DNA from: an uncultured Clostridia bacterium
GTDB lineage: Bacteria > Bacillota > Clostridia > Lachnospirales > Lachnospiraceae
Assembly: GCA_947385955.1 (NCBI GenBank)
Contig: CANDNA010000003.1
Coordinates: 1-64,000 of the forward strand
Length of the DNA: 64,000 bases
Direction: 5' to 3'
Shown here: positions 1 to 64,000 of the stretch, piece by piece
Layout of the letters: every line of letters begins with the position of its first letter
Position numbering within the stretch: position 1 is the first letter of the stretch
Program-made: the position numbers and the translations under genes
The notes under the pieces: model-generated
Seen by the model: the letters and a program-made list of their open reading frames with translations, nothing else
Databases searched by the model: none
Told to the model about the DNA's origin: nothing

Positions 1-171
1 TAGAAAACCATGCCACGCCCCGGTGAAGTTATCCGGCGTTTAAAAGGTTGTACGACAACACCCGGTATATTGCAAGCTGTCATCCTATAAGCCGTAGGGC
101 GTGATATGGACGGATGGCCGCTTGTGGTATGCGAAACCGCAGATACACCGTAAGAAAAGGAGGAACTTAAC

Positions 172-698
172 ATGGGTATTTTGAAAAATCTATTCTCTAA
201 AAAGCAGGAAGCCAAGGCACAACCGCCCCAGGAGGAACCAAAAAGGCCGAAAGGGATAATCAAGACACAGCGGCATAAACTGGAAAATGTGGAAGCCCAC
301 ATGAAAGAGATTATGGAACTTGTGGAGGAAAACGAGGACTATAAACTTTCTAAAAAGGCACTTATTGAAGATGGCCGGGAAAATGAAAAAATCTATCAAT
401 ATGAACTATCGGAAAAAGCCAAACTTTTGTTCGGGGGGGGGGCGGAGCCATCCAGGTTTTTGTGGATGACGTACATATTGGCGATATAAAGAAAGGCAGT
501 ACGGCCAGGGTTAAGAAGCTGATAGAGAGCGGAAATATAAGGGACGTGGAAACGGAAGTATCTGGCGGAAAATATAAAATACTGAAAAGTTACAAGCGAG
601 TGGGCTATAGTGAAGAATATGAGTTGGACAAATTAGAAGATGCGTTTTGCATCACCATTGAAATCACTTACCGGGAAGAGATTAAAGAGGATGTATAA
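172..698 (+). pseudogene. HIRAN-domain protein, frameshifted in a run of ten G
   Basis: Two reading frames together make one protein. The first (172 to about 443) starts at an ATG after a good AGGAGG site and gives a basic, Pro/Lys-rich N-terminus followed by a helical stretch. The second (about 444 to 698) continues with a segment containing AIQVFVDDVHIGDIKKGS, which I recognise as the core of a HIRAN domain, a nucleic-acid-end or damage-binding fold often found in phage and mobile-element proteins. The frames meet at a run of ten G (433-442). Eleven or eight G would restore one frame. It may be a real null allele, a slippage-controlled gene or a sequencing error. Bases 1-171 upstream hold no gene I can support. 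Confidence 0.6.
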
Positions 699-715
699 AA
701 AATAGGACATTGGGC

Positions 716-746
716 GGCACGGATTCTTTCCGTGCCCGTTTCTTTT
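716..746 (+). terminator. Rho-independent terminator after the HIRAN gene
   Basis: Bases 716-723 and 729-736 form an 8-bp perfect stem with a 5-base loop, followed by a T-rich tail (739-746). It lies between the HIRAN gene and the transposase ribosome binding site, so the two are probably separate transcripts. Confidence 0.75.
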
Positions 747-760
747 GGAGGGATGATTTC

Positions 761-1795
761 ATGGGGAAGCACTTAACTAAAAATGATAGGATAAAGATGG
801 AAACAATGCTTAATTCCGGCCATAAGGTAACGGAGATTGCGGCGTATTTGCACGTCCACAGAAGCACTATATACCGGGAAATGAAAAGGGGAGAATATAC
901 ACATAGAAATAGTGACTATACCGAGGAAGTGAGGTATAGTAGCGATTTGGGGCAAAAGAACCATGATTGGAACGCCCAGGGAAAGGGGCGTAGCCTTAAA
1001 ATTGGGAATGATATGCCTTTAGCTGAATACATAGAGAATAAAATTGTAAATGATAAATATAGCCCGGAAGCCGCATTGGCAGCAGTAGCCCAAAGTGGGA
1101 TTGAGTTTAAGACCTCTATTAGCGTGAGGACTTTATACAGATATATAGACAATGGTATTTTCCTTAAATTAACCAATAAGGACCTGCCGATAAAAGGGAA
1201 GAGGAAAAAGCACAATAAGAAAGTAAAGGTGCAGAAAAGGGCATCCGCCGGGGAAAGCATAGAGAACCGCCCGGAGGAAGTAAAGGACCGGGAAACATTT
1301 GGGCATTGGGAAATGGACACGGTAAAGGGCAAACAAGGCATTACAAAGTCATGTATGCTTGTATTAACAGAGCGAAAAACCAGGGATGAAATCATTATTA
1401 AGATGCCGGACCAAAAGGCGGCAAGTGTTGTGGAAGCCCTGGACCGGTTAGAAAGGAAATGGGGGGATATGTTCCCTAAAGTCTTTAGAAGCATCACCGT
1501 GGACAATGGGGTGGAGTTTGCGGACTATGAGGGGTTAGAACGGTCTGTTTTGCATGATGGGGAAAAGCGGACCTTTCTTTTCTATTGTCATCCATATAGC
1601 AGTTGGGAGAGGGGCACAAACGAGAATAGTAACCGCCTTATCCGCCGTCATATACCAAAAGGGGAGGATTTCGAGGAAAAGCAGGATAAGGACATAGAGT
1701 ATATAGAAACCTGGATAAACAATTACCCCAGGGGGATTTTGGGTTTTAAGACTTCCGCCCAACTTTTTGAAGAGGAAATCAAGAACCTGGCCTAA
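761..1795 (+). CDS. IS30-family transposase
   Basis: A 344-residue protein. The start at 761 is chosen because GGAGG lies just upstream (747-752); an earlier in-frame start would lie inside the terminator. The N-terminus carries a helix-turn-helix (EIAAYLHVHRSTIYREMKRG) typical of the IS30 family. The catalytic core shows the DDE residues: D186 in HWEMDTV, D248 in TVDNGVEF and E288 in RGTNENSN. IS30 enzymes move a short element by cutting at inverted repeats. I found no matching pair of terminal inverted repeats inside the window, so the left end may lie outside it or the element may be decayed. All catalytic residues are present, so the enzyme itself looks intact. Confidence 0.93.
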   Translation: MGKHLTKNDRIKMETMLNSGHKVTEIAAYLHVHRSTIYREMKRGEYTHRNSDYTEEVRYSSDLGQKNHDWNAQGKGRSLKIGNDMPLAEYIENKIVNDKYSPEAALAAVAQSGIEFKTSISVRTLYRYIDNGIFLKLTNKDLPIKGKRKKHNKKVKVQKRASAGESIENRPEEVKDRETFGHWEMDTVKGKQGITKSCMLVLTERKTRDEIIIKMPDQKAASVVEALDRLERKWGDMFPKVFRSITVDNGVEFADYEGLERSVLHDGEKRTFLFYCHPYSSWERGTNENSNRLIRRHIPKGEDFEEKQDKDIEYIETWINNYPRGILGFKTSAQLFEEEIKNLA

Positions 1796-1863
1796 AATTT
1801 TTTCAAAAAGTTGTTGCATAACTATTGACAAAATGCACACCGGCACTGTGGGATGAAAAAAGA

Positions 1864-1892
1864 TTGACGTATCGTTTTAATAACGGTAAAAT
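1864..1892 (+). promoter_or_regulatory. serC-serA promoter
   Basis: TTGACG (1864-1869), a 17-base spacer and TAAAAT (1887-1892) make a good sigma-A promoter 45 bases before serC. It lies just past the transposase, so the serine operon keeps its own promoter beside the mobile DNA. Confidence 0.75.
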
Positions 1893-1936
1893 GAAATCTG
1901 TAGGTTTTGATTAGATTGATTTGAGGAGGAAGATTC

Positions 1937-3019
1937 ATGTCCAGAGTGTATAATTTTTCGGCAGGACCGGCAGTTCTGCCTGAAGAAGTTTTGAAAGAAG
2001 CGGCGGAGGAAATGCTTGATTACAGAGGGACCGGTATGTCGGTTATGGAGATGAGTCACCGTTCCAAGGCATATGATACAATTATTAAGGAGGCAGAAGC
2101 AGACCTTCGTGAGTTGATGCAGATCCCTGATACGTATCGGGTATTGTTTCTGCAGGGCGGCGCCAGCCAGCAGTTTGCCATGATTCCCATGAATCTGATG
2201 AAAAATAAAAAGGCAGACTACATTGTTACGGGACAGTGGGCAAAGAAAGCATATCAGGAGGCATGTCTTTATGGCCAGGCCAACAAGATTGCATCCAGTG
2301 AGGATAAGACTTTTTCCTATATTCCGGACTGCTCTGATCTTCCCGTTTCGGAAGATGCAGATTATGTCTACATATGTGAAAACAATACGATTTACGGAAC
2401 CAAATTTAAAGAACTGCCCAATACCAAAGGAAAGACCCTGGTAGCTGACGTGTCCTCCTGCTTTTTGTCAGAGCCGGTGGATGTGACAAAATATGGGGTG
2501 ATTTACGGCGGGGTACAGAAAAACATTGGTCCTGCCGGAGTTGTGATTGTGATTATCCGGGAAGATCTGATTACTGAGGATGTGCTTCCGGGAACTCCCA
2601 CCATGCTGAAATATAAGACCCATGCAGATGCGGATTCCCTGTACAATACACCGCCTGCTTATGGCATCTATATCTGCGGCAAGGTATTCAAATGGCTGAA
2701 AAAGATGGGCGGACTGGCCGCTATGAAAGAGAGAAACGAAAAGAAAGCCAAAATTCTGTATGATTATCTGGACGAAAGCAAACTGTTCCGGGGAACTGTG
2801 GAGAAAAAAGACCGTTCACTGATGAATGTGCCTTTTGTAACCGGAAGTGACGAGCTGGATGCAAAATTCGTAAAGGAAGCGAAGGAAGCAGGGCTTGAAA
2901 ATCTGAAAGGCCATAGAAGCGTTGGCGGTATGCGGGCCAGCATTTACAATGCCATGCCGATAGAAGGTGTGGAGGCACTGGTCGCATTTATGAGAAAGTT
3001 TGAGGAGGAGAATCGATAA
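1937..3019 (+). CDS. serC: Phosphoserine aminotransferase
   Basis: This PLP enzyme converts 3-phosphohydroxypyruvate and glutamate to phosphoserine and 2-oxoglutarate, the second step of serine synthesis. The protein has 360 residues, normal for the family, and begins with the typical YNFSAGPAVLPEEVL. The PLP-binding lysine is K195 in GGVQKNIGPAG. A GAGGAGG site precedes the start. The stop overlaps the serA start by one base (TAATG), so the two are translationally coupled. The protein could also act on the vitamin B6 branch, as SerC does elsewhere, but the serA neighbour points to serine. Confidence 0.97.
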   Translation: MSRVYNFSAGPAVLPEEVLKEAAEEMLDYRGTGMSVMEMSHRSKAYDTIIKEAEADLRELMQIPDTYRVLFLQGGASQQFAMIPMNLMKNKKADYIVTGQWAKKAYQEACLYGQANKIASSEDKTFSYIPDCSDLPVSEDADYVYICENNTIYGTKFKELPNTKGKTLVADVSSCFLSEPVDVTKYGVIYGGVQKNIGPAGVVIVIIREDLITEDVLPGTPTMLKYKTHADADSLYNTPPAYGIYICGKVFKWLKKMGGLAAMKERNEKKAKILYDYLDESKLFRGTVEKKDRSLMNVPFVTGSDELDAKFVKEAKEAGLENLKGHRSVGGMRASIYNAMPIEGVEALVAFMRKFEEENR

Positions 3020-4182
3020 TGTTTCAGTATTACTGCATGAATCCGATTGCAAAGGTGGGGCTTGCACAGTTCCGGGCAGGCTTTGAAGAAACGAAGGAGA
3101 TTACAGATGCGGAAGGGATTCTTGTAAGAAGCGCTTCCATGCATGAGATGGAGCTGCCGGATAAGCTGCTGGCTGTGGCCAGGGCAGGAGCCGGTGTGAA
3201 TAACATTCCTCTTGAAAAATGTGCGGAAAAGGGGATTGTGGTATTCAATACACCGGGAGCCAATGCCAACGGGGTAAAGGAACTGGTAATTGCGGGCATG
3301 CTGCTGGCTTCCCGTGATGTGGCAGGCGGGATCGCCTGGGTAAAATCACAGGCAGACAACGCTGATATTGCCAAGGCAGTGGAAAAAGAAAAGAAACGGT
3401 TTGCCGGAACGGAAATTGAAAATAAAAAGCTGGGTATCATTGGTCTGGGCGCCATCGGTGTTAAAGTAGCCAATGTGGCAAAGCATCTTGGTATGGAAGT
3501 ATATGGCTATGATCCGTACGTATCGGTGGATGCGGCATGGAATCTGAGCCGGGATGTCAGACATGTATTGAATGTGGATGAAATCTATGAGGAATGTGAT
3601 ATTATTACGATTCATGTGCCGCTGCTGGATTCCACCAAAGGTATGATCGGGCAGGAGGCGCTGGAAAAGATGAAGGATGGTGTGATCCTTCTGAATTTTG
3701 CAAGAGACCTGCTGGTGGATGAAAAGGCTGTGCTTGCAGCGATTCAGTCAGGCAGGGTGCGCAGGTATGTGACAGATTTTCCCAATCCTACCACGGCCGG
3801 ACAGGAGGGCTGTATCGTAATCCCTCATCTGGGGGCATCGACAGAGGAATCGGAAGATAACTGCGCCAGAATGGCCGTAAAGGAAATGATGGAGTACCTG
3901 GAAAACGGTAACATCAAAAACAGTGTCAACTATCCCAGCTGTGATATGGGTGTCTGCGACAAGGCAGGACGAATCGCTATTTTCCATAAAAACATCACCA
4001 ATATGATTGCCGGTTTCACCACTGCACTGGGAAATAGCGGGATTAATATTTCTGATCTGACCAATAAATCAAGAAAAGATGTGGCCTATACCATGATCGA
4101 TGTGGAAACGCCGGTAACGGATGAGATCATCAGATCACTGGAACAGATCAATGGCGTGTTCCGGGTACGGGTTGTAAAGTAA
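3019..4182 (+). CDS. serA: D-3-phosphoglycerate dehydrogenase
   Basis: First step of serine synthesis: oxidation of 3-phosphoglycerate to 3-phosphohydroxypyruvate with NAD. The protein has 387 residues. The Rossmann motif GLGAIG is at 142-147 and the catalytic histidine is H270 in IPHLGAST. The last 70 or so residues form an ACT domain (GINISDLTNKSRKDVAYTMIDV), the usual site of serine feedback inhibition. It is the short form without the intervening ASB domain. It is coupled to serC and followed by a terminator. No serB-type phosphoserine phosphatase is visible in the operon; the DUF1015 gene two genes on is a possible functional partner. Confidence 0.96.
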   Translation: MFQYYCMNPIAKVGLAQFRAGFEETKEITDAEGILVRSASMHEMELPDKLLAVARAGAGVNNIPLEKCAEKGIVVFNTPGANANGVKELVIAGMLLASRDVAGGIAWVKSQADNADIAKAVEKEKKRFAGTEIENKKLGIIGLGAIGVKVANVAKHLGMEVYGYDPYVSVDAAWNLSRDVRHVLNVDEIYEECDIITIHVPLLDSTKGMIGQEALEKMKDGVILLNFARDLLVDEKAVLAAIQSGRVRRYVTDFPNPTTAGQEGCIVIPHLGASTEESEDNCARMAVKEMMEYLENGNIKNSVNYPSCDMGVCDKAGRIAIFHKNITNMIAGFTTALGNSGINISDLTNKSRKDVAYTMIDVETPVTDEIIRSLEQINGVFRVRVVK

Positions 4183-4211
4183 TCGGAGAAATTTTCTATA
4201 GGGGAATAGAA

Positions 4212-4243
4212 CGGACACAGGGCGGGATGCCCTGTGTCTGTTT
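4212..4243 (+). terminator. Terminator between serA and the convergent minus-strand gene
   Basis: An almost perfect stem (4212-4223 with 4229-4240) and a short T run. In the minus direction the same hairpin is followed by a TTCTATTCCCC stretch, so it may serve both converging transcripts. A second, weaker hairpin lies at 4267-4297. Confidence 0.6.
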
Positions 4244-4306
4244 ATGCACACGGGCACGTGCAGAGAGCAGGGGAAGATGGCTTTTCCCTGCCTGGTTCAG
4301 ATAAAA

Positions 4307-4585
4307 TCAGTGGGATTTATAAATATCATCCTGTACCATATCAAAATCCAGATAGTCCTCCTTAAACTGTCTGGCTTTCTCGACGGAAAATTCGCTGGCC
4401 AGATCCATATATTCAATAAAAATTTCCTCCAGCGGGCGGCCCTGTTCAGAAGCAATGGTTTCCATAATGGGCCTTAGTTTTTCAAGCTGTACGGAAATGG
4501 GGGTTTTCTGAGGATCAATATCTGCCATTTCCTGTTCGGCATATCGGTTGATACGGTTTAACATGGTTTCCTGTTCTTTTGTCAT
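4307..4585 (-). CDS. Small conserved-looking acidic protein of unknown function
   Basis: A 92-residue protein beginning MTKEQETMLNRIN and ending DDIYKSH. It is acidic, helical, cysteine-free and has no signal or membrane segment. The start at 4585 is preceded by AGGAA at a sensible distance. A longer reading from a TTG at 4705 is unlikely because that TTG is itself the -35 box of a near-perfect promoter. It converges on serA and diverges from the DUF1015 gene. I do not recognise the family; composition and the strong promoter argue it is real. Confidence 0.7.
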   Translation of the reverse strand: MTKEQETMLNRINRYAEQEMADIDPQKTPISVQLEKLRPIMETIASEQGRPLEEIFIEYMDLASEFSVEKARQFKEDYLDFDMVQDDIYKSH

Positions 4586-4676
4586 TTTCTGTTCCTGCCT
4601 TTCTGAATGAATATATTGTGCAGGCTTTGCAGCCGGCCCTGCCTTTCTTGCTGTTACTGGATGAGAACTGTAATTC

Positions 4677-4705
4677 ATCATAGCACCATTCATTTTTTCT
4701 GTCAA
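4677..4705 (-). promoter_or_regulatory. Near-consensus promoter for the small minus-strand gene
   Basis: On the minus strand TTGACA (4705-4700), a 17-base spacer and TATGAT (4682-4677). Transcription would start near 4670, leaving about 85 bases of leader before the start at 4585. Confidence 0.8.
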
Positions 4706-4712
4706 AAACGAA

Positions 4713-4741
4713 TTGTATTCATCCGGAGGATTTGATAAAAT
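4713..4741 (+). promoter_or_regulatory. Promoter for the DUF1015-glgB-mscS run
   Basis: TTGTAT (4713-4718), 17 bases, TAAAAT (4736-4741). Its -35 box starts only eight bases from the -35 box of the divergent promoter, so the two may compete or share a regulator. Confidence 0.6.
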
Positions 4742-4789
4742 AAACAGAAGAAAAGGATTGCGAACGAAAAAAGAATGAGAGGATCACAG

Positions 4790-6028
4790 ATGGCAGATGT
4801 CAGACCTTTTTGTGCGGTCCGGCCCAGAGAGGGGCTGGAAGATAAGATTGCCGCACTTCCTTATGATGTGTATAACCGGACAGAGGCACGGGAGGAAATT
4901 AAAAAAAGCCCTCTGTCTTTTCTGCGAATTGACCGGGCGGAAACGCAGTTTCCCGTGGATATGGATATGTATGATATCCGGGTCTATGAAAAAGCAAAAG
5001 CACTTTTGGATGAAATGATGGAACAGGGGCAGTTCATAGAGGAGGAAGCTCCCTGTTATTACATATATGAGCTGACAATGGACGGGCGGACGCAGACAGG
5101 TATCGTTGCCTGTGCCAGTGTGGATGATTATGAAAATCAGGTAATTAAGAAACATGAAAATACAAGAGCGGAGAAGGAGGAGGACCGTATTCATCATGTG
5201 GATGTGTGCAGTGCCCAGACCGGACCTATTTTTCTGGCGTATCGTTCCAGGCAAGAGATCAACGAGCGGACAGAAGCAGTAAAGCGGGAAAAACCTTTGT
5301 ATGATTTTATTTCTTCAGACGGTATCCGGCACCGGGTATGGAAGATTTCAGATTCGGAGAGCGTTCAGAGCATCCGGGAGAATTTCCGGCAGGTGGATTC
5401 TGTCTATATTGCAGACGGACATCACCGGTGTGCTTCGGCAGTTAAAGTAGCCAGGATGAGGCGAAAGGCCCATCCTGATTACAGCGGCCGGGAGGAATTT
5501 AATACATTTCTGTCAGTGCTGTTTCCGGATGACCAGTTGATGATTATGGCTTATAACCGGGTGGTAAAGGATTTGAATGGCAACAGCGCAGAAGCATTTC
5601 TGGAAAAGGTTTCCGGGCGGTTTTGGGTGGAAAAGTCAGACGGCGCCGCATATCCTGACCGCAAAGGCCGGATTGCCATGTATCTTGCCCGTCACTGGTA
5701 TATGTTGACTGCACCGGTCAGCGATCAGGAGGATGACCCGGTGGGACAACTGGATGTGTCGATTCTGCAAAGAGAGCTTTTGACACCGGTTCTCGGTATC
5801 GGTGATCTGAGGACGGATACCAGGATTGATTTTGTAGGAGGCATCCGGGGACTGGCAGAATTGGAACGGAGGGTGGAAGAGGACTGCAGTGTGGCATTTG
5901 CCATGTATCCCACTTCCATATCAGAATTGTTTGCCGTATCGGATGCCGGGCTGCTGATGCCGCCCAAGTCCACCTGGTTTGAGCCAAAGCTCCGGAGCGG
6001 ACTTTTTATACATCGGATTGAGCCGTAG
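4790..6028 (+). CDS. DUF1015 family protein, possibly linked to serine/phosphoserine metabolism
   Basis: A 412-residue soluble protein. The start at 4790 is preferred over an ATG at 4775 because GAGAGG lies seven bases before it; the N-terminus then reads MADVRPFCAVRP, typical of DUF1015. The family hallmark is IADGHHR (D209 to R213), which resembles the DGHHR-type signature of ParB/sulfiredoxin-like nucleotide-binding enzymes. DUF1015 genes are commonly found beside serA and serC in Clostridia and Thermotogae, as here. No activity can be read from the sequence. A role as the missing phosphoserine-processing enzyme or in serine phosphorylation is inference from context and the motif only. Confidence 0.85.
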   Translation: MADVRPFCAVRPREGLEDKIAALPYDVYNRTEAREEIKKSPLSFLRIDRAETQFPVDMDMYDIRVYEKAKALLDEMMEQGQFIEEEAPCYYIYELTMDGRTQTGIVACASVDDYENQVIKKHENTRAEKEEDRIHHVDVCSAQTGPIFLAYRSRQEINERTEAVKREKPLYDFISSDGIRHRVWKISDSESVQSIRENFRQVDSVYIADGHHRCASAVKVARMRRKAHPDYSGREEFNTFLSVLFPDDQLMIMAYNRVVKDLNGNSAEAFLEKVSGRFWVEKSDGAAYPDRKGRIAMYLARHWYMLTAPVSDQEDDPVGQLDVSILQRELLTPVLGIGDLRTDTRIDFVGGIRGLAELERRVEEDCSVAFAMYPTSISELFAVSDAGLLMPPKSTWFEPKLRSGLFIHRIEP

Positions 6029-6096
6029 ATGCAGGGGATAAAACACCGGCGGGCTGCCTGCCATAACAAGCAATGCATGAGGGAGGAAAAGAAACC

Positions 6097-8466
6097 ATGA
6101 ATGACAAACTGTATAAATTAATGAACTGGCGGGATATTGAAGAGATTGTGTATTCGGAATGTGACGACCCGCATAAACTGTTAGGAGCGCACAGAGTGGG
6201 CAGCAAGCTGCTGATTCAGGCGTTTTTTCCGGATGCCAATTCCGTTACCATCAGGAGTGCCGACGGCAGAACGGTGTATCCGATGGAATGTGCGGACAGT
6301 GCAGGGTTTTATGCTGCTCTGGTTCCGGAAAAGGTTTCCTTTGCCTATGATTATCTTGTAAATGACGGAAAAAAGGAAGAGATCAGGAAAGAAGTATATT
6401 GCTATGATCCCATTATTACCAAAAAGGATACCGAAAAGTTTCATGCAGGGATACATTATACCATTTATCAGGTATTGGGTGCACATACAATGACCGTAAA
6501 CGGTGTGTCCGGCACACACTTTGCAGTCTGGGCTCCGGGGGCCATGCGGGTCAGCGTGGTGGGAGACTTCAATCAATGGGACGGACGTACCCATCAGATG
6601 CGCAGGCTCTGGGATTCCGGTATTTTTGAGCTGTTTCTGCCGGATGTGGGCAGCGGGGTGAATTATAAGTTTGAGATTAAGGTAAAAGGAGGTCTTACTT
6701 ACTTAAAGGCAGATCCTTATGCGTTCCGCGCCGAGCTTCGCCCGGGGACCGCTTCTGTGACAGCGGATATTTCCGGTTTTGCCTGGGAAGATGACAAATG
6801 GATGGAGATGCGCAGGAAAAAACAGGATAAGGATGCACCCATCAGCATCTATGAGCTGTACCTGGGTTCTTTTAAGCGTGCAGAGCAAAGTCAGGAACAG
6901 GATGAGGATACAGATACAGAGGAGCTTGCTTATCTGAATTACCGGGAACTGGCGCCGGAGATTATCTCTTATGTGAAAAGGATGGGATATACACATATTG
7001 AACTGATGCCGATTATGGAGCATCCCTTTGACGCTTCCTGGGGATACCAGACCATTGGCTATTATGCGCCCACAGCCAGATATGGGACACCGGAGGATTT
7101 CATGTACTTTATGAATGAGATGCATAAAGCACAGATTGGTGTGATTCTGGACTGGGTTCCGGCTCATTTTCCGCGGGATACGTATGGCCTTTCCAATTTT
7201 GACGGAACCTGTCTGTATGAGCATCAGGATCCGAGACAGGGAGCACATCCTGACTGGGGGACATTGATTTACAATTACGGCAGGCCGGAAGTTTCCAATT
7301 ACCTGATTGCCAATGCGTTGTTCTGGATTGAACAGTACCATGCAGACGGCATTCGTATTGACGCGGTGGCATCCATGCTCTATCTGGACTATGGAAAACG
7401 GGACGGCCAGTGGGTTGCCAATATGTACGGCGGGAATGAAAACCTGGAGGCAATGGAATTTTTAAAACATCTCAATTCCATGATTGAGAAAAGAGGAAAC
7501 GGCGCGGTGAGCATTGCGGAAGAATCCACCGCCTGGCCGAAGGTAACAGGTGATCTGAAAGAGGGCGGCCTGGGATTTTCCTACAAATGGAATATGGGAT
7601 GGATGAACGATTATCTGGAATATATCAAATATGATCCCTATTTCCGTTCCCACCATCACGGAGAACTGACCTTCAGTATGATTTATGCCTACAGCGAAAA
7701 GTTTATGCTGGAATTTTCTCATGATGAGGTGGTACACGGCAAGGGTTCTCTGCTGGGCAAGATGCCCGGTGAGCGGAAGGATAAATTTGCAAACCTGCGT
7801 CTGACACTGGCCCATATGATGATGCATCCGGGCAAAAAACTGTTGTTTATGGGGCAGGATATCGGAGAATTTGACGAATGGAATGAAGAACGGGAAGTGG
7901 AATGGGATCTGTTACAGTATGAGGAGCATCAGGGGATCAATCAGTTGATGCAGGATCTGAACCATTTCTACCAGGCCCATCCGGCACTGTATGAACTGGA
8001 TACGGAAAGCGGCGGGTTTGAATGGATCAACAATATTTCCGCAGATGAAAGTATGCTGGTATTTCTGCGTAAGGGCAGGAAAGAAGAGGAAGTGCTTCTG
8101 ATTGTGGAAAACTTTGCCAATGCCATGTGGGATCCGCATAAGATCGGAGTGCCGTTTGCCGGTAAATACAAAGAGATTTTTAATACGGACGCTGAGATAT
8201 ACGGCGGAAGCGGCCAGACCAATCCCCGGATGAAAACGGCCAAACTGAGCGAATGTGATGACCGTGAGTATTCTATCATGGTACGGTCGGCGCCTCTGTC
8301 TGTACAGGTCTTTTCCTGCATTCCGGAAAAAGTCTCCGGAACTGAAAAAACCTCAACAAAACAGAGTAAAACCAAAGCCGCAGGAAGAAAAAAAACAACA
8401 AAGCAGAGTACTGCAAAAAATGATAAGCCTGCCGGAAGGCAGAGCCGTACAAAAGCTGTAAAATAA
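6097..8466 (+). CDS. glgB: 1,4-alpha-glucan branching enzyme
   Basis: Forms alpha-1,6 branches in glycogen. The protein has 789 residues from the ATG at 6097, chosen because GGGAGG lies ten bases before it; the ATG at 6073 contains that site. Order: N-terminal CBM48-type domains (to about 240), GH13 catalytic barrel and C-terminal beta domain. The GH13 residues are D422 (IRIDAVAS), E475 or E476 (AEEST) and D543 (SHDEVVHGK). The family usually has 620-730 residues. Here a lysine-, threonine- and glutamine-rich tail of about 40 residues is added. No other glycogen gene lies in the window. It follows DUF1015 by 68 bases and probably shares its transcript. Confidence 0.96.
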   Translation: MNDKLYKLMNWRDIEEIVYSECDDPHKLLGAHRVGSKLLIQAFFPDANSVTIRSADGRTVYPMECADSAGFYAALVPEKVSFAYDYLVNDGKKEEIRKEVYCYDPIITKKDTEKFHAGIHYTIYQVLGAHTMTVNGVSGTHFAVWAPGAMRVSVVGDFNQWDGRTHQMRRLWDSGIFELFLPDVGSGVNYKFEIKVKGGLTYLKADPYAFRAELRPGTASVTADISGFAWEDDKWMEMRRKKQDKDAPISIYELYLGSFKRAEQSQEQDEDTDTEELAYLNYRELAPEIISYVKRMGYTHIELMPIMEHPFDASWGYQTIGYYAPTARYGTPEDFMYFMNEMHKAQIGVILDWVPAHFPRDTYGLSNFDGTCLYEHQDPRQGAHPDWGTLIYNYGRPEVSNYLIANALFWIEQYHADGIRIDAVASMLYLDYGKRDGQWVANMYGGNENLEAMEFLKHLNSMIEKRGNGAVSIAEESTAWPKVTGDLKEGGLGFSYKWNMGWMNDYLEYIKYDPYFRSHHHGELTFSMIYAYSEKFMLEFSHDEVVHGKGSLLGKMPGERKDKFANLRLTLAHMMMHPGKKLLFMGQDIGEFDEWNEEREVEWDLLQYEEHQGINQLMQDLNHFYQAHPALYELDTESGGFEWINNISADESMLVFLRKGRKEEEVLLIVENFANAMWDPHKIGVPFAGKYKEIFNTDAEIYGGSGQTNPRMKTAKLSECDDREYSIMVRSAPLSVQVFSCIPEKVSGTEKTSTKQSKTKAAGRKKTTKQSTAKNDKPAGRQSRTKAVK

Positions 8467-8505
8467 CAGAGAATCAAGTGGATTTTTGAACGGGCGGGTG
8501 ACAGG

Positions 8506-9384
8506 ATGAAATGGCTGTTGGAACAGGGACTTGATTTGGAAATGACAAAGGAGGATATCGGTTTGATTGAGCAGTTTTTTCAGGAATTGCCGGAGAAGGC
8601 ACTGGGGCTGGGGGTTCGGGTATTGCTGGCAATCGTAGTTCTTTTTCTTGGACTGCAGACGATCCGGCTGCTGCGCAGGCTGGTGGAAAAATCCCTGGCC
8701 AGGACCAATGTGGACCGGGGTGTGGCACAGTTTCTGGATTCTCTGATTAAAATTGGCCTGACTTCTCTGCTTTTACTGATGATTGCCATCAGTTTCGGGC
8801 TGGATGCGGCCAGCGTTATGGCGATGCTGGGTTCGGTGGGCGTGGCGTTTGCGCTGGCTATGCAGGGCAGCCTTTCCAACTGTGCCGGGGGTGTGTTAAT
8901 TCTGCTTCAGAAACCTTTTACCATAGGGGATTATATTATAGAAGGCAGCAAGGGGCAGGAAGGAACCGTGATTGAGATACAGCTTTTTTATACAAAGCTG
9001 CGGACGGCGGACGATGTGATTATCACATTGCCAAACGGCTCTCTTGCCAATCACAACATTACCAATTATACCACATTGGAAACACGCCGGATGGATGTGA
9101 CGATAGGGATTTCTTATGACGCCGATTTAAAACTGGCAAAGGAAGTGCTGCTTGGCGTATTGGAGCGGGAAGAGCGGGTATTGCAGAATCTGGATAAGAA
9201 GGTTTTTGTAAAAGATCTGGCTGACAGCGCCGTGCTTTTAAATGTCCGCTGCTTTTTCCTCAACGAAACCTATTGGGACGGAAGAGCGGCAGTACTGGAA
9301 GGATGCAAACTGGCGCTGGACGAAAACGGAATTGCCATTCCCTATCCTCAGTTGGATGTGCATATGAGTGCAGAAAATTCATAG
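8506..9384 (+). CDS. mscS: Small-conductance mechanosensitive channel, MscS family
   Basis: Membrane channel that opens under tension and releases solutes after osmotic downshock. The protein has 292 residues, close to E. coli MscS. Two hydrophobic helices (about 33-52 and 80-100) precede the pore helix with the Gly/Ala pattern MLGSVGVAFALAMQGSLSN, then the beta domain (KPFTIGDYI, ITLPNGSLANHNITNYT) and the C-terminal vestibule. The start is preceded by GACAGG. It lies 39 bases after glgB and is probably the last gene of that transcript. Confidence 0.93.
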   Translation: MKWLLEQGLDLEMTKEDIGLIEQFFQELPEKALGLGVRVLLAIVVLFLGLQTIRLLRRLVEKSLARTNVDRGVAQFLDSLIKIGLTSLLLLMIAISFGLDAASVMAMLGSVGVAFALAMQGSLSNCAGGVLILLQKPFTIGDYIIEGSKGQEGTVIEIQLFYTKLRTADDVIITLPNGSLANHNITNYTTLETRRMDVTIGISYDADLKLAKEVLLGVLEREERVLQNLDKKVFVKDLADSAVLLNVRCFFLNETYWDGRAAVLEGCKLALDENGIAIPYPQLDVHMSAENS

Positions 9385-9432
9385 ATAAGAATTTTCCTGC
9401 ATGAATCGGGCAGGGAAGGTTACTTCCCCTGT

Positions 9433-9476
9433 GCAAAAAAAACCGGATGTTTTCCAAAAGGAAACATCCGGTTTTC
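9433..9476 (-). terminator. Terminator of the tRNA-Thr transcript
   Basis: A strong hairpin (9441-9455 pairing with 9460-9472). On the minus strand it is followed by eight T, so it terminates the tRNA gene. It may also stop read-through from mscS, although the plus-strand T run is short. Confidence 0.85.
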
Positions 9477-9549
9477 AGCCGAAAAAGGGACTCGAACCCT
9501 CGACCCCTTCATTACGAGTGAAGTGCTCTACCGACTGAGCTATTTCGGC
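9477..9549 (-). tRNA. tRNA-Thr (anticodon CGT)
   Basis: Minus-strand cloverleaf of 73 bases. The acceptor stem is GCCGAAA with TTTCGGC, the D arm GCTC/GAGC, the anticodon stem CTTCA/TGAAG with loop CTCGTAA (anticodon CGT, reading ACG), and the T loop TTCGAGT. The 3' CCA is not encoded and must be added by the CCA enzyme. It is a single tRNA unit with its own promoter and terminator. Confidence 0.96.
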
Positions 9550-9569
9550 CTGGTCCGCTGACGTATGTT

Positions 9570-9598
9570 ATTATAAGGGGTATCGGAAAAATTTGCAA
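9570..9598 (-). promoter_or_regulatory. Promoter of tRNA-Thr
   Basis: On the minus strand TTGCAA (9598-9593), 17 bases, TATAAT (9575-9570). The start point falls about 15 bases before the tRNA. Confidence 0.8.
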
Positions 9599-9618
9599 GT
9601 GTTTTTTTCATGGTCATA

Positions 9619-9648
9619 TGGACAGTGTAAAAAGAGTATGTGTATAAT
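9619..9648 (+). promoter_or_regulatory. Promoter of the CAP-domain gene
   Basis: TGGACA (9619-9624), 18 bases, TATAAT (9643-9648). It rules out the upstream in-frame start at 9640, which lies within the -10 region. Confidence 0.7.
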
Positions 9649-9684
9649 AAAAGGGAAAGAACTTGTACGAAGGAGGAGTTGACG

Positions 9685-10296
9685 ATGAGGAGAAACATGA
9701 TGTTGCTGGCCACAGCTTTTCTGATCCTTTTGGGCTGCAGTATGACTGTGTGTGCCCAGCCGGTTACGCTGGAGGATGGTACTGTGTTTGATGCCCAGTA
9801 CTATGCCCAGAACAATCCGGATGTAGCGGCGATACTGGGAATGGATGAAAATGCACTTTATCAGCATTATATCCTGTATGGAAAGGCAGAAGGCAGAATC
9901 GGGGCAGCCCCGGATGTCAGCAGTATGGACTATAACCACCAGGTGATGGAGCTGTGTAATGAGGAACGCAGAGCGGCAGGGACAAGGGATCTTAGTTATG
10001 ACGATGCGCTGGCGCAGGTGGCACAGGTAAGGGCAAAGGAACTGCCGACAGCATTTTCCCATACCCGCCCTGACGGTTCCAGTGCACTGGATATGGTACC
10101 TTTCGGAAATGGGATTCATTATAAAGGGGAAAATATAGCCAGTGGATTCGCTACTCCGGAGAAGGTGATGAACGGCTGGATGAACAGTGAAGGCCACCGG
10201 AAAAACATTATGAATGGAAATTACAGCAGGATCGGCGTGGGATATTACGTGGATGATACAGGCTATCCTTACTGGGTACAGATTTTCGCAGGATAG
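9685..10296 (+). CDS. Secreted CAP (SCP/PR-1-like) domain protein
   Basis: A 203-residue exported protein. AAGGAGG precedes the ATG at 9685. Residues 1-25 are a signal peptide, with LLGC as a poor lipobox or a cut after VCA. A short module follows (FDAQYYAQNNPDVAAILG... YGKAEGR), a repeat type I recognise from surface proteins of gut Clostridia. The C-terminal two thirds is a CAP domain with the usual histidine and glutamate sites in FSHTRPDGSS, GENIA and NSEGHRKNIMN, and the ending YWVQIFAG. Substrates of bacterial CAP proteins are mostly unknown; a cell-surface or envelope role is likely. Confidence 0.9.
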   Translation: MRRNMMLLATAFLILLGCSMTVCAQPVTLEDGTVFDAQYYAQNNPDVAAILGMDENALYQHYILYGKAEGRIGAAPDVSSMDYNHQVMELCNEERRAAGTRDLSYDDALAQVAQVRAKELPTAFSHTRPDGSSALDMVPFGNGIHYKGENIASGFATPEKVMNGWMNSEGHRKNIMNGNYSRIGVGYYVDDTGYPYWVQIFAG

Positions 10297-10382
10297 ACCG
10301 ATTGGTCTGCCCGTTCTGCAGATGTGGCAGGGCTGGGGGAAATACTGTAGTATCCGGCAGATACAGGATGTAAAAAAAGTGA

Positions 10383-10417
10383 AAGGACAGGATTTTTCAG
10401 GATTCTGTCCTTTTTTT
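10383..10417 (+). terminator. Terminator after the CAP-domain gene
   Basis: AAGGACAG (10383-10390) pairs with CTGTCCTT (10405-10412), followed by a run of T to 10417. Confidence 0.8.
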
Positions 10418-10453
10418 GTCTGATAAATTCAGAAAGTCGGAAAACACTTTCAT

Positions 10454-10486
10454 GCATTCCACAGCCATATAGCTGCATTTCAAAGC
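10454..10486 (+). promoter_or_regulatory. Candidate LytTR binding site, 21-bp direct repeat
   Basis: GCATTCCACAGC (10454-10465) and GCATTTCAAAGC (10475-10486) match at 10 of 12 bases with a centre distance of exactly 21 bp, two helical turns. That is the geometry of LytTR-domain binding sites such as those of AgrA. The site ends about 60 bases before the response regulator start, so self-activation is likely. A closely similar repeat lies at 12538-12570. Confidence 0.55.
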
Positions 10487-10545
10487 ATTTCTATGGCGCC
10501 TGCGCACCAGACGTGGTAAACTGTTGCTTTTCAGGAGGTGGTATG

Positions 10546-11256
10546 GTGATTTACATTGCAATCTGCGATGATGAACGGGATATGTTGGATGCGGCCAGGA
10601 AAAAAGTATCGGATTTTTTCCGCAGAAAAAATATGGAAACAGAAATTTTACAGTTTTCATGCGGAGAAGAGTTGCTTGCATATGACAAAACCATTGACAT
10701 TCTGTTTCTGGATATCAGGATGAAAAAGATGGATGGCATGGAAACAGCCAGAAGGCTGCGCAGCCGTAAGTTTAAGGGTTTTCTGATCTTTCTGACCGTC
10801 CTGAAGGAAATGGTGTTCAACGCTTTTGAGGTGCAGGCATTTGATTATCTGGTGAAACCAATCGAAGAAACGAGCTTTGAAAAGACGATGGAACGTCTTT
10901 TGGCTTCCATGCAGACTGTGGGAGAAACCAGTTTACTGGTTCAAAAAGGATATGAAAGCAGCATCATTCCCTTTGATGATATTGTTTTCGCAGAAATTAT
11001 CGACAGGAAGGTGTATCTGCATCTGATCTCATCGGAGGTGATCGACTATTATGACCGGATCGAAAATCTGGAAACCAGACTGGGCAGCAGATTTTTCAGG
11101 TGCCACAGAAGTTTCCTGATTCATTTAAAGTATTTGAAAAGCTATCGAAACGGGACTGCCTGTATGGAAAACGGGAAAGAAATACCGGTCTCACGTTTGC
11201 GGAGCAAAGCGTTTTCCGGTGTGATTTTACAGTATATGAAAGAGTGGAGGCTGTGA
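10546..11256 (+). CDS. LytTR-family response regulator
   Basis: A two-component regulator of 236 residues: a receiver domain (1 to about 120) with phosphorylated D56 in LFLDIRM and the KP motif in FDYLVKP, then a LytTR DNA-binding domain containing FFRCHRSFLIHL. The GTG at 10546 is preferred over the ATG at 10543: AGGAGG (10533-10538) is seven bases before GTG and the N-terminus becomes MIYIAICDDE. The sensor kinase starts one base after the stop. The nearby 21-bp repeats are candidate binding sites. No AgrD-like peptide or AgrB gene was found, so the signal is unknown. Confidence 0.93.
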   Translation: MIYIAICDDERDMLDAARKKVSDFFRRKNMETEILQFSCGEELLAYDKTIDILFLDIRMKKMDGMETARRLRSRKFKGFLIFLTVLKEMVFNAFEVQAFDYLVKPIEETSFEKTMERLLASMQTVGETSLLVQKGYESSIIPFDDIVFAEIIDRKVYLHLISSEVIDYYDRIENLETRLGSRFFRCHRSFLIHLKYLKSYRNGTACMENGKEIPVSRLRSKAFSGVILQYMKEWRL

Positions 11257-11257
11257 A

Positions 11258-12580
11258 TTGATCAATTGTATGGATTTTTTTAATACATATGTGATGGGAA
11301 GCGTTCAGATGCTGACAGGTTTTCATTTTTTTGTGAGATTTCTGAAAAAGGATGGGAAGCCGCTGCAATATCTTTTGTTTGCCATGTTTGGAATTGTCAT
11401 CATGATAACGACTCCGGGAGGCAGCATGGCTGAATTTGCGGCATATGCCCTGGCGCTTACCGGGAGCGGGGTTTTACTCTGTCATGCAGACCAGAAGTCC
11501 GCTGCTTTATATGCAGCGCTGGTTATCGAGATTATGCAGCTCAGTTATGGCATCGTCAATTCCCTGCTGGGTATTTTATACCCGTATATGGTTTCCTTTG
11601 ACCAGACAGCAGTGGGGATTGTATTTATGGCAGCAGGAAATATGGCGGCCCTGCTGTTGGCGGCCTTTTGTTATCATATGGCGTATCGATACTTTTCCTG
11701 TGACGAAACCATAAAAAAGCAATATATACTGATGATTTTAATTCCCGTGCTGCTGTTGTTTTTCATAGGAGAATATATCAGCACGGTGATCTATGGAAAT
11801 CTGAATGTGACAAATGATAAAAGAATTATCATCTGTCCCGGTCATGGTCAGATACTGGCGGTACAGCTTCTGGAACTGGCAAGCCTGTTCTGCATTCTGT
11901 TTGCGTATAAGAAGATGCTGGAAAATTTCCGTCTGAGCACGGAACTGACATTGCTGGAACAGGAGGAGCATTTCCTGAACCGGTATGTGGAGGAAGCCAG
12001 GGCCCGCTATGAGAAAACAAAATCATTCCGGCATGATATAAAAAATCATATGACAGTAGTCAGGGAGCTTTTGGAAAATGGCAAAGCGGAAGAAGCGCTG
12101 GCCTACATCGGAGATATGAAAACCATAACAGAAGCGCTTTCCTTTTCCTGTCATACCAATCATCCGGTGGCTGATGTGCTGTTGGGAAATAAACTGGGAA
12201 TTGCCAGAGGGATGGGGATAGAGGTAAGCTGTTCTGTGTCTCTGCCGTATCCCTGCCTGATACGTGATATGGATTTTGGCATTCTCTTATCCAATGCCCT
12301 GGACAATGCAATCTGTGCCTGTAAAAAGGCAGGGCATGGAAGCGGACGGTATATCCATGTGACAGGATACAGACAGGGGGATTTTGTTTTTCTGGAAATT
12401 GAGAACAGTGTCCGGGAAAAGGTGACATTCAGAAAAGGGACCGGGCTGAAAAATGTAAAAGCAGTGGTGGAAAAATATCATGGCGCTGTGAGCATAAAGA
12501 CAGAGAATCACACATTTATACTCAGTATGTTACTGATCATTCCACAGCATTCGGAAAGCATCCCACAGCAAATCGGTTAA
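11258..12580 (+). CDS. GHKL-type sensor histidine kinase
   Basis: Membrane sensor that pairs with the LytTR regulator. The protein has 440 residues from a TTG at 11258, chosen because GGAGG lies seven bases upstream; the next ATG (11270) is too far from it. About six transmembrane helices fill the first 215 residues. A coiled-coil linker follows, then the phospho-acceptor H259 in FRHDIKNHM, and a HATPase domain with the N box ILLSNALDNAI and a G box GTGLKNVKAVVEKY. The architecture is AgrC/NatK-like. The final codons also contain a 21-bp-spaced direct repeat. Confidence 0.92.
   Translation: MINCMDFFNTYVMGSVQMLTGFHFFVRFLKKDGKPLQYLLFAMFGIVIMITTPGGSMAEFAAYALALTGSGVLLCHADQKSAALYAALVIEIMQLSYGIVNSLLGILYPYMVSFDQTAVGIVFMAAGNMAALLLAAFCYHMAYRYFSCDETIKKQYILMILIPVLLLFFIGEYISTVIYGNLNVTNDKRIIICPGHGQILAVQLLELASLFCILFAYKKMLENFRLSTELTLLEQEEHFLNRYVEEARARYEKTKSFRHDIKNHMTVVRELLENGKAEEALAYIGDMKTITEALSFSCHTNHPVADVLLGNKLGIARGMGIEVSCSVSLPYPCLIRDMDFGILLSNALDNAICACKKAGHGSGRYIHVTGYRQGDFVFLEIENSVREKVTFRKGTGLKNVKAVVEKYHGAVSIKTENHTFILSMLLIIPQHSESIPQQIG
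12538..12570 (+). promoter_or_regulatory. Second candidate LytTR site, inside the kinase 3' end
   Basis: CATTCCACAGCA (12538-12549) and CATCCCACAGCA (12559-12570) match at 11 of 12 bases, again 21 bp apart, and share CATTCCACAGC with the repeat at 10454. A weak -35/-10 pair (TGGTTT at 12584, TATTGC at 12607, 17-base spacer) follows, so the site may activate the gene at 12667. Confidence 0.5.
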
Positions 12581-12666
12581 AAATGGTTTTCCGTTGACGA
12601 AAAGGATATTGCAGGCAGAAGGTTGTAAGAGATACTGCCTGACAAAAATCCAGGGAGGGTAATCCT

Positions 12667-13191
12667 ATGTCGATGGAAATCAGAGAAAGGTACCATTATT
12701 ACAAAACCGATTATGCGGATTCGCTGCGGGCGGAGCCGGAAAAGGGAAAAGAAACAGAACAGGCACAGAAGGATGGAAGTGCATCCGGAAAAACATCCGC
12801 ATTGCAGGATGAATACATCCGCAGTGAAAAATCGGGGACGAAACCCGGCGGCCTGTATCGGGTGGGACGGGATGAAGATGGAAAAAAGAGGATTTTTTAT
12901 GATGATCCGAAAAAATCCGGCGATGGTGACAAAGGCAGACAGGCCGAAGTAAAGTCTGTTTCTTCCGGAAAACCGGAGGAAACATGTACTGTGAATACAG
13001 ACAAAACAGAGCGGGAAATCCGGAAGCTGAAAGAAAAACAGCAGCAGCTCAGACAGCAGCTCAGAGCGGCATCAGGGGATGAAGAAAAGATCAGGGAGCT
13101 TGAGAAAGAGCTGGCCCGGGTGGAGAGTGAATTGAATCAGAAGGACAACGATACCTTCAAAAAGCAGAATGCCGCTGTTTCCTGTTCATAA
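12667..13191 (+). CDS. Hypothetical hydrophilic coiled-coil protein
   Basis: A 174-residue protein with GGGAGGG before its ATG. It begins MSMEIRERYHYYKTDYADS, has a charged low-complexity middle, a short motif GGLYRVGRDEDGKKRIFYDD and a coiled coil at about 110-160 (REIRKLKEKQQQLRQQLR). There is no signal peptide or membrane helix. I do not recognise it. Its position behind the second 21-bp repeat makes it a candidate target of the two-component system. A hairpin (12613-12643, CAGGCAG/CTGCCTG) lies in its leader. Confidence 0.7.
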   Translation: MSMEIRERYHYYKTDYADSLRAEPEKGKETEQAQKDGSASGKTSALQDEYIRSEKSGTKPGGLYRVGRDEDGKKRIFYDDPKKSGDGDKGRQAEVKSVSSGKPEETCTVNTDKTEREIRKLKEKQQQLRQQLRAASGDEEKIRELEKELARVESELNQKDNDTFKKQNAAVSCS

Positions 13192-13244
13192 TCCTGCATC
13201 CTGACAATAACGCATAAACGATACTTTCTGTCAGAAAATGGGGC

Positions 13245-13273
13245 TTGTGATTTGAAAATATGTGTGTTATGAT
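13245..13273 (+). promoter_or_regulatory. Promoter for the 307-residue orphan gene
   Basis: TTGTGA (13245-13250), 17 bases, TATGAT (13268-13273), about 64 bases before the start codon at 13337. Confidence 0.7.
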
Positions 13274-13286
13274 ATATTTATAAATC

Positions 13287-13307
13287 GTAAGTAGTAAGTA
13301 GTAAGTA
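13287..13307 (+). repeat. Triple GTAAGTA tandem repeat in a 5' leader
   Basis: Three perfect, adjacent 7-base copies of GTAAGTA, followed by degenerate continuations (ATAAGAAATAAG). It lies between the -10 box and the ribosome binding site of the next gene, so copy-number change would alter the leader. Confidence 0.8.
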
Positions 13308-13336
13308 ATAAGAAATAAGCGGCAGGAGGGGATTTT

Positions 13337-14260
13337 ATGCGTAAGGAATATACTTTGTCTCAACGGTTTGCGTTGATTGGACTGGACGGACAGTCCGCTT
13401 CCCACAGTTCAGTGGCAAAGCGTGCAGCGGTGCGGGGGATAGCAGCAGCGGTGATTCTGGAACGGTTTTTGTATCAGGAAGAGGAAAATAACGGGCAGGA
13501 TAGAGAGCCGGAAGGGAGGATAAGACAGGAACTGGCTGCGGCACTGGCGAAAATAAAACATCTGAACCAAAAGAAAGCGAAGGAGCTGGAAAAAGAAGTG
13601 GTGCGGCAGTTGGAGGAGGATGGAGTACTGGAAGAAGTACCGGATCTTCTGGGCTGCGATATGACCTATGTGACATCGGGGATTCATCTGACCATGTACC
13701 GCAGTGATGAAAAGATCTGGCTGTCTTTGGTGGAACAGGTAAAGGGTGAGATTCTGGAGGATGGACCTGTTACCCTGGAATGTGTATGTCTGCTGTGGCT
13801 GCTGCGGGAGAGTGGATGTATCCATGAGATTTTCTCCGTCCGGGAGCAGGAGCGGGTACAGGAAAGAATGACGGCGTTGTCTGCCGCGGATCGTTTTTAT
13901 GATTTTTTGTGGAAACAGGAGTTTCACAAAGATATGGAACTGGCGATTCGTTCGTTTTTGAAAGGAAAGCGCAAACTGTTCCGGAATCCCTATCTGGCAG
14001 GGATCAACCTGTTGTTTCCTTTTCTGGACAGGAGACAGTCCATATTTATTGACTTTGTGATATTGGGTACCGATGTGAAACAGCGCAGGCAGGCAGTGGA
14101 GAACTATTTGTCGGAACAGGGACATTATGTGGAAGAAGTACGCAGGGGAAACGAAACTCTGATCCGGATCAACAATATGTATTACCGTATCTGGCCCAAA
14201 ACTGTGGTGGTAGGCCGGGTGCCGGTACAGGGAGCCAGCCTGACGCCGGTTTATCAATAA
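13337..14260 (+). CDS. Hypothetical protein, possibly GPP34-like
   Basis: A 307-residue soluble protein with GGAGGGG before the ATG. The N-terminus (YTLSQRFALIGLDGQSASH... RGIAAAVILERFL) recalls the first helices of GPP34/GOLPH3-like proteins, and the middle is all helical (VTLECVCLLWLLRESG). No catalytic motif, signal or membrane segment is seen. The GPP34 link is only a pattern resemblance and should be taken as weak. It has its own promoter and is followed 36 bases later by a MerR-like gene. Confidence 0.75.
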   Translation: MRKEYTLSQRFALIGLDGQSASHSSVAKRAAVRGIAAAVILERFLYQEEENNGQDREPEGRIRQELAAALAKIKHLNQKKAKELEKEVVRQLEEDGVLEEVPDLLGCDMTYVTSGIHLTMYRSDEKIWLSLVEQVKGEILEDGPVTLECVCLLWLLRESGCIHEIFSVREQERVQERMTALSAADRFYDFLWKQEFHKDMELAIRSFLKGKRKLFRNPYLAGINLLFPFLDRRQSIFIDFVILGTDVKQRRQAVENYLSEQGHYVEEVRRGNETLIRINNMYYRIWPKTVVVGRVPVQGASLTPVYQ

Positions 14261-14296
14261 TACGGTTTTTTACAGAACAAAACAGAGGGATCGGAT

Positions 14297-14554
14297 ATGT
14301 CAAGACAGAGAAGCCTGGAAAAGATTCTTGCTTCCGAATACGTGTCCATCGGCGAACTGGCCAGGCTGACAGGCTGCCGGTACAGTACATTGAAATTCTA
14401 CACGGAGGAAGGGCTGCTGCCTTTTGAGCAGGCAGAAGAAAATCTGACAAGGCGGTACAGAAGGGAAGAAAGTGTAAAGCAGGTGGAATGGATCCGCCGG
14501 CTGCGGCAGGAAGGGAAGTCTGTACCGGAGATTAAAAAAAGAGGAAAGCCATAA
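14297..14554 (+). CDS. Short MerR-like DNA-binding protein
   Basis: An 85-residue protein with a MerR-type winged helix-turn-helix (VSIGELARLTGCRYSTLKFYTEEGLLPF, then RRYRREESVKQVEWIRRLRQEGKSVPEIK). Full MerR regulators have a long dimerisation helix and an effector domain; both are absent. It could act as a minimal dimer or be a truncated regulator. A GAGGGA site precedes it, and the ftsK promoter starts 18 bases after its stop. Confidence 0.8.
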   Translation: MSRQRSLEKILASEYVSIGELARLTGCRYSTLKFYTEEGLLPFEQAEENLTRRYRREESVKQVEWIRRLRQEGKSVPEIKKRGKP

Positions 14555-14571
14555 GCAGAAACCGAATCTCA

Positions 14572-14600
14572 TTGCCACAGAGGGAAAAAAGTGCTATACT
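14572..14600 (+). promoter_or_regulatory. ftsK promoter
   Basis: TTGCCA (14572-14577), 17 bases, TATACT (14595-14600). It overlaps the earliest possible ftsK start (14591), so translation must begin downstream. Confidence 0.8.
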
Positions 14601-14689
14601 CAGAACTGTGCAATTTTGACAGATTCCGGACGGCAGGTTTTTACCGCGGACGGATACAGACAGATTTGATACAGCGGCAGGTGAAAACG

Positions 14690-17395
14690 GTGGCAGCAAG
14701 AAAAGGAAGCGGGAAAAAACAGAATACAGGAAAACAGAAGGGGAAGCAGACTTCCTCCGCAGGGAGGCGCAGCAATCTGCCGGAAAACGGGATCCGTGAT
14801 GAGATTTCACTGATTATCGTGCTGGCATTGGCTGTCCTCCTGTTTTTGTGCAATTTTGGAGTGATTGGGCCTGTGGGAGACGGGATCAGCCATGTTCTGT
14901 TCGGGATATTCGGTATGCTGGCCTATGCGGTACCGGTTCTGATATTTCTGGCCATTGCGTTCAGGCTGGCAAATAAAGGGGAGTGCGTGGCCACCATTAA
15001 GCTGGCGGCAGGCGTGGTGCTGGTGTTTCTGGGCGGCATCGTACTGGATATGACTGGAGGGGCTTCTTCCGGGCTGAATCATTATGAAATCAAGGCATTG
15101 TATGAGCACAGCAGTGAACATAAGCAGGGCGGCGGTGTATTGTTTGGAACGGTTGCCTATCTGCTGGATCATTTTCTGGATAAGACAGGTACGATATTGG
15201 TATTGATTGTCCTGGCGGTGATCTGCATTGTGATCATTACGGAAAAATCGCTGCTTCGGGGCGTCCGGGCAGGCAGCCGCAGGGTATATGAAAGTGCAGT
15301 GGAGGATTCCAACCGGAGAAGAGAGCGGAATGAACGGCGCCGGGAAGAGGAACAGAAGCGCCGGGAGGAGATGCGTTTTTTAAGAGAGCAGGAAGAGCAG
15401 GAAAAAATACTCCGCATGGATAAAAAGGTTTCCGGGGTGATACTGGATACCACACTGGAGAAAGAAAAACCTGGCAGGGAGTCCACGCGCAGGAACGATA
15501 TGCATGAGATTGTTTTAAATGAAGAAGAGACTATGGGGATGGAGCGGATCCGGATCCATACGGCGCAGGAAGAGGAAGGGATACAGGAGACAGCTTCCGT
15601 ACAGCCGCCTGTGCCGATGGCTGAAAAGCCGCCTGTTTTGGAGGCGTCTGTCAGACCTTATCAGCCCGGCAATATGGCAGAGGTATCTTTTTCGGAAGCG
15701 TTTCCGGAAGAAGAGCCGGTTTCCTCTTTTCAGGAGGAGATTTTTGCATCGGAGGAGAAAACGCTGCCTGAGCCTGTAGAAGAGCCGGCCGTATCCGGCC
15801 CGCCGGAGGAGCCGGCAGGGCCAAAAGAGAAAAGGCTACGGAAGGCGTCAGTATCGGAAGCGCCAAAGCAGCCGGAAGGAAGCAGCCGGCCTTCACCGGA
15901 GCCGCCGGGAAGCCCGACAAAGCGTTCCGGGGCGTATCAAAAGCCTCCGCTGAGCCTGCTGAAAAAGGGAAGTACAAAAGGTTTTGGCGATTCGGCAATG
16001 CAGTTAAAGGAAACGGCCCTGCGTCTGCAGCAGACGCTGCAGACGTTTGGGGTTAAGGTGACTGTGACCGACATCAGCCAGGGACCTGCGGTAACCAGAT
16101 ATGAGCTGCAGCCGGAAGCCGGTGTGAAGGTCAGCAAAATTGTCAGCCTGACAGACGATATCAAGCTGAATCTGGCGGCTACGGATATCCGGATCGAAGC
16201 GCCGATTCCGGGCAAGGCGGCAGTGGGGATCGAAGTGCCCAATAAGGAAAACGCTATGGTGGCGCTGCGGGATCTGCTGGAAAGCAGGGAGTTTCAGAGC
16301 TTTCCGGAAAATCTGGCCTTTGCCGTGGGCAAAGATATTGCGGGAAAGACTGTGGTGACCGATATTGCAAAGATGCCTCATATGCTGATTGCCGGCTCTA
16401 CCGGCTCCGGTAAAAGTGTCTGTATCAATACACTGATTATGAGTATTTTATATAAGGCTTCTCCGGATGATGTCAAGATGATTATGGTAGACCCTAAAGT
16501 GGTGGAGCTGAGTGTATACAACGGCATTCCCCATCTGCTGATTCCGGTGGTGACCGATCCCAAAAAGGCAGCCGCTGCTCTTCACTGGGGTGTGGCGGAA
16601 ATGACAGACCGGTACAAAAAGTTTGCTGATTTTAATGTCCGGGATATGAAAGGATATAATAAAAAGGTGGAAGCTATGGCGAAATCGGGAGATGCGCCTG
16701 CAAAGCTGCCCCAGATTGTTATTATTGTGGATGAGCTTGCGGATCTGATGATGGTGGCGCCGGGAGAAGTGGAGGAGTCCATCTGTCGTCTGGCACAGCT
16801 TGCCAGGGCGGCCGGCATTCATCTGATCATTGCCACACAAAGACCCAGTGTGGATGTGATTACCGGGCTGATTAAGGCCAATATGCCCAGCCGGGTGGCG
16901 TTTGCCGTGTCCAGCGGTGTGGATTCCCGTACCATACTGGATATGAACGGTGCGGAAAAACTGCTGGGCAAAGGAGATATGCTGTTTTATCCTCAGGGCT
17001 ATCCCAAGCCGGCCCGTGTACAGGGGGCATTTGTTTCCGATAAGGAAGTGGGGGATGTGGTGGATTTCCTGAAAAATCAGGCCATCGGCAATGTTTACAG
17101 TGAGGATATCCAGGAGCAGATACAGAATATGGGAAGCGCGGCCGGAGGCGGCAGCGGTAGCGGCGGTTCGGATAAAGACGATTATTTCGTGGAGGCGGGC
17201 AGATTTATCATTGATAAGGACAAGGCTTCTATCGGGCTTTTGCAGAGAGCCTTTAAAATCGGCTTTAACCGTGCGGCAAGAATCATGGATCAGTTGTATG
17301 AGGCGGGTGTGGTTGGAGAAGAAGAGGGGACAAAGCCCCGGAAAATTCTGATGAGTATGGAAGAATTTGAACAGTATATAGAGGAATGTATGTAA
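14690..17395 (+). CDS. ftsK: DNA translocase FtsK/SpoIIIE
   Basis: Membrane-anchored ATP-driven pump that moves chromosomal DNA through the division or sporulation septum. The GTG at 14690 is chosen because AGGTG lies six bases before it and earlier starts fall at or near the promoter; the product has 901 residues starting [11 protein letters not shown]. Order: four membrane helices (about 40-190), a charged Pro/Glu-rich linker (about 200-440), then the motor with Walker A GSTGSGKS (569-576), Walker [12 protein letters not shown] and the RecA-like core. The C-terminal gamma winged helix ([24 protein letters not shown]) reads orienting DNA sequences. Confidence 0.96.
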
Positions 17396-17420
17396 TTGGC
17401 CTGAAAAAGGAGAGAAAAGT

Positions 17421-19091
17421 ATGAAAACCGACATTCAGATCGCACAGGAAGCCCGGATGGAACCCATTGTCCGGATTGCAGAAAAGCTGTCCATATCCGA
17501 AGAGGAACTGGAACTGTACGGAAAGTATAAGGCAAAGATTTCCGATGCGGCTCTGGCAAAGGCAGAGAGCCGTCCAAAAGGAAAACTGGTGCTGGTGACA
17601 GCCATCAATCCCACACCGGCAGGTGAGGGAAAGACAACCACCAGTGTAGGTCTGGGGCAGGCTTTTGGAAAACTGGGGAAACAGGCAGTGGTGGTACTCA
17701 GAGAGCCTTCTCTTGGGCCCTGTTTTGGTCTGAAGGGCGGGGCGGCCGGCGGCGGGTATGCACAGGCGGTGCCAATGGAAGACTTGAATCTGCATTTTAC
17801 CGGAGATTTTCATGCGATTACTTCTGCGAACAATCTGCTGGCGGCCATGCTGGACAACCATATCCATCAGGGCAATGCGCTTTGCATTGATCCCGGGAAG
17901 GTGGTATGGAAGCGGTGCCTGGATATGAATGACAGAGTGCTGCGCAATCTTGTAGTGGGACTGGGGAGCCAGGCCGACGGTGTGGTGAGAGAGGATCATT
18001 TTGTCATAACAGTGGCATCGGAGATTATGGCGGTGCTCTGCCTGGCGGAAGATATGGAAGATTTAAAAGAACGGCTTTCCCGGATGGTGGTGGCTTATAC
18101 CTATACCGGAGAAGTGGTGACGGCAGGACAACTGGAAGCAGTGGGGGCGATGGCAGCACTGCTGAAAGATGCGCTGAAGCCGAATCTGATTCAGACACTG
18201 GAGCATACGCCTGTACTGGTGCATGGAGGCCCCTTTGCCAACATTGCACATGGCTGCAATTCGGTACGTGCCACAAAGGCAGCCCTGCATCTGGCGGATT
18301 ATGTGATTACGGAAGCAGGGTTTGGAGCCGATCTGGGTGCGGAAAAGTTTTTTGACATCAAATGCCGTATGGCAGGGCTGCATGTGGATGCAGCGGTGCT
18401 GGTGGCAACCGTCCGGGCATTGAAATACAATGGAGGTGTGTCGAAAGAAGCACTGGGAGAGGAAAATAAAAAGGCGCTTTCAGATGGTATCCTGAATCTT
18501 GGAAAACACATTGAGAATCTGCAGAAATATGGCGTTCCGGTAATTGTTACCCTGAACCTTTTCGTGACAGATACGGATGAGGAGATTGCTTTTGTCAGAG
18601 ACTTCTGTGAAACGCGGGGCTGTGAGTTCGCCGTGTCCCGGGTATGGGAAAAAGGCGGGGCAGGAGGAATAGAACTGGCAGAGCGTGTGCTGCATACACT
18701 GGAGACAAAGGAAAGCCGGTTTTGTCCTTTGTATGATGAAAATCTTCCGGTTATGGAAAAAATAGAGACCATTGCAAAAGAAATCTACGGTGCGAAAGAT
18801 GTGGCCTATGCCGGTAATGCAAAAAAGCAGATTTGTATGCTGGAAGAACAGGGGTATGGCAGTCTGCCTGTATGCATGGCCAAAACACCCTATTCTCTGT
18901 CGGATGATCCGGCTCTGCTGGGACGGCCGGAGGAGTTTACCGTTACAGTGAGAGAAGTTTATGTGTCTGCAGGGGCCGGTTTTCTGGTTGCATTGACCGG
19001 TGCGGTCATGACTATGCCCGGACTGCCGGCACATCCTGCAGCCAACCGCATTGATGTGGATGCATCGGGACGGATAGACGGATTGTTTTGA
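17421..19091 (+). CDS. fhs: Formate-tetrahydrofolate ligase
   Basis: Joins formate to tetrahydrofolate with ATP, giving 10-formyl-THF for purines, formyl-Met and, in acetogens, the methyl branch of the Wood-Ljungdahl pathway. The protein has 556 residues, standard length. The ATP loop is PAGEGKTTT (from residue 66); other family blocks are [22 protein letters not shown] (in part), [13 protein letters not shown] and [21 protein letters not shown] precedes the ATG. It lies 25 bases after ftsK and 40 before folD, which carries out the next step. Confidence 0.97.
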
Positions 19092-19131
19092 TACATGGCG
19101 TGTATCGGGCAGAATGGAGGAAAATAAAATT

Positions 19132-19980
19132 ATGACGAAGCTGATAGATGGAAAGGCAATTTCCGCGCAGATAAAAGACGAAGTAAGGCAGAAGGTGGAG
19201 GCACTGAAACAGGAAGGGAAGGAGCCTGCACTGGCAGTGATCCAGGTAGGGGATGATCCGGCCTCCAGCGTGTATGTGAACAATAAGAAGAAAGCCTGTG
19301 CCTATGTGGGCATCCGTTCCCTGGCCTATGAACTGCCCTGGGAAACCACAGAAGAGGAATTGCTGGCATTGGTGGATCGACTGAACAATATGGCAGAGTG
19401 CAGCGGTATTCTGGTACAGCTCCCTTTGCCGGCGCATATGGATGCGGACAAAGTAATAGAAGCCATTTCTCCGGATAAGGATGTGGATGGATTCCATCAG
19501 AGAAATGCAGGAGCACTCTGTGTCGGCAGGCCGGGGTTTGTATCCTGTACGCCTGCGGGCATTCTTCAGCTTCTGATCCGAAGCGGGGTGGAGATCGCAG
19601 GGAAAGAATGTGTGGTGGTGGGCAGGAGCAATATTGTAGGAAAGCCCACGGCGCTTTTATTATTGCGTGAAAACGGGACTGTGACCATTGCCCATTCCAA
19701 AACCCGGAATCTGAAGGAAGTCTGCAAACGGGCGGACATTCTGATTGCAGCAGTGGGCAAGCCCAAATTTTTTAACAGAGAGTACATCAAAGAAGGTGCG
19801 GTGGTGATCGATGTAGGGATTCACAGGATGGAAGGCGGCAGACTGTGCGGAGATGTGGATTTTGAAGATGTAAAGGAGATTTGCGGAGCCATTACGCCGG
19901 TCCCGGGCGGGGTAGGCCCGATGACCATTGCGATGTTGATGGAAAACTGTACAAAGGCGGTATGTGAAACGCTTTCCTGA
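19132..19980 (+). CDS. folD: Methylene-THF dehydrogenase / methenyl-THF cyclohydrolase
   Basis: Interconverts 10-formyl-, 5,10-methenyl- and 5,10-methylene-THF. The protein has 282 residues from the ATG at 19132; an ATG at 19114 overlaps the GGAGG site and is not used. Visible motifs are the catalytic lysine region YVNNKKKAC, the folate-binding segment ILVQLPLPAHMD, the dinucleotide-binding VVGRSNIVGKP and the C-terminal PVPGGVGPMTIAMLMENC. It pairs with fhs in one transcript. Confidence 0.97.
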   Translation: MTKLIDGKAISAQIKDEVRQKVEALKQEGKEPALAVIQVGDDPASSVYVNNKKKACAYVGIRSLAYELPWETTEEELLALVDRLNNMAECSGILVQLPLPAHMDADKVIEAISPDKDVDGFHQRNAGALCVGRPGFVSCTPAGILQLLIRSGVEIAGKECVVVGRSNIVGKPTALLLLRENGTVTIAHSKTRNLKEVCKRADILIAAVGKPKFFNREYIKEGAVVIDVGIHRMEGGRLCGDVDFEDVKEICGAITPVPGGVGPMTIAMLMENCTKAVCETLS

Positions 19981-19998
19981 TAGAAAGGGTACGTAGTG

Positions 19999-21417
19999 AT
20001 GAAATGCTTAAACTGCGGAATGGAACTGGAAGAGGGAAAGATGTATTGTCCGGGCTGCGGCTATGAGATACATCTTGTTCCTGACTTTGAGCCGGAAATA
20101 GAAGAAACGGTAAACGGCGCTCTTGAGGGAATCACCACCCATCTGATCGAAAGCGAACAGCAGGAAAAACGGGAAAGATTGGAAAAGCGCAGACAGAAAG
20201 AAGCACGTCGATATGGAAAGATACGCCTCTACAGCGGGCTTACAGCAGGGATTCTGATTGCCGCACTGATATTCGGGATTTTTATTTCCAATCAGATGGG
20301 CAGTCTGGAAACACAGCTTGCAAAGGCGCAGGAGAATGCCGAAGAAAAAAACTATGCAAAGGCAATTGAATATATGATACGTGCCGTGGAACTGGATGAT
20401 TCCAATCTGGATTTAAGAAACCTGTTAGGGGAGTACTGTATTCTGGATGGGCAGACAGAGAGGGCGGAGTCTGTGTTCCGGGAAGTGATTGATCTGGACC
20501 GGGAAAACGAGGATGCTTACAGAAATCTGATTGACCTGTATGAAAAAGAACAGGACTATGAAAAAATCAATACGCTGATCCGTTCCGCCAATTCTGAACG
20601 GATTACCAATACATTTACAAAATATATTGCCAATCCGCCTCAGTTCAGCTATCCACAGGGGACTTATGAAGAGATCATATCGCTGAAGATAACAAGCAAT
20701 ACTGCAGGAACGGTATATTATACGCTGGATGGAAGTGAGCCCGATGAAAGGAGCAGTGTTTATAAAAACGCGATTCTGCTGGATGACGGGATCTATACGG
20801 TAAGGGCCTATTTTGTCAATGAATATGGGATTCAGAGTGAACCTGCGGTGCAGATTTATCAGATCCATTTAAGCAAGGCTCATGAGCCTGAGGTGACACC
20901 CCAGTCCGGCTCCTATACCCAGCCTCAGATGATCTCTGTGACGGTTCCCCAGGGGGAGAGTGTATACTACACAGTGGACGGAAGCAAGCCTACGAAAGAC
21001 AGCATTCCTTACAACAATCCGATCGCGCTTCCCATTGGAGGCAGTTCTTATCAGTTTATTTCCTATAGCGAGGACGGAGCCGCCAGTGAGATCGTACAGA
21101 GGGATTATGCGTTTGTGTTTGAGTCTGCACTGGATCTGCCCGGTGCGGTCAATCTGTTGGTGGTGGGGCTGATGGAAAAAGGTGTGATTGCAGATACCAA
21201 CTGTTCGGTGCCCAACAAAGGCGGACGGAATCTGTATGTATGCAGCAGCGCCATTACCATCAATGAGAAAAATTATTTTCTGATGATAGAATATTATGAA
21301 GATCCTACCGGGGTCAATACGAGAACCGGGAATATGTACTGCGTGGATGCGGAAACAGGAGGGCTTTATACGGCGGCCATTGATGAGGACGGGCACTATT
21401 CGGTAGTTTCTTTTTGA
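19999..21417 (+). CDS. Membrane protein with zinc ribbon, TPR and chitobiase-like Ig domains
   Basis: A 472-residue protein (GTG at 19996 is an alternative start). It opens with a zinc ribbon (MKCLNCG... YCPGCGYE), then a charged helix and one membrane helix (about 75-95). Outside the membrane there are two to three TPR-like units (AKAIEYMIRAVELDD) and two repeats of the chitobiase C-terminal type (YYTLDGSEPDE, YYTVDGSKPTK), a carbohydrate-associated Ig-like fold. The end is a unique domain. So a cytoplasmic zinc ribbon is joined to an extracytoplasmic sensor-like part. Function unknown; a cell-wall sensing role is inference. Confidence 0.85.
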   Translation: MKCLNCGMELEEGKMYCPGCGYEIHLVPDFEPEIEETVNGALEGITTHLIESEQQEKRERLEKRRQKEARRYGKIRLYSGLTAGILIAALIFGIFISNQMGSLETQLAKAQENAEEKNYAKAIEYMIRAVELDDSNLDLRNLLGEYCILDGQTERAESVFREVIDLDRENEDAYRNLIDLYEKEQDYEKINTLIRSANSERITNTFTKYIANPPQFSYPQGTYEEIISLKITSNTAGTVYYTLDGSEPDERSSVYKNAILLDDGIYTVRAYFVNEYGIQSEPAVQIYQIHLSKAHEPEVTPQSGSYTQPQMISVTVPQGESVYYTVDGSKPTKDSIPYNNPIALPIGGSSYQFISYSEDGAASEIVQRDYAFVFESALDLPGAVNLLVVGLMEKGVIADTNCSVPNKGGRNLYVCSSAITINEKNYFLMIEYYEDPTGVNTRTGNMYCVDAETGGLYTAAIDEDGHYSVVSF

Positions 21418-21433
21418 TGGCAGAAGTTTGTGA

Positions 21434-21462
21434 TTGTAATTTGCAGCCGGATATTTTATGAT
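21434..21462 (+). promoter_or_regulatory. nfnA-nfnB promoter
   Basis: TTGTAA (21434-21439), 17 bases, TATGAT (21457-21462). Transcription would start near 21469, which supports the nfnA start at 21495 rather than the ATG at 21471. Confidence 0.75.
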
Positions 21463-21494
21463 GAAAGAGAATGAAGAAAAACGGAGGAAAATAT

Positions 21495-22385
21495 ATGTTT
21501 CAGATTTTGGAAGCCAGGGAATTGACGGAAAATATTTATTTTATGGTGGTGGAAGCCAGGCGGGTTGCAAAAGCCTGTTATCCGGGGCAGTTTGTAATCG
21601 TCAGGATGGATGAGGAAGGAGAGAGGATTCCGCTTACGATCTGTGACTATGACAGGCAGGCCGGCACTGTAACGATTGTTTTTCAGGGGGTGGGAGCTGA
21701 GACCAGGAGGATGGCAGCTCTGCAGGCAGGCGACAGCTTCCGGGATTTTGTGGGACCTCTTGGCTGTGCTTCCGAGCTGATTGCGGAGGACAAAGAGGCT
21801 CTGAAACAGAAAAAGATATTGTTTGTGGCCGGCGGCGTGGGCACTGCCCCTGTCTATCCCCAGGTGAAGTGGCTGCATGAAAACGGCGTGGCGGCGGATG
21901 TGATCATAGGGGCAAAGACCAAAGATCTGCTGATTCTGGAACAGGAAATGAAGGCAGTGGCCGGCAATCTGTATGTTACCACAGATGACGGTTCCTATGG
22001 CAGAAGCGGTATGGTAACACAGACCATACAGGATCTGGTGGAAAAAGAGGGCAAATCCTATGATGTCTGCATTGCCATCGGTCCGATGATTATGATGAAA
22101 TTTGTCTGCAAAATGACAGAGCAGTTACATATTCCCACAGTGGTAAGCCTGAATCCGATTATGGTGGACGGAACCGGAATGTGCGGTGCATGCCGGGTGA
22201 CCGTAGGCGGAAAAGTAAAATTTGCCTGTGTGGACGGTCCGGAGTTTGACGGGCATCAGGTGGACTTTGACCAGGCGATGAAACGGCAGCAAATGTATAA
22301 GACAGAAGAAGGCAGAGCGCTTCTGAGATTACAGGAAGGCAGCACTCATCATGGCGGGTGCGGAAACTGCGGAGGTGATAAATAA
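21495..22385 (+). CDS. nfnA: FAD/NAD-binding subunit of ferredoxin-NADP transhydrogenase (NfnA type)
   Basis: Small subunit of an electron-bifurcating NADH-dependent ferredoxin:NADP oxidoreductase, or of a related sulfide/dihydroorotate-dehydrogenase-like complex. The protein has 296 residues from the ATG at 21495, preceded by GGAGG. The FAD domain has RIPLTICDYD, the NAD domain LFVAGGVGTAPVYP, and the C-terminal cysteines GTGMCGACRVTV and FACVDGPEFDGHQVDF bind a 2Fe-2S cluster. Its stop overlaps the next start by one base (TAATG), so the subunits are coupled. Confidence 0.93.
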   Translation: MFQILEARELTENIYFMVVEARRVAKACYPGQFVIVRMDEEGERIPLTICDYDRQAGTVTIVFQGVGAETRRMAALQAGDSFRDFVGPLGCASELIAEDKEALKQKKILFVAGGVGTAPVYPQVKWLHENGVAADVIIGAKTKDLLILEQEMKAVAGNLYVTTDDGSYGRSGMVTQTIQDLVEKEGKSYDVCIAIGPMIMMKFVCKMTEQLHIPTVVSLNPIMVDGTGMCGACRVTVGGKVKFACVDGPEFDGHQVDFDQAMKRQQMYKTEEGRALLRLQEGSTHHGGCGNCGGDK

Positions 22386-23770
22386 TGGATGTGTTGAAGA
22401 AAGTACCGGTGCGCGAGCAGGAGCCTTGTGTGCGTGCCCATAATTTTGAAGAAGTATGTCTGGGTTATAACAGGGAAGAAGCGATGGAGGAGGCGGCACG
22501 GTGCATTAACTGCAAAAATGCCCAGTGCATCAAAGGATGTCCGGTAGCCATTGATATTCCCGGATTTATCGAAAAAATCAAAGAGGGAAATATGGAAGAG
22601 GCTTATCAGATCATCAGCCATTCCAGCGCTCTGCCCGCCGTATGCGGACGGGTATGCCCCCAGGAGAGCCAGTGTGAAGGAAAATGTATCCGTGGTATTA
22701 AGGGAGAACCCATTTCCATCGGAAAACTGGAGCGTTTTGCCGCAGACTGGGCAGGTGAGCAGGGAATCAGACCGGAAGGCGCAAAAGAAAAGAAAGACAA
22801 AAAGGTGGCTGTGATCGGTTCCGGGCCTGCCGGGCTGACCTGTGCAGGAGATCTGGCAAGGATGGGATATGATGTGACCATTTTTGAAGCGCTGCATGAA
22901 GCAGGGGGCGTGCTGGTCTATGGGATTCCGGAGTTTCGTCTGCCCAAAGAAAAAGTGGTGCGCAGAGAAATTGAAAATGTAAAGGCGCTGGGCGTTAAGA
23001 TAGAAACCGATGTGGTTATCGGCAAATCCACTACCATAGATGAACTGATGGAAGAGGAAGGCTATGATGCAGTGTTTATCGGTTCCGGCGCAGGGCTTCC
23101 GAAATTTATGGGGATTCCGGGAGAACAGGCCAACGGTGTGTTCTCGGCCAATGAATATCTGACCAGAAGCAATCTGATGAAGTCCTTTGAGGAAGATGCC
23201 AGGACACCGATTATGCATGGCAAAAAAGTGGCCGTGGTAGGCGGCGGCAATGTGGCGATGGATGCGGCCAGGACAGCGTTGCGTCTGGGCAGTGAAGTGC
23301 ATATTGTATACAGGAGAAGCGAAGAGGAGCTTCCGGCCAGAGTGGAAGAAGTGCATCATGCCAAAGAGGAGGGGATCATTTTTGACCTGCTGACCAATCC
23401 TGTGGAGATTCTTTCCGATGAAAACGGCTGGGTAAGCGGGATAAAGTGTATCCGGATGGAGCTGGGAGAGCCGGATGAGTCTGGCAGGAGAAGGCCGGTA
23501 GCAGTCCCCGGTTCTGAATTTGTGATTGATGCGGACATGGTCATCATGTCTCTGGGAACATCCCCCAATCCGCTGATTTCCTCCACGACACAGGGGCTGG
23601 AAGTAAATAGATGGAAGTGTATCGTCGCAGATGAGGAGCATGGCAAAACGACAAAAGAGGGTGTTTATGCCGGCGGCGATGCCGTAACCGGTGCGGCAAC
23701 GGTAATTCTGGCTATGGGAGCCGGTAAGGCAGGCGCAAAGGGAATTGATGAGTATCTGAGCGGAAAATAA
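22385..23770 (+). CDS. nfnB: NADPH-binding flavoprotein subunit (NfnB / GltA type)
   Basis: A 461-residue partner of NfnA. The N-terminal ferredoxin-like domain has cysteine sets RCINCKNAQCIKGCP and AVCGRVCPQESQCEGKCI for two 4Fe-4S clusters. Two dinucleotide folds follow: VAVIGSGPAGLTCAGDLA for FAD and VAVVGGGNVAMDAARTALRLG for NADPH. Databases often call such genes glutamate synthase small subunit, but no large GltB-like subunit is present and the NfnA gene directly upstream argues for the Nfn complex, which balances NADH, NADPH and ferredoxin in the cytoplasm of anaerobes. Confidence 0.93.
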   Translation: MDVLKKVPVREQEPCVRAHNFEEVCLGYNREEAMEEAARCINCKNAQCIKGCPVAIDIPGFIEKIKEGNMEEAYQIISHSSALPAVCGRVCPQESQCEGKCIRGIKGEPISIGKLERFAADWAGEQGIRPEGAKEKKDKKVAVIGSGPAGLTCAGDLARMGYDVTIFEALHEAGGVLVYGIPEFRLPKEKVVRREIENVKALGVKIETDVVIGKSTTIDELMEEEGYDAVFIGSGAGLPKFMGIPGEQANGVFSANEYLTRSNLMKSFEEDARTPIMHGKKVAVVGGGNVAMDAARTALRLGSEVHIVYRRSEEELPARVEEVHHAKEEGIIFDLLTNPVEILSDENGWVSGIKCIRMELGEPDESGRRRPVAVPGSEFVIDADMVIMSLGTSPNPLISSTTQGLEVNRWKCIVADEEHGKTTKEGVYAGGDAVTGAATVILAMGAGKAGAKGIDEYLSGK

Positions 23771-23805
23771 ATCCGATTTCCTGAAAGGACATAGGAGGAG
23801 CGGTC

Positions 23806-24477
23806 ATGGCATGGTGTCCGAAGTGTAAAAATGAATATGTGGAAGGCATTACCATATGTGCCGACTGCGGCAGCGAACTGGTGGAAACGCTGCCCCCGGA
23901 AACAGACGGGGCAGATGTGACCGGCGTGATGGAAGAGCCGGATGAGAACGTGTGCCTTTCTGGTACGGAGGATGCGGAGGAGGAAGAAACCAAAGCGATG
24001 CCGCTCAGGGGCGCATACAAAGACAATGCCCAAAAGGCGGCGGATTGCAAGAATTCCGGATATACGCTGGTGGGCGTGGGTGCACTGGGGCTTTTGGCAG
24101 TGGGCCTGTCAGCGGCAGGGGTATTGCCGGTCCGTCTGGGCGGCAGCGCAGCGGTTTTAAGCCATGGTGTGATGGGCGCCATGTTTCTGATCTTTTTCAT
24201 CATAGGGGTCCGCTCCATGCAGTCTGCAGGAAAGTACCGGAAAGAGGCTGTGACAGAGAGTAATTTAAAGGAACAGATCCTGCACTGGTGCAGGGACAAT
24301 CTGACTGCTGAAAAAATAGAGGAACCGCTGGTTCTGGAGGGACTTTCGGAAGAGGAAAAGTATTTCAGGCGGACGGAACGGATCAGGGCGTTGATTTCTC
24401 ACAGTTTTATCAATATTGAAGAGGGATTTCTGGACAATCTGATTGATGAGTTTTATCCGGAGCTTTTTAAGGAATAG
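23806..24477 (+). CDS. Zinc-ribbon membrane protein of unknown function
   Basis: A 223-residue protein with an N-terminal zinc ribbon (MAWCPKCKNEYVEGITICADCGSELV), an acidic stretch, two membrane helices (about 85-110 and 122-145) and a soluble helical C-terminus ending FYPELFKE. TAGGAGG precedes the ATG. It shares the ribbon-then-membrane plan with the protein at 19999, on the other side of nfnAB, but not the rest. Function unknown. Confidence 0.8.
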   Translation: MAWCPKCKNEYVEGITICADCGSELVETLPPETDGADVTGVMEEPDENVCLSGTEDAEEEETKAMPLRGAYKDNAQKAADCKNSGYTLVGVGALGLLAVGLSAAGVLPVRLGGSAAVLSHGVMGAMFLIFFIIGVRSMQSAGKYRKEAVTESNLKEQILHWCRDNLTAEKIEEPLVLEGLSEEEKYFRRTERIRALISHSFINIEEGFLDNLIDEFYPELFKE

Positions 24478-24507
24478 AAAAAAGTCGGGCTGTGATTGAA
24501 AAAGTCG

Positions 24508-24546
24508 GGGCTTTTGTACGGGAAATGAGTACGAAAGCCCTGGCTT
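24508..24546 (+). terminator. Terminator-like hairpin before the CHAT gene
   Basis: A 12-bp stem (24508-24519 with 24529-24540, one G-U pair) followed by a modest T run. Upstream AAAAAGTCGGG occurs twice 20 bases apart (near 24479 and 24499). No convincing promoter was found between this hairpin and 24662. Confidence 0.6.
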
Positions 24547-24661
24547 TTCTGGTATTTCCCGCAGGCAGGTGGTATCATTGAAATCATAGATAATACAGAA
24601 AAAAAGGTATGGAATGTTTGCCGGATGGGTAGTTGTCTGGCCGGGAAGGGAAGTGTGCGGG

Positions 24662-27600
24662 ATGGAGCTGCAAATTCATCATATGGGGGAGCGGGACGGC
24701 AGGCCTGTATTTACAGTGATCCGGAGCAGGGATGGAAAGAGGACAGAAGAAGTCTGCCTGCCGGAACCGGAAGCCTTTCCGCTAAAGGAGCATTCGTCAC
24801 GAAAATTTCTTCCGGAACTTCGCTGGTATCTGGAGGAATACCTGCAGGCGCCCTTTGGGGCTTATCTGCACAGGGCGGCCTGTGTGTCGGAAACGATGCG
24901 GGACTGGGGAAGGGCTGTTTTTGATACTCTGTTTGCAGGGCGGGGAAGAGACTGGTATCAGGAGGCAAAACGGGCAGGGCTGGAACAGCTGCGGTTGAAG
25001 ATTGTCAGTGATTCGGCGGCTGTGATGTCCTGGCCCTGGGAAGCGATATACAGTGCAGAGGACGGCTTTCTGGCGCTGCGCTGTCATATGGAACGGCAGT
25101 TGTCTGAGATTGGTGATCCGCCCTCCTTATCTTCCGGCCTGTCTGAGGATGCGTTTCATATTTTATATATTCTGGCCAGGCCCTATGGGGAGGAGGATGT
25201 GAGTTATCATTCTCTGGCAGGCAGGTTTGTGGAGGACATCCGGGGAAACGGGCTGTGTGCTGTAGTGGATGTGCTGCGTCCGCCCACCTTTGACCGGCTT
25301 CGGCAGGTGCTGTATGAGAAACGGGGATATTATCATATTGTACACTTTGACGGACATGGCGGGTATGGGGAGGAGGAAAGTGGGAGACGGCAGTATCTGT
25401 ACGGAGGACCGGAGGGGCAGCTTATGTTTGAAACAGAGGAAGGGAAACCGGACGGGATCAGTGCGGCGCTTCTGGCACAGCTTCTGGCAGAATTTCAGAT
25501 TCCTGTCATGGTAATGAATGCCTGTCAGTCCGGTATGATAGACGAACAGGCACAGGATCCCTTTGCCAGTGTGGCGGCTGGCTTGTTAAAAGCAGGTATC
25601 CGCAGTGTAGTCGCTATGGGATACAGTCTTTATGTAAGCGGCGCCAGAGAATTTGTTCCTGCATTTTATAACCGTCTTTTCGCTACAGGCCGGATATCGG
25701 AGGCAGTGCGGGCAGGACGGACTCAGATGCTGAGGCAGCAGGAACGAAGCTGTATTGTGGGAAAAATGCCGCTGCAGGACTGGATTGTGCCGGTGCTGTA
25801 TCAACAGGGCGGGGAAGAAGAACTGCTGCTGCCTTTGCAGGCCTGCAGAAAAGAGGAAACAGGAGAATATCCCCAGCGCTTGCCGGAATCCGTGCAGGAT
25901 ACAGGGGAGTATGGCTTTATCGGACGGGGACAATACATTCAAAAGCTGGAGCGGGCCATGCTGCACCAGAAACAGGCAGCCCTTTTGGTACATGGACAGG
26001 CCGGTGTGGGGAAAACCACATTGGCCGGCGGTTTTTTGCGCTGGCTGCAGGATACGGGCGGCCTTTGTGAACAGGTTTTCTGGTTTGATTTCCGGGAAAT
26101 CCATTCGGCGGAATCGGTGATCAACAGTCTGTTGACAGGAATGGGCGATTTTAACAGGACTGCGATGAGAATGGAAGAGAAACTTCCTTATTTGAGTGAT
26201 TTGATGCGCAGAAAACCTTATATTGTGGTATGGGATAATTTCGAATCTGCCTCCGGTATTGCGGGAACGGAGAGAGTCCCTTTGCTGGATCAGGATAACA
26301 GGGCAGTCCTGTTCGATCTGCTCAGGCGGCTCAGGGGCGGGAAAACCAAAATACTGATCACAAGCCGTACTCCGGAGCAATGGCTTTCCATACAGAACTG
26401 TTATCCGATTGCCTTATCCGGGTTTTCGGGAGAGGAGCTATGGGAGTACTGCAATGCTGTGGTACAGGACCTGGAGCTGACTCTGGATCGGAAGAATCCG
26501 ACTTACAGAAGGCTTCTGGACAGACTGGATGGCAATCCACTGGCAATCCGTGCCATTTTGCTGCGTCTGCAGAGCGTATCGGCAGAGCAGCTTCTGGCCG
26601 AACTGGAAACAGCGTTTGCGGGTGCAGAGGGGGATGAAAGTACCCGCCGCCTGCAGGCTGCCTGTGCGGTGTTCGGGGAGCGACTGATGGAACGGTTTCT
26701 GCCCATTTTCCAGTTGACCGGCCTGCATGAACGGTATGTGGATACGGATTTGCTGAGAAGTATGCTGAATGTGGCCGGTATCGATGCGGCAGAAGAAATT
26801 GCCGACTGTTTCCGGATTCTGGAGGAAGCCGGTTTTTGCAGTGATTGGGGACAGAGCGTATATCAGATGCACCCGGCCCTGCGGGGATATCTGCTGAACC
26901 GGGCGCCTGCACCGGAAATACTCCAGAGAGTGTTTGCAGAGGGAATGGGAGAACTGGCGTATTATATGGCAGGAGAGCCATTGAGTGTGACAGGTAATAC
27001 GTATGAGATACATTTGTCCAATTTTTATGCTGCCAGAAGGCTGGCGGAACTATGGGATATCAAAAGGGTTGTCCTTGCATTGACCAAAAGTCTGGCTTAT
27101 TTCGCATATGAGAGAAGACAGTTTGCAGAGGCATCGGCGTTATATCTGTCCCTTGTGGAAAAATCAAAACTGTATGAAGATGAGAATATGCTGTCGGTTG
27201 CCTTTCATCAGTTGGGAATACTTGCCCAGGAACGAAGAGATTTGGGAGCCGCAGAGGAATGGTATCGAAAATCTTTGGAACTCAGCCAAAAGCAGGGAAA
27301 TGAGTACAGGATTGCAGCTTCCTATCATCAGCTTGGGAGGATTGCAGGAGAACAATGGGAGTTTGCGGCGGCAAAGGAGTGGTATCAAAAATCATTGGAA
27401 ATCAATGAAAGAAAAGGGAATGAACAGGATGCTGTCAGGACGTATTATCAACTGGGCAGAATCGCCGAAGAACAGCGGGACTTTGCGGCGGCGGAGGGCT
27501 GGTTTAGAAAATCACTGGAAGTGAGCGAGAAACAGAAAAATGAGGAAATGGCTGCTATCGTGTATCATGGATTGGGAAGTATCGCACAGGAGCAGAAAGA

Positions 27601-28417
27601 TTTTGAAGGGGCAGAGAAGTGGTATCAAAAATCTCTGAAGATCAGGAAAAAACAGGGAGATGAGTATGAAATGGCGTATACCTGTCATCAGTTGGGAATG
27701 CTTGCCCAGGAACGGAAGGATTTTACAGCGGCAGAGAAGTGGTATCAAAAGTCTCTGGAGATCAAGGAAAGACGGGGGAATGAGCGTGAAACGAACAGCA
27801 CCTATCATCAGTTGGGCATACTTGCCCAGACGCAGGGGAATTTTACAGAAGCAGAGGAATGGTACCAAAAATCATTGGAAATCAGTGAAAGACAGGGAAA
27901 TAAATATGGAGCTGCGCTTACCTGTCATCAGTTAGGCATACTTGCCCAGGCGCAGGGGAATTTTACAGAAGCAGAGGAATGGTACCGGAAATCATTGAAG
28001 ATTAAGGAAGAACAGGGAAATGAATATGGAATTGCCGGTACCTGCTACCAGCTTGGCCTGCTTTTCCGGCAACAGGAAGATTTTGCCGCAGCGGAAAAGT
28101 GGTGTGTAAAATGTCTGGAGATTGAGGAGAAGTTTGGAGATGAGGACGGGGCTGCCAGTACCTGCTATCAGCTTGGTCTGCTTTTTGAGGAACAGCAGGA
28201 TTTTTCAGCCGCAGCGGACGCTTATCTGAAAGCAATGCCCATATGGGAACAGGCGGATGACAGTGAGGATTTTATGGACCTGATCTGCAGTTACAGCCGG
28301 ATGCTGCGCAGCGCTCCGGCAGAGGAAGCGGTTTCTTTGCAAAAGCGGCTGGAAGAGCAGGCATCATCAAAAGCCGTTATGTTGGTGAGAGAGAATCTGG
28401 AGGAGGAAAAGAGATGA
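24662..28417 (+). CDS. CHAT protease / STAND ATPase / TPR-repeat protein
   Basis: A 1251-residue, three-part signalling protein. Residues about 1-400 are a CHAT (caspase-like) protease with H232 in VHFDGHGGY and C288 in MNACQSG. Residues about 425-760 are an NB-ARC-like STAND ATPase: Walker A GQAGVGKTT (445-453), Walker B VVWDNFE with D525, TSR sensor in ILITSRT, GNPLAI and an MHD-like QMHPAL. Residues 847-1206 are nine 40-residue TPRs. The start at 24662 follows GGGAAGGGAAG and gives the usual CHAT opening; 24614 is possible. Such plans fit a sensor in which ligand binding by TPRs drives ATP-dependent assembly and protease activation. Its stop overlaps the 140-residue partner gene. The trigger and substrate are not known. 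Confidence 0.93.
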   Translation: MELQIHHMGERDGRPVFTVIRSRDGKRTEEVCLPEPEAFPLKEHSSRKFLPELRWYLEEYLQAPFGAYLHRAACVSETMRDWGRAVFDTLFAGRGRDWYQEAKRAGLEQLRLKIVSDSAAVMSWPWEAIYSAEDGFLALRCHMERQLSEIGDPPSLSSGLSEDAFHILYILARPYGEEDVSYHSLAGRFVEDIRGNGLCAVVDVLRPPTFDRLRQVLYEKRGYYHIVHFDGHGGYGEEESGRRQYLYGGPEGQLMFETEEGKPDGISAALLAQLLAEFQIPVMVMNACQSGMIDEQAQDPFASVAAGLLKAGIRSVVAMGYSLYVSGAREFVPAFYNRLFATGRISEAVRAGRTQMLRQQERSCIVGKMPLQDWIVPVLYQQGGEEELLLPLQACRKEETGEYPQRLPESVQDTGEYGFIGRGQYIQKLERAMLHQKQAALLVHGQAGVGKTTLAGGFLRWLQDTGGLCEQVFWFDFREIHSAESVINSLLTGMGDFNRTAMRMEEKLPYLSDLMRRKPYIVVWDNFESASGIAGTERVPLLDQDNRAVLFDLLRRLRGGKTKILITSRTPEQWLSIQNCYPIALSGFSGEELWEYCNAVVQDLELTLDRKNPTYRRLLDRLDGNPLAIRAILLRLQSVSAEQLLAELETAFAGAEGDESTRRLQAACAVFGERLMERFLPIFQLTGLHERYVDTDLLRSMLNVAGIDAAEEIADCFRILEEAGFCSDWGQSVYQMHPALRGYLLNRAPAPEILQRVFAEGMGELAYYMAGEPLSVTGNTYEIHLSNFYAARRLAELWDIKRVVLALTKSLAYFAYERRQFAEASALYLSLVEKSKLYEDENMLSVAFHQLGILAQERRDLGAAEEWYRKSLELSQKQGNEYRIAASYHQLGRIAGEQWEFAAAKEWYQKSLEINERKGNEQDAVRTYYQLGRIAEEQRDFAAAEGWFRKSLEVSEKQKNEEMAAIVYHGLGSIAQEQKDFEGAEKWYQKSLKIRKKQGDEYEMAYTCHQLGMLAQERKDFTAAEKWYQKSLEIKERRGNERETNSTYHQLGILAQTQGNFTEAEEWYQKSLEISERQGNKYGAALTCHQLGILAQAQGNFTEAEEWYRKSLKIKEEQGNEYGIAGTCYQLGLLFRQQEDFAAAEKWCVKCLEIEEKFGDEDGAASTCYQLGLLFEEQQDFSAAADAYLKAMPIWEQADDSEDFMDLICSYSRMLRSAPAEEAVSLQKRLEEQASSKAVMLVRENLEEEKR
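27200..28279 (+). repeat. Nine tandem 120-bp TPR-coding repeats
   Basis: Nine in-frame units of exactly 120 bases with no gap, each coding a TPR of the form xxYHQLGxLAQExxDFxxAEEWYxKSLEI. Units six (27800-27919) and seven (27920-28039) are almost identical in DNA, which suggests recent duplication. The array can grow or shrink by recombination without a frameshift. Confidence 0.92.
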
Positions 28418-28836
28418 ATTTACGTTACAGTTCCCTGCGGGTCAAAAAGAATGTACTGCGGGCATTGGCACAGCAGGATCCGGAATTTTGGGTGTTTGAG
28501 GAGAAATGGCGGGATGTGCTGCCGGAAGCAGGATGTCCGGAAGAATTGGCCGAGGCAGTATTGGAGCTGGCCATACAGGACCCGGATGCGGCCGCTATGG
28601 CGGATCACTATACGGAATGTGAGCAGGCGTCCGGGACCTATGCCATTCCCGGGCTGGCAGAGATGGGAGTTTTAATAGCTGCTCTGTTTTTACTGCGTAC
28701 CCATATAAAAATACATAAAAATACGGAGGGAAAATGGGAATTTCTGTTAGAGCATAAAGAAATGGCAGAAGAACCTCTGGAAAAGATCGCGGGGATGCTG
28801 ACAAAGCTCTTTTCTTCACCGCCGGGAGAATCATAA
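28414..28836 (+). CDS. Small partner protein of the CHAT-STAND gene
   Basis: A 140-residue protein whose ATG overlaps the CHAT gene stop by four bases (ATGA), so the two are co-translated. The first 70 residues are helical and acidic. Residues 76-95 (AIPGLAEMGVLIAALFLLRT) are hydrophobic and could cross or insert into a membrane. Then comes a basic beta-like stretch (HIKIHKNTEGKWEF) and a helical tail. I recognise no named family. It could be the substrate, the effector or an inhibitor of the protease; coupling makes one of these likely but the sequence does not say which. Confidence 0.8.
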   Translation: MNLRYSSLRVKKNVLRALAQQDPEFWVFEEKWRDVLPEAGCPEELAEAVLELAIQDPDAAAMADHYTECEQASGTYAIPGLAEMGVLIAALFLLRTHIKIHKNTEGKWEFLLEHKEMAEEPLEKIAGMLTKLFSSPPGES

Positions 28837-28862
28837 AAGAGACATAAGGAAGGGTCAGAGAA

Positions 28863-29342
28863 ATGCGGATTACAGTTGTTTGTGTGGGAAAAATCAAGGA
28901 AGCGTTTTACCGGGCTGCAGTGGAGGAATACAGAAAACGCCTTTCCGGGTATTGTAAAACAGATGTGGTGGAAGTAGCGGACGAGATGACAAAGGAGGGG
29001 GCCAGTGCGGCGCAGGAAGAGCAAATCCGGAAAAAAGAGGGGGAACGCATCCTTTCGAAAATCAGGCCGGACGCTTATGTGATCACACTGGAGATCGCAG
29101 GTAAAAAGATGGATTCGGCGAGATTTTCCGATATGCTGCAAAAGGCCGGTGTGGAGGGAAAAAGCCATATCCAGTTTGTCATTGGCGGTTCCCTGGGACT
29201 CCATGCTTCGGTCAGCCAGAGAGCAGACTTAAAGATCAGTTTTTCGGATATGACCTTTCCCCATCAGTTGATGCGGGTCATTTTGTTTGAACAGATTTAC
29301 AGAGGATATCGGATTGCCAATGGGCAGCCATATCATAAGTGA
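28863..29342 (+). CDS. rlmH: 23S rRNA (pseudouridine-1915-N3)-methyltransferase
   Basis: SPOUT-class methyltransferase that modifies helix 69 of 23S rRNA using SAM. The protein has 159 residues, the normal length. It starts MRITVVCVGKIKE and ends in the knot region FVIGGSLGLHASVSQRADLKISFSDMTFPHQLMRVILFEQIYR (in part) and GQPYHK, all family hallmarks. It is a housekeeping gene, so the CHAT locus is inserted between conserved genes rather than within an obvious defence island. Confidence 0.97.
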   Translation: MRITVVCVGKIKEAFYRAAVEEYRKRLSGYCKTDVVEVADEMTKEGASAAQEEQIRKKEGERILSKIRPDAYVITLEIAGKKMDSARFSDMLQKAGVEGKSHIQFVIGGSLGLHASVSQRADLKISFSDMTFPHQLMRVILFEQIYRGYRIANGQPYHK

Positions 29343-29896
29343 AGGAGAAAATGGGATGGCTGCAAAAAAGTTATTTTTTTTTGGCAGTAAAGGAAATGTC
29401 CCTTTCCATCGTGTTGCGGCGAAATGAGGTGAGAGAGGGATACGTGGCTGAAGAAGTTGCCGCGTCTGCCCGGAGAATGAGGGCATTGCAGCCGGTTTCA
29501 AATCCCTACTGTCCCCCCATTTCCCCTGTAAGATAATCTGCTGCACATCATTTCCGCTCCCCGTCGTGAATGAATATGCCCTCTGTGGAGGCTGGTTCTT
29601 CTAAAAGATTAAGAGGATGAAACATAAGGAGGAAGGCATTCCGCTTATTGTAATTTGCCGGAATGCTGTGTATAATCGAAGTAAGAAATAACAGAAGTAT
29701 GAAACGCACAGTGTTTTCCTGTTTGGATTTCCATGTGAGATGAAACAGTAAAGATATTTTTGAATGCAGATGGTACAATGTTATTTAGTAAAAGTGAAAG
29801 ACAGTCAGGAAATGTCATGTACGATATGGTGGTGGCGGATTATCTGTGCGAAAATCAGCATAGGTAATATTTTCAGGAGAGACAGTAGGTATACCA
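29343..29896 (+). other. 554-base intergenic region with one promoter
   Basis: No gene I can support. An open frame at 29339-29536 (overlapping the rlmH stop) has no convincing homology and contains an eight-T run; I treat it as doubtful. The region carries a strong promoter with an inverted repeat at 29636-29676 and then about 220 bases of leader before the chemoreceptor, with only very short open frames. Confidence 0.5.
29636..29676 (+). promoter_or_regulatory. Promoter with overlapping inverted repeat (possible operator)
   Basis: TTGTAA (29648-29653), 17 bases, TATAAT (29671-29676). The perfect 8-base arms GCATTCCG (29636-29643) and CGGAATGC (29659-29666) sit symmetrically around the -35 box, as expected for a repressor or activator site. 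It is the only good promoter before the chemoreceptor gene. Confidence 0.6.
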
Positions 29897-31966
29897 ATGA
29901 AAAAAACAAGTATTTTCAGGCAGCTTCTATTGCCTATGATATTAATTGTATGTGTATTGGCGTTATGTTTAACAGGAATTGTTGCAGTTGTTTTTATAAA
30001 ATCTTATGAAAGTCAGATATATGCCAGGAGCCAGGAGAAGTCACAACTGGTATCCGGTGAGATTGCCATGTTTTTGGACGGCGCCTATGGGATTACGGAA
30101 GAATTATCTGTAAATCCCAGTATTCTTACTATGGAAACCAATGCACAGACACCGATTCTTGAAAATTGCGTCAGGCGAAATCCTTTTTTGGAACTTCTTT
30201 ACATACAGGGAAAAGATGGCATGCAGACAGGAAGGTCTTCCGGAGAACTGGCGGACCGTTCTACCAGGTGGTGGTTTCAACAGACGGTGGATGAGCAGAA
30301 ATCTTTTATCTCAAAATCTTATTATTCTGTGAATACCGGGATGCCCTGTGCTTCCATTTTTTTCCCCATGTATCAGGAGAATACGTTTATTGGGATTTTT
30401 GCAGCGGATTTGAAACTGGATTATTTACAGAGCCTGATAGAAGAATTTTCCGACGCGGAACATGGAGAGTATTCTTTTGTTATTGATGGGGAGGGTGTTG
30501 TGGTGGCTCATCCGGACAGCACCCAAATAGAGGAACTTTATAATTACAAACAGATGACCAAAACGGTATCCGACAAGGATTCTACAGGCCAGCCGGTGGT
30601 TGACGCGGAAGGAAATATTGTAACAAAAGAGCAGAATATAATAGTTTCTGACGACTACAGAAAAATAATTGAGGAGGTTATGGCAGGAAAAACGGGAAGC
30701 GGTAAAATCACGAATGAGGGGGAAGATTATATTGTAAGCTACGCTTCGATTCCGCTTAAGGGGGAGTCCGATACATGGTCAGTGATAACTCTTTACAGAG
30801 AAAAGTCGGCAATGACTCCGGTGTACCGGATGATTGCCATTGCAGCAACAGTGGCTGTTTTTATGATTGCGGTCGCAATTTTAGTGATTGCATGGTTGGC
30901 GCACAGGCTGACCAAGCCAATTGTGTCCATTACGGAGCTGGTTCAAAATGCCTCTGATGGTGATTTTACCGTGCAGGCAGATGAGGGCGGCAGGAATGAA
31001 ATCGGTGTACTTTCAAAATGTTTTAACAAGATGACCGGGAAAATATCGGTAATCCTGAGAAAAAACGCTGTGATTGCCGGAGAAGTTGTAGAAAATGCCG
31101 GGTATTTAAGACAGATTGAAAAAGACATGGATAAAACCCGTCAGGCAGTTCGGGAAATATTGGACGGCTCTGAGGCACAGGATGCGGATGTAAAGGAAAT
31201 CCTCACGCAGGAGGAGTTGTTGGGGGTGAAGTTCGGCCAATTGCAGGAAAAAAGCAGACTTCTTCTGGAGAATGCACAGGACACGATTGCTTCCAGTGAG
31301 AAAGGAATGGAAGGTGCTGCAGATCTTCAGAAGCAGAATGAGGAGGCTTCCGAGGGAATGGCGGATGCCTATGGCAAGGTTATGGCATTGGAAGAGCAAT
31401 CACGAAAGATTTCAGGAATTTTAAATACCATAGATAATATCACTTCCCAAACCAGGTTGCTTGCCCTGAATGCGTCCATAGAGGCTGCCCGTGCAGGAGA
31501 ACATGGCAGAGGTTTTTCCGTAGTGGCGGAATCCATAGGAAAACTTGCTATGGATTCCTCCACGGCAACTGGCGATATAGAAAAAATTATTACAGAATTG
31601 TGTATGGAAATTTCCAACGTGGTTGCAAATATGGAATCCATCCGCGCAGGCGTGAATGGGCAGACGCAGGCAGTAAAGCAGGTTCAGGAGACATTTGCGG
31701 ATTTCCATATGCTGGCAGAGCGGACAAAAGAATCTGTCAGCAGTACGGATGAACTTGTGGAATCAATGCATCAGTGTGACCGCATGGTAGTGGGCGCAGT
31801 GGACAGGATACGGCATATTTCCGCAAATACGGCAGGACTTACGCAGCAGGTGGCGGAATCCATAGAGAAACAGTTAAAAGGAGCTGCAAAAGTGACCGTT
31901 GGCATTGAAAATTTGTCAAAGGTTTCCCGGGAAATGAAACAGGAGATGACAAAGTTTACATTATAA
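29897..31966 (+). CDS. Methyl-accepting chemotaxis protein
   Basis: A 689-residue transmembrane receptor. The first helix is at about 10-35, a dCache-type sensor domain follows outside the cell (about 40-300, with YSVNTGMPCASIFFPM and YSFVIDGEGVVVAHPD), the second helix is at about 310-335, then a HAMP domain and the signalling coiled coil. The tip reads IDNITSQTRLLALNASIEAARAGE, matching the conserved hairpin but with Arg where Asn is usual in QTNLLALNA. No che or flagellar genes are nearby, so it would feed a pathway encoded elsewhere. The ligand is unknown. Confidence 0.95.
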   Translation: MKKTSIFRQLLLPMILIVCVLALCLTGIVAVVFIKSYESQIYARSQEKSQLVSGEIAMFLDGAYGITEELSVNPSILTMETNAQTPILENCVRRNPFLELLYIQGKDGMQTGRSSGELADRSTRWWFQQTVDEQKSFISKSYYSVNTGMPCASIFFPMYQENTFIGIFAADLKLDYLQSLIEEFSDAEHGEYSFVIDGEGVVVAHPDSTQIEELYNYKQMTKTVSDKDSTGQPVVDAEGNIVTKEQNIIVSDDYRKIIEEVMAGKTGSGKITNEGEDYIVSYASIPLKGESDTWSVITLYREKSAMTPVYRMIAIAATVAVFMIAVAILVIAWLAHRLTKPIVSITELVQNASDGDFTVQADEGGRNEIGVLSKCFNKMTGKISVILRKNAVIAGEVVENAGYLRQIEKDMDKTRQAVREILDGSEAQDADVKEILTQEELLGVKFGQLQEKSRLLLENAQDTIASSEKGMEGAADLQKQNEEASEGMADAYGKVMALEEQSRKISGILNTIDNITSQTRLLALNASIEAARAGEHGRGFSVVAESIGKLAMDSSTATGDIEKIITELCMEISNVVANMESIRAGVNGQTQAVKQVQETFADFHMLAERTKESVSSTDELVESMHQCDRMVVGAVDRIRHISANTAGLTQQVAESIEKQLKGAAKVTVGIENLSKVSREMKQEMTKFTL

Positions 31967-32048
31967 TATCATTTTGGGGAAGATTCAGGAGAAGTTTGGT
32001 TGGATGAAAGAAACTGCAGAAATGTATTTGAAAGAAATAAGATAACGA

Positions 32049-32082
32049 TTTCAGGCAGAGCATTTCCGTGTTCTGCCTGAAA
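32049..32082 (+). terminator. Terminator-like hairpin after the chemoreceptor
   Basis: An 11-bp perfect stem (32049-32059 with 32072-32082) and a 12-base loop; the T tail is weak, so it is a moderate call. Confidence 0.5.
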
Positions 32083-32252
32083 TCATACTATGAGATTTTC
32101 TGCATTTAGGTATGTTACAGACAGCCGTACCATAAATAAAGGAGAAATTTTACAGAAATTTTGGAAAACAAAGGGGAGTGGAACCTGTTTTATCAGATTT
32201 TTCTGTCACACAGGCAGGGGAGTGTTGTCTAATAAAACAGGAGGTAAAATAT

Positions 32253-33104
32253 ATGGATAAAAAAACAGAGAAAGAAATACAGGCTTTGATTGAGGAAGCC
32301 ACGGCAGGAGATAAAAAAGCTCTTGAAACCCTTGTTGTGAGTGTACAGGATATTGTATTCAATTTATCCTTGCGGATGCTTGGTACATTTGCCGATGCGG
32401 AAGATGCCACTCAGGACATTTTATTGAAAATGATTACACATCTGTCCTCTTTCCGGGGTGACAGCTTATTTACGACATGGGTATTCAGGATTGCGGTAAA
32501 TCATCTGAAAAATTATAAAAAACATATGTTCGCACGGTACCCATTGAGTTTTGAGTATTACAGAGATGACATAGAAAACGGAAAAACAGTGGATGTGCCG
32601 GATTTGACACAGAATGTGGAAAAGGATGTATTGGCAGAAGAGTTGAAAATGTCCTGCACCAATGTGATGCTGCAATGCCTTGATACGGAAAGCAGGTGCA
32701 TTTTCATATTGGGCACGATGTTTAAGATTGACAGCCGTATGGCGGGGGATATTTTGGAAATAACACCGGAAGCATATCGTCAGAGACTTTCCCGGATACG
32801 CAAAAAAATGGCAGATTTTCTCGGGCAGTATTGTGGAGAATATGGCGGCGGCAGATGCCAATGTAAAGACAGGGTGAACTATGCAATACACAGCCATCGG
32901 ATAAACCCGTCGCAGATGGATTATGTGGCAGCCAGAGAAATTTCCATGCAGACCATAGTGGATGTGAAAAATGCGATGGAAGAGATTGACGATTTATCCC
33001 AGGACTTTTCGTTCTGTAAGCCGTACCAGGCTCCTGAGCGCACAAGACATCTGATCCGGGAATTTTTGGATTCCATACAGCTTTCCATTATCCAGAAATC
33101 GTAA
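32253..33104 (+). CDS. ECF-like sigma-70 factor with a C-terminal extension
   Basis: A 283-residue transcription factor starting at 32253 after AGGAGGT. Region 2 is clear (DAEDATQDILLKMITHLSSFRGDSLFTTWVFRIAVNH), as is region 4 (ESRCIFILGTMFKIDSRMAGDILEITPEAYRQRLSRIRKKM); long stretches quoted in part. ECF factors normally end near residue 190. This one continues for about 90 residues with cysteines in YCGEYGGGRCQCKD, which could bind metal or act as a built-in control domain. No anti-sigma gene follows. The DUF2461 gene starts 15 bases later. Confidence 0.88.
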   Translation: MDKKTEKEIQALIEEATAGDKKALETLVVSVQDIVFNLSLRMLGTFADAEDATQDILLKMITHLSSFRGDSLFTTWVFRIAVNHLKNYKKHMFARYPLSFEYYRDDIENGKTVDVPDLTQNVEKDVLAEELKMSCTNVMLQCLDTESRCIFILGTMFKIDSRMAGDILEITPEAYRQRLSRIRKKMADFLGQYCGEYGGGRCQCKDRVNYAIHSHRINPSQMDYVAAREISMQTIVDVKNAMEEIDDLSQDFSFCKPYQAPERTRHLIREFLDSIQLSIIQKS

Positions 33105-33119
33105 AGGAGATGACAGATT

Positions 33120-33803
33120 ATGAATATACAGCTTATTACAGAATACTTATCCGCACTGAGCAGGAACAATAACCGTGAATGGTATCATGCGAATAAGGAT
33201 GATTATAAAAAAGCGAATGCCGAATTTGAAAAGCTGTTGCAGGCGTTACTGTTGGAAATCGGGAAATTTGACAGCAGTATTTTACATAACAATCCGAAAG
33301 ATCTTACGTTTAAGATTGTCAGGGATACCCGTTTCAGCCATGACAAATCCCCTTATCATCCTGCGTTCCGTGCCCATATTTCTTCGAAAGGCAAGCTGCC
33401 TGTCCCTGTCGGATATTATCTTATGATAAAGCCTGGCAATCAGTCCTTTTTAGGCGGCGGCCTGTTTGCCGATATGTTTAAAGATGCAACAAAGATGATA
33501 CGGGATTATATTGCACAGAATGGCGAAGAATGGGAAAAGATGATACATGAACCGGAGTTTGAAAAATATTTCACTGTACAGGGAACGGCATTAAAGAATG
33601 TTCCTGCCGGATTTGAGAAAGAACATCCTCAGGGGGAATATCTGAAATTTAAGAGTTGGTATCTGGAATATCCGTTAAAAGATGAAGAACTGGAAGATGC
33701 AGAAATATTTCTTGCAAAGGCAGCAGGAGTATTCAAAAAGATGAAACCTTTTAACGATTATCTGAACAAAGCGCTTGTTGGGTTTCAGATGCCGGCAAGA
33801 TAA
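33120..33803 (+). CDS. DUF2461 family protein
   Basis: A 227-residue soluble protein that I recognise as DUF2461 (TIGR02453) from FLSALSRNNNREWYHANKDDY-like opening, KDLTFKIVRDTRFSHDKSPYHP and the GGGLFADM segment. The family is widespread and uncharacterised. It follows the sigma factor closely and is ended by a terminator, so both probably form one transcript. Confidence 0.9.
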   Translation: MNIQLITEYLSALSRNNNREWYHANKDDYKKANAEFEKLLQALLLEIGKFDSSILHNNPKDLTFKIVRDTRFSHDKSPYHPAFRAHISSKGKLPVPVGYYLMIKPGNQSFLGGGLFADMFKDATKMIRDYIAQNGEEWEKMIHEPEFEKYFTVQGTALKNVPAGFEKEHPQGEYLKFKSWYLEYPLKDEELEDAEIFLAKAAGVFKKMKPFNDYLNKALVGFQMPAR

Positions 33804-33836
33804 TTAAAAACAGGACGGTTTTTGTAAAAATCCGGA

Positions 33837-33870
33837 AAGGCAGAACATGGAAAAGTGTTCTGCCTTATTT
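33837..33870 (+). terminator. Terminator after the DUF2461 gene
   Basis: AAGGCAGAAC (33837-33846) pairs perfectly with GTTCTGCCTT (33857-33866), followed by ATTTATTTC. Confidence 0.75.
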
Positions 33871-33922
33871 ATTTCATAGGAAAGCCCTTGTTGCTGTAAA
33901 GCGTTAAGGGGAATTTTGATTG

Positions 33923-33986
33923 ACAATAGAAAGTCCAACGCAGCAGGCTTTCTATTGTTTGTAATATCTGACTATTATGATACAAT
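33923..33986 (+). promoter_or_regulatory. Hairpin followed by promoter of the 299-residue orphan
   Basis: An 11-bp perfect stem (33923-33933 with 33948-33958) runs straight into a promoter: TTGTAA (33959-33964), 16 bases, TACAAT (33981-33986). The hairpin may be a second terminator or insulate the gene. Confidence 0.55.
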
Positions 33987-34013
33987 GAAAAAAGAGTGAG
34001 GTGAAGTAAATTG

Positions 34014-34913
34014 ATGAATACAAAATCCCGGATACAAAATATAGCCATTGTACTGTCTGGCTTATTGATAATATGTGGCTTTGGCAGTTTCAGGACAGAG
34101 GATGAAGCTGTGATGGAAGTGCAGCAGGAAATACCGACAGAAGAGAATGGTTTCCTGGAAATTTATGCGGATGGAGAAAGGATCTCTGTTTCCGGTGATA
34201 TGATGGCAGCAGAAGTATCGCCACAGGAGATTTTAACAGGAAGTCCGGTTATTTATGACCGTTTCAGGCGGGACGGGTGGGTTTTTGAATGGCTGATTTC
34301 TGATTATCATGATGATCATTTGTTTTTTCTGGAAGATGGAGTACTGGTGATATCCCGTGAAGGTGACAGGGAAGATGTACAAATCATCCATGTGAAGGCA
34401 GAGGGAGGGGGTGGAATATGGGTTTCTGTAGAAAATAAATTTGAGTATGTGGATGTGAATTATGACGGTATTTCGGATCTTCTGATCTGTACAGGGTCTC
34501 ACGGCAATCAGGGGGCGTTGACTTATTATTGCTTTTTGCAGACAGAGAACGGTTTTGTGGAATGTCCGACGTTTACAGATATTCCGAATCCTGCGATTGA
34601 TGCAGAGAATGAGCTGATCCTGAGCCAATGGCGTAATTCTGCTGCTTCCCATAGCTGGGCAGAATTTCGGTATCAGGATAATGTGTATACCCTGCAGAGG
34701 GAGCTGCGGGAGGAGATCTGGGATGCTGAGAAAAACATATGGATATGGACTGTCAATGGTGAGGTGATCGGCAGGAGCGATGAACTTTCCGCGGAAGAAA
34801 CAGAAGATCTTCTGTATAGCGAAAACAGTGAGTGGGAAATTCTGGGAGACAGGTGGCAGACGCTGTATCATCATGGACTCATGGCGGATTACAGTATCTA
34901 TGATGAGCCATAA
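34014..34913 (+). CDS. Secreted orphan protein with an FG-GAP-like segment
   Basis: A 299-residue protein with an N-terminal hydrophobic anchor or signal (IAIVLSGLLIICGFGSF). TTG at 34011 is an alternative start. The middle contains YVDVNYDGISDLLICTGSHGNQG, an Asp-rich calcium-loop pattern seen in FG-GAP/VCBS-type repeats of secreted proteins. No enzyme motif. It belongs in style, not sequence identity, with the secreted orphans at 35851, 39797 and 48397. Confidence 0.75.
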   Translation: MNTKSRIQNIAIVLSGLLIICGFGSFRTEDEAVMEVQQEIPTEENGFLEIYADGERISVSGDMMAAEVSPQEILTGSPVIYDRFRRDGWVFEWLISDYHDDHLFFLEDGVLVISREGDREDVQIIHVKAEGGGGIWVSVENKFEYVDVNYDGISDLLICTGSHGNQGALTYYCFLQTENGFVECPTFTDIPNPAIDAENELILSQWRNSAASHSWAEFRYQDNVYTLQRELREEIWDAEKNIWIWTVNGEVIGRSDELSAEETEDLLYSENSEWEILGDRWQTLYHHGLMADYSIYDEP

Positions 34914-34961
34914 AAGAAATCAGTGAAAAGAAGGCGCGTTGATTTTGGATAAAGGAGTTTT

Positions 34962-35790
34962 ATGGTACATAACATTCGATATAAAGACAGAAATACTGTG
35001 ACAGCCTGTTATTTGCCTGAGGGTAAAAATGCAGCGGCGGAACTGCATCGGATGACAGCATTGGAAGAAACATTGGAAAGGCTTGTGTCAGTACCTGGTT
35101 TCTTTCGGGGAGATGGGCAGCAGATCAGGAAAATCATCCTGACACCGGACTTTCATAAAGGTGCGGGGATTCCGATTGGCACGGTGATGATGACAAAGGG
35201 ATTTGCAGTTCCACAGGCAATGGGCAATGATATTAATTGCGGTATGCGGTTTTATACTACGGATCTGTCAGAAAGACAGATTCAGAAAGGCTTCCTGAAC
35301 TGACAAAGAAGATTCGCCATATCTTTTTTGAAGGCGGCAGGCAGATTCCCATGACAGGAAGGCAGCGGCAGGCATTGTTCCGCTACGGGCTTGAGGGGAT
35401 ACTGGAAAGCAGCCATGACAGTAAAAAGAGTGGTTTGTGGAGATACTATCAGCCTGAAATTCAGGAAAATGGCTGAACCATACTGTATTTCGGGGAAGTC
35501 TGAGTGCCAGTCATGGCGCGGGGAGGAAACAATCCCGTGGTGAGGCGGTGAAGGGCAACGACGAAGCATTCCGTCAGTTTATGGAAAAATTTCATATTAT
35601 TATTCCCATTGATCCAGGCCGTGCTGATTTAAAAGGCAGGACGGATATTCTGAAAAAACGGGAAGATTCCGTCCGTGCAGAAGCCCCCTATGCCTATAAG
35701 GATATAGATGAAGTCATTGCGGTACACACAGCTCATGATATGGCTGCACTGGTGGCCCGGATGGAACCGATTTTTACAGTGAAAAGCTGA
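34962..35790 (+). pseudogene. rtcB: RtcB-family RNA ligase, broken
   Basis: Three reading frames carry consecutive parts of an RtcB-like protein. The first gives LTPDFHKGAGIPIGTVM and GNDINCGMR, which includes metal-binding residues of the RtcB family. The second (to 35476) continues ELTKKIRHIFFEGG. A third resumes at about 35471 with NHTVFRGSLSASHGAGRKQSRGEA, the histidine loop that takes part in nucleotidylation, and ends KDIDEVIAVHTAHDMAALVARMEPIFTVK. A frameshift near 35290 and loss of most of the central region mean no functional RNA repair ligase can be made. It may be a fairly recent loss, since motifs are still sharp. Confidence 0.85.
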
Positions 35791-35850
35791 AAGGAAAAAA
35801 GATGGCCAGAGATACGGAGGGAGAGGACAAGAAAAAATGGAGAACTGTTT

Positions 35851-37308
35851 ATGAATTGCTGTAACATAAGCACTGACAAAATTTTCAGAGTAGTATGGAT
35901 ACTGTTTCTGCTTTTTCTGTGTATGGCGATGGCAGGTTTTCACAAAAAAGAGGCAGAAATAACCGTGCAGGCGGCGGATATAGCAGAAAAATCGCTTTTT
36001 TCTGACCGGGAAATTCCTGTTGATTTTCCGTTTCCGGAATCGGATCATTATTCACTGGCGCTGGTACAAAAGAAGAGGGCCGGCGGGGAATATGAGCTGA
36101 GGCTTTATCATGGAGATGGGAGGATTTTACAGAGGATTTCCTGTGGTGTTCTGACAGAGCCGATACGGTTTTCTTATGACTATGTGTATAGAGGGGTTAT
36201 GCCTGGTCTGGAAATTTTTGCTGCTGATTGTTCTGCCGGGCTGCTTTTTCGGTGGAATGGGGAGAGATTTTCAGAAGACGGGGTGGTGATACCATGCTAT
36301 GTGGAGAACCGGGGGCCGGCAATGATGACTGTGGAGGATGAGAAACAGTATCAGGTTAAAAAGATTTATGAGCTGAATGAGCCTTTCAACTGTGTGGAGG
36401 AGGTCCGGGTCTGGAAGCTGGAAAAGAGTACGGGATTCCTTACCATATGGGATTGCCTGGAAGCTAAAAAACTGTTTGAAGGAGCGGTTGTGACAGATGA
36501 GAAAGGAACCCCGGCCAATTCAAAATATTATGATGCGCTGCTTTGGGATGACTTGTATGTACTGTGGGATTATGAAGAAGAAGCCGCTGTCCGGACATGG
36601 ATCGATGGGGCCGGGACAGAGAGCGGGAGAATATATGAAAGCCGGGAAGCATTGCTGGAAGATCTTGGATTTTGGGACAGTGTTCCGGTGTATCGATATT
36701 ATGACAGGTATTCCAATCTTAAACTGGAGCTGTACAGAGAAGAATCCACAGGACTGTTTTGTGGAATTGTTTCCGTGTATTTTTTTAACAGTGATAAGAA
36801 AAAATGTGTGGAACTGTATGGATTTACAGTGAATGATGTAAAGCAGGAGAAATGGGAAGAAGGAAAGTTTTTTTCACTGGAATCTGTGGATGGAACAGAC
36901 GGGTCTGACCGGGTGGAAGCGTATCAGGAAATAAAAGAATACACACAGAGTGGAAGGCCGGCCAGTTTTAAATCTCAGGGACTGAGTGAACGCAGGCGTG
37001 AAGAGGATGGAAAGCCGGAAAATGTGCGTATCACATTAGTGGAAATGGATTTTGTATACCGGGATGACGGAACTTTATACCATCGGGATTATGCCCACAA
37101 TTCCAGCGTATTCGGAACCACCCTCTGTACACTGGAAAGTTATTATGATGAGCAGGGAAGAGTTTCCTTTGAAACAGGGTATGTGACGCATGGGAAACTG
37201 GAATATTATTATCTTTATGAGGATGGAGGGGAGCAACCGGTATATTGCCTGGAGCTTGACTATAATGGAGGCTATGTGATTCCCGAACTGATCCGATATA
37301 AAAGCTGA
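35851..37308 (+). CDS. Secreted or anchored orphan protein
   Basis: A 485-residue protein with one N-terminal hydrophobic segment (about 13-30, VVWILFLLFLCMAMAGF). The rest is acidic, rich in beta-like segments and aromatic residues, with late tandem-like elements (FVYRDDGTLYHRDYAHNSS, ESYYDEQGRVSFETGYV) resembling YD/MORN-type surface repeats. No catalytic motif. I do not recognise the family. Confidence 0.75.
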   Translation: MNCCNISTDKIFRVVWILFLLFLCMAMAGFHKKEAEITVQAADIAEKSLFSDREIPVDFPFPESDHYSLALVQKKRAGGEYELRLYHGDGRILQRISCGVLTEPIRFSYDYVYRGVMPGLEIFAADCSAGLLFRWNGERFSEDGVVIPCYVENRGPAMMTVEDEKQYQVKKIYELNEPFNCVEEVRVWKLEKSTGFLTIWDCLEAKKLFEGAVVTDEKGTPANSKYYDALLWDDLYVLWDYEEEAAVRTWIDGAGTESGRIYESREALLEDLGFWDSVPVYRYYDRYSNLKLELYREESTGLFCGIVSVYFFNSDKKKCVELYGFTVNDVKQEKWEEGKFFSLESVDGTDGSDRVEAYQEIKEYTQSGRPASFKSQGLSERRREEDGKPENVRITLVEMDFVYRDDGTLYHRDYAHNSSVFGTTLCTLESYYDEQGRVSFETGYVTHGKLEYYYLYEDGGEQPVYCLELDYNGGYVIPELIRYKS

Positions 37309-37342
37309 TATTTTCAATGCCCTTTATGATATCAAAAATATA

Positions 37343-37371
37343 TTGACTTTCAACCTTATATCTCCTATACT
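37343..37371 (+). promoter_or_regulatory. Promoter of the thiamine operon
   Basis: TTGACT (37343-37348), 17 bases, TATACT (37366-37371). Transcription starts near 37378, about 55 bases before the riboswitch. Confidence 0.8.
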
Positions 37372-37432
37372 GTTGTGTGAACAGGGGAATCCTGTTGTTC
37401 TTCTGCTTTTAACTAAATAACTATGATCTGTG

Positions 37433-37514
37433 TTTGCGAGGGAACTGAACAAGTTGAAAAAGGTTAAGACCTGACCTCTGGACCTGTCGGCTAATACCGG
37501 CGTAGGGAAGCAAT
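37433..37514 (+). ncRNA. TPP riboswitch (thi box)
   Basis: The 3' half matches the thi box: GACCTGTCGG, CTAATACCGG, then CGTAGGGAAGCAA. The 5' half GCGAGGGAACTGAA supplies the pyrimidine-sensing arm. TTGC (37434-37437) and GCAA (37510-37513) close the P1 stem. It sits before tenA-thiD-thiE and is followed by a terminator, so thiamine pyrophosphate should cause early termination. A competing hairpin pairs CGGCGTA (37498-37504) with TACGCCG (37519-37525), which would break the aptamer and is a candidate switching element. Confidence 0.92.
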
Positions 37515-37537
37515 TTCTTACGCCGTATTGTGTTTGA

Positions 37538-37570
37538 AAGAGCTTCTGATGATTTGGAAGCTCTTTTTTT
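37538..37570 (+). terminator. Riboswitch-controlled terminator
   Basis: AAGAGCTTC (37538-37546) pairs perfectly with GAAGCTCTT (37557-37565), followed by seven T. It lies between the TPP aptamer and the tenA start. Confidence 0.88.
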
Positions 37571-37606
37571 ATTTCATGGAAAAGTGTTTACAGGGAGGAA
37601 AAAGAG

Positions 37607-38266
37607 ATGTCATTTATGCAAGAAATTTTAAGACATAATAAGCCAGTCTGGGATGCGTGCATTGCCACTTCTTTTATACAGGGTTTGAAAAACGGGAAAC
37701 TTCCCATTGAGGATTTTAAAAACTATATGATACAGGACAGTATCTACCTGAAACATTATGCCCGCGTATATGGAAAGGCTATCTATCATGCAGCCACTTT
37801 ACGGGAAATTCAACTTTATTATTCCATGCTGGACTTTGTTACAGATACAGAATCAGCTATGCGGCTGAACTATCTGGAGCAGTTCGGGATAACAGATGAT
37901 GAGATAGAACTGATTTCCCCGCTGCCGGAAAATCAGGATTATATTGCGTTTTTATTTGAAATTGCAGAACGCGGAAACAGCCTGGAAATACTGATATCGG
38001 TACTGCCCTGTATGCTGAGTTACAGTTATATTTTCAGGAATCTTGTAAAGGAGCCGGAAAGCCGAAAATCAGGGTATTGGGATTTTATACAGGACTATGC
38101 GGACCCTCTGTATGCAGATAACTGCAGAACGTGGTGCGATTTTACCGATCAGAAGTGTAAAAACCTTTCCGTCGAGGAGAAAAAAAGGCTGGGCTCTATT
38201 TTTGAAAGAGCAAGTTACCTTGAGCTTGCTTTCTGGAATATGACTTATCAAGGGGAATTGGTTTAA
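37607..38266 (+). CDS. tenA: TenA-family aminopyrimidine aminohydrolase (thiaminase II type)
   Basis: Salvages thiamine breakdown products by hydrolysing aminopyrimidine to HMP. The protein has 219 residues, standard size. The active-site cysteine lies in VLPCMLSYSYI and the catalytic glutamate in YLELAFW near the C-terminus; the YLKHYARVYGKA segment is also typical. GGGAGG precedes the ATG. It is first in the riboswitch-controlled operon, and its product feeds ThiD directly. Confidence 0.93.
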   Translation: MSFMQEILRHNKPVWDACIATSFIQGLKNGKLPIEDFKNYMIQDSIYLKHYARVYGKAIYHAATLREIQLYYSMLDFVTDTESAMRLNYLEQFGITDDEIELISPLPENQDYIAFLFEIAERGNSLEILISVLPCMLSYSYIFRNLVKEPESRKSGYWDFIQDYADPLYADNCRTWCDFTDQKCKNLSVEEKKRLGSIFERASYLELAFWNMTYQGELV

Positions 38267-38283
38267 AAGGGAGGAATCATGGA

Positions 38284-39111
38284 ATGAAAAAAGTACTCAG
38301 CATTGCCGGGTCAGATTGCAGCGGGGGCGCCGGCATACAGGCGGATTTAAAGACATTTTCTGCGCATGGCGTATTTGGAATGAGTGTTATCGTATCGGTT
38401 GTGGCAGAAAATACAAGCAGGGTAATTGATATTCAGAATATCAGACCAGATATGATTGGCAAACAGATAGACGCTGTTTTTGAGGATATTGAAGTGGATG
38501 CCGTTAAAATCGGCATGCTTTCTTCTGCTGACTGTATGAAGAAAATTGCAGAAAAGCTGGTATATTATCAGCCTTCCCATATTGTAATTGACCCTGTTAT
38601 GTATGCAAAAAACGGCTGCCCCCTTATGGAACCTGCGGCTGTTACAGAACTGATGGAGACAATTATCCCTCTTGCCGATGTACTGACACCCAATATCCCG
38701 GAGGCTGAAAACATGACAGGAAGAGCCATCCACTCCATTGCCGATATGGAAACTGCAGCAAAAGAAATTTGTGCAATGGGTTGTAAAGCCGTTGTTGTCA
38801 AAGGAGGCCATGCCATAAGGAAGGATGGGGGAAAGGCAATGGATGTTTTATTTGACGGAAAGCGAATGTATCATTTTGATACTGACTGGATAAATACGAA
38901 AAATACACATGGAACAGGCTGTACGTTTTCTTCTGCGATTGCCTGTGGGCTTGCAAAAGGCATGAGTTTACATAAGGCAGTCGAAAAAGCAAAGGAGTAT
39001 GTAACAATGGCAATTGCACATTCTCTGGCAATCGGAAAAGGATATGGCCCGACTCATCATTTTTACCGGCTTTATCAACATGGATTGCCAGAAGAAAAGG
39101 AGGAGAAATGA
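38284..39111 (+). CDS. thiD: Hydroxymethylpyrimidine/phosphomethylpyrimidine kinase
   Basis: Phosphorylates HMP twice to HMP pyrophosphate. The 275-residue ribokinase-fold protein starts with [20 protein letters not shown], the usual substrate loop, and carries [19 protein letters not shown] and the anion-hole motif [18 protein letters not shown]. It is 17 bases after tenA and overlaps thiE by four bases. Confidence 0.97.
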
Positions 39112-39743
39112 AACCTGATTATTCTTTGTACCTTGTGACAGACCGTATGCGTATGAGTACACAGACGCTGCCGGAAGCTGTGGAACAGGCAATTATCGGC
39201 GGTTGTACCATGATACAGCTCCGGGAGAAAAACAGTTCGGCTCTCACTTTTTATAACCTGGCGTTGGAAATCAAAAAAGTAACTGACAGATACAATATTC
39301 CGCTGATTATCAACGACCGTGTTGACATTGCTATGGCGATGGACGCTGCCGGAGTACATATCGGGCAAAGGGATATTCCTGCCGGTGTTGTCCGGAAGCT
39401 GATCGGGAAAAACCGGCTGCTTGGCGTTTCTGTCACTTCGGTAGAAGAAGCTGTAAAGGCTGTAAAAGACGGAGCCGACTATCTGGGAGCGGGGGCTGTG
39501 TTTCCTACAGGTACAAAACCCGATGCGGATTTTGTATCGGTCAGGGAATTGCAACGGATCCGCCGCTCTGTCAATGTACCGATTGTTGTAATCGGAGGGA
39601 TCAGCAAAGAAAACGCAATGCTTTTTGGCCCTTTGGGAATTGACGGGCTGGCTGTTGTTTCTGCCGTAATTGCACAAAAGGATATCAGAGCGGCAGCGGC
39701 TGCACTGAAATCACTGTTTATAATTTCCAAAATCCCGGTTTGA
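39108..39743 (+). CDS. thiE: Thiamine-phosphate synthase
   Basis: Couples HMP pyrophosphate with thiazole phosphate to give thiamine phosphate. The 211-residue TIM barrel shows [43 protein letters not shown] and [15 protein letters not shown], all family hallmarks. Its ATG overlaps the thiD stop (ATGA). With tenA and thiD it covers the pyrimidine branch and final coupling; no thiM, thiC or thiG is in the window, so thiazole must come from elsewhere. Confidence 0.97.
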
Positions 39744-39796
39744 TACAACTTTGATGCATCCATGCTGTAAGATAAAAAACAGGGAGGAAGCAGACT

Positions 39797-42037
39797 ATGA
39801 TGAAAAAGAAACGGATCTGGGAAATTGCCGCTGTGGCAGCTTTTATGGCGGTTTTGATATCTGCAAATGGTACACCAAAGCAAAGAGGACAAAATGCAGC
39901 AGAGGACAGAATGGAGCCTGCAGACGGCGAGGAGGAAAAGCTGCCTGCAGAAACAGAACAGGAAGGGACAGAAGTGGACGAAAACGATTTCCGGCCGCTT
40001 CTTGCAGAAATTCCAGGTGAAAAAAGGGTTGAACTGGTGTTTTATTCGGAAGGGTGTTATTGCTACTATAATGGTTCCCTTTATGGGTATATATCGGAAA
40101 CAGGAGAAGAGATTGCGCCCTGTATCTTCAGAGAGGCGGCGCCTTTTTCCGAAGGGCTGGCCTGTGTGCGTCTGGATGATCAATACGGCTACATTGGGAA
40201 AGACGGAGAAACAGTCCTGCCCTTTCTCTATGACCAGGCATCTTCCTTTCAGGAGGGACTGGCTTATTTTTCCACAGGAGACAGCTATGGATTTATGGAC
40301 AGGGCCGGCCGGGTGGTCCTGAGGCCGGACTGCGACAGTATCAGCAGTTTTTCCGAAGGGCTGGCCTTTTTTTGTGTGGATGGACGGTATGGTTATATGG
40401 ACAGGAGCGGCCGGATTGTGACAGAGCCGGTTTATGATGATGCAGGATATTTCCGGGATGGGATTGCCACAGTGATGCAGAACGGTTATTATGGTATTGT
40501 AGGAAAAGACGGCAGGGAAATTCTTGCGCCGGAATACGAAGCGGTCTGGGTGAATGGTTCTTATATCATCGCCAAAAAGGGGACGGCTTCTTACTGCTTT
40601 GACAGGGAGGGCAGGCAGATTTCAGGCGGATGGGATAACATTTATGTTCAGGGGGATTTGCTTTGTATCAAGCAGGATGAGAAGTACGGACTGTCAGATT
40701 CCGATGGGAATCTTCTTCTGGAGGTGAAATATGACTGGATTGATCCCATACCCGGCAAAGAGCTGGTGATCGCAAATCAGCAGGATATCTGCGGCGTATT
40801 GGACTATCATGGGCAGATAAAGGTTCCGTTTCAGTATGATGCGATACGGTGTTTTGATGAGAAAGGAGACAATCTGTATATCAGTAGAGCAGGGAAATAC
40901 GGATATCTGGACGGGACGGATTTTTCAGAAACGATTCCGGCTGTGTATGATTTCCTGTCTCCTGTTATCCGTGGACGGGCGGTTGTGGGACTGGAAGGAA
41001 AATATGGAGTGATCGGGGAGGACGGGATCCTGGAAATCCCCATAAAATATGATGGAATAAGGATATGTTCCAATGGCGCCCTGATTCTGCGGAGAAACGG
41101 AACAACAGAACTGTGGGATGAGCAGGGGAATGTGCTTTTGTCCGGACAGTATGATGACATCATAGACGAGGGAGATTGCTATGAAGTGAAAAAGGACGGT
41201 GAGCATGGCTTTCTGGACAGGCATGGGAAAGAGGTGATTCCTGTTTCCTGGTCTTATACCGGCAACCATGAGATATATGGCGGAAACAATATCAAGCTGC
41301 TGTCAGAATACGGGGCTGAAACCTCCAATATGTTGATTCAAACCGGGGAGAAAGAGTTAGTCAGCCTGGAACAGGTATTTTTTAACAATTATATTACGCC
41401 AAAAGCAGGGGCCTTTTTTACGTTTCTACAGGAAGGTGCCTTTCAGGTGGGAGACATAGAAGAGGGCGGGTATGTAAGAGAAATGCAGGAGCTTAATGCC
41501 TGTCGGAAATTCTGCAAACTGTTCCGGTTCGGAGAACAGGGAGCACCTGTTTTGTATGTGTATGCATCTTCCTGGATTCCCGGCAATTTCCCGGAATCTT
41601 ACAGTGGACTGTATGGCCTTTGGGATGGGAGTGTGGAAACTCTGGCAACCGGATATCAATACGGCGGTTCTTCCGGGGGCGACCATGTGTGTTTCTGGTA
41701 TGATAAGGAAACATCCGAACGAAAACCTGGAGTGGAAGGATATTTTGGAGGCTTTGGAGGCACTGCATGTGTCGGAGAAGTATATGATCAGCAGGATGAG
41801 ACAATTTCCGTCATATCGTTCGGTGTGATCAGTCAGAGCGCGGAAAATTACAGCAAAACAGAACTGGAACAGGATGCATGCCTGTTTTATGGGGGAAACG
41901 GCTGTCCTTATACCCCGGATTCCATCGGGGAGGCTGAACATGTGACGGAATATTCCGTAAATGACCAGAGAACGACAATTGAAGAATATCGTAAAATCAG
42001 GGACAGGTATCGGTACCTTATGGTAGTGGAGTCATGA
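39797..42037 (+). CDS. Secreted WG-repeat protein
   Basis: A 746-residue protein with an N-terminal hydrophobic segment (IWEIAAVAAFMAVLISA) and a low-complexity acidic linker. Residues from about 80 to 490 contain roughly ten WG-type repeats of the form YGYIGKDGETVLPFLYDQASSF, here shown in part, with the Phe/Tyr-Gly-hydrophobic-Asp-Gly pattern. The last 250 residues form a different domain. WG-repeat proteins are common in gut Bacillota and Bacteroidota surface proteomes, with no firm function. GGGAGGAAG precedes the start. Confidence 0.88.
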   Translation: MMKKKRIWEIAAVAAFMAVLISANGTPKQRGQNAAEDRMEPADGEEEKLPAETEQEGTEVDENDFRPLLAEIPGEKRVELVFYSEGCYCYYNGSLYGYISETGEEIAPCIFREAAPFSEGLACVRLDDQYGYIGKDGETVLPFLYDQASSFQEGLAYFSTGDSYGFMDRAGRVVLRPDCDSISSFSEGLAFFCVDGRYGYMDRSGRIVTEPVYDDAGYFRDGIATVMQNGYYGIVGKDGREILAPEYEAVWVNGSYIIAKKGTASYCFDREGRQISGGWDNIYVQGDLLCIKQDEKYGLSDSDGNLLLEVKYDWIDPIPGKELVIANQQDICGVLDYHGQIKVPFQYDAIRCFDEKGDNLYISRAGKYGYLDGTDFSETIPAVYDFLSPVIRGRAVVGLEGKYGVIGEDGILEIPIKYDGIRICSNGALILRRNGTTELWDEQGNVLLSGQYDDIIDEGDCYEVKKDGEHGFLDRHGKEVIPVSWSYTGNHEIYGGNNIKLLSEYGAETSNMLIQTGEKELVSLEQVFFNNYITPKAGAFFTFLQEGAFQVGDIEEGGYVREMQELNACRKFCKLFRFGEQGAPVLYVYASSWIPGNFPESYSGLYGLWDGSVETLATGYQYGGSSGGDHVCFWYDKETSERKPGVEGYFGGFGGTACVGEVYDQQDETISVISFGVISQSAENYSKTELEQDACLFYGGNGCPYTPDSIGEAEHVTEYSVNDQRTTIEEYRKIRDRYRYLMVVES

Positions 42038-42062
42038 TAGCAGCAGGAGGTTACAGGAGAAT

Positions 42063-42851
42063 ATGGAACAATTGGAGTATTATGATATCGGATTGAATCT
42101 GTTTTGCAGACAGTTTCCCGATCCGGAAAACATCATCCGTGAGGCGGCGGAAGCCGGGGTAATCTGTATCCTGACAGGAACCGACCGGAAGGAAAATCAG
42201 AAAATCGACGGATTTGTGAAAAATCACAGGGCGTATGGAACGGTGGGAATCCATCCCCACAATGCAGACCGTGCTCAAAAAGAAGATTTTATTTTAATGG
42301 AGCAGCTTATACATGAAAACAAAAAGCTGGTGGCAGTCGGAGAATGCGGGCTGGATTTTGACAGAATGTTTTCCACAAGGGAAAATCAGGTCAGATGTCT
42401 GGAACAGCATATCGTGCTGGCGGAAAAGCTGGGAAAACCATTGTTTCTGCATGAACGCAGTGCATCGGAGGAGTTTATCCGCCGGTTCAGACGGCATCCG
42501 GAAATCTGTAAAAGATCGGTGGTGCATTGTTTTACCGGTAATCAGCGGACACTGGATGCCTATCTTTCCATGGGATTTTCCATTGGTATCACCGGATGGA
42601 TCTGTGATGAGCGGCGGGGAAAGGATCTGCGGAAAGCCGTTTCCATGATCCCGCTGGACCGGATCCTGGTAGAAACAGATGCACCGTATCTGACACCGAA
42701 AAATGTGCCGGGACTGGGGCGGACCAATGTACCGGGCAATATTGTTTATGTGGTCAGGGAGCTTGCCAGATACAGGAAAGTGCCGGAAGAAACATTAAAA
42801 GAGCATGCCAGAAAAAATACGGAAAGATTGTTCCGGATAGAGGCGGATTAA
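42063..42851 (+). CDS. TatD-family metal-dependent hydrolase
   Basis: A 262-residue TIM-barrel hydrolase. The N-terminus reads YYDIGLNLFCRQF, like the E. coli TatD opening, in place of the more usual DSHCHL. Metal-binding and catalytic blocks visible are TVGIHPHNAD, AVGECGLDFDR, FLHERSA, VVHCFTGN and VETDAPYLTP. TatD proteins are 3'-5' DNA/RNA exonucleases linked to DNA repair. It has the AGGAGG site and follows the WG-repeat gene closely. Confidence 0.9.
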   Translation: MEQLEYYDIGLNLFCRQFPDPENIIREAAEAGVICILTGTDRKENQKIDGFVKNHRAYGTVGIHPHNADRAQKEDFILMEQLIHENKKLVAVGECGLDFDRMFSTRENQVRCLEQHIVLAEKLGKPLFLHERSASEEFIRRFRRHPEICKRSVVHCFTGNQRTLDAYLSMGFSIGITGWICDERRGKDLRKAVSMIPLDRILVETDAPYLTPKNVPGLGRTNVPGNIVYVVRELARYRKVPEETLKEHARKNTERLFRIEAD

Positions 42852-42861
42852 GGGTTGTGGA

Positions 42862-42890
42862 TTGTATTTTCTTTCTGAAATTTGTATAAT
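42862..42890 (+). promoter_or_regulatory. Promoter of the HSP90-like operon
   Basis: TTGTAT (42862-42867), 17 bases, TATAAT (42885-42890), 38 bases before the start at 42929. The HSP90-like gene and its two followers have a transcript separate from tatD. Confidence 0.78.
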
Positions 42891-42928
42891 GGTAACAGGG
42901 TTTATTGTTTGCATATGAGGGGGATATG

Positions 42929-44752
42929 ATGAAAGATTATCGGTTTCAGGTCAATTTGGGCGGTATGATTGAAATATTGTCAGATCATTTATACAGCAGC
43001 CCGGATGTGTATATCAGAGAGCTTTTGCAAAATGGTGTGGATGCCATTACCGGCAGGAAAATCCGGGAGAGGGAAGCATCAGAAAAAGTACAGGAGAGCG
43101 AAGGAAAGATCATTCTGGAAATTGAGGAAGGCCGTCGTCTGACATTTACGGATAATGGACAGGGGCTGACAGAGGAAGAGATCCATCAGTTCCTGGCAAT
43201 TATCGGAGAGTCCTCCAAACGCAGTCAGAAGAGCGGAAGAATCCCCACGGATTACATAGGCCGGTTCGGTATCGGTCTGCTTTCCTGTTTTATGGTATCA
43301 GATGAGATTCATATGCTGACCAGATCCTGTAAGGCAGAAGATGCGCCTGTACTGGAATGGCAGGGAAAGCCGGACGGTACATATACGATAAAAAGAGCGG
43401 AGCAGGAAACCATCGGCCAGGGGGATATGGAAAGCGGGACACAGGTGGTTTTGCTGGCGAAACCGGGCAGGGAATCTTATTTTACGGAAAAGACCATACG
43501 AAAGCTGATTACCTATTATGGGTTGTTGCTGCCGTTTCCGGTGATTGTCCGGGTAAATGGTCAGGAGGAACAGATCAATCCGGTCTATCTGCCCTGGGAT
43601 GGGCGCAATACCAACAAACAGGAGCTGATGCTGTTTGGACAGATGATGTTTGAAGAACAGTTTCTGGACTGTATCCCGCTGCGGTCCGAGAGCGGAAATG
43701 TATCCGGGGTGGCATATATCGTAAAATATCCGGTGCTGCCTTCAGCCAGAGGCAGCCATCGGATTTATCTGAAAAATATGCTGTTAACGGAAAAAGGAGA
43801 CAATCTGATTCCGGACTGGGCAGTGTTTACCAGATGCATTATCAATGCCACCGACTTAAGGCCCACAGCTTCCAGAGAGGGATTTTATGTGGATGAAGTG
43901 CTGGAGGATGCCAGGGAGTCCATAGAGGACAGCCTGATTGATTATATAGCGGAACTGGCAGAGGAGAACCGGGAACTGTTTGATACCTTTTTTCATATCC
44001 ACCGCCTGACTCTGATGTCATTGGCTCTGGCCACGCCCAAGCTGTTTGAAATACTGGTGGATTACTGTGAATTTGAAACGACAAGAGGCACACAGAGCGG
44101 CTATCAGCTCAGGAGCTGTGGGGAACCGCTGGTTTATGCGCCTACGGAGTCCAGATACAAGCAGCTTTCCCAGCTTTTCTTTGCCCAGGATACCCTGTTG
44201 ATCAATGTATCCTATGTGCATTCTCTGGAACTGCTTTGCCGGCTGGGACAGGTATATGGTCTGGAAGTGCGTCCGGTGGATGACTGGAGTGTGGAAGATC
44301 TGATGCAGGATCTGTCACCGGACGATCAGGACGAGAGCTTTTCTTTTCAAAAAACAGCCAACCGGCTGCTGAAAACCTATGACTGCCGGGCAGAGTTGAA
44401 GTATTTTTCACCGGCCAACCAGCCTACATTTTATCTGATGGATGAAAAGATACTGCTGAAACGTCAGATTGCGGCGTCCCGTTCCCAGGCAGATTCCATG
44501 TTCTTTCAGATGCTGGATGCGTTTACGGCGGAGATTCCCAATGATACGGCAGCCGTATTGTATTTTAATTACAACAATCCGCTGGTCAGGAAGCTGGCGG
44601 CGCAGGAGAGGGAAGCTGATTTGAAAATACTGGTGGAAATTTTGTATGTGCAGGCATTGCAGATCGGTGGTTTTTCGCTGCATAACAATGAACTGGGGAT
44701 GCTGAACCGGAATATTCTGATTTTGATGGAGAGAGGGCTTTCGGATGAGTGA
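42929..44752 (+). CDS. HSP90-like GHKL ATPase (HtpG-like)
   Basis: A 607-residue protein starting at 42929 after GAGGGG. The ATP-binding GHKL fold is clear: YIRELLQNGVDAI (the N box, Gln and Val in place of the usual SNASDAL), FTDNGQGLTEEEI (DxGxG), IGESSKRSQKSGRIPTDYIGRFGIGLLSCFMV with the GxxGxG lid (in part), and GTQVVL. The middle domain keeps LPFPVIVRVNG and ATDLRPTASREGF; the C-terminus is divergent. It is not the standard HtpG chaperone. Its stop overlaps the next gene by eight bases, and the two downstream paralogs form a unit with it, so they are likely partners or clients. Confidence 0.9.
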   Translation: MKDYRFQVNLGGMIEILSDHLYSSPDVYIRELLQNGVDAITGRKIREREASEKVQESEGKIILEIEEGRRLTFTDNGQGLTEEEIHQFLAIIGESSKRSQKSGRIPTDYIGRFGIGLLSCFMVSDEIHMLTRSCKAEDAPVLEWQGKPDGTYTIKRAEQETIGQGDMESGTQVVLLAKPGRESYFTEKTIRKLITYYGLLLPFPVIVRVNGQEEQINPVYLPWDGRNTNKQELMLFGQMMFEEQFLDCIPLRSESGNVSGVAYIVKYPVLPSARGSHRIYLKNMLLTEKGDNLIPDWAVFTRCIINATDLRPTASREGFYVDEVLEDARESIEDSLIDYIAELAEENRELFDTFFHIHRLTLMSLALATPKLFEILVDYCEFETTRGTQSGYQLRSCGEPLVYAPTESRYKQLSQLFFAQDTLLINVSYVHSLELLCRLGQVYGLEVRPVDDWSVEDLMQDLSPDDQDESFSFQKTANRLLKTYDCRAELKYFSPANQPTFYLMDEKILLKRQIAASRSQADSMFFQMLDAFTAEIPNDTAAVLYFNYNNPLVRKLAAQEREADLKILVEILYVQALQIGGFSLHNNELGMLNRNILILMERGLSDE

Positions 44753-45875
44753 GACACGGACGGCGGCAGGCTATGATCCTGAAAAAATGAAAGAAGAGTA
44801 CGACAGGACTGAGCATGGCAGGGCCAGAATGTCATGTATTCGCAGTGCCATAGAAGCGGCGGATGTTCAGGAGGATACCCCGTACCGGATTTATTTCCGG
44901 CTGGAACTGTGCAGAGAGTCTACCTTTTACGGAGACGGTATGGATATGATGGTGATTTTCCCGGAGGTGCTTGCCATCATTGACCGGTACCCGGACACTC
45001 CTTCCACTGTGTATCAGTGGAGCTATGCAGACAGTATGGATCATATCCTGTGGGTCTATAAATGGGTGCTGGAAGAGTGTGAGAACTTTTATCAGATTCC
45101 GATGGAGGATTGTCTGAAATTTTTTGAGGATTTTAAAAGGCGCAGCCTGGCGTACGGGTATAATCTGCGGCCTTATTACTATTATAAATATTTTTTTTAT
45201 GAGGACATTGGCAGGGAGATTTCCGAAGAAGCATTTCATAAATTTGAAGAACTGCCCAGGGACGATAACTGTGACTGCGAAGCCTGCGAGCGAAATGCCA
45301 TTGTTAACTTTTATCTGAAAAAGGGGGATATGGAGCGTGCGAAGCAGTTGGCAGAGGAGATAGAAAATTTTTCCCTGACCTGCGGACATGGTGACAGAGG
45401 TGCCTGGCTGCGGCTGAAAAAGCATTATATGGAATATTATCTGGGTCAGAAAGCGTTTGAAAAAGCAGAAACTTATTGCCGCATTATGGAACGCTATATG
45501 ACAGAGGATAAGGAATATCAGAGGTGGGATGATTTTCTGTATTGTTATGCCCATATCAATATGGGAAAAGCGCTGAAGATCTATAAGACACACTGGAAAG
45601 AATGGCAGGAAGAGCGGCAGCCACGGGAAATCTTCAATACGAATAAAAATATCGCATGTTTTTTTAAGAAACTGCAAGAAGAACGTACCAGGAATACGAT
45701 CAGTCTGCCTCTGGATGCTTCTTTTCCGCTGTATCAGGAGAGCGGCCGGTATCTTCTGGAAGATTTGTACCAGTATTATTATCACAGAGCAAACGAGGTG
45801 GCGGAGCGGTTTGACAAAAGAAACGGCACTTCCTGTTACTGTGACAGACTGAAAGAAGCGCTGGCCAGGGACTGA
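44745..45875 (+). CDS. Helical TPR-like protein, first of a tandem pair
   Basis: A 376-residue soluble helical protein overlapping the HSP90-like gene end. It has a TPR-like plan (paired helices such as AIVNFYLKKGDMERAKQLAEEIENF and YYLGQKAFEKAETYCRIMERY, shown in part). Cysteines C176, C178 and C181 in CDCEACERN and a later SLTCG could bind zinc. It is clearly homologous to the next gene across its length. No known domain is recognised. Co-translation suggests it is an adaptor or substrate-recognition factor for the ATPase. Confidence 0.82.
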   Translation: MSETRTAAGYDPEKMKEEYDRTEHGRARMSCIRSAIEAADVQEDTPYRIYFRLELCRESTFYGDGMDMMVIFPEVLAIIDRYPDTPSTVYQWSYADSMDHILWVYKWVLEECENFYQIPMEDCLKFFEDFKRRSLAYGYNLRPYYYYKYFFYEDIGREISEEAFHKFEELPRDDNCDCEACERNAIVNFYLKKGDMERAKQLAEEIENFSLTCGHGDRGAWLRLKKHYMEYYLGQKAFEKAETYCRIMERYMTEDKEYQRWDDFLYCYAHINMGKALKIYKTHWKEWQEERQPREIFNTNKNIACFFKKLQEERTRNTISLPLDASFPLYQESGRYLLEDLYQYYYHRANEVAERFDKRNGTSCYCDRLKEALARD

Positions 45876-45901
45876 GGAAAGGCAGAAAAGCGGAGGGGCT
45901 G

Positions 45902-47017
45902 ATGTCAGGATATGAACCAAAAACTTTAAAAAAGGCATATGATAAAATGGAGCATGGAAGCGCCCGGATTGCCGCCATGCGCAGCGCTGTCCAGGCTGCG
46001 GATCAGCAGGGGGATCATCCCTTCCGGATTTTTTTCCGCCTGGATTTATGCCGGGAATCCAATTTTTATGACGATTCTATGGACATGATGGTGGTTTTTC
46101 CGGAAGTGCTTGCTATCATTGACAGATATCCGGATACGCCTTCCACTGTCTTTAACAGCAATTTTAAAGACAGCATGGCGCATATCCTGTGGGTCTATAA
46201 GTGGATATTGAATTCCTGTATGTCCTTTTATCAGATCCCGATGGAGGATTGTCTGAAATTTTATGAGGATTTTAAAAGACGCAGCCTGGCGTATGGATAT
46301 AATCTGCGGCCTTATTATAAATGCAAATATAGTTTTTATTTCCATATTGACAGAGCGGCAGCCGAGGAAGCATTTCACGCCTTTGAGGAGTTGCCAAGAG
46401 ATGCCAACAGTGACTGCAGAGCCTGTGAGCGCAATACGGTTATCAACTTTTATCTGAGAACAGATCAACCCGGGCGGGCCGCAGAGCTGTCAGAGGAGAT
46501 TGAAAATTTTTCCCTGACCTGCGGCGGCGGAAGGATGCGTGCCTGGCTGAATATGAAAGAAAACTATATGGATTATTATTTGCGGAAACGGGAGTTTGAA
46601 GAGGCAGAGAAGTATTGCCGCCTGATTGATCCCAACCGGATCCGGAATGATGAATTTGGCGCCTGGGATGATTTTCTGTACTGTTATGCTTACAGGAATA
46701 TGGGAAAAGCACTGAAAATTTATAAAAATAACTGGAAGGACTGGGAAGAAGAACGATGTCCCTGGTCCCTATTTGAAATCAGTTTAAATAACGTCCGTTT
46801 TTTCCAGAAGCTGGGAGAGGTACGGAAACGGAAAACGGTAAAGCTGCCGTTAGACAGGTCATTTCCGCTGTATCAGGAAAGCGGACAGTATTCCATTGAA
46901 GAGATGCGCCAGTATTATTACAACAGGGCCGGTAAAATGGCAGACTGCTTCGACCGGCGCAACGGCTCCCAGGCCTGTCAGCATATGCTGAGGGAAGCAG
47001 TGGAATATGCAGAGTAA
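45902..47017 (+). CDS. Helical TPR-like protein, second of a tandem pair
   Basis: A 371-residue paralog of the preceding protein, 26 bases downstream. It keeps the opening (GYEPKTLKKAYDKMEHGSARI), the block YQIPMEDCLKF, the cysteines C172 and C175 in DCRACERN, SLTCGG and the C-terminal FPLYQESGQYS. The first cysteine of the first copy is lost (serine instead). DNA identity is very high in parts and low in others, consistent with duplication followed by gene conversion or selective divergence. Function unknown. Confidence 0.82.
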   Translation: MSGYEPKTLKKAYDKMEHGSARIAAMRSAVQAADQQGDHPFRIFFRLDLCRESNFYDDSMDMMVVFPEVLAIIDRYPDTPSTVFNSNFKDSMAHILWVYKWILNSCMSFYQIPMEDCLKFYEDFKRRSLAYGYNLRPYYKCKYSFYFHIDRAAAEEAFHAFEELPRDANSDCRACERNTVINFYLRTDQPGRAAELSEEIENFSLTCGGGRMRAWLNMKENYMDYYLRKREFEEAEKYCRLIDPNRIRNDEFGAWDDFLYCYAYRNMGKALKIYKNNWKDWEEERCPWSLFEISLNNVRFFQKLGEVRKRKTVKLPLDRSFPLYQESGQYSIEEMRQYYYNRAGKMADCFDRRNGSQACQHMLREAVEYAE

Positions 47018-47056
47018 GCAATATTATATTATATATAACTTAAGGAGGGTAAAGCA

Positions 47057-48274
47057 ATGGCAAGATTTACATTACCCCGTGATCTGTATCATGGGAAGGG
47101 CGCTCTGGAGGCGCTGAAGTCTTTTCAGGGAAGAAAAGCAATGATTTGTGTGGGCGGCGGTTCTATGAAACGGTTTGGGTTTCTGGACCGGGCAAGACAG
47201 TACCTGGAAGAAGCGGGTATGGAGGTGGAACTGTTTGAAGGCATTGAGCCTGATCCGTCTGTGGAAACCGTAATGAGGGGTGCAGAGGCCATGACAAAGT
47301 TTGAGCCGGACTGGATCGTGGCGATGGGCGGCGGTTCTCCCATTGATGCGGCAAAAGCTATGTGGATCAAGTATGAATATCCGGAAATCACATTTGAAGA
47401 GATGTGTAAAGTGTTCGGTATTCCCAGCCTGCGCAGGAAAGCCCACTTCTGTGCGATTTCCTCTACCTCCGGAACCGCTACGGAAGTAACGGCATTTTCT
47501 ATTATTACGGATTATCAGAAGGGAATCAAGTATCCCATTGCCGATTTTGAGATTACGCCGGATGTGGCGATTGTGGATCCGGATCTGGCAGAAACCATGC
47601 CCCAAAAACTGGTGGCACATACCGGTATGGATGCTATGACCCATGCCGTTGAGGCTTATGTATCCACGGCCAACTGCGATTTTACCGATCCGCTTGCACT
47701 GCACGCCATCGGAATGATTCAGCAGGATCTGGTAAAGTCCTACAATGGGGATATGGAAAAGAGGGCCTCCATGCACAATGCCCAGTGTCTGGCAGGTATG
47801 GCATTTTCCAATGCGCTTCTGGGAATCGTACATTCCATGGCACATAAAACAGGGGCCGCTTTTGCGGATCACGGGGCACATATTATTCATGGTGCGGCCA
47901 ATGCCATGTATCTGCCCAAAGTAATTGCCTTCAATGCCAAAGAGGAAACGGCAAAGAAGCGTTATGGAGAGATTGCTGATTTTATGAAACTGGGCGGCGA
48001 CACCCCGGAGGAGAAGGTGGATCTTTTGATCGCTTATCTGAGGAAGATGAATGATGATCTGAACATTCCTCACTGCATCGGACACTATGGGCCGGACAGC
48101 TATCCTGCAGAGCAGGGGTTTGTACCGGAAGCGGTATTTTTGGAGAGACTTCCTGAGATTGCAGCCAATGCGATTCTGGATGCATGTACCGGGTCCAATC
48201 CCCGTCAGCCCAGTCAGGAAGAGATGGAAAAGCTGTTGAAATGCTGCTATTATGATACAGAAGTGGATTTCTGA
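47057..48274 (+). CDS. Iron-containing alcohol dehydrogenase
   Basis: A 405-residue NAD(P)-dependent dehydrogenase of the group III (Fe-ADH) family. It has the nucleotide motif MGGGSPIDAAKAMW, then the metal ligands in GMDAMTHAVEAY, GIVHSMAHKTG and HGAANAMYLP. The closest general type is the butanol/ethanol dehydrogenase group used in fermentation; the substrate cannot be fixed. TAAGGAGGG precedes the ATG. It is followed by a terminator. Confidence 0.95.
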   Translation: MARFTLPRDLYHGKGALEALKSFQGRKAMICVGGGSMKRFGFLDRARQYLEEAGMEVELFEGIEPDPSVETVMRGAEAMTKFEPDWIVAMGGGSPIDAAKAMWIKYEYPEITFEEMCKVFGIPSLRRKAHFCAISSTSGTATEVTAFSIITDYQKGIKYPIADFEITPDVAIVDPDLAETMPQKLVAHTGMDAMTHAVEAYVSTANCDFTDPLALHAIGMIQQDLVKSYNGDMEKRASMHNAQCLAGMAFSNALLGIVHSMAHKTGAAFADHGAHIIHGAANAMYLPKVIAFNAKEETAKKRYGEIADFMKLGGDTPEEKVDLLIAYLRKMNDDLNIPHCIGHYGPDSYPAEQGFVPEAVFLERLPEIAANAILDACTGSNPRQPSQEEMEKLLKCCYYDTEVDF

Positions 48275-48323
48275 GAAAGTCCGGCCGGTTCACGAAATAG
48301 AAAGTACATAATCTGTGGTTGAC

Positions 48324-48382
48324 AAAACGGGTATGGATGATGGCAAAGCGGGAAGTTTTGGCAGAGGACGTGCCCGTTTTTT
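48324..48382 (+). terminator. Terminator after the alcohol dehydrogenase
   Basis: AAAACGGG (48324-48331) pairs with CCCGTTTT (48373-48380), extended by a G-U pair, enclosing a long loop with some internal pairing, and ends in six T. Confidence 0.65.
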
Positions 48383-48396
48383 AAGAGGGGAGCAAA

Positions 48397-50085
48397 ATGA
48401 AATACAGGGGATGGGCCGTGGCAGGGATGATAGCAGGGCTGGCATTGACCATACTGGGCGGCGCGGAAAGAGGTGACAGTCAGGAGGATAATTTTTTTAT
48501 ACGGGAGGAGCATGCAAAAGAACAGGAGAAGGAAGCAGAACTGGCCCAAAAGGAAAGGGCACTGAACAGGCGGGAAAAGGAAATGGAACAGGATGCCTGT
48601 ATGCTCGCATGTCTGGAAGAAGGTACCGCAGAGCGGATCCGGCTTCAAATGGATGATTTTAACATGCAGGTATTCAAAATATTTCCGGTAGGAGAAGATA
48701 CTTCAAAACATATCAGACGTTTTTTTGCCTGTGTGAACGGATTTGAAAGCAAATTTTATCTGGTTGATTACATAACAGATGAAATTATATGTTTAAGTCC
48801 GGGCAATAAGCCGGTATATGTGTCATCCGTATATGGGGATGAAGCTGCATTACGGACAGAAGATTTTGACGGGGACGGAAAAGAGGATATTCTGCTTTTC
48901 TTTTATGACAGCAACCGGAAGGCAGATCGGATTTGCCTGTGGCTGCAGAGAGAAGGGACCTTCCTGCCTGTCAATTCCGAGTGTTGCGGCAAAAGTAATG
49001 ATCAGGGAGACGCACAGAATCTGTTTTCAGAGGAAATTTACCTGATAGAATTGCAAATGGAAAGAGGAGAACTCCTCTGGAACATTGACAGGGCCGCTAT
49101 ATGGGCCAGGGAAACTCTTTTCAAAGGCAGGGAGGCGGAGCTGAAAGCGGTTTTGGAGATTTCCGGAGCAGGGATTCCTACTCCGTATTGGTGCAGGCGG
49201 GAAGCAGAAGAGATGCATGTATCGGTAGTGAAAAACGGGGACGATCAGTATTTTGTATCTATCCCGGAAAATCTGTACAGTGAAAATCGAATCAACAACT
49301 GGTTTTCGGATTTTTATGAAAAAAACAGAGAAATGTCTGTTACTCTGTCCCAGGAGCGGGCAGATGATGCGGTGATCAGTTTCATGGGAGAAAAATATAC
49401 TTGTACAGAGAATGGCTCTGCGGCAGTGGAGCTGTTTCCAATTAATTTTGACAGTTGCAGCGGTCGTATGCTGAAGCTTTCGGATGTTGTTACAGATGAG
49501 GAAGCATTTTTTTCGCTGGCAATGGATTATCTGCAGCGTTTGTATGGCAAATCCCTGTGGTATGATGAGGAAATCAGGGACAGCATTGCGGCAGGGCGGT
49601 TTTGTATGACAGGTTATGGCATCCGCTTTTTCTGTACCGGTGAAAGCGGTCTGGGAATGTATACGTTTGATCTGCCCTATGAATTGGCCGCCGATCTGAT
49701 CAAAACCGAATATCTGCCCCTCTCCCGCGCTGCAGAGCTTACTGTATATGACGCAGGGGTGCAGATGGATGTAAACGGGGACGGGCTGTTGGAAGAAGTG
49801 ACAAAACCTGTTTTTGATGACGGGGCATGGGAAATTATGATTAATTCTGCCTCCTCCCGGCTGGATCCTGTCTGGCGCGGGCAGCATCTGTATGAGCTGG
49901 GGGAGATGTACCAGGAGGAAATACGCTCTTCTTATCTGCGCCTTGTGCGGGATGAAAGAGGAGTCACCCGTTTGAAATGGGCTTTTCTTTTGCCGGGAGA
50001 AGAGAACCGGATCGTATTTATCTGGCGCATTGAGGGAGAGGAGGCTGTGTTTGAGCAGTCTTATGAAGAGCAGACAACAGAATGA
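48397..50085 (+). CDS. Secreted orphan protein with an FG-GAP-like motif
   Basis: A 562-residue protein. An N-terminal hydrophobic segment (WAVAGMIAGLALTILGG) is followed by a charged coiled coil (about 35-70), a region with RTEDFDGDGKEDILLFFYD (an FG-GAP/calcium-loop pattern), and a C-terminal half resembling the DUF3298/RsiV type of exported domain (LSDVVTDEEAFFSLAMDYL, MDVNGDGLLEEV). No enzyme motif. GAGGGGAGC precedes the start. Confidence 0.75.
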   Translation: MKYRGWAVAGMIAGLALTILGGAERGDSQEDNFFIREEHAKEQEKEAELAQKERALNRREKEMEQDACMLACLEEGTAERIRLQMDDFNMQVFKIFPVGEDTSKHIRRFFACVNGFESKFYLVDYITDEIICLSPGNKPVYVSSVYGDEAALRTEDFDGDGKEDILLFFYDSNRKADRICLWLQREGTFLPVNSECCGKSNDQGDAQNLFSEEIYLIELQMERGELLWNIDRAAIWARETLFKGREAELKAVLEISGAGIPTPYWCRREAEEMHVSVVKNGDDQYFVSIPENLYSENRINNWFSDFYEKNREMSVTLSQERADDAVISFMGEKYTCTENGSAAVELFPINFDSCSGRMLKLSDVVTDEEAFFSLAMDYLQRLYGKSLWYDEEIRDSIAAGRFCMTGYGIRFFCTGESGLGMYTFDLPYELAADLIKTEYLPLSRAAELTVYDAGVQMDVNGDGLLEEVTKPVFDDGAWEIMINSASSRLDPVWRGQHLYELGEMYQEEIRSSYLRLVRDERGVTRLKWAFLLPGEENRIVFIWRIEGEEAVFEQSYEEQTTE

Positions 50086-50115
50086 AACACTGGAAATAAC
50101 AGGAGGAATGGAAAA

Positions 50116-50673
50116 ATGGGAATGTTTTTGCAGACAATGATCATACCTGACATACCAGAAGATCAGGTAAAAAGTGCAGTGGAAAAGGTGGCAAAGGAGC
50201 AGGCAGAAGGAGAATCCATGGGACTGGTGCCCCGGGAATGCCGTTATCAGGTACATGACAAGGGAGTCAGTGTGCTTCTGAATGATGATTGTGTGGGATT
50301 TGAAGATCTGGCGTCGGTACTGTCTAAGGAGACTGGCAGGCCGGTGCTGATGCTTTATATTTATGACGGGGATTTCTGGGGGTATTTTCTGCTGGAAAAC
50401 GGTGAGATCAAAGATACGTTCAATCCCATGCCGGATTATTTTGAGGAAATCCCGGAGGAAGAAAAGGAAAGTATGAAAGGCAATGCGGCTCTGCTGGCCG
50501 AGTATTTCCATGTGGATGCTGCGTCTGTTGAGAAGTATCTGGTATTCTGGACAGAGGACATGCTGGAAAAAGAAGGACAGAAGGCCTATGAAGAGGATGA
50601 GTTTGAGATGGGGGAGGACTGGCAGATGGCGGATTTTATGCGCAGTCTGGGATATCCCTATGAGTGGGAGTAA
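50116..50673 (+). CDS. Hypothetical acidic cytoplasmic protein
   Basis: A 185-residue acidic soluble protein with AGGAGG upstream. It begins MGMFLQTMIIPDIPEDQV, has a beta-rich centre (PVLMLYIYDGDFWGYFLLENGEIKD) and a helical acidic end. Size, acidity and the mixed fold recall immunity proteins of polymorphic toxin systems, but no toxin gene is adjacent and this is only an impression. Confidence 0.7.
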   Translation: MGMFLQTMIIPDIPEDQVKSAVEKVAKEQAEGESMGLVPRECRYQVHDKGVSVLLNDDCVGFEDLASVLSKETGRPVLMLYIYDGDFWGYFLLENGEIKDTFNPMPDYFEEIPEEEKESMKGNAALLAEYFHVDAASVEKYLVFWTEDMLEKEGQKAYEEDEFEMGEDWQMADFMRSLGYPYEWE

Positions 50674-50702
50674 GAAACCGGGGTAACATGCGTCGCTGTT
50701 TG

Positions 50703-50731
50703 TTGTATTTCTGACCGCTCTTGTGTATAAT
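50703..50731 (+). promoter_or_regulatory. Promoter of the VanW-domain gene
   Basis: TTGTAT (50703-50708), 17 bases, TATAAT (50726-50731). It excludes the early start at 50723 and supports 50801. Confidence 0.8.
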
Positions 50732-50800
50732 GTAATAGATATCCTGCCTGTGGTGCGGGATAAGAAGAAGTATGAAAAAAGGGACAAGGAGAGGGAGAAG

Positions 50801-51994
50801 ATGACAAAACAATATGGTTACGGCAGGAGGAAGGGCCGGGCCGGGATAGCAGGAGCAGCGCTTCTGGCGGCTCTGCTGTGTATGCCGGCGCTGCCTGCGC
50901 AGGCAGAGGAAATGCCGGTTCCCTATGGTGTGCCTTATGGGACAACCATTGGGGAACTGAAAGCAGATGCGCCGGCGCAGTGTCTGGTGGTGGCAACAGG
51001 ACCCTATACATTTCAGAAGAGTATGGCGGAGCTTGGTGAGACCGCCGTGGTCGTACAGGACAATGGAGATGGTACCAGGCTGTGCCATATTCCGGATACG
51101 TCGCTTCTGGATGCGTTTGTGGCGGATATCAATACCGCATTGTCAGGGGTGCCTGCAGGAGAGGATGCTTTTTATTATTATGACGCTGCATCCAATACGA
51201 TACAGACCTGGGCAGGTTCTTCTTATTATCAGATCAATGATGCAGGAAAAGAGAAAATCTATCATACCCTGTTGGAAACACTGGCAGGACAGGGGGTGGA
51301 AAACCGGGTTGTCCAGTTGGAGGATACCGATCTGGAGCTGACAGCCGGGGAAGTGCCGGAAGAGGTGGCAGTGAATAAATATGTTGTCAAAGGAAGCTGC
51401 ACCACCAGTTTCAGGGGCAGTTCTTCCAATCGGATCAAAAATATTCAGGTGGCTTCCGGCAATCTGAATCAGACTGTACTGTATCCGGGAGAGGAGATTT
51501 CCATGAATCGTGCGTTTCTGCCCAGGACCTATGCCAATGGGTATCGGGAGGCAGGCGCCTATATGAGCGGAAAAGTGGTGCCTGCGGTGGGCGGCGGTAT
51601 CTGCCAGGTCAGCTCTACCGTCTACAATGCGGCTATGAACAGCGGACTGACTGTTCTGGAAAGGCACCCTCACAGTATGCCGGTACATTATCTGCCGCTT
51701 GGGATGGATGCAGCGATTTCCAGCGGCAGCAAAGATCTGCGGATTCGTAACGATTACGCCTTTCCGGTGATGTTTGAGGCTTATACGGAGGGGAAAAACC
51801 TGATCGTCAATGTCTACACCAATGAGCTTTTGACGGCAGGCACTTCCTATCGCCTGCATTCGGTCAGAAAAGGAAGTCTTGCAGCAGCAGCCTATCTGGA
51901 AGTGACGGTGAATGGTGTGGTAACGGAAGACAGGTCACTGGGTACTTCCCGGTACAGCCCGATGCGCACCGATGACGACGAGGATGAGGACTGA
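50801..51994 (+). CDS. Exported VanW-family protein
   Basis: A 397-residue exported protein from the ATG at 50801, preceded by GAGAGGGAG. Residues about 1-32 are a signal peptide ending LPAQAEE. The VanW domain (about 200-370) has the hallmark GGGICQVSSTVYNAAMNSGL and HPHSMPVHYLP. VanW proteins occur in some vancomycin-resistance clusters and widely in Clostridia, with unknown biochemical role at the cell wall. An acidic tail (DDDEDED) ends the protein. No vanA/H/X genes are here, so it is not evidence of resistance. Confidence 0.9.
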   Translation: MTKQYGYGRRKGRAGIAGAALLAALLCMPALPAQAEEMPVPYGVPYGTTIGELKADAPAQCLVVATGPYTFQKSMAELGETAVVVQDNGDGTRLCHIPDTSLLDAFVADINTALSGVPAGEDAFYYYDAASNTIQTWAGSSYYQINDAGKEKIYHTLLETLAGQGVENRVVQLEDTDLELTAGEVPEEVAVNKYVVKGSCTTSFRGSSSNRIKNIQVASGNLNQTVLYPGEEISMNRAFLPRTYANGYREAGAYMSGKVVPAVGGGICQVSSTVYNAAMNSGLTVLERHPHSMPVHYLPLGMDAAISSGSKDLRIRNDYAFPVMFEAYTEGKNLIVNVYTNELLTAGTSYRLHSVRKGSLAAAAYLEVTVNGVVTEDRSLGTSRYSPMRTDDDEDED

Positions 51995-52049
51995 TACCGG
52001 GCAGAAAAATGCAGGCATAACGCTCCGTTCTTATGGCATATATTGTTGT

Positions 52050-52364
52050 ATGAATAAGAAGCATAAAAATAACAGGGTCAGAAGGACCGGAGCAGACGAA
52101 CTGGTTTCCAGGAAAGAACAGGTAGTGGATTCCCTGAAGCTCCCAAAAGATTTGCTTTTGGGGGCTTCTATTGTCACATTGACCGGGAATCATGAGGCCT
52201 GGATCGAAAATTATAAGGGAATTATAGAATATAGCGATACCTTTGTTCTGCTGCAGGGCAAGACCTGTCAGATCTGCATTGTGGGAAAAGGGCTGTCGAT
52301 TGATTATTATACCAACGAAGATATGAAGATCAGTGGATGGATTACATGTGTAAGGTATGAGTGA
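52050..52364 (+). CDS. yqfC: Sporulation protein YqfC
   Basis: A 104-residue protein. LKLPKDLLLGASIVTLTGNHEAWIENYKGI matches the YqfC family (quoted in part: LPKDLLLGASIVTLTG), found only in spore formers and expressed in the mother cell in Bacillus. The start is uncertain: 52050 fits the family length but has no clear Shine-Dalgarno; 51972 or 51984, overlapping the vanW end, are alternatives. The yqfD gene starts 12 bases after its stop, the standard order. Confidence 0.9.
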   Translation: MNKKHKNNRVRRTGADELVSRKEQVVDSLKLPKDLLLGASIVTLTGNHEAWIENYKGIIEYSDTFVLLQGKTCQICIVGKGLSIDYYTNEDMKISGWITCVRYE

Positions 52365-52376
52365 CAGGAGGCGGCA

Positions 52377-53618
52377 ATGGAGAAACTCATTCATTTTCTG
52401 CGGGGATATGTGAGAATCAAGGTATGGGGATATTCACCGGAACGTTTTATCAATCTCTGCGGCAACCGGGACATCCTGCTGTGGGATATTGAAAAGCACG
52501 GTGATTGCTATACAATGTGCATCAGCATCCGGGGGTTCTGGGGGCTGAAAGCCATTACCGGAAAAACAAAGACAAGGGTAGCCATTCTGCAAAGATATGG
52601 ACTGCCTTTTTTTATTCCGCGTATGAAAAAGCGGAGCATTTTTATCCTGGGGCTGTTTGGCTGCCTTCTTTTTTTACATGGCATGTCCCACTATATCTGG
52701 GCAATCGAAATTACAGGAAATACCAGTGTGACCACAGATGTATTGATGGATTTTCTGGAGGAGGACGGAATCCGGTGTGGCAGCAAAAAAAAAGATCTGG
52801 ATATCGAAGCGCTGGAAAAAGCCATACGCCGGGAATTTGATGTGGTGACATGGACTTCTGCCCGGCTGGACGGGACAAAGCTGGTGATTCAGATCAAGGA
52901 AAACAGCAGAGCCATGCCGCAGGAAGAGGTGGCACAGAGTGTGGGAATGGATCTGGAGGCCACAAAAGGCGGCAGGATTGTAGGCATGATTACCAGAAGC
53001 GGGGTGCCTATGGTGCGGATTGAGGATGAGGTGGAAGCAGGCGAAATCCTTGTCAGCGGTGCGGTACCGGTATACGGGGAGGATGCATCGGTAAAGGAAT
53101 ATCTGTTCTGTAAGGCAGATGCGGATATTTATCTGGAATGCGGTTACCGTTATGAGGAAAAACTTCCCATTTCCTATCAGAGCAAAACCTATACGGGAAA
53201 TGAGGAAACCGTACCTTATATACGGCTTGGGGACAGGGAAATCTGTTTTTCCCTGAAACAGCCGGCGTTTGCCAGAAGCGACTGCGTGGTCAGTGAAAAT
53301 CGTCTGGAGGTTTTAAAGGATTTCTATCTTCCGGTTACCTTTGGGAAATACTGTTACCGGGAATATACGCTGACAGAAAAAACATATACCCAGGAACAGG
53401 CAAAAAGCATCTGTCAGGAAAAATTGAACCGGATCATGGAAACTTTAGAGGAAAAAGGGGTACAAATTCTTGAAAAAGATGTTAAAATAGGAAAGGACTC
53501 CAAATATTATATACTGCGGGCAGAGTTTACCGTGGTGGAAAAAACAGGGACTCTTGTCAGTACAAAGACAGAAAGCCCGCATACAGAGGATGGACTACAG
53601 GCGACAGAGGAGCAATAA
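52377..53618 (+). CDS. yqfD: Sporulation protein YqfD
   Basis: A 413-residue membrane protein of the YqfD family, needed for efficient sporulation in Bacillus. It has an N-terminal cytoplasmic domain (FLRGYVRIKVWGYSPERFINLC), one membrane helix (about 85-103, FILGLFGCLLFLHGMSHYIW) and a large exported domain with TGNTSVTTD and GDREICFSL. GGAGG precedes the ATG. With yqfC it is strong evidence that the organism has a sporulation program. Confidence 0.95.
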   Translation: MEKLIHFLRGYVRIKVWGYSPERFINLCGNRDILLWDIEKHGDCYTMCISIRGFWGLKAITGKTKTRVAILQRYGLPFFIPRMKKRSIFILGLFGCLLFLHGMSHYIWAIEITGNTSVTTDVLMDFLEEDGIRCGSKKKDLDIEALEKAIRREFDVVTWTSARLDGTKLVIQIKENSRAMPQEEVAQSVGMDLEATKGGRIVGMITRSGVPMVRIEDEVEAGEILVSGAVPVYGEDASVKEYLFCKADADIYLECGYRYEEKLPISYQSKTYTGNEETVPYIRLGDREICFSLKQPAFARSDCVVSENRLEVLKDFYLPVTFGKYCYREYTLTEKTYTQEQAKSICQEKLNRIMETLEEKGVQILEKDVKIGKDSKYYILRAEFTVVEKTGTLVSTKTESPHTEDGLQATEEQ

Positions 53619-53621
53619 CAG

Positions 53622-54647
53622 ATGGACGAATTTATATGGAAGATGTCAGTTCCGGCAGAGCATATGAGGAATGTGTTCGGTGAATATGATTCTTACATGA
53701 AAAAGATAGAAAAGGAGCTTTCCGTGACAATCGTCAACAGGGACGAAGGCATCAAGATTACCGGCAGGGAGCAGGACGTGAATCAGGCAAGGGGTGTGCT
53801 GGAAAGTCTGATTGCCCTGTCCGGAAGGGGCAATACGATTCAGGAGCAGAATGTGGACTATGCACTGGAGATGAGTTATGAGCACAGAGAGGATGCGCTT
53901 GTGGAGATAGACAGGGAGATGATCTGTCATACGGTGAATGGCAAACCGGTGAAACCCAAAACACTGGGGCAGAAACAGTATGTGGATGCCATCCGGGATC
54001 ATATGATTACATTTGGACTGGGGCCGGCAGGAACCGGTAAGACGTATCTTGCAATGGCTATGGCCATTACCGCATTTAAAAACGATGAGGTGGGGCGGAT
54101 TATCCTGACCCGTCCGGCCATTGAAGCAGGTGAAAAGCTGGGATTCCTGCCGGGAGATCTGCAAAGTAAAGTGGATCCGTATCTGCGGCCTCTTTATGAT
54201 GCGCTGTATCAGATTATGGGAGCGGAGAGCTTTGCCAAAAATATGGAGAAGGGACTGATCGAAGTGGCGCCTCTTGCCTATATGCGGGGGCGTACACTGG
54301 ACAATGCCTATATTATATTGGATGAGGCGCAGAATACCACCCCTGCCCAGATGAAGATGTTTCTGACCCGGATCGGCTTTGGCTCCAAAGTGATCGTAAC
54401 AGGGGATGCCTCACAGAAGGATTTATCACCGGATGCACTGTCAGGGCTGGATGTGGCGCTCCGGGTTCTCCATAAAGTGGAAGATATCGCATTCTGTGAG
54501 TTGACCAGCAAGGACGTGGTGCGGCATCCGCTTGTACAGAAAATTGTCAAAGCCTATGAGGCTTACGAGTCCAGGACAGCCCATTCCGGGAAGCATACCA
54601 TACAGCCCAAAACGGGATATCACAGCGGAAGGGGCAGCAAAAGATAA
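53622..54647 (+). CDS. phoH: PhoH-family ATPase
   Basis: A 341-residue RNA-associated ATPase. An N-terminal KH-like region is followed by the PhoH domain with Walker A GPAGTGKTYLA, Walker B YIILDEAQN and GDASQKDLSP. PhoH-like proteins are linked to RNA handling together with YbeY, whose domain is in the next gene. It starts three bases after the yqfD stop. Confidence 0.95.
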   Translation: MDEFIWKMSVPAEHMRNVFGEYDSYMKKIEKELSVTIVNRDEGIKITGREQDVNQARGVLESLIALSGRGNTIQEQNVDYALEMSYEHREDALVEIDREMICHTVNGKPVKPKTLGQKQYVDAIRDHMITFGLGPAGTGKTYLAMAMAITAFKNDEVGRIILTRPAIEAGEKLGFLPGDLQSKVDPYLRPLYDALYQIMGAESFAKNMEKGLIEVAPLAYMRGRTLDNAYIILDEAQNTTPAQMKMFLTRIGFGSKVIVTGDASQKDLSPDALSGLDVALRVLHKVEDIAFCELTSKDVVRHPLVQKIVKAYEAYESRTAHSGKHTIQPKTGYHSGRGSKR

Positions 54648-54664
54648 GAAATGATGGGACGGTT

Positions 54665-56119
54665 ATGAAAACAGGAAAAAACAGTATTCCGGCACTCTTA
54701 CTGGCAGTGGCGCCGGGACTTTTGTCGGCTTTTGCCGGATATTGTCAGGGGTTGCCGGAACATATCCTGATCCGCAATACCGTAATGCTCTGTGTGGGCA
54801 CTATGAGCCTTGTGTTTGCATGGTTTCACTGTCTGGAGGAGGATTCCCTTGCATATGACAACAGGTTCCATATGATGCGGTTTGCCGTATGCTTTATTGG
54901 CGGGACAACAGTGGGATGTCTGCTTGTACTGTTCCCCGAAGAGGCATGGCCCCTGATTCCTCTCGCAGTATTATTGTCGCTTTTCAGCAATGGGTTTCTG
55001 GGCATATTTGCCTATGGGACGATTGTGATGTTTGCAGTATTGCAGGCAGAAAGTTCTGTCATGGTGTTTTTTTTATATTTTTTGTGCGGAAGCGCGGCGA
55101 TTTCCCTGTTCCGGCATCCGGAAAAAGGCGGCGGTGTGGGGATTCCCATGACAGTGACTTTATTGTATCTCTTTACGGCAGAAACGGCTGCGGTCATCCT
55201 GCCCGGTGAAACCGTATTTTCCTGGGAAATGCTCGTCCTGCCCGGTATCAATCTGTTTGTTACAGCGCTGCTTTTGTTGTTTGTCCTCTGCGGGTTTGGA
55301 TTTGTCATAGGCAGGCAGAAGCCGGTGGAAGGAGGGGCCGTAGAAGGAATGGAAACAGGACCGGAAGAAAACACAGATGCTGCAGACAATACAGAAACAG
55401 TCGATCCGGAAGCAGTCCTGATGGCAGAGATGGAACAGCGCGAGCGCTGCCGGGAGCGGCAGGAGCAGGAAGAGATACAGGAACAGGAAAAACAGAAACG
55501 ACAGGGAGAACAGGAGTTTCCGGAACGGCACATCAGCGCGGAACAGAACCGGCGTGTTACGGTCCGGGAACTGGCTGTTATGGACGACAGAGAGAATGCA
55601 GGGAGATGCACTATGAGCTTTTATATTGAAAATGAAACAGAAATCGAATTTCCATTTCCGATAGAGGAGGTTGTGGAAACCGTTACCCGGGAAATTCTGA
55701 CCAGTGAAAGCTGCCCTTTTGAGACCCATGTGAATGTTCTTTTGACAGATAACGAAGGAATCCGTCATTATAACCGGGAATATCGGGAGATTGACAGACC
55801 TACGGATGTGCTGTCGTTTCCCAATGTGGATTTTGAGACACCTTCCGACTTTCAGACGGCAGAAAAAAACCGGATATCCTGTTTTGACCCGGACAGTGGT
55901 GCACTGATGCTGGGAGATATTGTCATTTCAGTGGACAAGGTCAAAGAGCAGGCAGATGCTTATGGACATTCCGAAAAACGGGAATTTGCTTTCCTTGTGG
56001 CCCATAGTATGCTACACTTATGTGGATATGATCATATGGAGCCGCAGGAAGCTGCCGTTATGAAAAAAAAGCAGATTACCGCGCTTCGCAATATCGGTAT
56101 TACAAGAGATTACAGATAG
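54665..56119 (+). CDS. ybeY: Multi-spanning membrane domain fused to YbeY endoribonuclease
   Basis: A single 484-residue frame. Residues 1-217 have seven or eight membrane helices; 218-315 are an acidic, Gln/Glu-rich linker; 317-484 are a complete YbeY domain (MSFYIENETEIEFPF, DRPTDVLSFPN, GDIVIS, and the zinc motif HSMLHLCGYDH). YbeY matures 16S rRNA 3' ends and takes part in ribosome quality control. In relatives yqfF (7TM-HD, c-di-AMP phosphodiesterase) lies between phoH and ybeY. Here only a membrane part occupies that place and no HD motif is seen. An internal ATG at 55613 with GGGAG before it could also make free 168-residue YbeY. Confidence 0.85.
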   Translation: MKTGKNSIPALLLAVAPGLLSAFAGYCQGLPEHILIRNTVMLCVGTMSLVFAWFHCLEEDSLAYDNRFHMMRFAVCFIGGTTVGCLLVLFPEEAWPLIPLAVLLSLFSNGFLGIFAYGTIVMFAVLQAESSVMVFFLYFLCGSAAISLFRHPEKGGGVGIPMTVTLLYLFTAETAAVILPGETVFSWEMLVLPGINLFVTALLLLFVLCGFGFVIGRQKPVEGGAVEGMETGPEENTDAADNTETVDPEAVLMAEMEQRERCRERQEQEEIQEQEKQKRQGEQEFPERHISAEQNRRVTVRELAVMDDRENAGRCTMSFYIENETEIEFPFPIEEVVETVTREILTSESCPFETHVNVLLTDNEGIRHYNREYREIDRPTDVLSFPNVDFETPSDFQTAEKNRISCFDPDSGALMLGDIVISVDKVKEQADAYGHSEKREFAFLVAHSMLHLCGYDHMEPQEAAVMKKKQITALRNIGITRDYR

Positions 56120-56132
56120 GAAAAGATACTTT

Positions 56133-57791
56133 ATGGCAGAACGACGCAGGAACGGCAGAAAACAGGTGAATCTGATTATACAGGGCGGTATTATGGCAGT
56201 GATGTCCCTGCTGGTAAACGCCTGTATGCTGCTTTGCCGTATTCCGCTGACAGATTTGTGGGGAGATGAGGGAAACGGAATTTATGCCGCTTCCTTTGGC
56301 GCATTTTCCCTGTTCTGGCTGGTCTGCGCCTATGGACTTCCGGTGGTTTTGTCCGGTCTGCTGAAATCAAGGCTGAAGCGGGAGCAATACAGAAATGCGG
56401 GAATGGTAATGCAGTCTGCCTTTCTGTATGCGGTCATTATGGGCGCCGGGCTGGGGGCACTGCTGTTTTTGGGCAGTGATTTTATTGCCATTCATATCCT
56501 GTCTGAACCGCTGGCTGTTCTGCCTATGCGGCTTTTGACTCCGGCGCTGTTTTTTATGGCGCTGAGCGGTGTGCTGAGAGGATTTTTTCTGGGAAGCGGG
56601 GCAGTGTTTCCGGTGATGCTGTCATTTCTGGTGGAACAGGCCGCCGCTGTAGCCGGCGGAATCTTACTGGCACATATAGAGCAGGGATATGGAAGTAAGG
56701 TAGGGGCGCTTTTGCAGAATGAATCCTTTGTCCGCTCTTTTGCAGTGATGGGATTTGCAGGAGGCATTTCGGCAGGAGCCCTGCTTTCTTTTTTATTTTT
56801 GCTGGGTATTTATATGATGTCCCGTGGTTATTATAAGAAACGGAACGGGAAAAATGCTCCGGGCAAAAGAAAAAACAGGTTCCAGGCATGTTCTGTGTTT
56901 TTGGTTTCTCTTCTGCCTGTTATTTTTTATGGCATTCTGACCAGAGGATATGTGACGGTACAGCAGCTTTGTTTCCGGCTGTGTATGGGGGACCGCCTGA
57001 GCAGTCAGGCAGTCACAGAGCAGTGGGGGATCTATGACGGAAAATATAAAGTATTTACCATGCTTCCGGTCATACTGGCAGTGGCAATGGGATTTGCAGT
57101 CCGGGACAGAGTGCATGCCATGTACCGGAAAGAGAACTGGGCCCGGCTCCGGGACTTTTCGCAGACTGTTTTCAAAGCGGTTATGGTGCTGGTGTTCCCT
57201 TTGGCGGTTCTTGTGGGTACACTGGCGGTTCCGATTCTGGATGCCTGCTTTTCAGGCCAGGATGCAGAGGGAGCCTCTGTGCTGCTTCTGAGCGGATTTA
57301 TCACATCGGTTTTCTTTTCTGCTTCTTATTTGCTGGCAGAGATGCTGTTGGGAATGGAACAGAAAGGGCTGGTGCTGTTCTGTGGGCTGGCAGCATTTTC
57401 TCTTCATATCGGTGCATTGTATGTGATGCTGGAGATTCTGGAGCTGGGGCTTTCCGGTGTGGTATATGCGGATATTTTGTACGGGCTTGGTCTGCTTACG
57501 CTGGTGGGAACGACAGCCAGAAGAAAATGCGGATTCCGGCACAGCCTGCTCCGCAGTATGGCTGCACCGCTGACTGCTTCTGCCGTTATGGGCGGTATCT
57601 TATATCTTCTGGCAAAGGGGCTGAGGGATGCGCTGCCTGCGGCTGTCCTTCTGGCAGTTCTGACAGTATCCGGAATGGTGATCTATACTGTGGCTTTGCT
57701 TCTTTTGCGGGGCGTTTCGGAAAGAGAGCTGCGGATGATTCCAGGGGGTGTGATTGTTCTGAAAGCAGGCAGGGCGCTGCGGATGCTGTAA
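56133..57791 (+). CDS. MurJ/SpoVB-like lipid flippase (MVF family)
   Basis: A 552-residue membrane protein with about 14 helices and the MOP/MVF plan: N-terminal QGGIMAVMSLLVNACMLLCRIPL, positive loops RLKREQYRNAG, and repeated Gly/Ala-rich helices. Members export lipid-linked precursors of peptidoglycan, cortex or polysaccharide. SpoVB-like function in spore cortex synthesis is plausible given nearby yqfCD, but the substrate cannot be read from the sequence. It follows the YbeY fusion by 13 bases. Confidence 0.85.
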   Translation: MAERRRNGRKQVNLIIQGGIMAVMSLLVNACMLLCRIPLTDLWGDEGNGIYAASFGAFSLFWLVCAYGLPVVLSGLLKSRLKREQYRNAGMVMQSAFLYAVIMGAGLGALLFLGSDFIAIHILSEPLAVLPMRLLTPALFFMALSGVLRGFFLGSGAVFPVMLSFLVEQAAAVAGGILLAHIEQGYGSKVGALLQNESFVRSFAVMGFAGGISAGALLSFLFLLGIYMMSRGYYKKRNGKNAPGKRKNRFQACSVFLVSLLPVIFYGILTRGYVTVQQLCFRLCMGDRLSSQAVTEQWGIYDGKYKVFTMLPVILAVAMGFAVRDRVHAMYRKENWARLRDFSQTVFKAVMVLVFPLAVLVGTLAVPILDACFSGQDAEGASVLLLSGFITSVFFSASYLLAEMLLGMEQKGLVLFCGLAAFSLHIGALYVMLEILELGLSGVVYADILYGLGLLTLVGTTARRKCGFRHSLLRSMAAPLTASAVMGGILYLLAKGLRDALPAAVLLAVLTVSGMVIYTVALLLLRGVSERELRMIPGGVIVLKAGRALRML

Positions 57792-57869
57792 AGGATATGG
57801 TTTCCCTCTTTTTGGAGAGATTGAATAAAATTAAAAATTAAGCTGATACTATGATAAAAGGAGTATGTC

Positions 57870-58526
57870 ATGAAACTTATCGGTAGAGTCAGCTTATTTT
57901 GCATCGCAGGGGTGTCGCTGTTTACCGCAGGGGCCTATGCCAATTCTGTGTATCTGAAATGGTTTTATCCCAACAGAGAGGAAAGCCGGGAATTTATCCC
58001 TTATACAGAAGAACTGAAAGAAGCGGAAGAGGGCACAGAGATATGGGAAAGCCTTCCTGCAGACAGTCAGAGCGGGGATGTGATTACCTGTGATACCGTA
58101 TTTAATATAGAAGAATACGACAGAAATACAGAAACAACGGCAGAATATGAAGAGAAAATTCCGGGCAAGTACATTGGCATGGACAGAAACGGATTTATTG
58201 ACGCCATGTCTGCCTATGAGATGTCGCCGCCTCTGGAGGAACAGCAGCGAGGACTGATTTCTGTGGAAGTGCTCGCCTTTTCAGAGGAACGGGTACGGAT
58301 CCGGAAGCATTATCAGATGATCGAGTCACCGGGAGAAGAGATCTATTATCTGGTGGCAGAGAATCACTATATTACGGTATATCATGAGGACATGCAGAAT
58401 GTGTACCTGTATACGGATATTTGTGTGGAAAATCTGCCCGAAGAGCTGCAGGAGGAAATTATCCAGAAAAAGCTCATCAGCGGGGAGAGCACTTTGTACC
58501 ATTTTCTGGAATCCTATTCCAGCTAG
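57870..58526 (+). CDS. Membrane-anchored orphan protein, faintly BofC-like
   Basis: A 218-residue protein with an N-terminal anchor or signal (VSLFCIAGVSLFTAGAYA), an acidic spacer and two small alpha/beta parts (GKYIGMDRNGFIDAMSAYEMSP; EEIYYLVAENHYITVYHED). The arrangement recalls BofC, an exported regulator of the sigma-K checkpoint, but the match is weak. AAGGAG lies seven bases before the ATG. It is followed by a flavoprotein gene. Confidence 0.7.
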   Translation: MKLIGRVSLFCIAGVSLFTAGAYANSVYLKWFYPNREESREFIPYTEELKEAEEGTEIWESLPADSQSGDVITCDTVFNIEEYDRNTETTAEYEEKIPGKYIGMDRNGFIDAMSAYEMSPPLEEQQRGLISVEVLAFSEERVRIRKHYQMIESPGEEIYYLVAENHYITVYHEDMQNVYLYTDICVENLPEELQEEIIQKKLISGESTLYHFLESYSS

Positions 58527-58549
58527 ATGGCGGCAATGAGGAAACGTAT

Positions 58550-59800
58550 ATGAAAATCGGAGTGATCGGCGGTGGTGCATCAGGCATGGCCGCCGCAATT
58601 ACGGCAGCCAGGTATGGTGCGGATGTCACCATACTGGAACAGAATGAACGGGTGGGAAAGAAAATTCTGGCAACAGGAAACGGGAAATGTAATTTTTCCA
58701 ATCTGCATTTGTCAGATACCTGTTATCACAGCGGGGACCCCGACCGGATCGGAGCGATTCTGCGCCAGTTCGGTACAGAAGATACGCTGGAATTTTTTCA
58801 TGGTCTGGGGCTTATGACCAGAGAAAGAAACGGCGGGCTGTACCCGGCATGTGAACAGGCTTCCGCTGTTCTGGATGTGCTGCGGTTTGCGCTGGAGCGT
58901 CATCAGGTTACGGTTATGACAGGCAGCCGGGTCATACAGATACGGGCAAAAACAAAGACGGGAACCGGAAGAGAAAAAAGGGGCTTTGTAGTACAGGTAC
59001 AAAAAGAAGGTGGACAATCGCTTTGTTCATTTGATAAAATAATCCTTGCCTGCGGCAGTAGCGCCGGACTGAAAAATCCGGACGAAGAAAACGGTATGAA
59101 ACTGGCAGGCGGATTTGGACTTCGCCGGATTCCTTTTTTTCCGGCTCTGGTACAGCTTCGGTGTCAGGAATCGTTTTTCCGGGCAATGGCAGGAGTCCGC
59201 TGTCAGGCCGGTGTGACTGTCAAAGCGGGCGGACAGACCTGGGAAGAAACCGGAGAACTGCAGTTGACAGACTATGGCATTTCCGGTATACCGGTATTGC
59301 AGCTCAGCCGGCATGCTTCTGTTGCTTTGCATCATCAGAAAACCCTTTCCGCTGTTCTGGATTTTCTGCCTCAGCTTAACGAAGAGGAATGGAGGGTCAT
59401 GCTGCTGGCCAGACGGAAAAAACTTGGCTTTGAAACGATGGAACAGTTCTGGATCGGAACAGTACATAAAAAAATAATTGGTGTTATATTAAAGATAAAT
59501 TGCATTTCTCCTCATGAAATAGCGAGAAATGTCACAATTGAGAAGCTATTGTCTGTGGGAAAGATGCTGAAACAGTTTCCGGTCACTATAAATGGGGTCA
59601 ATCCGTCTGCCCAGGCACAGGTCTGCGGAGGCGGTGTCAGGCTGACGGAAGTAACCGATTCTCTGGAGGCCAGGAGGCAGAAAGGGCTTTATCTGACAGG
59701 AGAGCTGCTGGATGTGGATGGCAGATGCGGCGGCTACAATCTCCAGTGGGCCTGGACTACCGGTGTTCTGGCGGGAAAAGCCGCGGCAGAAACGATATGA
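58550..59800 (+). CDS. FAD-dependent oxidoreductase, HI0933 family
   Basis: A 416-residue flavoprotein starting at 58550 (GAGGAAAC upstream); an earlier in-frame start would overlap the previous gene by 100 bases. The FAD motif is IGVIGGGASGMAAAITAARYGA (shown in part as GGGASGMAAA), then NERVGKKILATGNGKCNFSN, typical of the family, and the C-terminal GGVRLTEV and GELLDVDGRCGGYNLQWAW. The reaction is unknown. In other species members are tied to tRNA or cell-wall genes without clear roles. Confidence 0.92.
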   Translation: MKIGVIGGGASGMAAAITAARYGADVTILEQNERVGKKILATGNGKCNFSNLHLSDTCYHSGDPDRIGAILRQFGTEDTLEFFHGLGLMTRERNGGLYPACEQASAVLDVLRFALERHQVTVMTGSRVIQIRAKTKTGTGREKRGFVVQVQKEGGQSLCSFDKIILACGSSAGLKNPDEENGMKLAGGFGLRRIPFFPALVQLRCQESFFRAMAGVRCQAGVTVKAGGQTWEETGELQLTDYGISGIPVLQLSRHASVALHHQKTLSAVLDFLPQLNEEEWRVMLLARRKKLGFETMEQFWIGTVHKKIIGVILKINCISPHEIARNVTIEKLLSVGKMLKQFPVTINGVNPSAQAQVCGGGVRLTEVTDSLEARRQKGLYLTGELLDVDGRCGGYNLQWAWTTGVLAGKAAAETI

Positions 59801-59809
59801 GGAAATCAG

Positions 59810-61501
59810 ATGATAAGAATACAGCAGTTATTATTGCCTGTGGGGCATACCAGGCGGGAATTGGAAAACAAGATCAGGCGGACTCTGCGGATGGATGCCA
59901 AAACAGTTTTATCTTATGAGATCAGGAAACGTTCTGTGGATGCCAGAAAAAAGCCCAAACTGTATTACAGCTATGTGATAGACTGTAAGGCCGACAATGA
60001 ACAACGCATCTGCAGGCGGGCGGAAAGCGGCGTCAGCCTTGTGGAGGAAGTGGAGTACCGCTTTCCGGAGGCGGGAAATCTGCCGCTGTCCCATCCGCCT
60101 GTGATTATCGGCACAGGGCCGGCAGGGCTTTTCTGCGGGCTGCTTCTGGCCAGGCACGGTTATCGGCCCATTCTGCTGGAGCGGGGGCAGGATGTGGACA
60201 CCCGCCTTCAGGATGTGGAAACGTTCTGGGAAACCGGCAGGCTGAATCCGTCCTCCAATGTACAGTTCGGGGAAGGGGGAGCCGGGACTTTTTCAGACGG
60301 CAAGTTAAATACGCTGGTCAGGGATAAGGACGGGAGGAACCGGGAGGTTTTGAAATTGTTTGTGGAGGCAGGGGCCGATCCTTCCATTTTGTATGACAGC
60401 AAACCCCATCTCGGCACCGATGTGCTGGCGGGAGTGGTCAGACAGATCAGAAAGCAGATTCAGCAGTATGGCGGTACGGTACGGTTCGGAGCAGAAGTGA
60501 CCGGACTTATAAAGGAAAATAACAGAATAACAGGGGTTACGGTTAATCATACAGAATTTCTGCCCGGTCAGGTGGTTGTACTGGCCATCGGCCATAGCGC
60601 CAGAGACACCTTCCGGATGCTGTATGACACGGGCCTTAAGATGGAGGCCAAAGAGTTTGCAGCAGGGTTTCGTGTGGAACACAGGCAGGAGAAAATCAAT
60701 CTGGCGCAGTATGGGATGGCGGATCCGGCGCCGTTGGGGGCGGCTCCCTATAAGGTAACGGCCCGGGCAGGCAATGGCAGGGGCGTTTATTCTTTCTGTA
60801 TGTGTCCGGGCGGTTATGTGGTCAATGCCTCTTCAGAGGAAGGGCGGCTGGCCGTCAATGGGATGAGCTATCATGGCCGGGCCGGAGAAAACGCCAACAG
60901 CGCAATTATCGTATCGGTGAAAAAAAGTGACTTTGCATCGGAGCATCCTCTGGCCGGTATTGCTTTTCAGAGACAACTGGAGGAAGCGGCTTACCGGGCC
61001 GGAGGGGGCCGGATTCCGGTACAGCGTCTGGGTGAATTCCGCTCCGTCTTTGCGTCACGGACAAACCTGTCTGTCACAGACGGACAGGCGGAAAATTGCA
61101 GCTTTTCCTGCAAATTGTCGGAAACTGACGAAACAGAGAAACCGGGAGAGCAGGTACAAAAGCTCCATCCCTGTATGAAAGGGACTTATGTCTTTTCCGA
61201 TCTGACAGAGGTATTGCCCAGAGAGATGACGGAAGCCTTTTTAGAGGGAATGGAACAGTTTTCCCACAGAATCAAAGGGTTTGCAGATGAGGATACTCTG
61301 ATTTCAGCGGTGGAAAGCAGGACTTCTTCCCCGGTCAGGATTGTGCGGGATGAAACCATGCAGAGCAGTCTGAAAGGGCTTTATCCCTGTGGGGAAGGCG
61401 CCGGTTATGCAGGGGGGATTACATCTGCGGCAATGGACGGGATCCGGGCAGCGGAAGCAGTCAGAATACAGTTCCGGCCACAGGATGATATCAGACAATA
61501 A
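59810..61501 (+). CDS. NAD(P)/FAD-dependent protein of unknown reaction
   Basis: A 563-residue flavoprotein. An N-terminal domain (RRELENKIRRTLRMDAKTVLSYEIRKRSVDARKKP, in part) is followed by the FAD motif VIIGTGPAGLFCGLLLARHGY and FGEGGAGTFSDGKLNT, and the C-terminal GEGAGYAGGITSAAMDGI. This family is conserved across Clostridia and often adjoins other flavoprotein genes, as here; its substrate is not known. GAGGAAA precedes the ATG, ten bases after the previous stop. Confidence 0.9.
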   Translation: MIRIQQLLLPVGHTRRELENKIRRTLRMDAKTVLSYEIRKRSVDARKKPKLYYSYVIDCKADNEQRICRRAESGVSLVEEVEYRFPEAGNLPLSHPPVIIGTGPAGLFCGLLLARHGYRPILLERGQDVDTRLQDVETFWETGRLNPSSNVQFGEGGAGTFSDGKLNTLVRDKDGRNREVLKLFVEAGADPSILYDSKPHLGTDVLAGVVRQIRKQIQQYGGTVRFGAEVTGLIKENNRITGVTVNHTEFLPGQVVVLAIGHSARDTFRMLYDTGLKMEAKEFAAGFRVEHRQEKINLAQYGMADPAPLGAAPYKVTARAGNGRGVYSFCMCPGGYVVNASSEEGRLAVNGMSYHGRAGENANSAIIVSVKKSDFASEHPLAGIAFQRQLEEAAYRAGGGRIPVQRLGEFRSVFASRTNLSVTDGQAENCSFSCKLSETDETEKPGEQVQKLHPCMKGTYVFSDLTEVLPREMTEAFLEGMEQFSHRIKGFADEDTLISAVESRTSSPVRIVRDETMQSSLKGLYPCGEGAGYAGGITSAAMDGIRAAEAVRIQFRPQDDIRQ

Positions 61502-61544
61502 GAGAGCGGCCCATAAGGGCCGGGGCAGCGGAGGAAACAGTATC

Positions 61545-62414
61545 ATGTATAAAAACTTCAGAGAACGGCTGAAAGATAAAAAAAGGATTGTGGTAAAGAT
61601 CGGCTCTTCGTCCCTGCAGCATCCGGAGACCGGAGATCTGGACTATATCCGTATGGAAGTGCTGATCCGGGAATTGTGCGATCTCAGGAATCAGGGAAAG
61701 GATGTGGTGCTTGTCAGTTCCGGCGCCATTGCAGCCGGACGTAAGGCAGTACATATCAGAGACATAAACAGGGAACACGGAGATAATCATATTGCAGTCA
61801 AACAGGCATGTGCGGCCATTGGGCAGGCCAGGCTGATGATGACTTATCAGAAAATATTTGCAGAATACAATCAGGTAACGGCGCAGATTCTGATGACCAA
61901 AAACACCATTGTGGATCATCTGAACCGTTACAATGCCCACAATACCTTTTCGGAGCTTTTGAAGATGGGGGTGATTCCCATTGTAAATGAAAATGATACC
62001 ATTGCTACCTATGAAATTGAAATAGGGGACAATGATACCCTGTCTGCTGTGGTGGCGGCACTGATTGACGCAGACCTGCTGATTCTGTTGTCGGATATTG
62101 ACGGACTGTACACGGACGATCCCAGAAAAAATACCCAGGCCAGATTCATTGAGACAGTGGAACATATGGATGATACGCTGATGGAGATGGGGAAGAAAAG
62201 TACAGGAAGCAGTGTGGGAACCGGCGGAATGAATACGAAGCTGATTGCGGCCAGAATTGCCACCAGTATGGGAGCGGATATGGTGATTGCAGGCAGTGAG
62301 GACATCCGGATCATTCATCGGATTATGGACGGCAGAAATCTGGGTACTTTTTTCTGTGCAGATAAAGATGAAAAATTTGACCTGATTGATTTTATTTCTG
62401 ATTACAACGGTTAG
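61545..62414 (+). CDS. proB: Glutamate 5-kinase
   Basis: Phosphorylates glutamate, the first step of proline synthesis. The protein has 289 residues from the ATG at 61545, preceded by GGAGG; this is the short form without the C-terminal PUA domain. Visible motifs are VVKIGSSSL, LVSSGAIAAG, NENDTIA, GDNDTLSAVVA and STGSSVGTGGMNTK. The operon runs proB, fthC, proA. Confidence 0.96.
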   Translation: MYKNFRERLKDKKRIVVKIGSSSLQHPETGDLDYIRMEVLIRELCDLRNQGKDVVLVSSGAIAAGRKAVHIRDINREHGDNHIAVKQACAAIGQARLMMTYQKIFAEYNQVTAQILMTKNTIVDHLNRYNAHNTFSELLKMGVIPIVNENDTIATYEIEIGDNDTLSAVVAALIDADLLILLSDIDGLYTDDPRKNTQARFIETVEHMDDTLMEMGKKSTGSSVGTGGMNTKLIAARIATSMGADMVIAGSEDIRIIHRIMDGRNLGTFFCADKDEKFDLIDFISDYNG

Positions 62415-62428
62415 AAGGTGTTAAGAGA

Positions 62429-63013
62429 TTGGGTATGTATGACAAAGCAGAGCAAAAAAAGGCGCTGCGCCGTGAGATGCTTCGGATCAGGAATCAAATG
62501 GATACGGAAACGTGGCATGAAAAAAGCGAACGGATACGGGAAAATTTTTGGAAATGTGCTGTGTCTGCGGAACAGATTTTATGTTATGCGGGGTATGGCA
62601 GAGAAGTGGATACCCTGGGGATTCTAAAGGACTGCCTGGAACAGGGCAGGGAAGTCTATTGCCCGCTTGTATCAGGCAGGGATATGGAGTTTTACCGGAT
62701 TTTTTCTGTGAAGGAGCTGCAAAGCGGCTTTCACGGCATATGGGAACCGCCGGAGCGGGAAGCTGAGAGGTATGTACCAAAGGAGCATGGACATATATCC
62801 CGTATGGGCCTGATGGTGATGCCGGGGGTGGTATTTGACAGAAGCCGTCACCGGATCGGTTACGGAGGCGGATATTATGACAGGTATCTGCAAAGAGTAC
62901 CCGGTATGCCTGTGCTGGCGCTGGCGTTCGGGTTTCAAATCAGGGAGGAGATCCCGTATGAAGAGCATGATATCTGTCCCCATATGATTTTAACGGAGGA
63001 CGGAGAAATCTGA
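62429..63013 (+). CDS. fthC: 5-formyltetrahydrofolate cyclo-ligase
   Basis: Recycles 5-formyl-THF to 5,10-methenyl-THF with ATP. A 194-residue protein from the TTG at 62429; AAGGTG lies about eight bases upstream, better placed than for the ATG at 62435. It shows KKALRREMLRIRNQM, the substrate loop VMPGVVFDRSRHRIGYGGGYYDRYL (in part: GYGGGYYDRYL) and ALAFGFQI. It sits between proB and proA and joins fhs and folD as the third folate gene of the window. Confidence 0.93.
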   Translation: MGMYDKAEQKKALRREMLRIRNQMDTETWHEKSERIRENFWKCAVSAEQILCYAGYGREVDTLGILKDCLEQGREVYCPLVSGRDMEFYRIFSVKELQSGFHGIWEPPEREAERYVPKEHGHISRMGLMVMPGVVFDRSRHRIGYGGGYYDRYLQRVPGMPVLALAFGFQIREEIPYEEHDICPHMILTEDGEI

Positions 63014-63057
63014 TACAACAACAGTGCGGGCATATAGCAGAGACAGGAGGTTATGGA

Positions 63058-64000
63058 ATGATAAATACGCTGGAAGAAATGGGTAAAAAAGCAGTCATGG
63101 CCAAGTATAGATTGCAGGTATTGACAGCGGAGGAAAAAAATCAGGCCCTTTTGCAGGCAGCCAAAGGGCTGCAGGAGGATGAGACAGCCATACTGGCCGC
63201 CAACGAACAGGATATGCAGGCAGGCAGGGAGAATGGGATGCATGCAGGGCTGTTGGACCGGCTGAAGCTGGATAAGAGCCGGATAGAAGGGATGGCGGAA
63301 GGACTGCGGCAGGTGGCAGAGCTGCCGGACCCTACCGGGCGGGTGCTTGACAGCTGGGAAAGGCCCAATGGGCTGCGGCTGAAAAAAGTCAGTGTCCCAC
63401 TGGGGGTAATCGGTATTATTTATGAGTCCCGTCCCAATGTGACGGCGGATGCATTTGCACTTTGCTTCAAGGCAGGCAATGGGGTTATTTTAAAAGGGGG
63501 AAGTGATGCGATCCGTTCCAATATGGCGATTACTGCTTCGCTCCGCGGTTCCCTCCAAAAAGCGGGCGTACCGCAGGATGCCCTCCAGTTGATTGAAGCC
63601 ACAGACCGGGAAACCACAGGGGCCTTTATGAAATGTAAGGACTATATTGATGTGCTGATTCCTAGGGGCAGCGCCGGCCTGATCCGGGCGGCGGTGGAAA
63701 ACAGTACCATACCGATCATAGAAACAGGGACAGGCAATTGTCATATTTATATTGATGAATCTGCAGACATAGAGGAGGCTGTCCGCATTGTCATCAATGC
63801 CAAGACGCAGAGGATCGGTGTGTGCAATGCCTGTGAGTCTCTTGTGATTCATGAGAAGGCTGCAGGAGCATTTCTGCCTGCTTTGCAAAAAGCACTGGAA
63901 CAAGTACATGAGGTGGAAATACGAGGCGATGTACAAGTATGCCGGATTCTTCCGGATGCAGTGTCTGCCACAGAAGCGGATTATGGCAGAGAATATCTGG
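63058..64000 (+). CDS. proA: Glutamate-5-semialdehyde dehydrogenase (partial, runs off the window)
   Basis: Reduces glutamyl phosphate to the semialdehyde, second step of proline synthesis. The frame is open from the ATG at 63058 (ACAGGAGG upstream) to the end with no stop; 314 of roughly 415 residues are present. Family marks are VPLGVIGIIYESRPNVTADA, KGGSDAIRSN, TGTGNCHIYID and the catalytic cysteine segment RIGVCNACESLVIHE. It follows fthC by 44 bases. Confidence 0.96.
   Translation, partial: MINTLEEMGKKAVMAKYRLQVLTAEEKNQALLQAAKGLQEDETAILAANEQDMQAGRENGMHAGLLDRLKLDKSRIEGMAEGLRQVAELPDPTGRVLDSWERPNGLRLKKVSVPLGVIGIIYESRPNVTADAFALCFKAGNGVILKGGSDAIRSNMAITASLRGSLQKAGVPQDALQLIEATDRETTGAFMKCKDYIDVLIPRGSAGLIRAAVENSTIPIIETGTGNCHIYIDESADIEEAVRIVINAKTQRIGVCNACESLVIHEKAAGAFLPALQKALEQVHEVEIRGDVQVCRILPDAVSATEADYGREYL

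Follow-up and report, generated by a model that had tools for sequence, protein, structure and literature searches.

A CHAT-NB-ARC-TPR protein and its small helix-bearing neighbour most likely form a mobile two-gene defence or cell-death cassette

In the 64,000-nucleotide stretch of DNA from an uncultured Lachnospiraceae bacterium analysed here (the window), a gene for a CHAT protease joined to a STAND ATPase and TPRs overlaps the gene for a small partner protein. Judged by domain content and relatives, the two most likely constitute an NLR-like, mobile two-gene defence or cell-death cassette. The reading we prefer, at a probability of roughly 0.45, is that this cassette is horizontally mobile and that the partner would be the dedicated client-executioner of the CHAT protease. 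Sequence evidence speaks for a dedicated partner and fits a client as well as a docking or regulatory subunit. The features are as follows, in window coordinates.

24662..28417, + strand: gene for the CHAT protease, NB-ARC STAND ATPase and nine TPRs, 1251 aa
24968..25750, + strand: CHAT domain, PF12770 match, residues 103-363, dyad H232 (HFDGHG) and C288 (NACQS)
25943..26572, + strand: NB-ARC/STAND ATPase, residues 428-637, Walker A 445-452, D525, ITSR 566
27191..28273, + strand: nine 40-residue TPRs, about residues 844-1204
28414..28836, + strand: 140-aa partner gene, four-base ATGA overlap with the CHAT gene, small family without significant library match
28639..28758, + strand: conserved core of the partner, residues 76-115, hydrophobic helix plus predicted beta-hairpin (THIKI..GKWEFLLEH)
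24478..28862, no strand: segment missing at the site in nine same-genus genomes (empty site)

The start of the large gene was taken at 24662 because its closest relative begins with the same MELQIHH; an alternative in-frame ATG lies at 24614. Its product exceeds the curated Pfam cut-offs for CHAT (PF12770, 67.2 bits versus 24) and NB-ARC (PF00931, 36.3 bits versus 23.5), has TPR matches in its C-terminal part, and is the sole PF12770 match in its own genome. An intact His-Cys dyad, a complete set of STAND motifs and nine TPRs had been predicted from the DNA, and all are borne out: H232 and C288 are both kept in 22 of 22 alignment rows of relatives, Walker A reads GQAGVGKT from residue 445, D525 lies within VVWDN, ITSR begins at residue 566 and an MHD-like YQMHP at residue 734, and the nine repeats have a period of exactly 40 residues. 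With an N-terminal effector, an NB-ARC domain carrying Walker motifs and C-terminal repeats, the protein has a STAND/NLR-like layout. At the DNA level, TRF reports a 120-bp period across 27611-28044, in the TPR region. Protein identity among the TPRs averages 48% across the eight units compared and 52% across seven of them, and is 45% to the repeats of a relative on an Acidisarcina plasmid (see below); since the window repeats are barely closer to each other than to those of Acidisarcina, recent homogenisation is not strongly indicated. In a related gene on a phage-like contig (locus L067, 1332-4973, below), DNA similarity is 78% among seven TPRs and 60% between them and the window repeats, which hints that repeats turn over in the presumed sensor. 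The CHAT-STAND part has no match among solved structures at E 0.01. PADLOC returned three matches, two of them to TPR models and the third a weak one to SAVED_CHAT (23.2 bits), and no model of a specific known defence system.

The end of the large gene and the start of the partner gene overlap by four bases, as the original prediction had stated. That prediction also gave the 140-residue protein one hydrophobic helix; the helix is there, at a length too short to be securely called transmembrane. It consists of 11 consecutive uncharged residues preceded by E83, and the uncharged stretch is 11 residues in three family members and 19 in the Acidisarcina partner. The 19-residue Kyte-Doolittle means are 1.94 (window), 2.10 (L067), 1.17 (Methylobacter) and 1.65 (Acidisarcina). 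With a helix that is short, and weakly hydrophobic in Methylobacter, the term transmembrane is insecure; going by sequence, a membrane role of the partner is plausible, not secure, and the segment may instead be a soluble core helix. Conservation is concentrated around it: the window and L067 copies are identical at 32 of 40 positions in residues 76-115, compared with 18 of 75 in residues 1-75 and 7 of 20 in residues 116-135, and T96, H97, K99, W108 and E113, all in the core of helix and predicted hairpin, are invariant across the four members. A low-confidence model from the single sequence suggests a mostly helical protein with a helix-strand-strand-helix order; both structure models made are poor, with mean pLDDT of 50.7 (this one) and 52.2.

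No significant match to the partner was found in Pfam or PHROGs (four members searched), NCBIfam (two members) or PADLOC (the window's copy). Gasdermins were likewise not matched in Pfam, PHROGs, NCBIfam or PADLOC, which is informative only if these libraries model gasdermins. Against solved structures, the best hit of the partner profile had an unconvincing E of 0.18 and was rejected. Identity with EACC1 was also rejected, as the small gene gave no PF19953 match in a search extended to E 10 that covered its own genome, genome G797 and the Acidisarcina plasmid; 0 of 14 control genomes exceeded the cut-off in this search, which thus has no positive control. The sole weak PF19953 match lies outside the small gene, at 30809-30937 (12.1 bits versus a cut-off of 23.6). 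The small gene nevertheless has three homologues, and on these sequence comparisons it is real and more than a chance reading frame.

These homologues were first reached via carriers of the CHAT gene. A tblastn search of plasmids with the CHAT-STAND part gave 13 records, the best being pACPOL1 of Acidisarcina polymorpha (locus L005), 42% identical in this part. On this plasmid the gene is broken into two reading frames, one for CHAT and one for the TPRs, and a gene of 150 aa abuts the 3' end of the TPR frame with zero gap; its product is homologous to the window partner (30% identity over 80 residues, pairwise E 5e-7). A Methylobacter tundripaludum MAG has a CHAT-STAND gene, 47% identical and with one in-frame stop, on one contig, and a 138-aa partner homologue (32% over 104 residues, E 2e-17) at the start of a different contig; each of the two genes lies at a contig end, and the ends do not overlap. 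Finally, a profile-guided scan of IMG/VR yielded contig IMGVR_UViG_3300010163_001555 (L067), whose CHAT protein is 60% identical in the CHAT-STAND part and 54.9% identical over 1229 columns of the whole protein. Its CHAT-STAND-TPR gene (1308-4976) is overlapped at the 3' end by a small gene (4960-5373) for a 137-aa homologue, 42% identical to the window partner. Related CHAT genes are broken at L005 4974-8514 (split frame) and L004 2523-5414 (in-frame stop), and at the more distant L009, gene pieces at 4899-10424 have ORFs between them that were judged transposase-like by eye; it is as if such genes were frequently lost, or the breaks are assembly errors.

Direct searches with the small proteins added little. 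The window protein found only itself, chance matches or nothing in the collections plasmids, phages, genome_contigs and viral_contigs and in 150 family and 10 genus genomes; the Acidisarcina protein found itself and one chance match (E 0.2) in viral_contigs and plasmids; and the phage-contig protein gave no new homologue in plasmids and phages. The Methylobacter protein did recover that of Acidisarcina in plasmids. Searched against viral_contigs, partner profile A2 gave no new homologue and profile A5 only the IMG/VR contig already known. As a single sequence, the window CHAT-STAND part had no match in viral_contigs. Among phage records it had one distant CHAT match, and the L067 CHAT protein found only the same record. 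This is MT836801.1, an 8.7-kb 'Bacteriophage sp.' record from human faeces, with a distant CHAT domain (26.6% identity) at 1184-1993.

The original prediction proposed a recurrent pair, and named small-gene homologues living mostly apart from a CHAT gene as the outcome that would speak against it. The opposite is observed: each of the four carriers found for the small gene also has a gene of the CHAT clade, in the same record or elsewhere in its genome, and in three of them (the window, L067 and the Acidisarcina plasmid) the two genes are directly adjacent or overlapping, always with the CHAT gene 5' and the small gene 3'. In a tree of 24 CHAT-STAND proteins, from which L007 (a near copy of L006) and L042 (a cut gene) were left out, the proteins of the window, L067, L005, L004 and L043 form one clade with support of 100/100. 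A small-gene profile matched 1 of 321, 1 of 397 and 1 of 6 genomes; the genome matched was G797 in two of these searches and the window's own in the other, and the CHAT gene is present in both genomes. In G807, the genome of L043, the clade CHAT gene is present and no small gene was found; the CHAT contig ends inside the gene.

How far does the pairing extend? When 22 loci were searched with a profile of three partners, the sole match was L005; L043 is a clade member, and the ORFs of the 20 CHAT-STAND-TPR loci outside the clade gave no match, so that the coupling is observed within a single clade rather than across the CHAT-STAND-TPR architecture. Several of these 20 loci are near copies of one another, and L032, L033 and L036 have fewer than 300 bases after the CHAT stop. 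The absence of profile matches there, read with the same caveats, would suit a CHAT-STAND-TPR protein that acts alone, as its distant relatives seem to, the small gene being a passenger or having an unrelated role. We consider this improbable, given that the overlapping or abutting pair has been kept in the window, in a phage-like contig and on an acidobacterial plasmid, and that the partner core is strongly conserved. Separately, small ORFs with a hydrophobic helix follow the distant CHAT-STAND-TPR genes at L035 (6782-7213), L009 (10510-10917) and L008 (8219 onward), and two of them terminate in a G-[IL]-K-x-F-C-E motif. As kin of the partner they were rejected for want of a profile match; they have nothing significant in Pfam, and the alignment of L009 with L035 spans seven residues only. 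On plasmids typed as conjugative, L006 (Nostoc) and L007 (Tolypothrix) have CHAT-STAND-TPR genes near an annotated integrase, with no small ORF directly downstream.

The pair occupies a site that is empty in relatives. In nine of nine other genomes of the genus, the counterparts of 23806-24477 and of the RlmH-type gene at 28863-29342 are direct neighbours, at most about 75 bases apart as judged from tblastn ends, which makes the pair an insert of about 4.4 kb. The upstream neighbour encodes a protein with sub-threshold zinc-ribbon matches, and the downstream one a SPOUT (RlmH-type) methyltransferase with a homologue in 10 of 10 genus genomes, its own included. Genes further upstream (FTHFS, FolD and others, labelled by eye and not by family search) are in conserved order in the nine relatives; two of these had no FolD match, and a contig end truncates one region. 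Neither the CHAT gene nor the small gene has a match in the site regions of the nine relatives. The small protein was not found in any of the nine whole genomes, and a whole-genome search for the CHAT-STAND part covered two of them (G080 and G156). The CHAT-STAND part occurs in one of 397 family genomes (E 1e-10) and one of 398 phylum genomes (E 1e-8), in each case the genome analysed here. Comparison of 24441-24670 with 28761-28910 gave no direct repeats longer than 7 bases, a promoter scan gave nothing on the + strand of the gap at 24478-24661, and Rfam had no match within 23500-30500. By eye, an inverted repeat (GGGCTTTTGTAC / GTACGAAAGCCC) is seen at 24508-24540, between the upstream and CHAT genes and inside the insert; it is possibly a terminator. 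Lying between genes that abut in nine relatives, the pair could be missed by screens that need a defence-rich neighbourhood.

On the IMG/VR contig (L067/L069), the pair is flanked on one side by a recombinase fragment carrying a zinc ribbon and on the other by lysis and tail genes of the opposite strand, which have endolysin, holin, hemolysin-type, tail fibre and baseplate matches. A place beside such phage genes is a usual spot for prophage cargo. As the pair is near the end of the contig and beside the recombinase fragment, it could also be host flank just outside a prophage. Phages and their satellites are described as carrying hotspots of antiviral systems (PMC9122126). The occurrence of a relative in a phage-like contig beside lysis genes makes an anti-phage or cell-death device probable, and the immune role originally put forward fits both this copy and the insertion in the genus. 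A stress, developmental or signalling module is an unlikely alternative in our estimate: the CHAT name does include HetF, a developmental protein, and cyanobacteria account for 10 of the 13 plasmid records that carry a related gene, but a gene that is rare, inserted, and found on plasmids and a phage-like contig has the distribution of accessory conflict genes.

Drawing on the biology of STAND and NLR proteins, we propose that the TPRs would sense an invader product, upon which the NB-ARC domain would bind ATP and oligomerise and the CHAT protease would become active. In the least certain steps, the partner, as the dedicated client, would be cut in or near its variable N-terminal part, and the freed, conserved hydrophobic helix-hairpin might damage the membrane or otherwise halt growth, a gasdermin-like logic carried out by an unrelated protein. 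Counting against this reading as a whole is that two of the three other carriers are damaged, by the split gene in Acidisarcina and the in-frame stop in Methylobacter. Somewhat less probable than the client reading, and its closest competitor, is the same cassette with an uncleaved partner, a docking or regulatory subunit that would restrain the CHAT-STAND protein or hold it at the membrane while the protease cuts other proteins of the cell or phage. Conservation in the partner peaks in its helix and predicted hairpin with five invariant residues, as expected for an interface, and the gene overlap suggests linked production. EACC1-caspase systems, as described in PMC7159879, also pair a single-helix protein with a caspase; however, the partner lacks an EACC1 match, the gene order is opposite to that in EACC1 systems, and the helix is doubtful as a membrane anchor in Methylobacter.

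Among known systems, the client reading is closest in outline to fungal clusters. In Podospora anserina, a CHAT-TPR protease activates a gasdermin encoded in a two-gene cluster, and a subset of such clusters is of NLR type, according to PMC12881547. Shared with them is a CHAT protease with TPRs beside a small gene, which in the fungi is under protease control; the partner here differs in having 140 aa, in being mostly helical in the low-confidence model and in matching no gasdermin, the carriers are bacterial and phage-like, and its cleavage is our proposal. In type III-E CRISPR systems, the locus for Csx29 (TPR-CHAT) also encodes Csx30, which Csx29 cleaves (PMC10028731). The CHAT His-Cys dyad, the TPRs and a protein partner encoded nearby are common to both, whereas our protein has a STAND ATPase and a partner unmatched in the libraries used, and its two immediate flanking genes encode the zinc-ribbon-like and RlmH-type proteins, not Cas7-11. 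EACC1-caspase systems have STAND NTPases among their variable modules and combine a caspase-fold protease with a small protein in which one hydrophobic helix is flanked by alpha/beta elements (PMC7159879). The present family resembles them in pairing a small protein of one hydrophobic helix with such a protease; EACC1 has a single conserved TM helix with small residues at its centre, to which the helix here (19-residue means of 1.17 to 2.10 over four members) may or may not correspond. It departs from them in that the EACC1 gene is 5' and our partner gene 3', that the protease is of the CHAT-NB-ARC-TPR type, and that PF19953 is not matched. The order of effector, STAND ATPase and C-terminal repeat sensor is that of Avs/bNACHT proteins (PMC10907252); here the ATPase is an NB-ARC with a CHAT effector and a second gene, and there is no Avs among the three PADLOC matches. 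With Borvo, a phage-defence protein (PMC10952713), the CHAT domain is shared, and STAND, TPRs and partner are additional here; Borvo is absent from the three PADLOC matches, which is informative only if PADLOC-DB models it.

None of the domain types in the large protein is new, and CHAT and STAND-TPR modules are familiar from conflict systems. The partner family, the pairing and the presence in a phage-like contig are not recognised in Pfam, PADLOC, NCBIfam or PHROGs, nor in the literature searched, mostly without subscription journals. We tentatively raise, as a doubtful further step, that the 140-aa family may represent a novel type of executioner under protease control, with no relation to gasdermins, by which a phage-carried, NLR-type CHAT protease would kill infected cells or arrest them. 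The two proteins would then amount to a bacterial 'inflammasome plus client' whose effector is a helix-hairpin. The finding provides a small two-gene protease system of NLR type that lends itself to testing, with a partner that has no significant match in the libraries searched, and raises the question of whether CHAT receptors in bacteria have clients beyond gasdermins and Csx30.

Follow-up and report, generated by a model that had tools for sequence, protein, structure and literature searches.

A divergent bacterial HSP90 and its gene-linked TPR-like partner, a candidate co-chaperone module

A divergent HSP90-family ATPase encoded by an uncultured Clostridia bacterium (Lachnospiraceae) is followed directly by genes for two TPR-like proteins, and the recurrence of the same pair of genes, with the same type of overlap, across Bacillota and Actinomycetota is more than chance would produce. 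The conserved linkage, usually with a single partner, defines a two-gene HSP90-TPR module whose partner has been duplicated in the window, i.e., the 64,000-nucleotide stretch of DNA analysed here (contig CANDNA010000003.1, positions 1 to 64,000). The fact that the partner is found almost nowhere without the HSP90 suggests the existence of dedicated co-chaperones for some bacterial HSP90s, and we consider it rather probable that the partner acts as the dedicated co-chaperone or adaptor of this divergent HSP90. What appears to be new is the pairing with a TPR partner; the HSP90 family and the divergent third group of HtpG proteins were already known.

The locus and its divergent HSP90

The features of the locus are collected in Table 1. 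The positions of the open reading frames, the overlap and the gap were recovered exactly as given in an earlier, sequence-only reading of this DNA, as were the CxxC-type cysteines common to both partners (C178, C181 and C213 in partner 1; C172, C175 and C207 in partner 2). That reading described a three-gene unit; the three frames are indeed present, but the module proper consists of two genes, with the partner duplicated by lineage. The two partners are 62% identical and both frames are intact. In every gene compared with relatives of the same genus and family, dN/dS was far below 1 (dS being saturated in some pairs), which indicates that the reading frames are maintained. A promoter belonging to the ATPase gene itself, also proposed earlier, is plausible from the sequence: the -10 box is perfect, but the -35 element is poor and a scan for consensus promoters returned no plus-strand match upstream of the gene.

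Table 1. Coordinates of the HSP90-TPR locus in the window
Feature	Position	Strand	Remarks
HSP90-family ATPase	42929..44752	+	607 aa; NF010683/PRK14083; start ATG at 42926 or 42929
TPR-like partner 1	44745..45875	+	376 aa; 8-base overlap with ATPase gene
TPR-like partner 2	45902..47017	+	371 aa; 26-base gap after partner 1
Candidate -10 box, perfect TATAAT	42885..42890	+	read from sequence; weak -35; below scan threshold
Codons of invariant C178-x-x-C181, partner 1	45276..45287	+	39/39 homologues
Codon of invariant third cysteine C213, partner 1	45381..45383	+	39/39 homologues
F-D-x-R-N motif (356-360), partner 1	45810..45824	+	R359 and N360 in 39/39 homologues

The ATPase scored 586.8 bits against the NCBIfam model NF010683 ('HSP90 family protein'), above its cut-off of 455, and only 189 bits against the HtpG model NF003555, which covers residues 4-582 and has a cut-off of 371. 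Phylogenetic trees place NF010683-type HSP90s and HtpG proteins in separate clades divided by a fully supported branch, and an ordinary HtpG is encoded on another contig of the same genome. The earlier claim that the ATPase departs from standard HtpG is thus borne out, and the identity set against that claim, an ordinary HtpG ortholog, was examined and is ruled out by profile score and tree. Residues E31, N35 and D75 of the ATP site and R316 of the middle domain are kept across the clade and are common with HtpG, whereas 30 or more other positions are fixed differently in the two groups. One of these differences involves C120, which is present in all 32 HSP90s of the clade and replaced by Ala or Ser in all 31 HtpG-type proteins.

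The predicted structure of the ATPase (mean pLDDT 82.4) matches full-length HSP90s in all three domains, with TM scores of 0.6-0.7 over about 650 columns, and together with the HtpG profile match it indicates a complete N-M-C architecture. The protein ends in ERGLSDE, with no (M)EEVD, and the clade has no conserved C-terminal tail; consequently the EEVD-type signal for TPR proteins is absent.

The TPR-like partner and its linkage to the HSP90

The partners matched no family in Pfam, NCBIfam or PADLOC. The AlphaFold2 model of partner 1 (pLDDT 87.7) is all-helical and forms a TPR-like superhelix of tandem antiparallel helix pairs, assigned to the TPR class by a structural alignment that spans residues 3-376. 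Structures matched include MalT domain III (Z 19.1, 320 residues aligned), NprR (Z 17.0), Rap (Z 16.5) and Tom70 (Z 14.8), values to be read with the caution that good scores are common among helical repeats and that TPR folds are generic. TPR profile matches in homologues of the partner are weak (best 7.5e-06). The predicted superhelix strengthens the parallel with TPR co-chaperones drawn in the sequence-only reading. A PPR-like RNA-binding protein was also considered, given that the best sequence and Foldseek matches include designed PPRs, and was ruled out; TPR proteins fit better when the whole length is aligned, and scores against PPR profiles fall far below the cut-off.

An alignment of 39 partner homologues from Bacillota and Actinomycetota contains only six invariant positions: A39, C178, C181, C213, R359 and N360. 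In the model of partner 1, C178 and C181 begin one helix and C213 comes after the next antiparallel helix, a placement that makes closeness of the three cysteines plausible. A shared metal or redox site formed by the trio is, on the model, plausible as well. The spaced cysteines also suggested an Hsp33-type redox chaperone, an identity we rejected, only three cysteines being invariant.

The pairing is also borne out by the joint distribution of the two genes. Of the 199 genomes of a Paenibacillus-type family, 74 encode the HSP90 and 72 encode the partner, and none of the 72 partner-bearing genomes lacked the HSP90. Kinship among genomes inflates any simple test of such counts, but in this family both genes are patchily distributed, over 13 of the 19 genera. 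In all 72 genomes the partner lies directly downstream of the HSP90 on the same strand, and the median distance separating the matched parts is 26 nt. The two genes occurred in the identical 5 of 348 genomes of a phylum-wide sample and, when strong matches were considered, in the identical 17 of 170 genomes of a Bacilli sample. In other Lachnospiraceae, and in Paenibacillus, Listeria and Streptomyces, partner homologues also directly adjoin an NF010683 HSP90, and in most loci the distance from HSP90 stop to partner start ranges from -8 to +6 (-8, -4, -1, 0 and a few positive values). The co-occurrence for which the earlier reading proposed a search was found in every sample (72/72, 5/5 and all 17 strong Bacilli matches), and the opposite pattern, helical homologues mostly without the ATPase, was looked for and did not appear. 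The distance matrices of HSP90 and partner correlate at r = 0.95 (29 loci), as expected for genes inherited together. The partner evolves faster, with a mean identity of 30% compared to 44% for the HSP90.

On the HSP90 side, one intact HSP90 (genome G889) and one decayed copy (genome G982) have no partner. Partner-type proteins that occur without the ATPase are only weakly or distantly related. Four genomes of a single genus carry a partner-like orphan without HSP90, and the one orphan sequence inspected from that genus keeps the three cysteines and is missing the FDxRN motif. A plasmid of Actinomyces oris encodes a large partner with no HSP90 nearby on the plasmid, and a Nonomuraea record holds a TPR protein of the Pseudomonas type without an adjacent HSP90.

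One partner per locus is the rule. Listeria and 6 of the 72 family genomes have two, as does the window, and one Lachnospiraceae genome has three, including one that precedes the HSP90 gene. Partner copies mostly group by locus or lineage, indicating that duplications have been recent and repeated. The partner domain may also be extended. In Streptomyces it constitutes the N-terminal third of a TPR-containing protein about 1000 aa long. Partner frames of about 720-740 aa occur in two Bacilli, and the one of these inspected carries a C-terminal extension that, judged by eye, resembles Sel1 repeats. A constant docking-like domain with variable repeat extensions fits the pattern of an adaptor.

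Pseudomonas, Xanthomonas and Salmonella have relatives of the HSP90 that group with the clade against HtpG (98/97 support), and in all three the HSP90 gene is followed within about 40 bases by a gene for a TPR-type protein about 770 aa long. This Pseudomonas-type protein differs from the window partner and is longer; profile alignment set its CxxC on that of the partner, a match that is not significant (E 0.07). Near the HSP90 relative of Pseudanabaena, a TPR protein is encoded one gene further along, and a cyanobacterial relative shows a weak TIR-like match at its C-terminus and lies beside a TIR gene.

Proposed mechanism and alternative explanations

HSP90 is a homodimeric, ATP-driven clamp. 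In the mechanism we propose, the coupled genes would yield HSP90 and TPR partner in a roughly stoichiometric complex, in which the conserved TPR domain would dock on the HSP90 by a non-EEVD route and the docked partner would present or select clients or gate the ATPase-driven closure of the clamp. The three cysteines may form a metal site or a redox switch within a single turn of the TPR. The choice of client would vary with duplication of the partner or with its C-terminal extensions (TPRs in actinobacteria, Sel1-like repeats in some bacilli), and in the window duplication of the partner would provide two adaptors for one clamp. We are evenly divided on a wider proposition, that a patchy but widespread HSP90 lineage has obligate, operon-encoded TPR co-chaperones with three cysteines, set apart from the eukaryotic EEVD system and probably originating in more than one TPR family.

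Linked inheritance is also compatible with a chaperone-client pair, the main rival of the co-chaperone reading. Here the TPR protein would be the working scaffold or sensor and the HSP90 would fold or activate it, an arrangement we judge unlikely, though deserving of weight. It would agree with the surveyed family, where no partner occurs without the HSP90 yet one intact HSP90 stands alone, with the faster evolution of the partner, and with its variable copy number and C-terminal extensions. However, it is not obvious why one client should require the full conserved set of HSP90 sites, and partner-like orphans do occur without such an HSP90.

A redox- or metal-controlled stress chaperone, in which the CxxC...C of the partner (with C120 of the HSP90) acts as an oxidant or metal sensor that switches the clamp, appears improbable. 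The invariance of the partner cysteines and of C120, each within its own alignment, and the plausible closeness of the partner trio are what this explanation would predict, but the same pattern would be expected of a zinc site with a purely structural function, and no fourth ligand is invariant. The inspected orphan retains its cysteines in the absence of an HSP90, which points to a structural role.

The role in stress or conflict suggested by the sequence-only reading finds no support in genomic context. The genes that flank the module differ between almost all genomes; at 25 loci, 91 neighbouring ORFs revealed no common family and no enrichment in defence genes, and no clear defence genes were found among the window neighbours. 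A defence island was considered and set aside on the same lack of enrichment; three neighbours match 'mad3', probably as histidine kinases. PADLOC returned only local GHKL matches to the ATPase, none covering most of the protein length. Given the varied flanks and the lack of enrichment, a conflict role is not supported. A conflict or antiphage system with HSP90 and TPR protein as sensors or executors is thus very improbable: it could draw on the patchy spread of the module (4 of 10 genomes of the genus, at different places where these are comparable, and 1 of 246 genomes of the order), on its occurrence on plasmids and on the TIR-associated cyanobacterial relative, but the locus encodes no effector domain, its neighbours show no excess of defence genes, and the partner is absent from phage records.

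Relation to known systems

The co-chaperone reading, which we prefer, can be set against what is already catalogued. The entry NF010683/PRK14083 covers only the HSP90 half of the module, as a family name, and the partners lie outside the families of Pfam, NCBIfam and PADLOC. Novelty of the system, as claimed earlier, would therefore lie in the HSP90-partner pair and not in the HSP90; no account of the pair turned up in the literature covered, which included few subscription papers and no preprints. Chen et al. 2006 described divergent additional copies of HTPG (group C) in Firmicutes, Actinobacteria and gamma-proteobacteria, and two HTPG copies in Streptomyces coelicolor (PMC1525184). The clade of the window HSP90 agrees with group C in taxonomic spread, and the passages on group C consulted here mention no linked gene (PMC1525184). 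Bacterial HSP90 is assumed to act without co-chaperones, and according to a 2021 paper none has been identified for it (PMC7926864).

The near-absolute linkage of the two genes provides a concrete candidate for a bacterial HSP90 co-chaperone, in organisms that can be cultivated and manipulated. Whether HSP90-TPR cooperation predates or parallels that of eukaryotes becomes directly testable, and the pairing may explain why many bacteria retain a second, divergent HSP90.

Bacterial HtpG (Hsp90Ec) has the three-domain fold and the ATP-site residues in common with the window HSP90 but, unlike the proposed module, works directly with DnaK. The eukaryotic system, with HSP90 and its TPR co-chaperones (Hop/Sti1, FKBP51/52 and PP5), likewise combines an HSP90 clamp with TPR-fold proteins. 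It differs in the EEVD-type tail bound by the TPR carboxylate clamp, which the window HSP90 lacks, and, in contrast to the eukaryotic co-chaperones, the window partners have degenerate TPRs, carry a cysteine trio and are encoded by separate genes linked as an operon.

HSP90-TPR pairs of gamma-proteobacteria

The gamma-proteobacterial HSP90s of Pseudomonas, Xanthomonas and Salmonella represent a sister lineage of the module HSP90, and in each case the next gene encodes a TPR-type protein (~770 aa) in which a CxxC is conserved. Pairing of HSP90 with TPR proteins may be general and may draw on TPR families that are unrelated or remotely related. The TPR partner of P. aeruginosa, which adjoins the bra genes, is presumably PA1069. 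RNA-seq of heat-shocked P. aeruginosa revealed an increase of ~7-fold in htpG and a decrease of ~4-fold in PA1069 (PMC4957987). Consequently, if PA1069 is indeed this partner, the pair may serve something other than the heat-shock response.

Features outside the module
Feature	Location	Strand
HSP90 + TPR-type gene pair, gamma-proteobacteria	L128:5956-10179
Same	L129:5890-10131
Same	L130:5971-10118
Partner domain in longer frame	L148:4461-6623	-
Same	L149:3389-5614	-
Orphan partner-like protein, Bacilli	L147:5004-6131	-
Partner-type protein (1011 aa), Actinomyces oris plasmid	L112:5881-8916
Pseudomonas-type TPR partner homologue (760 aa), Nonomuraea gerenzanensis	L133:3989-6271
HSP90 locus, Pseudanabaena plasmid	L131:5932-9314
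Very divergent HSP90-like protein (632 aa), G917	L097:13300-15198	-
Protein with six matched WG_beta_rep repeats (746 aa)	window 39797-42037

Partner-like proteins in other contexts

An orphan partner-like protein occurs in a single genus of Bacilli (genomes G1118, G1167, G1177 and G1217) that lacks the module-type HSP90. The one copy read (L147) keeps the DCxxC...C cysteines and has no FDxRN motif, a sequence difference hinting that FDxRN serves contact with HSP90. The Actinomyces protein has no adjacent HSP90 and adjoins a YbjN-domain gene; the Nonomuraea homologue has no HSP90 within ~4 kb. The longer frames containing the partner domain span ~720-740 aa, and the C-terminal extension of L148 resembles Sel1 repeats by eye.

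Module neighbours and the Pseudanabaena branch

The WG_beta_rep protein is encoded upstream of the module, with a TatD gene between them. In G917, the further HSP90-like protein, on a very long branch, lies ~4 kb from the module. The C-terminal region of the Pseudanabaena HSP90, shared with a second gene of the locus, is weakly similar to CAP12/Pycsar TIR effectors; the locus also encodes a TPR protein, and upstream lies a TIR gene. This HSP90 branch could be an immune system.
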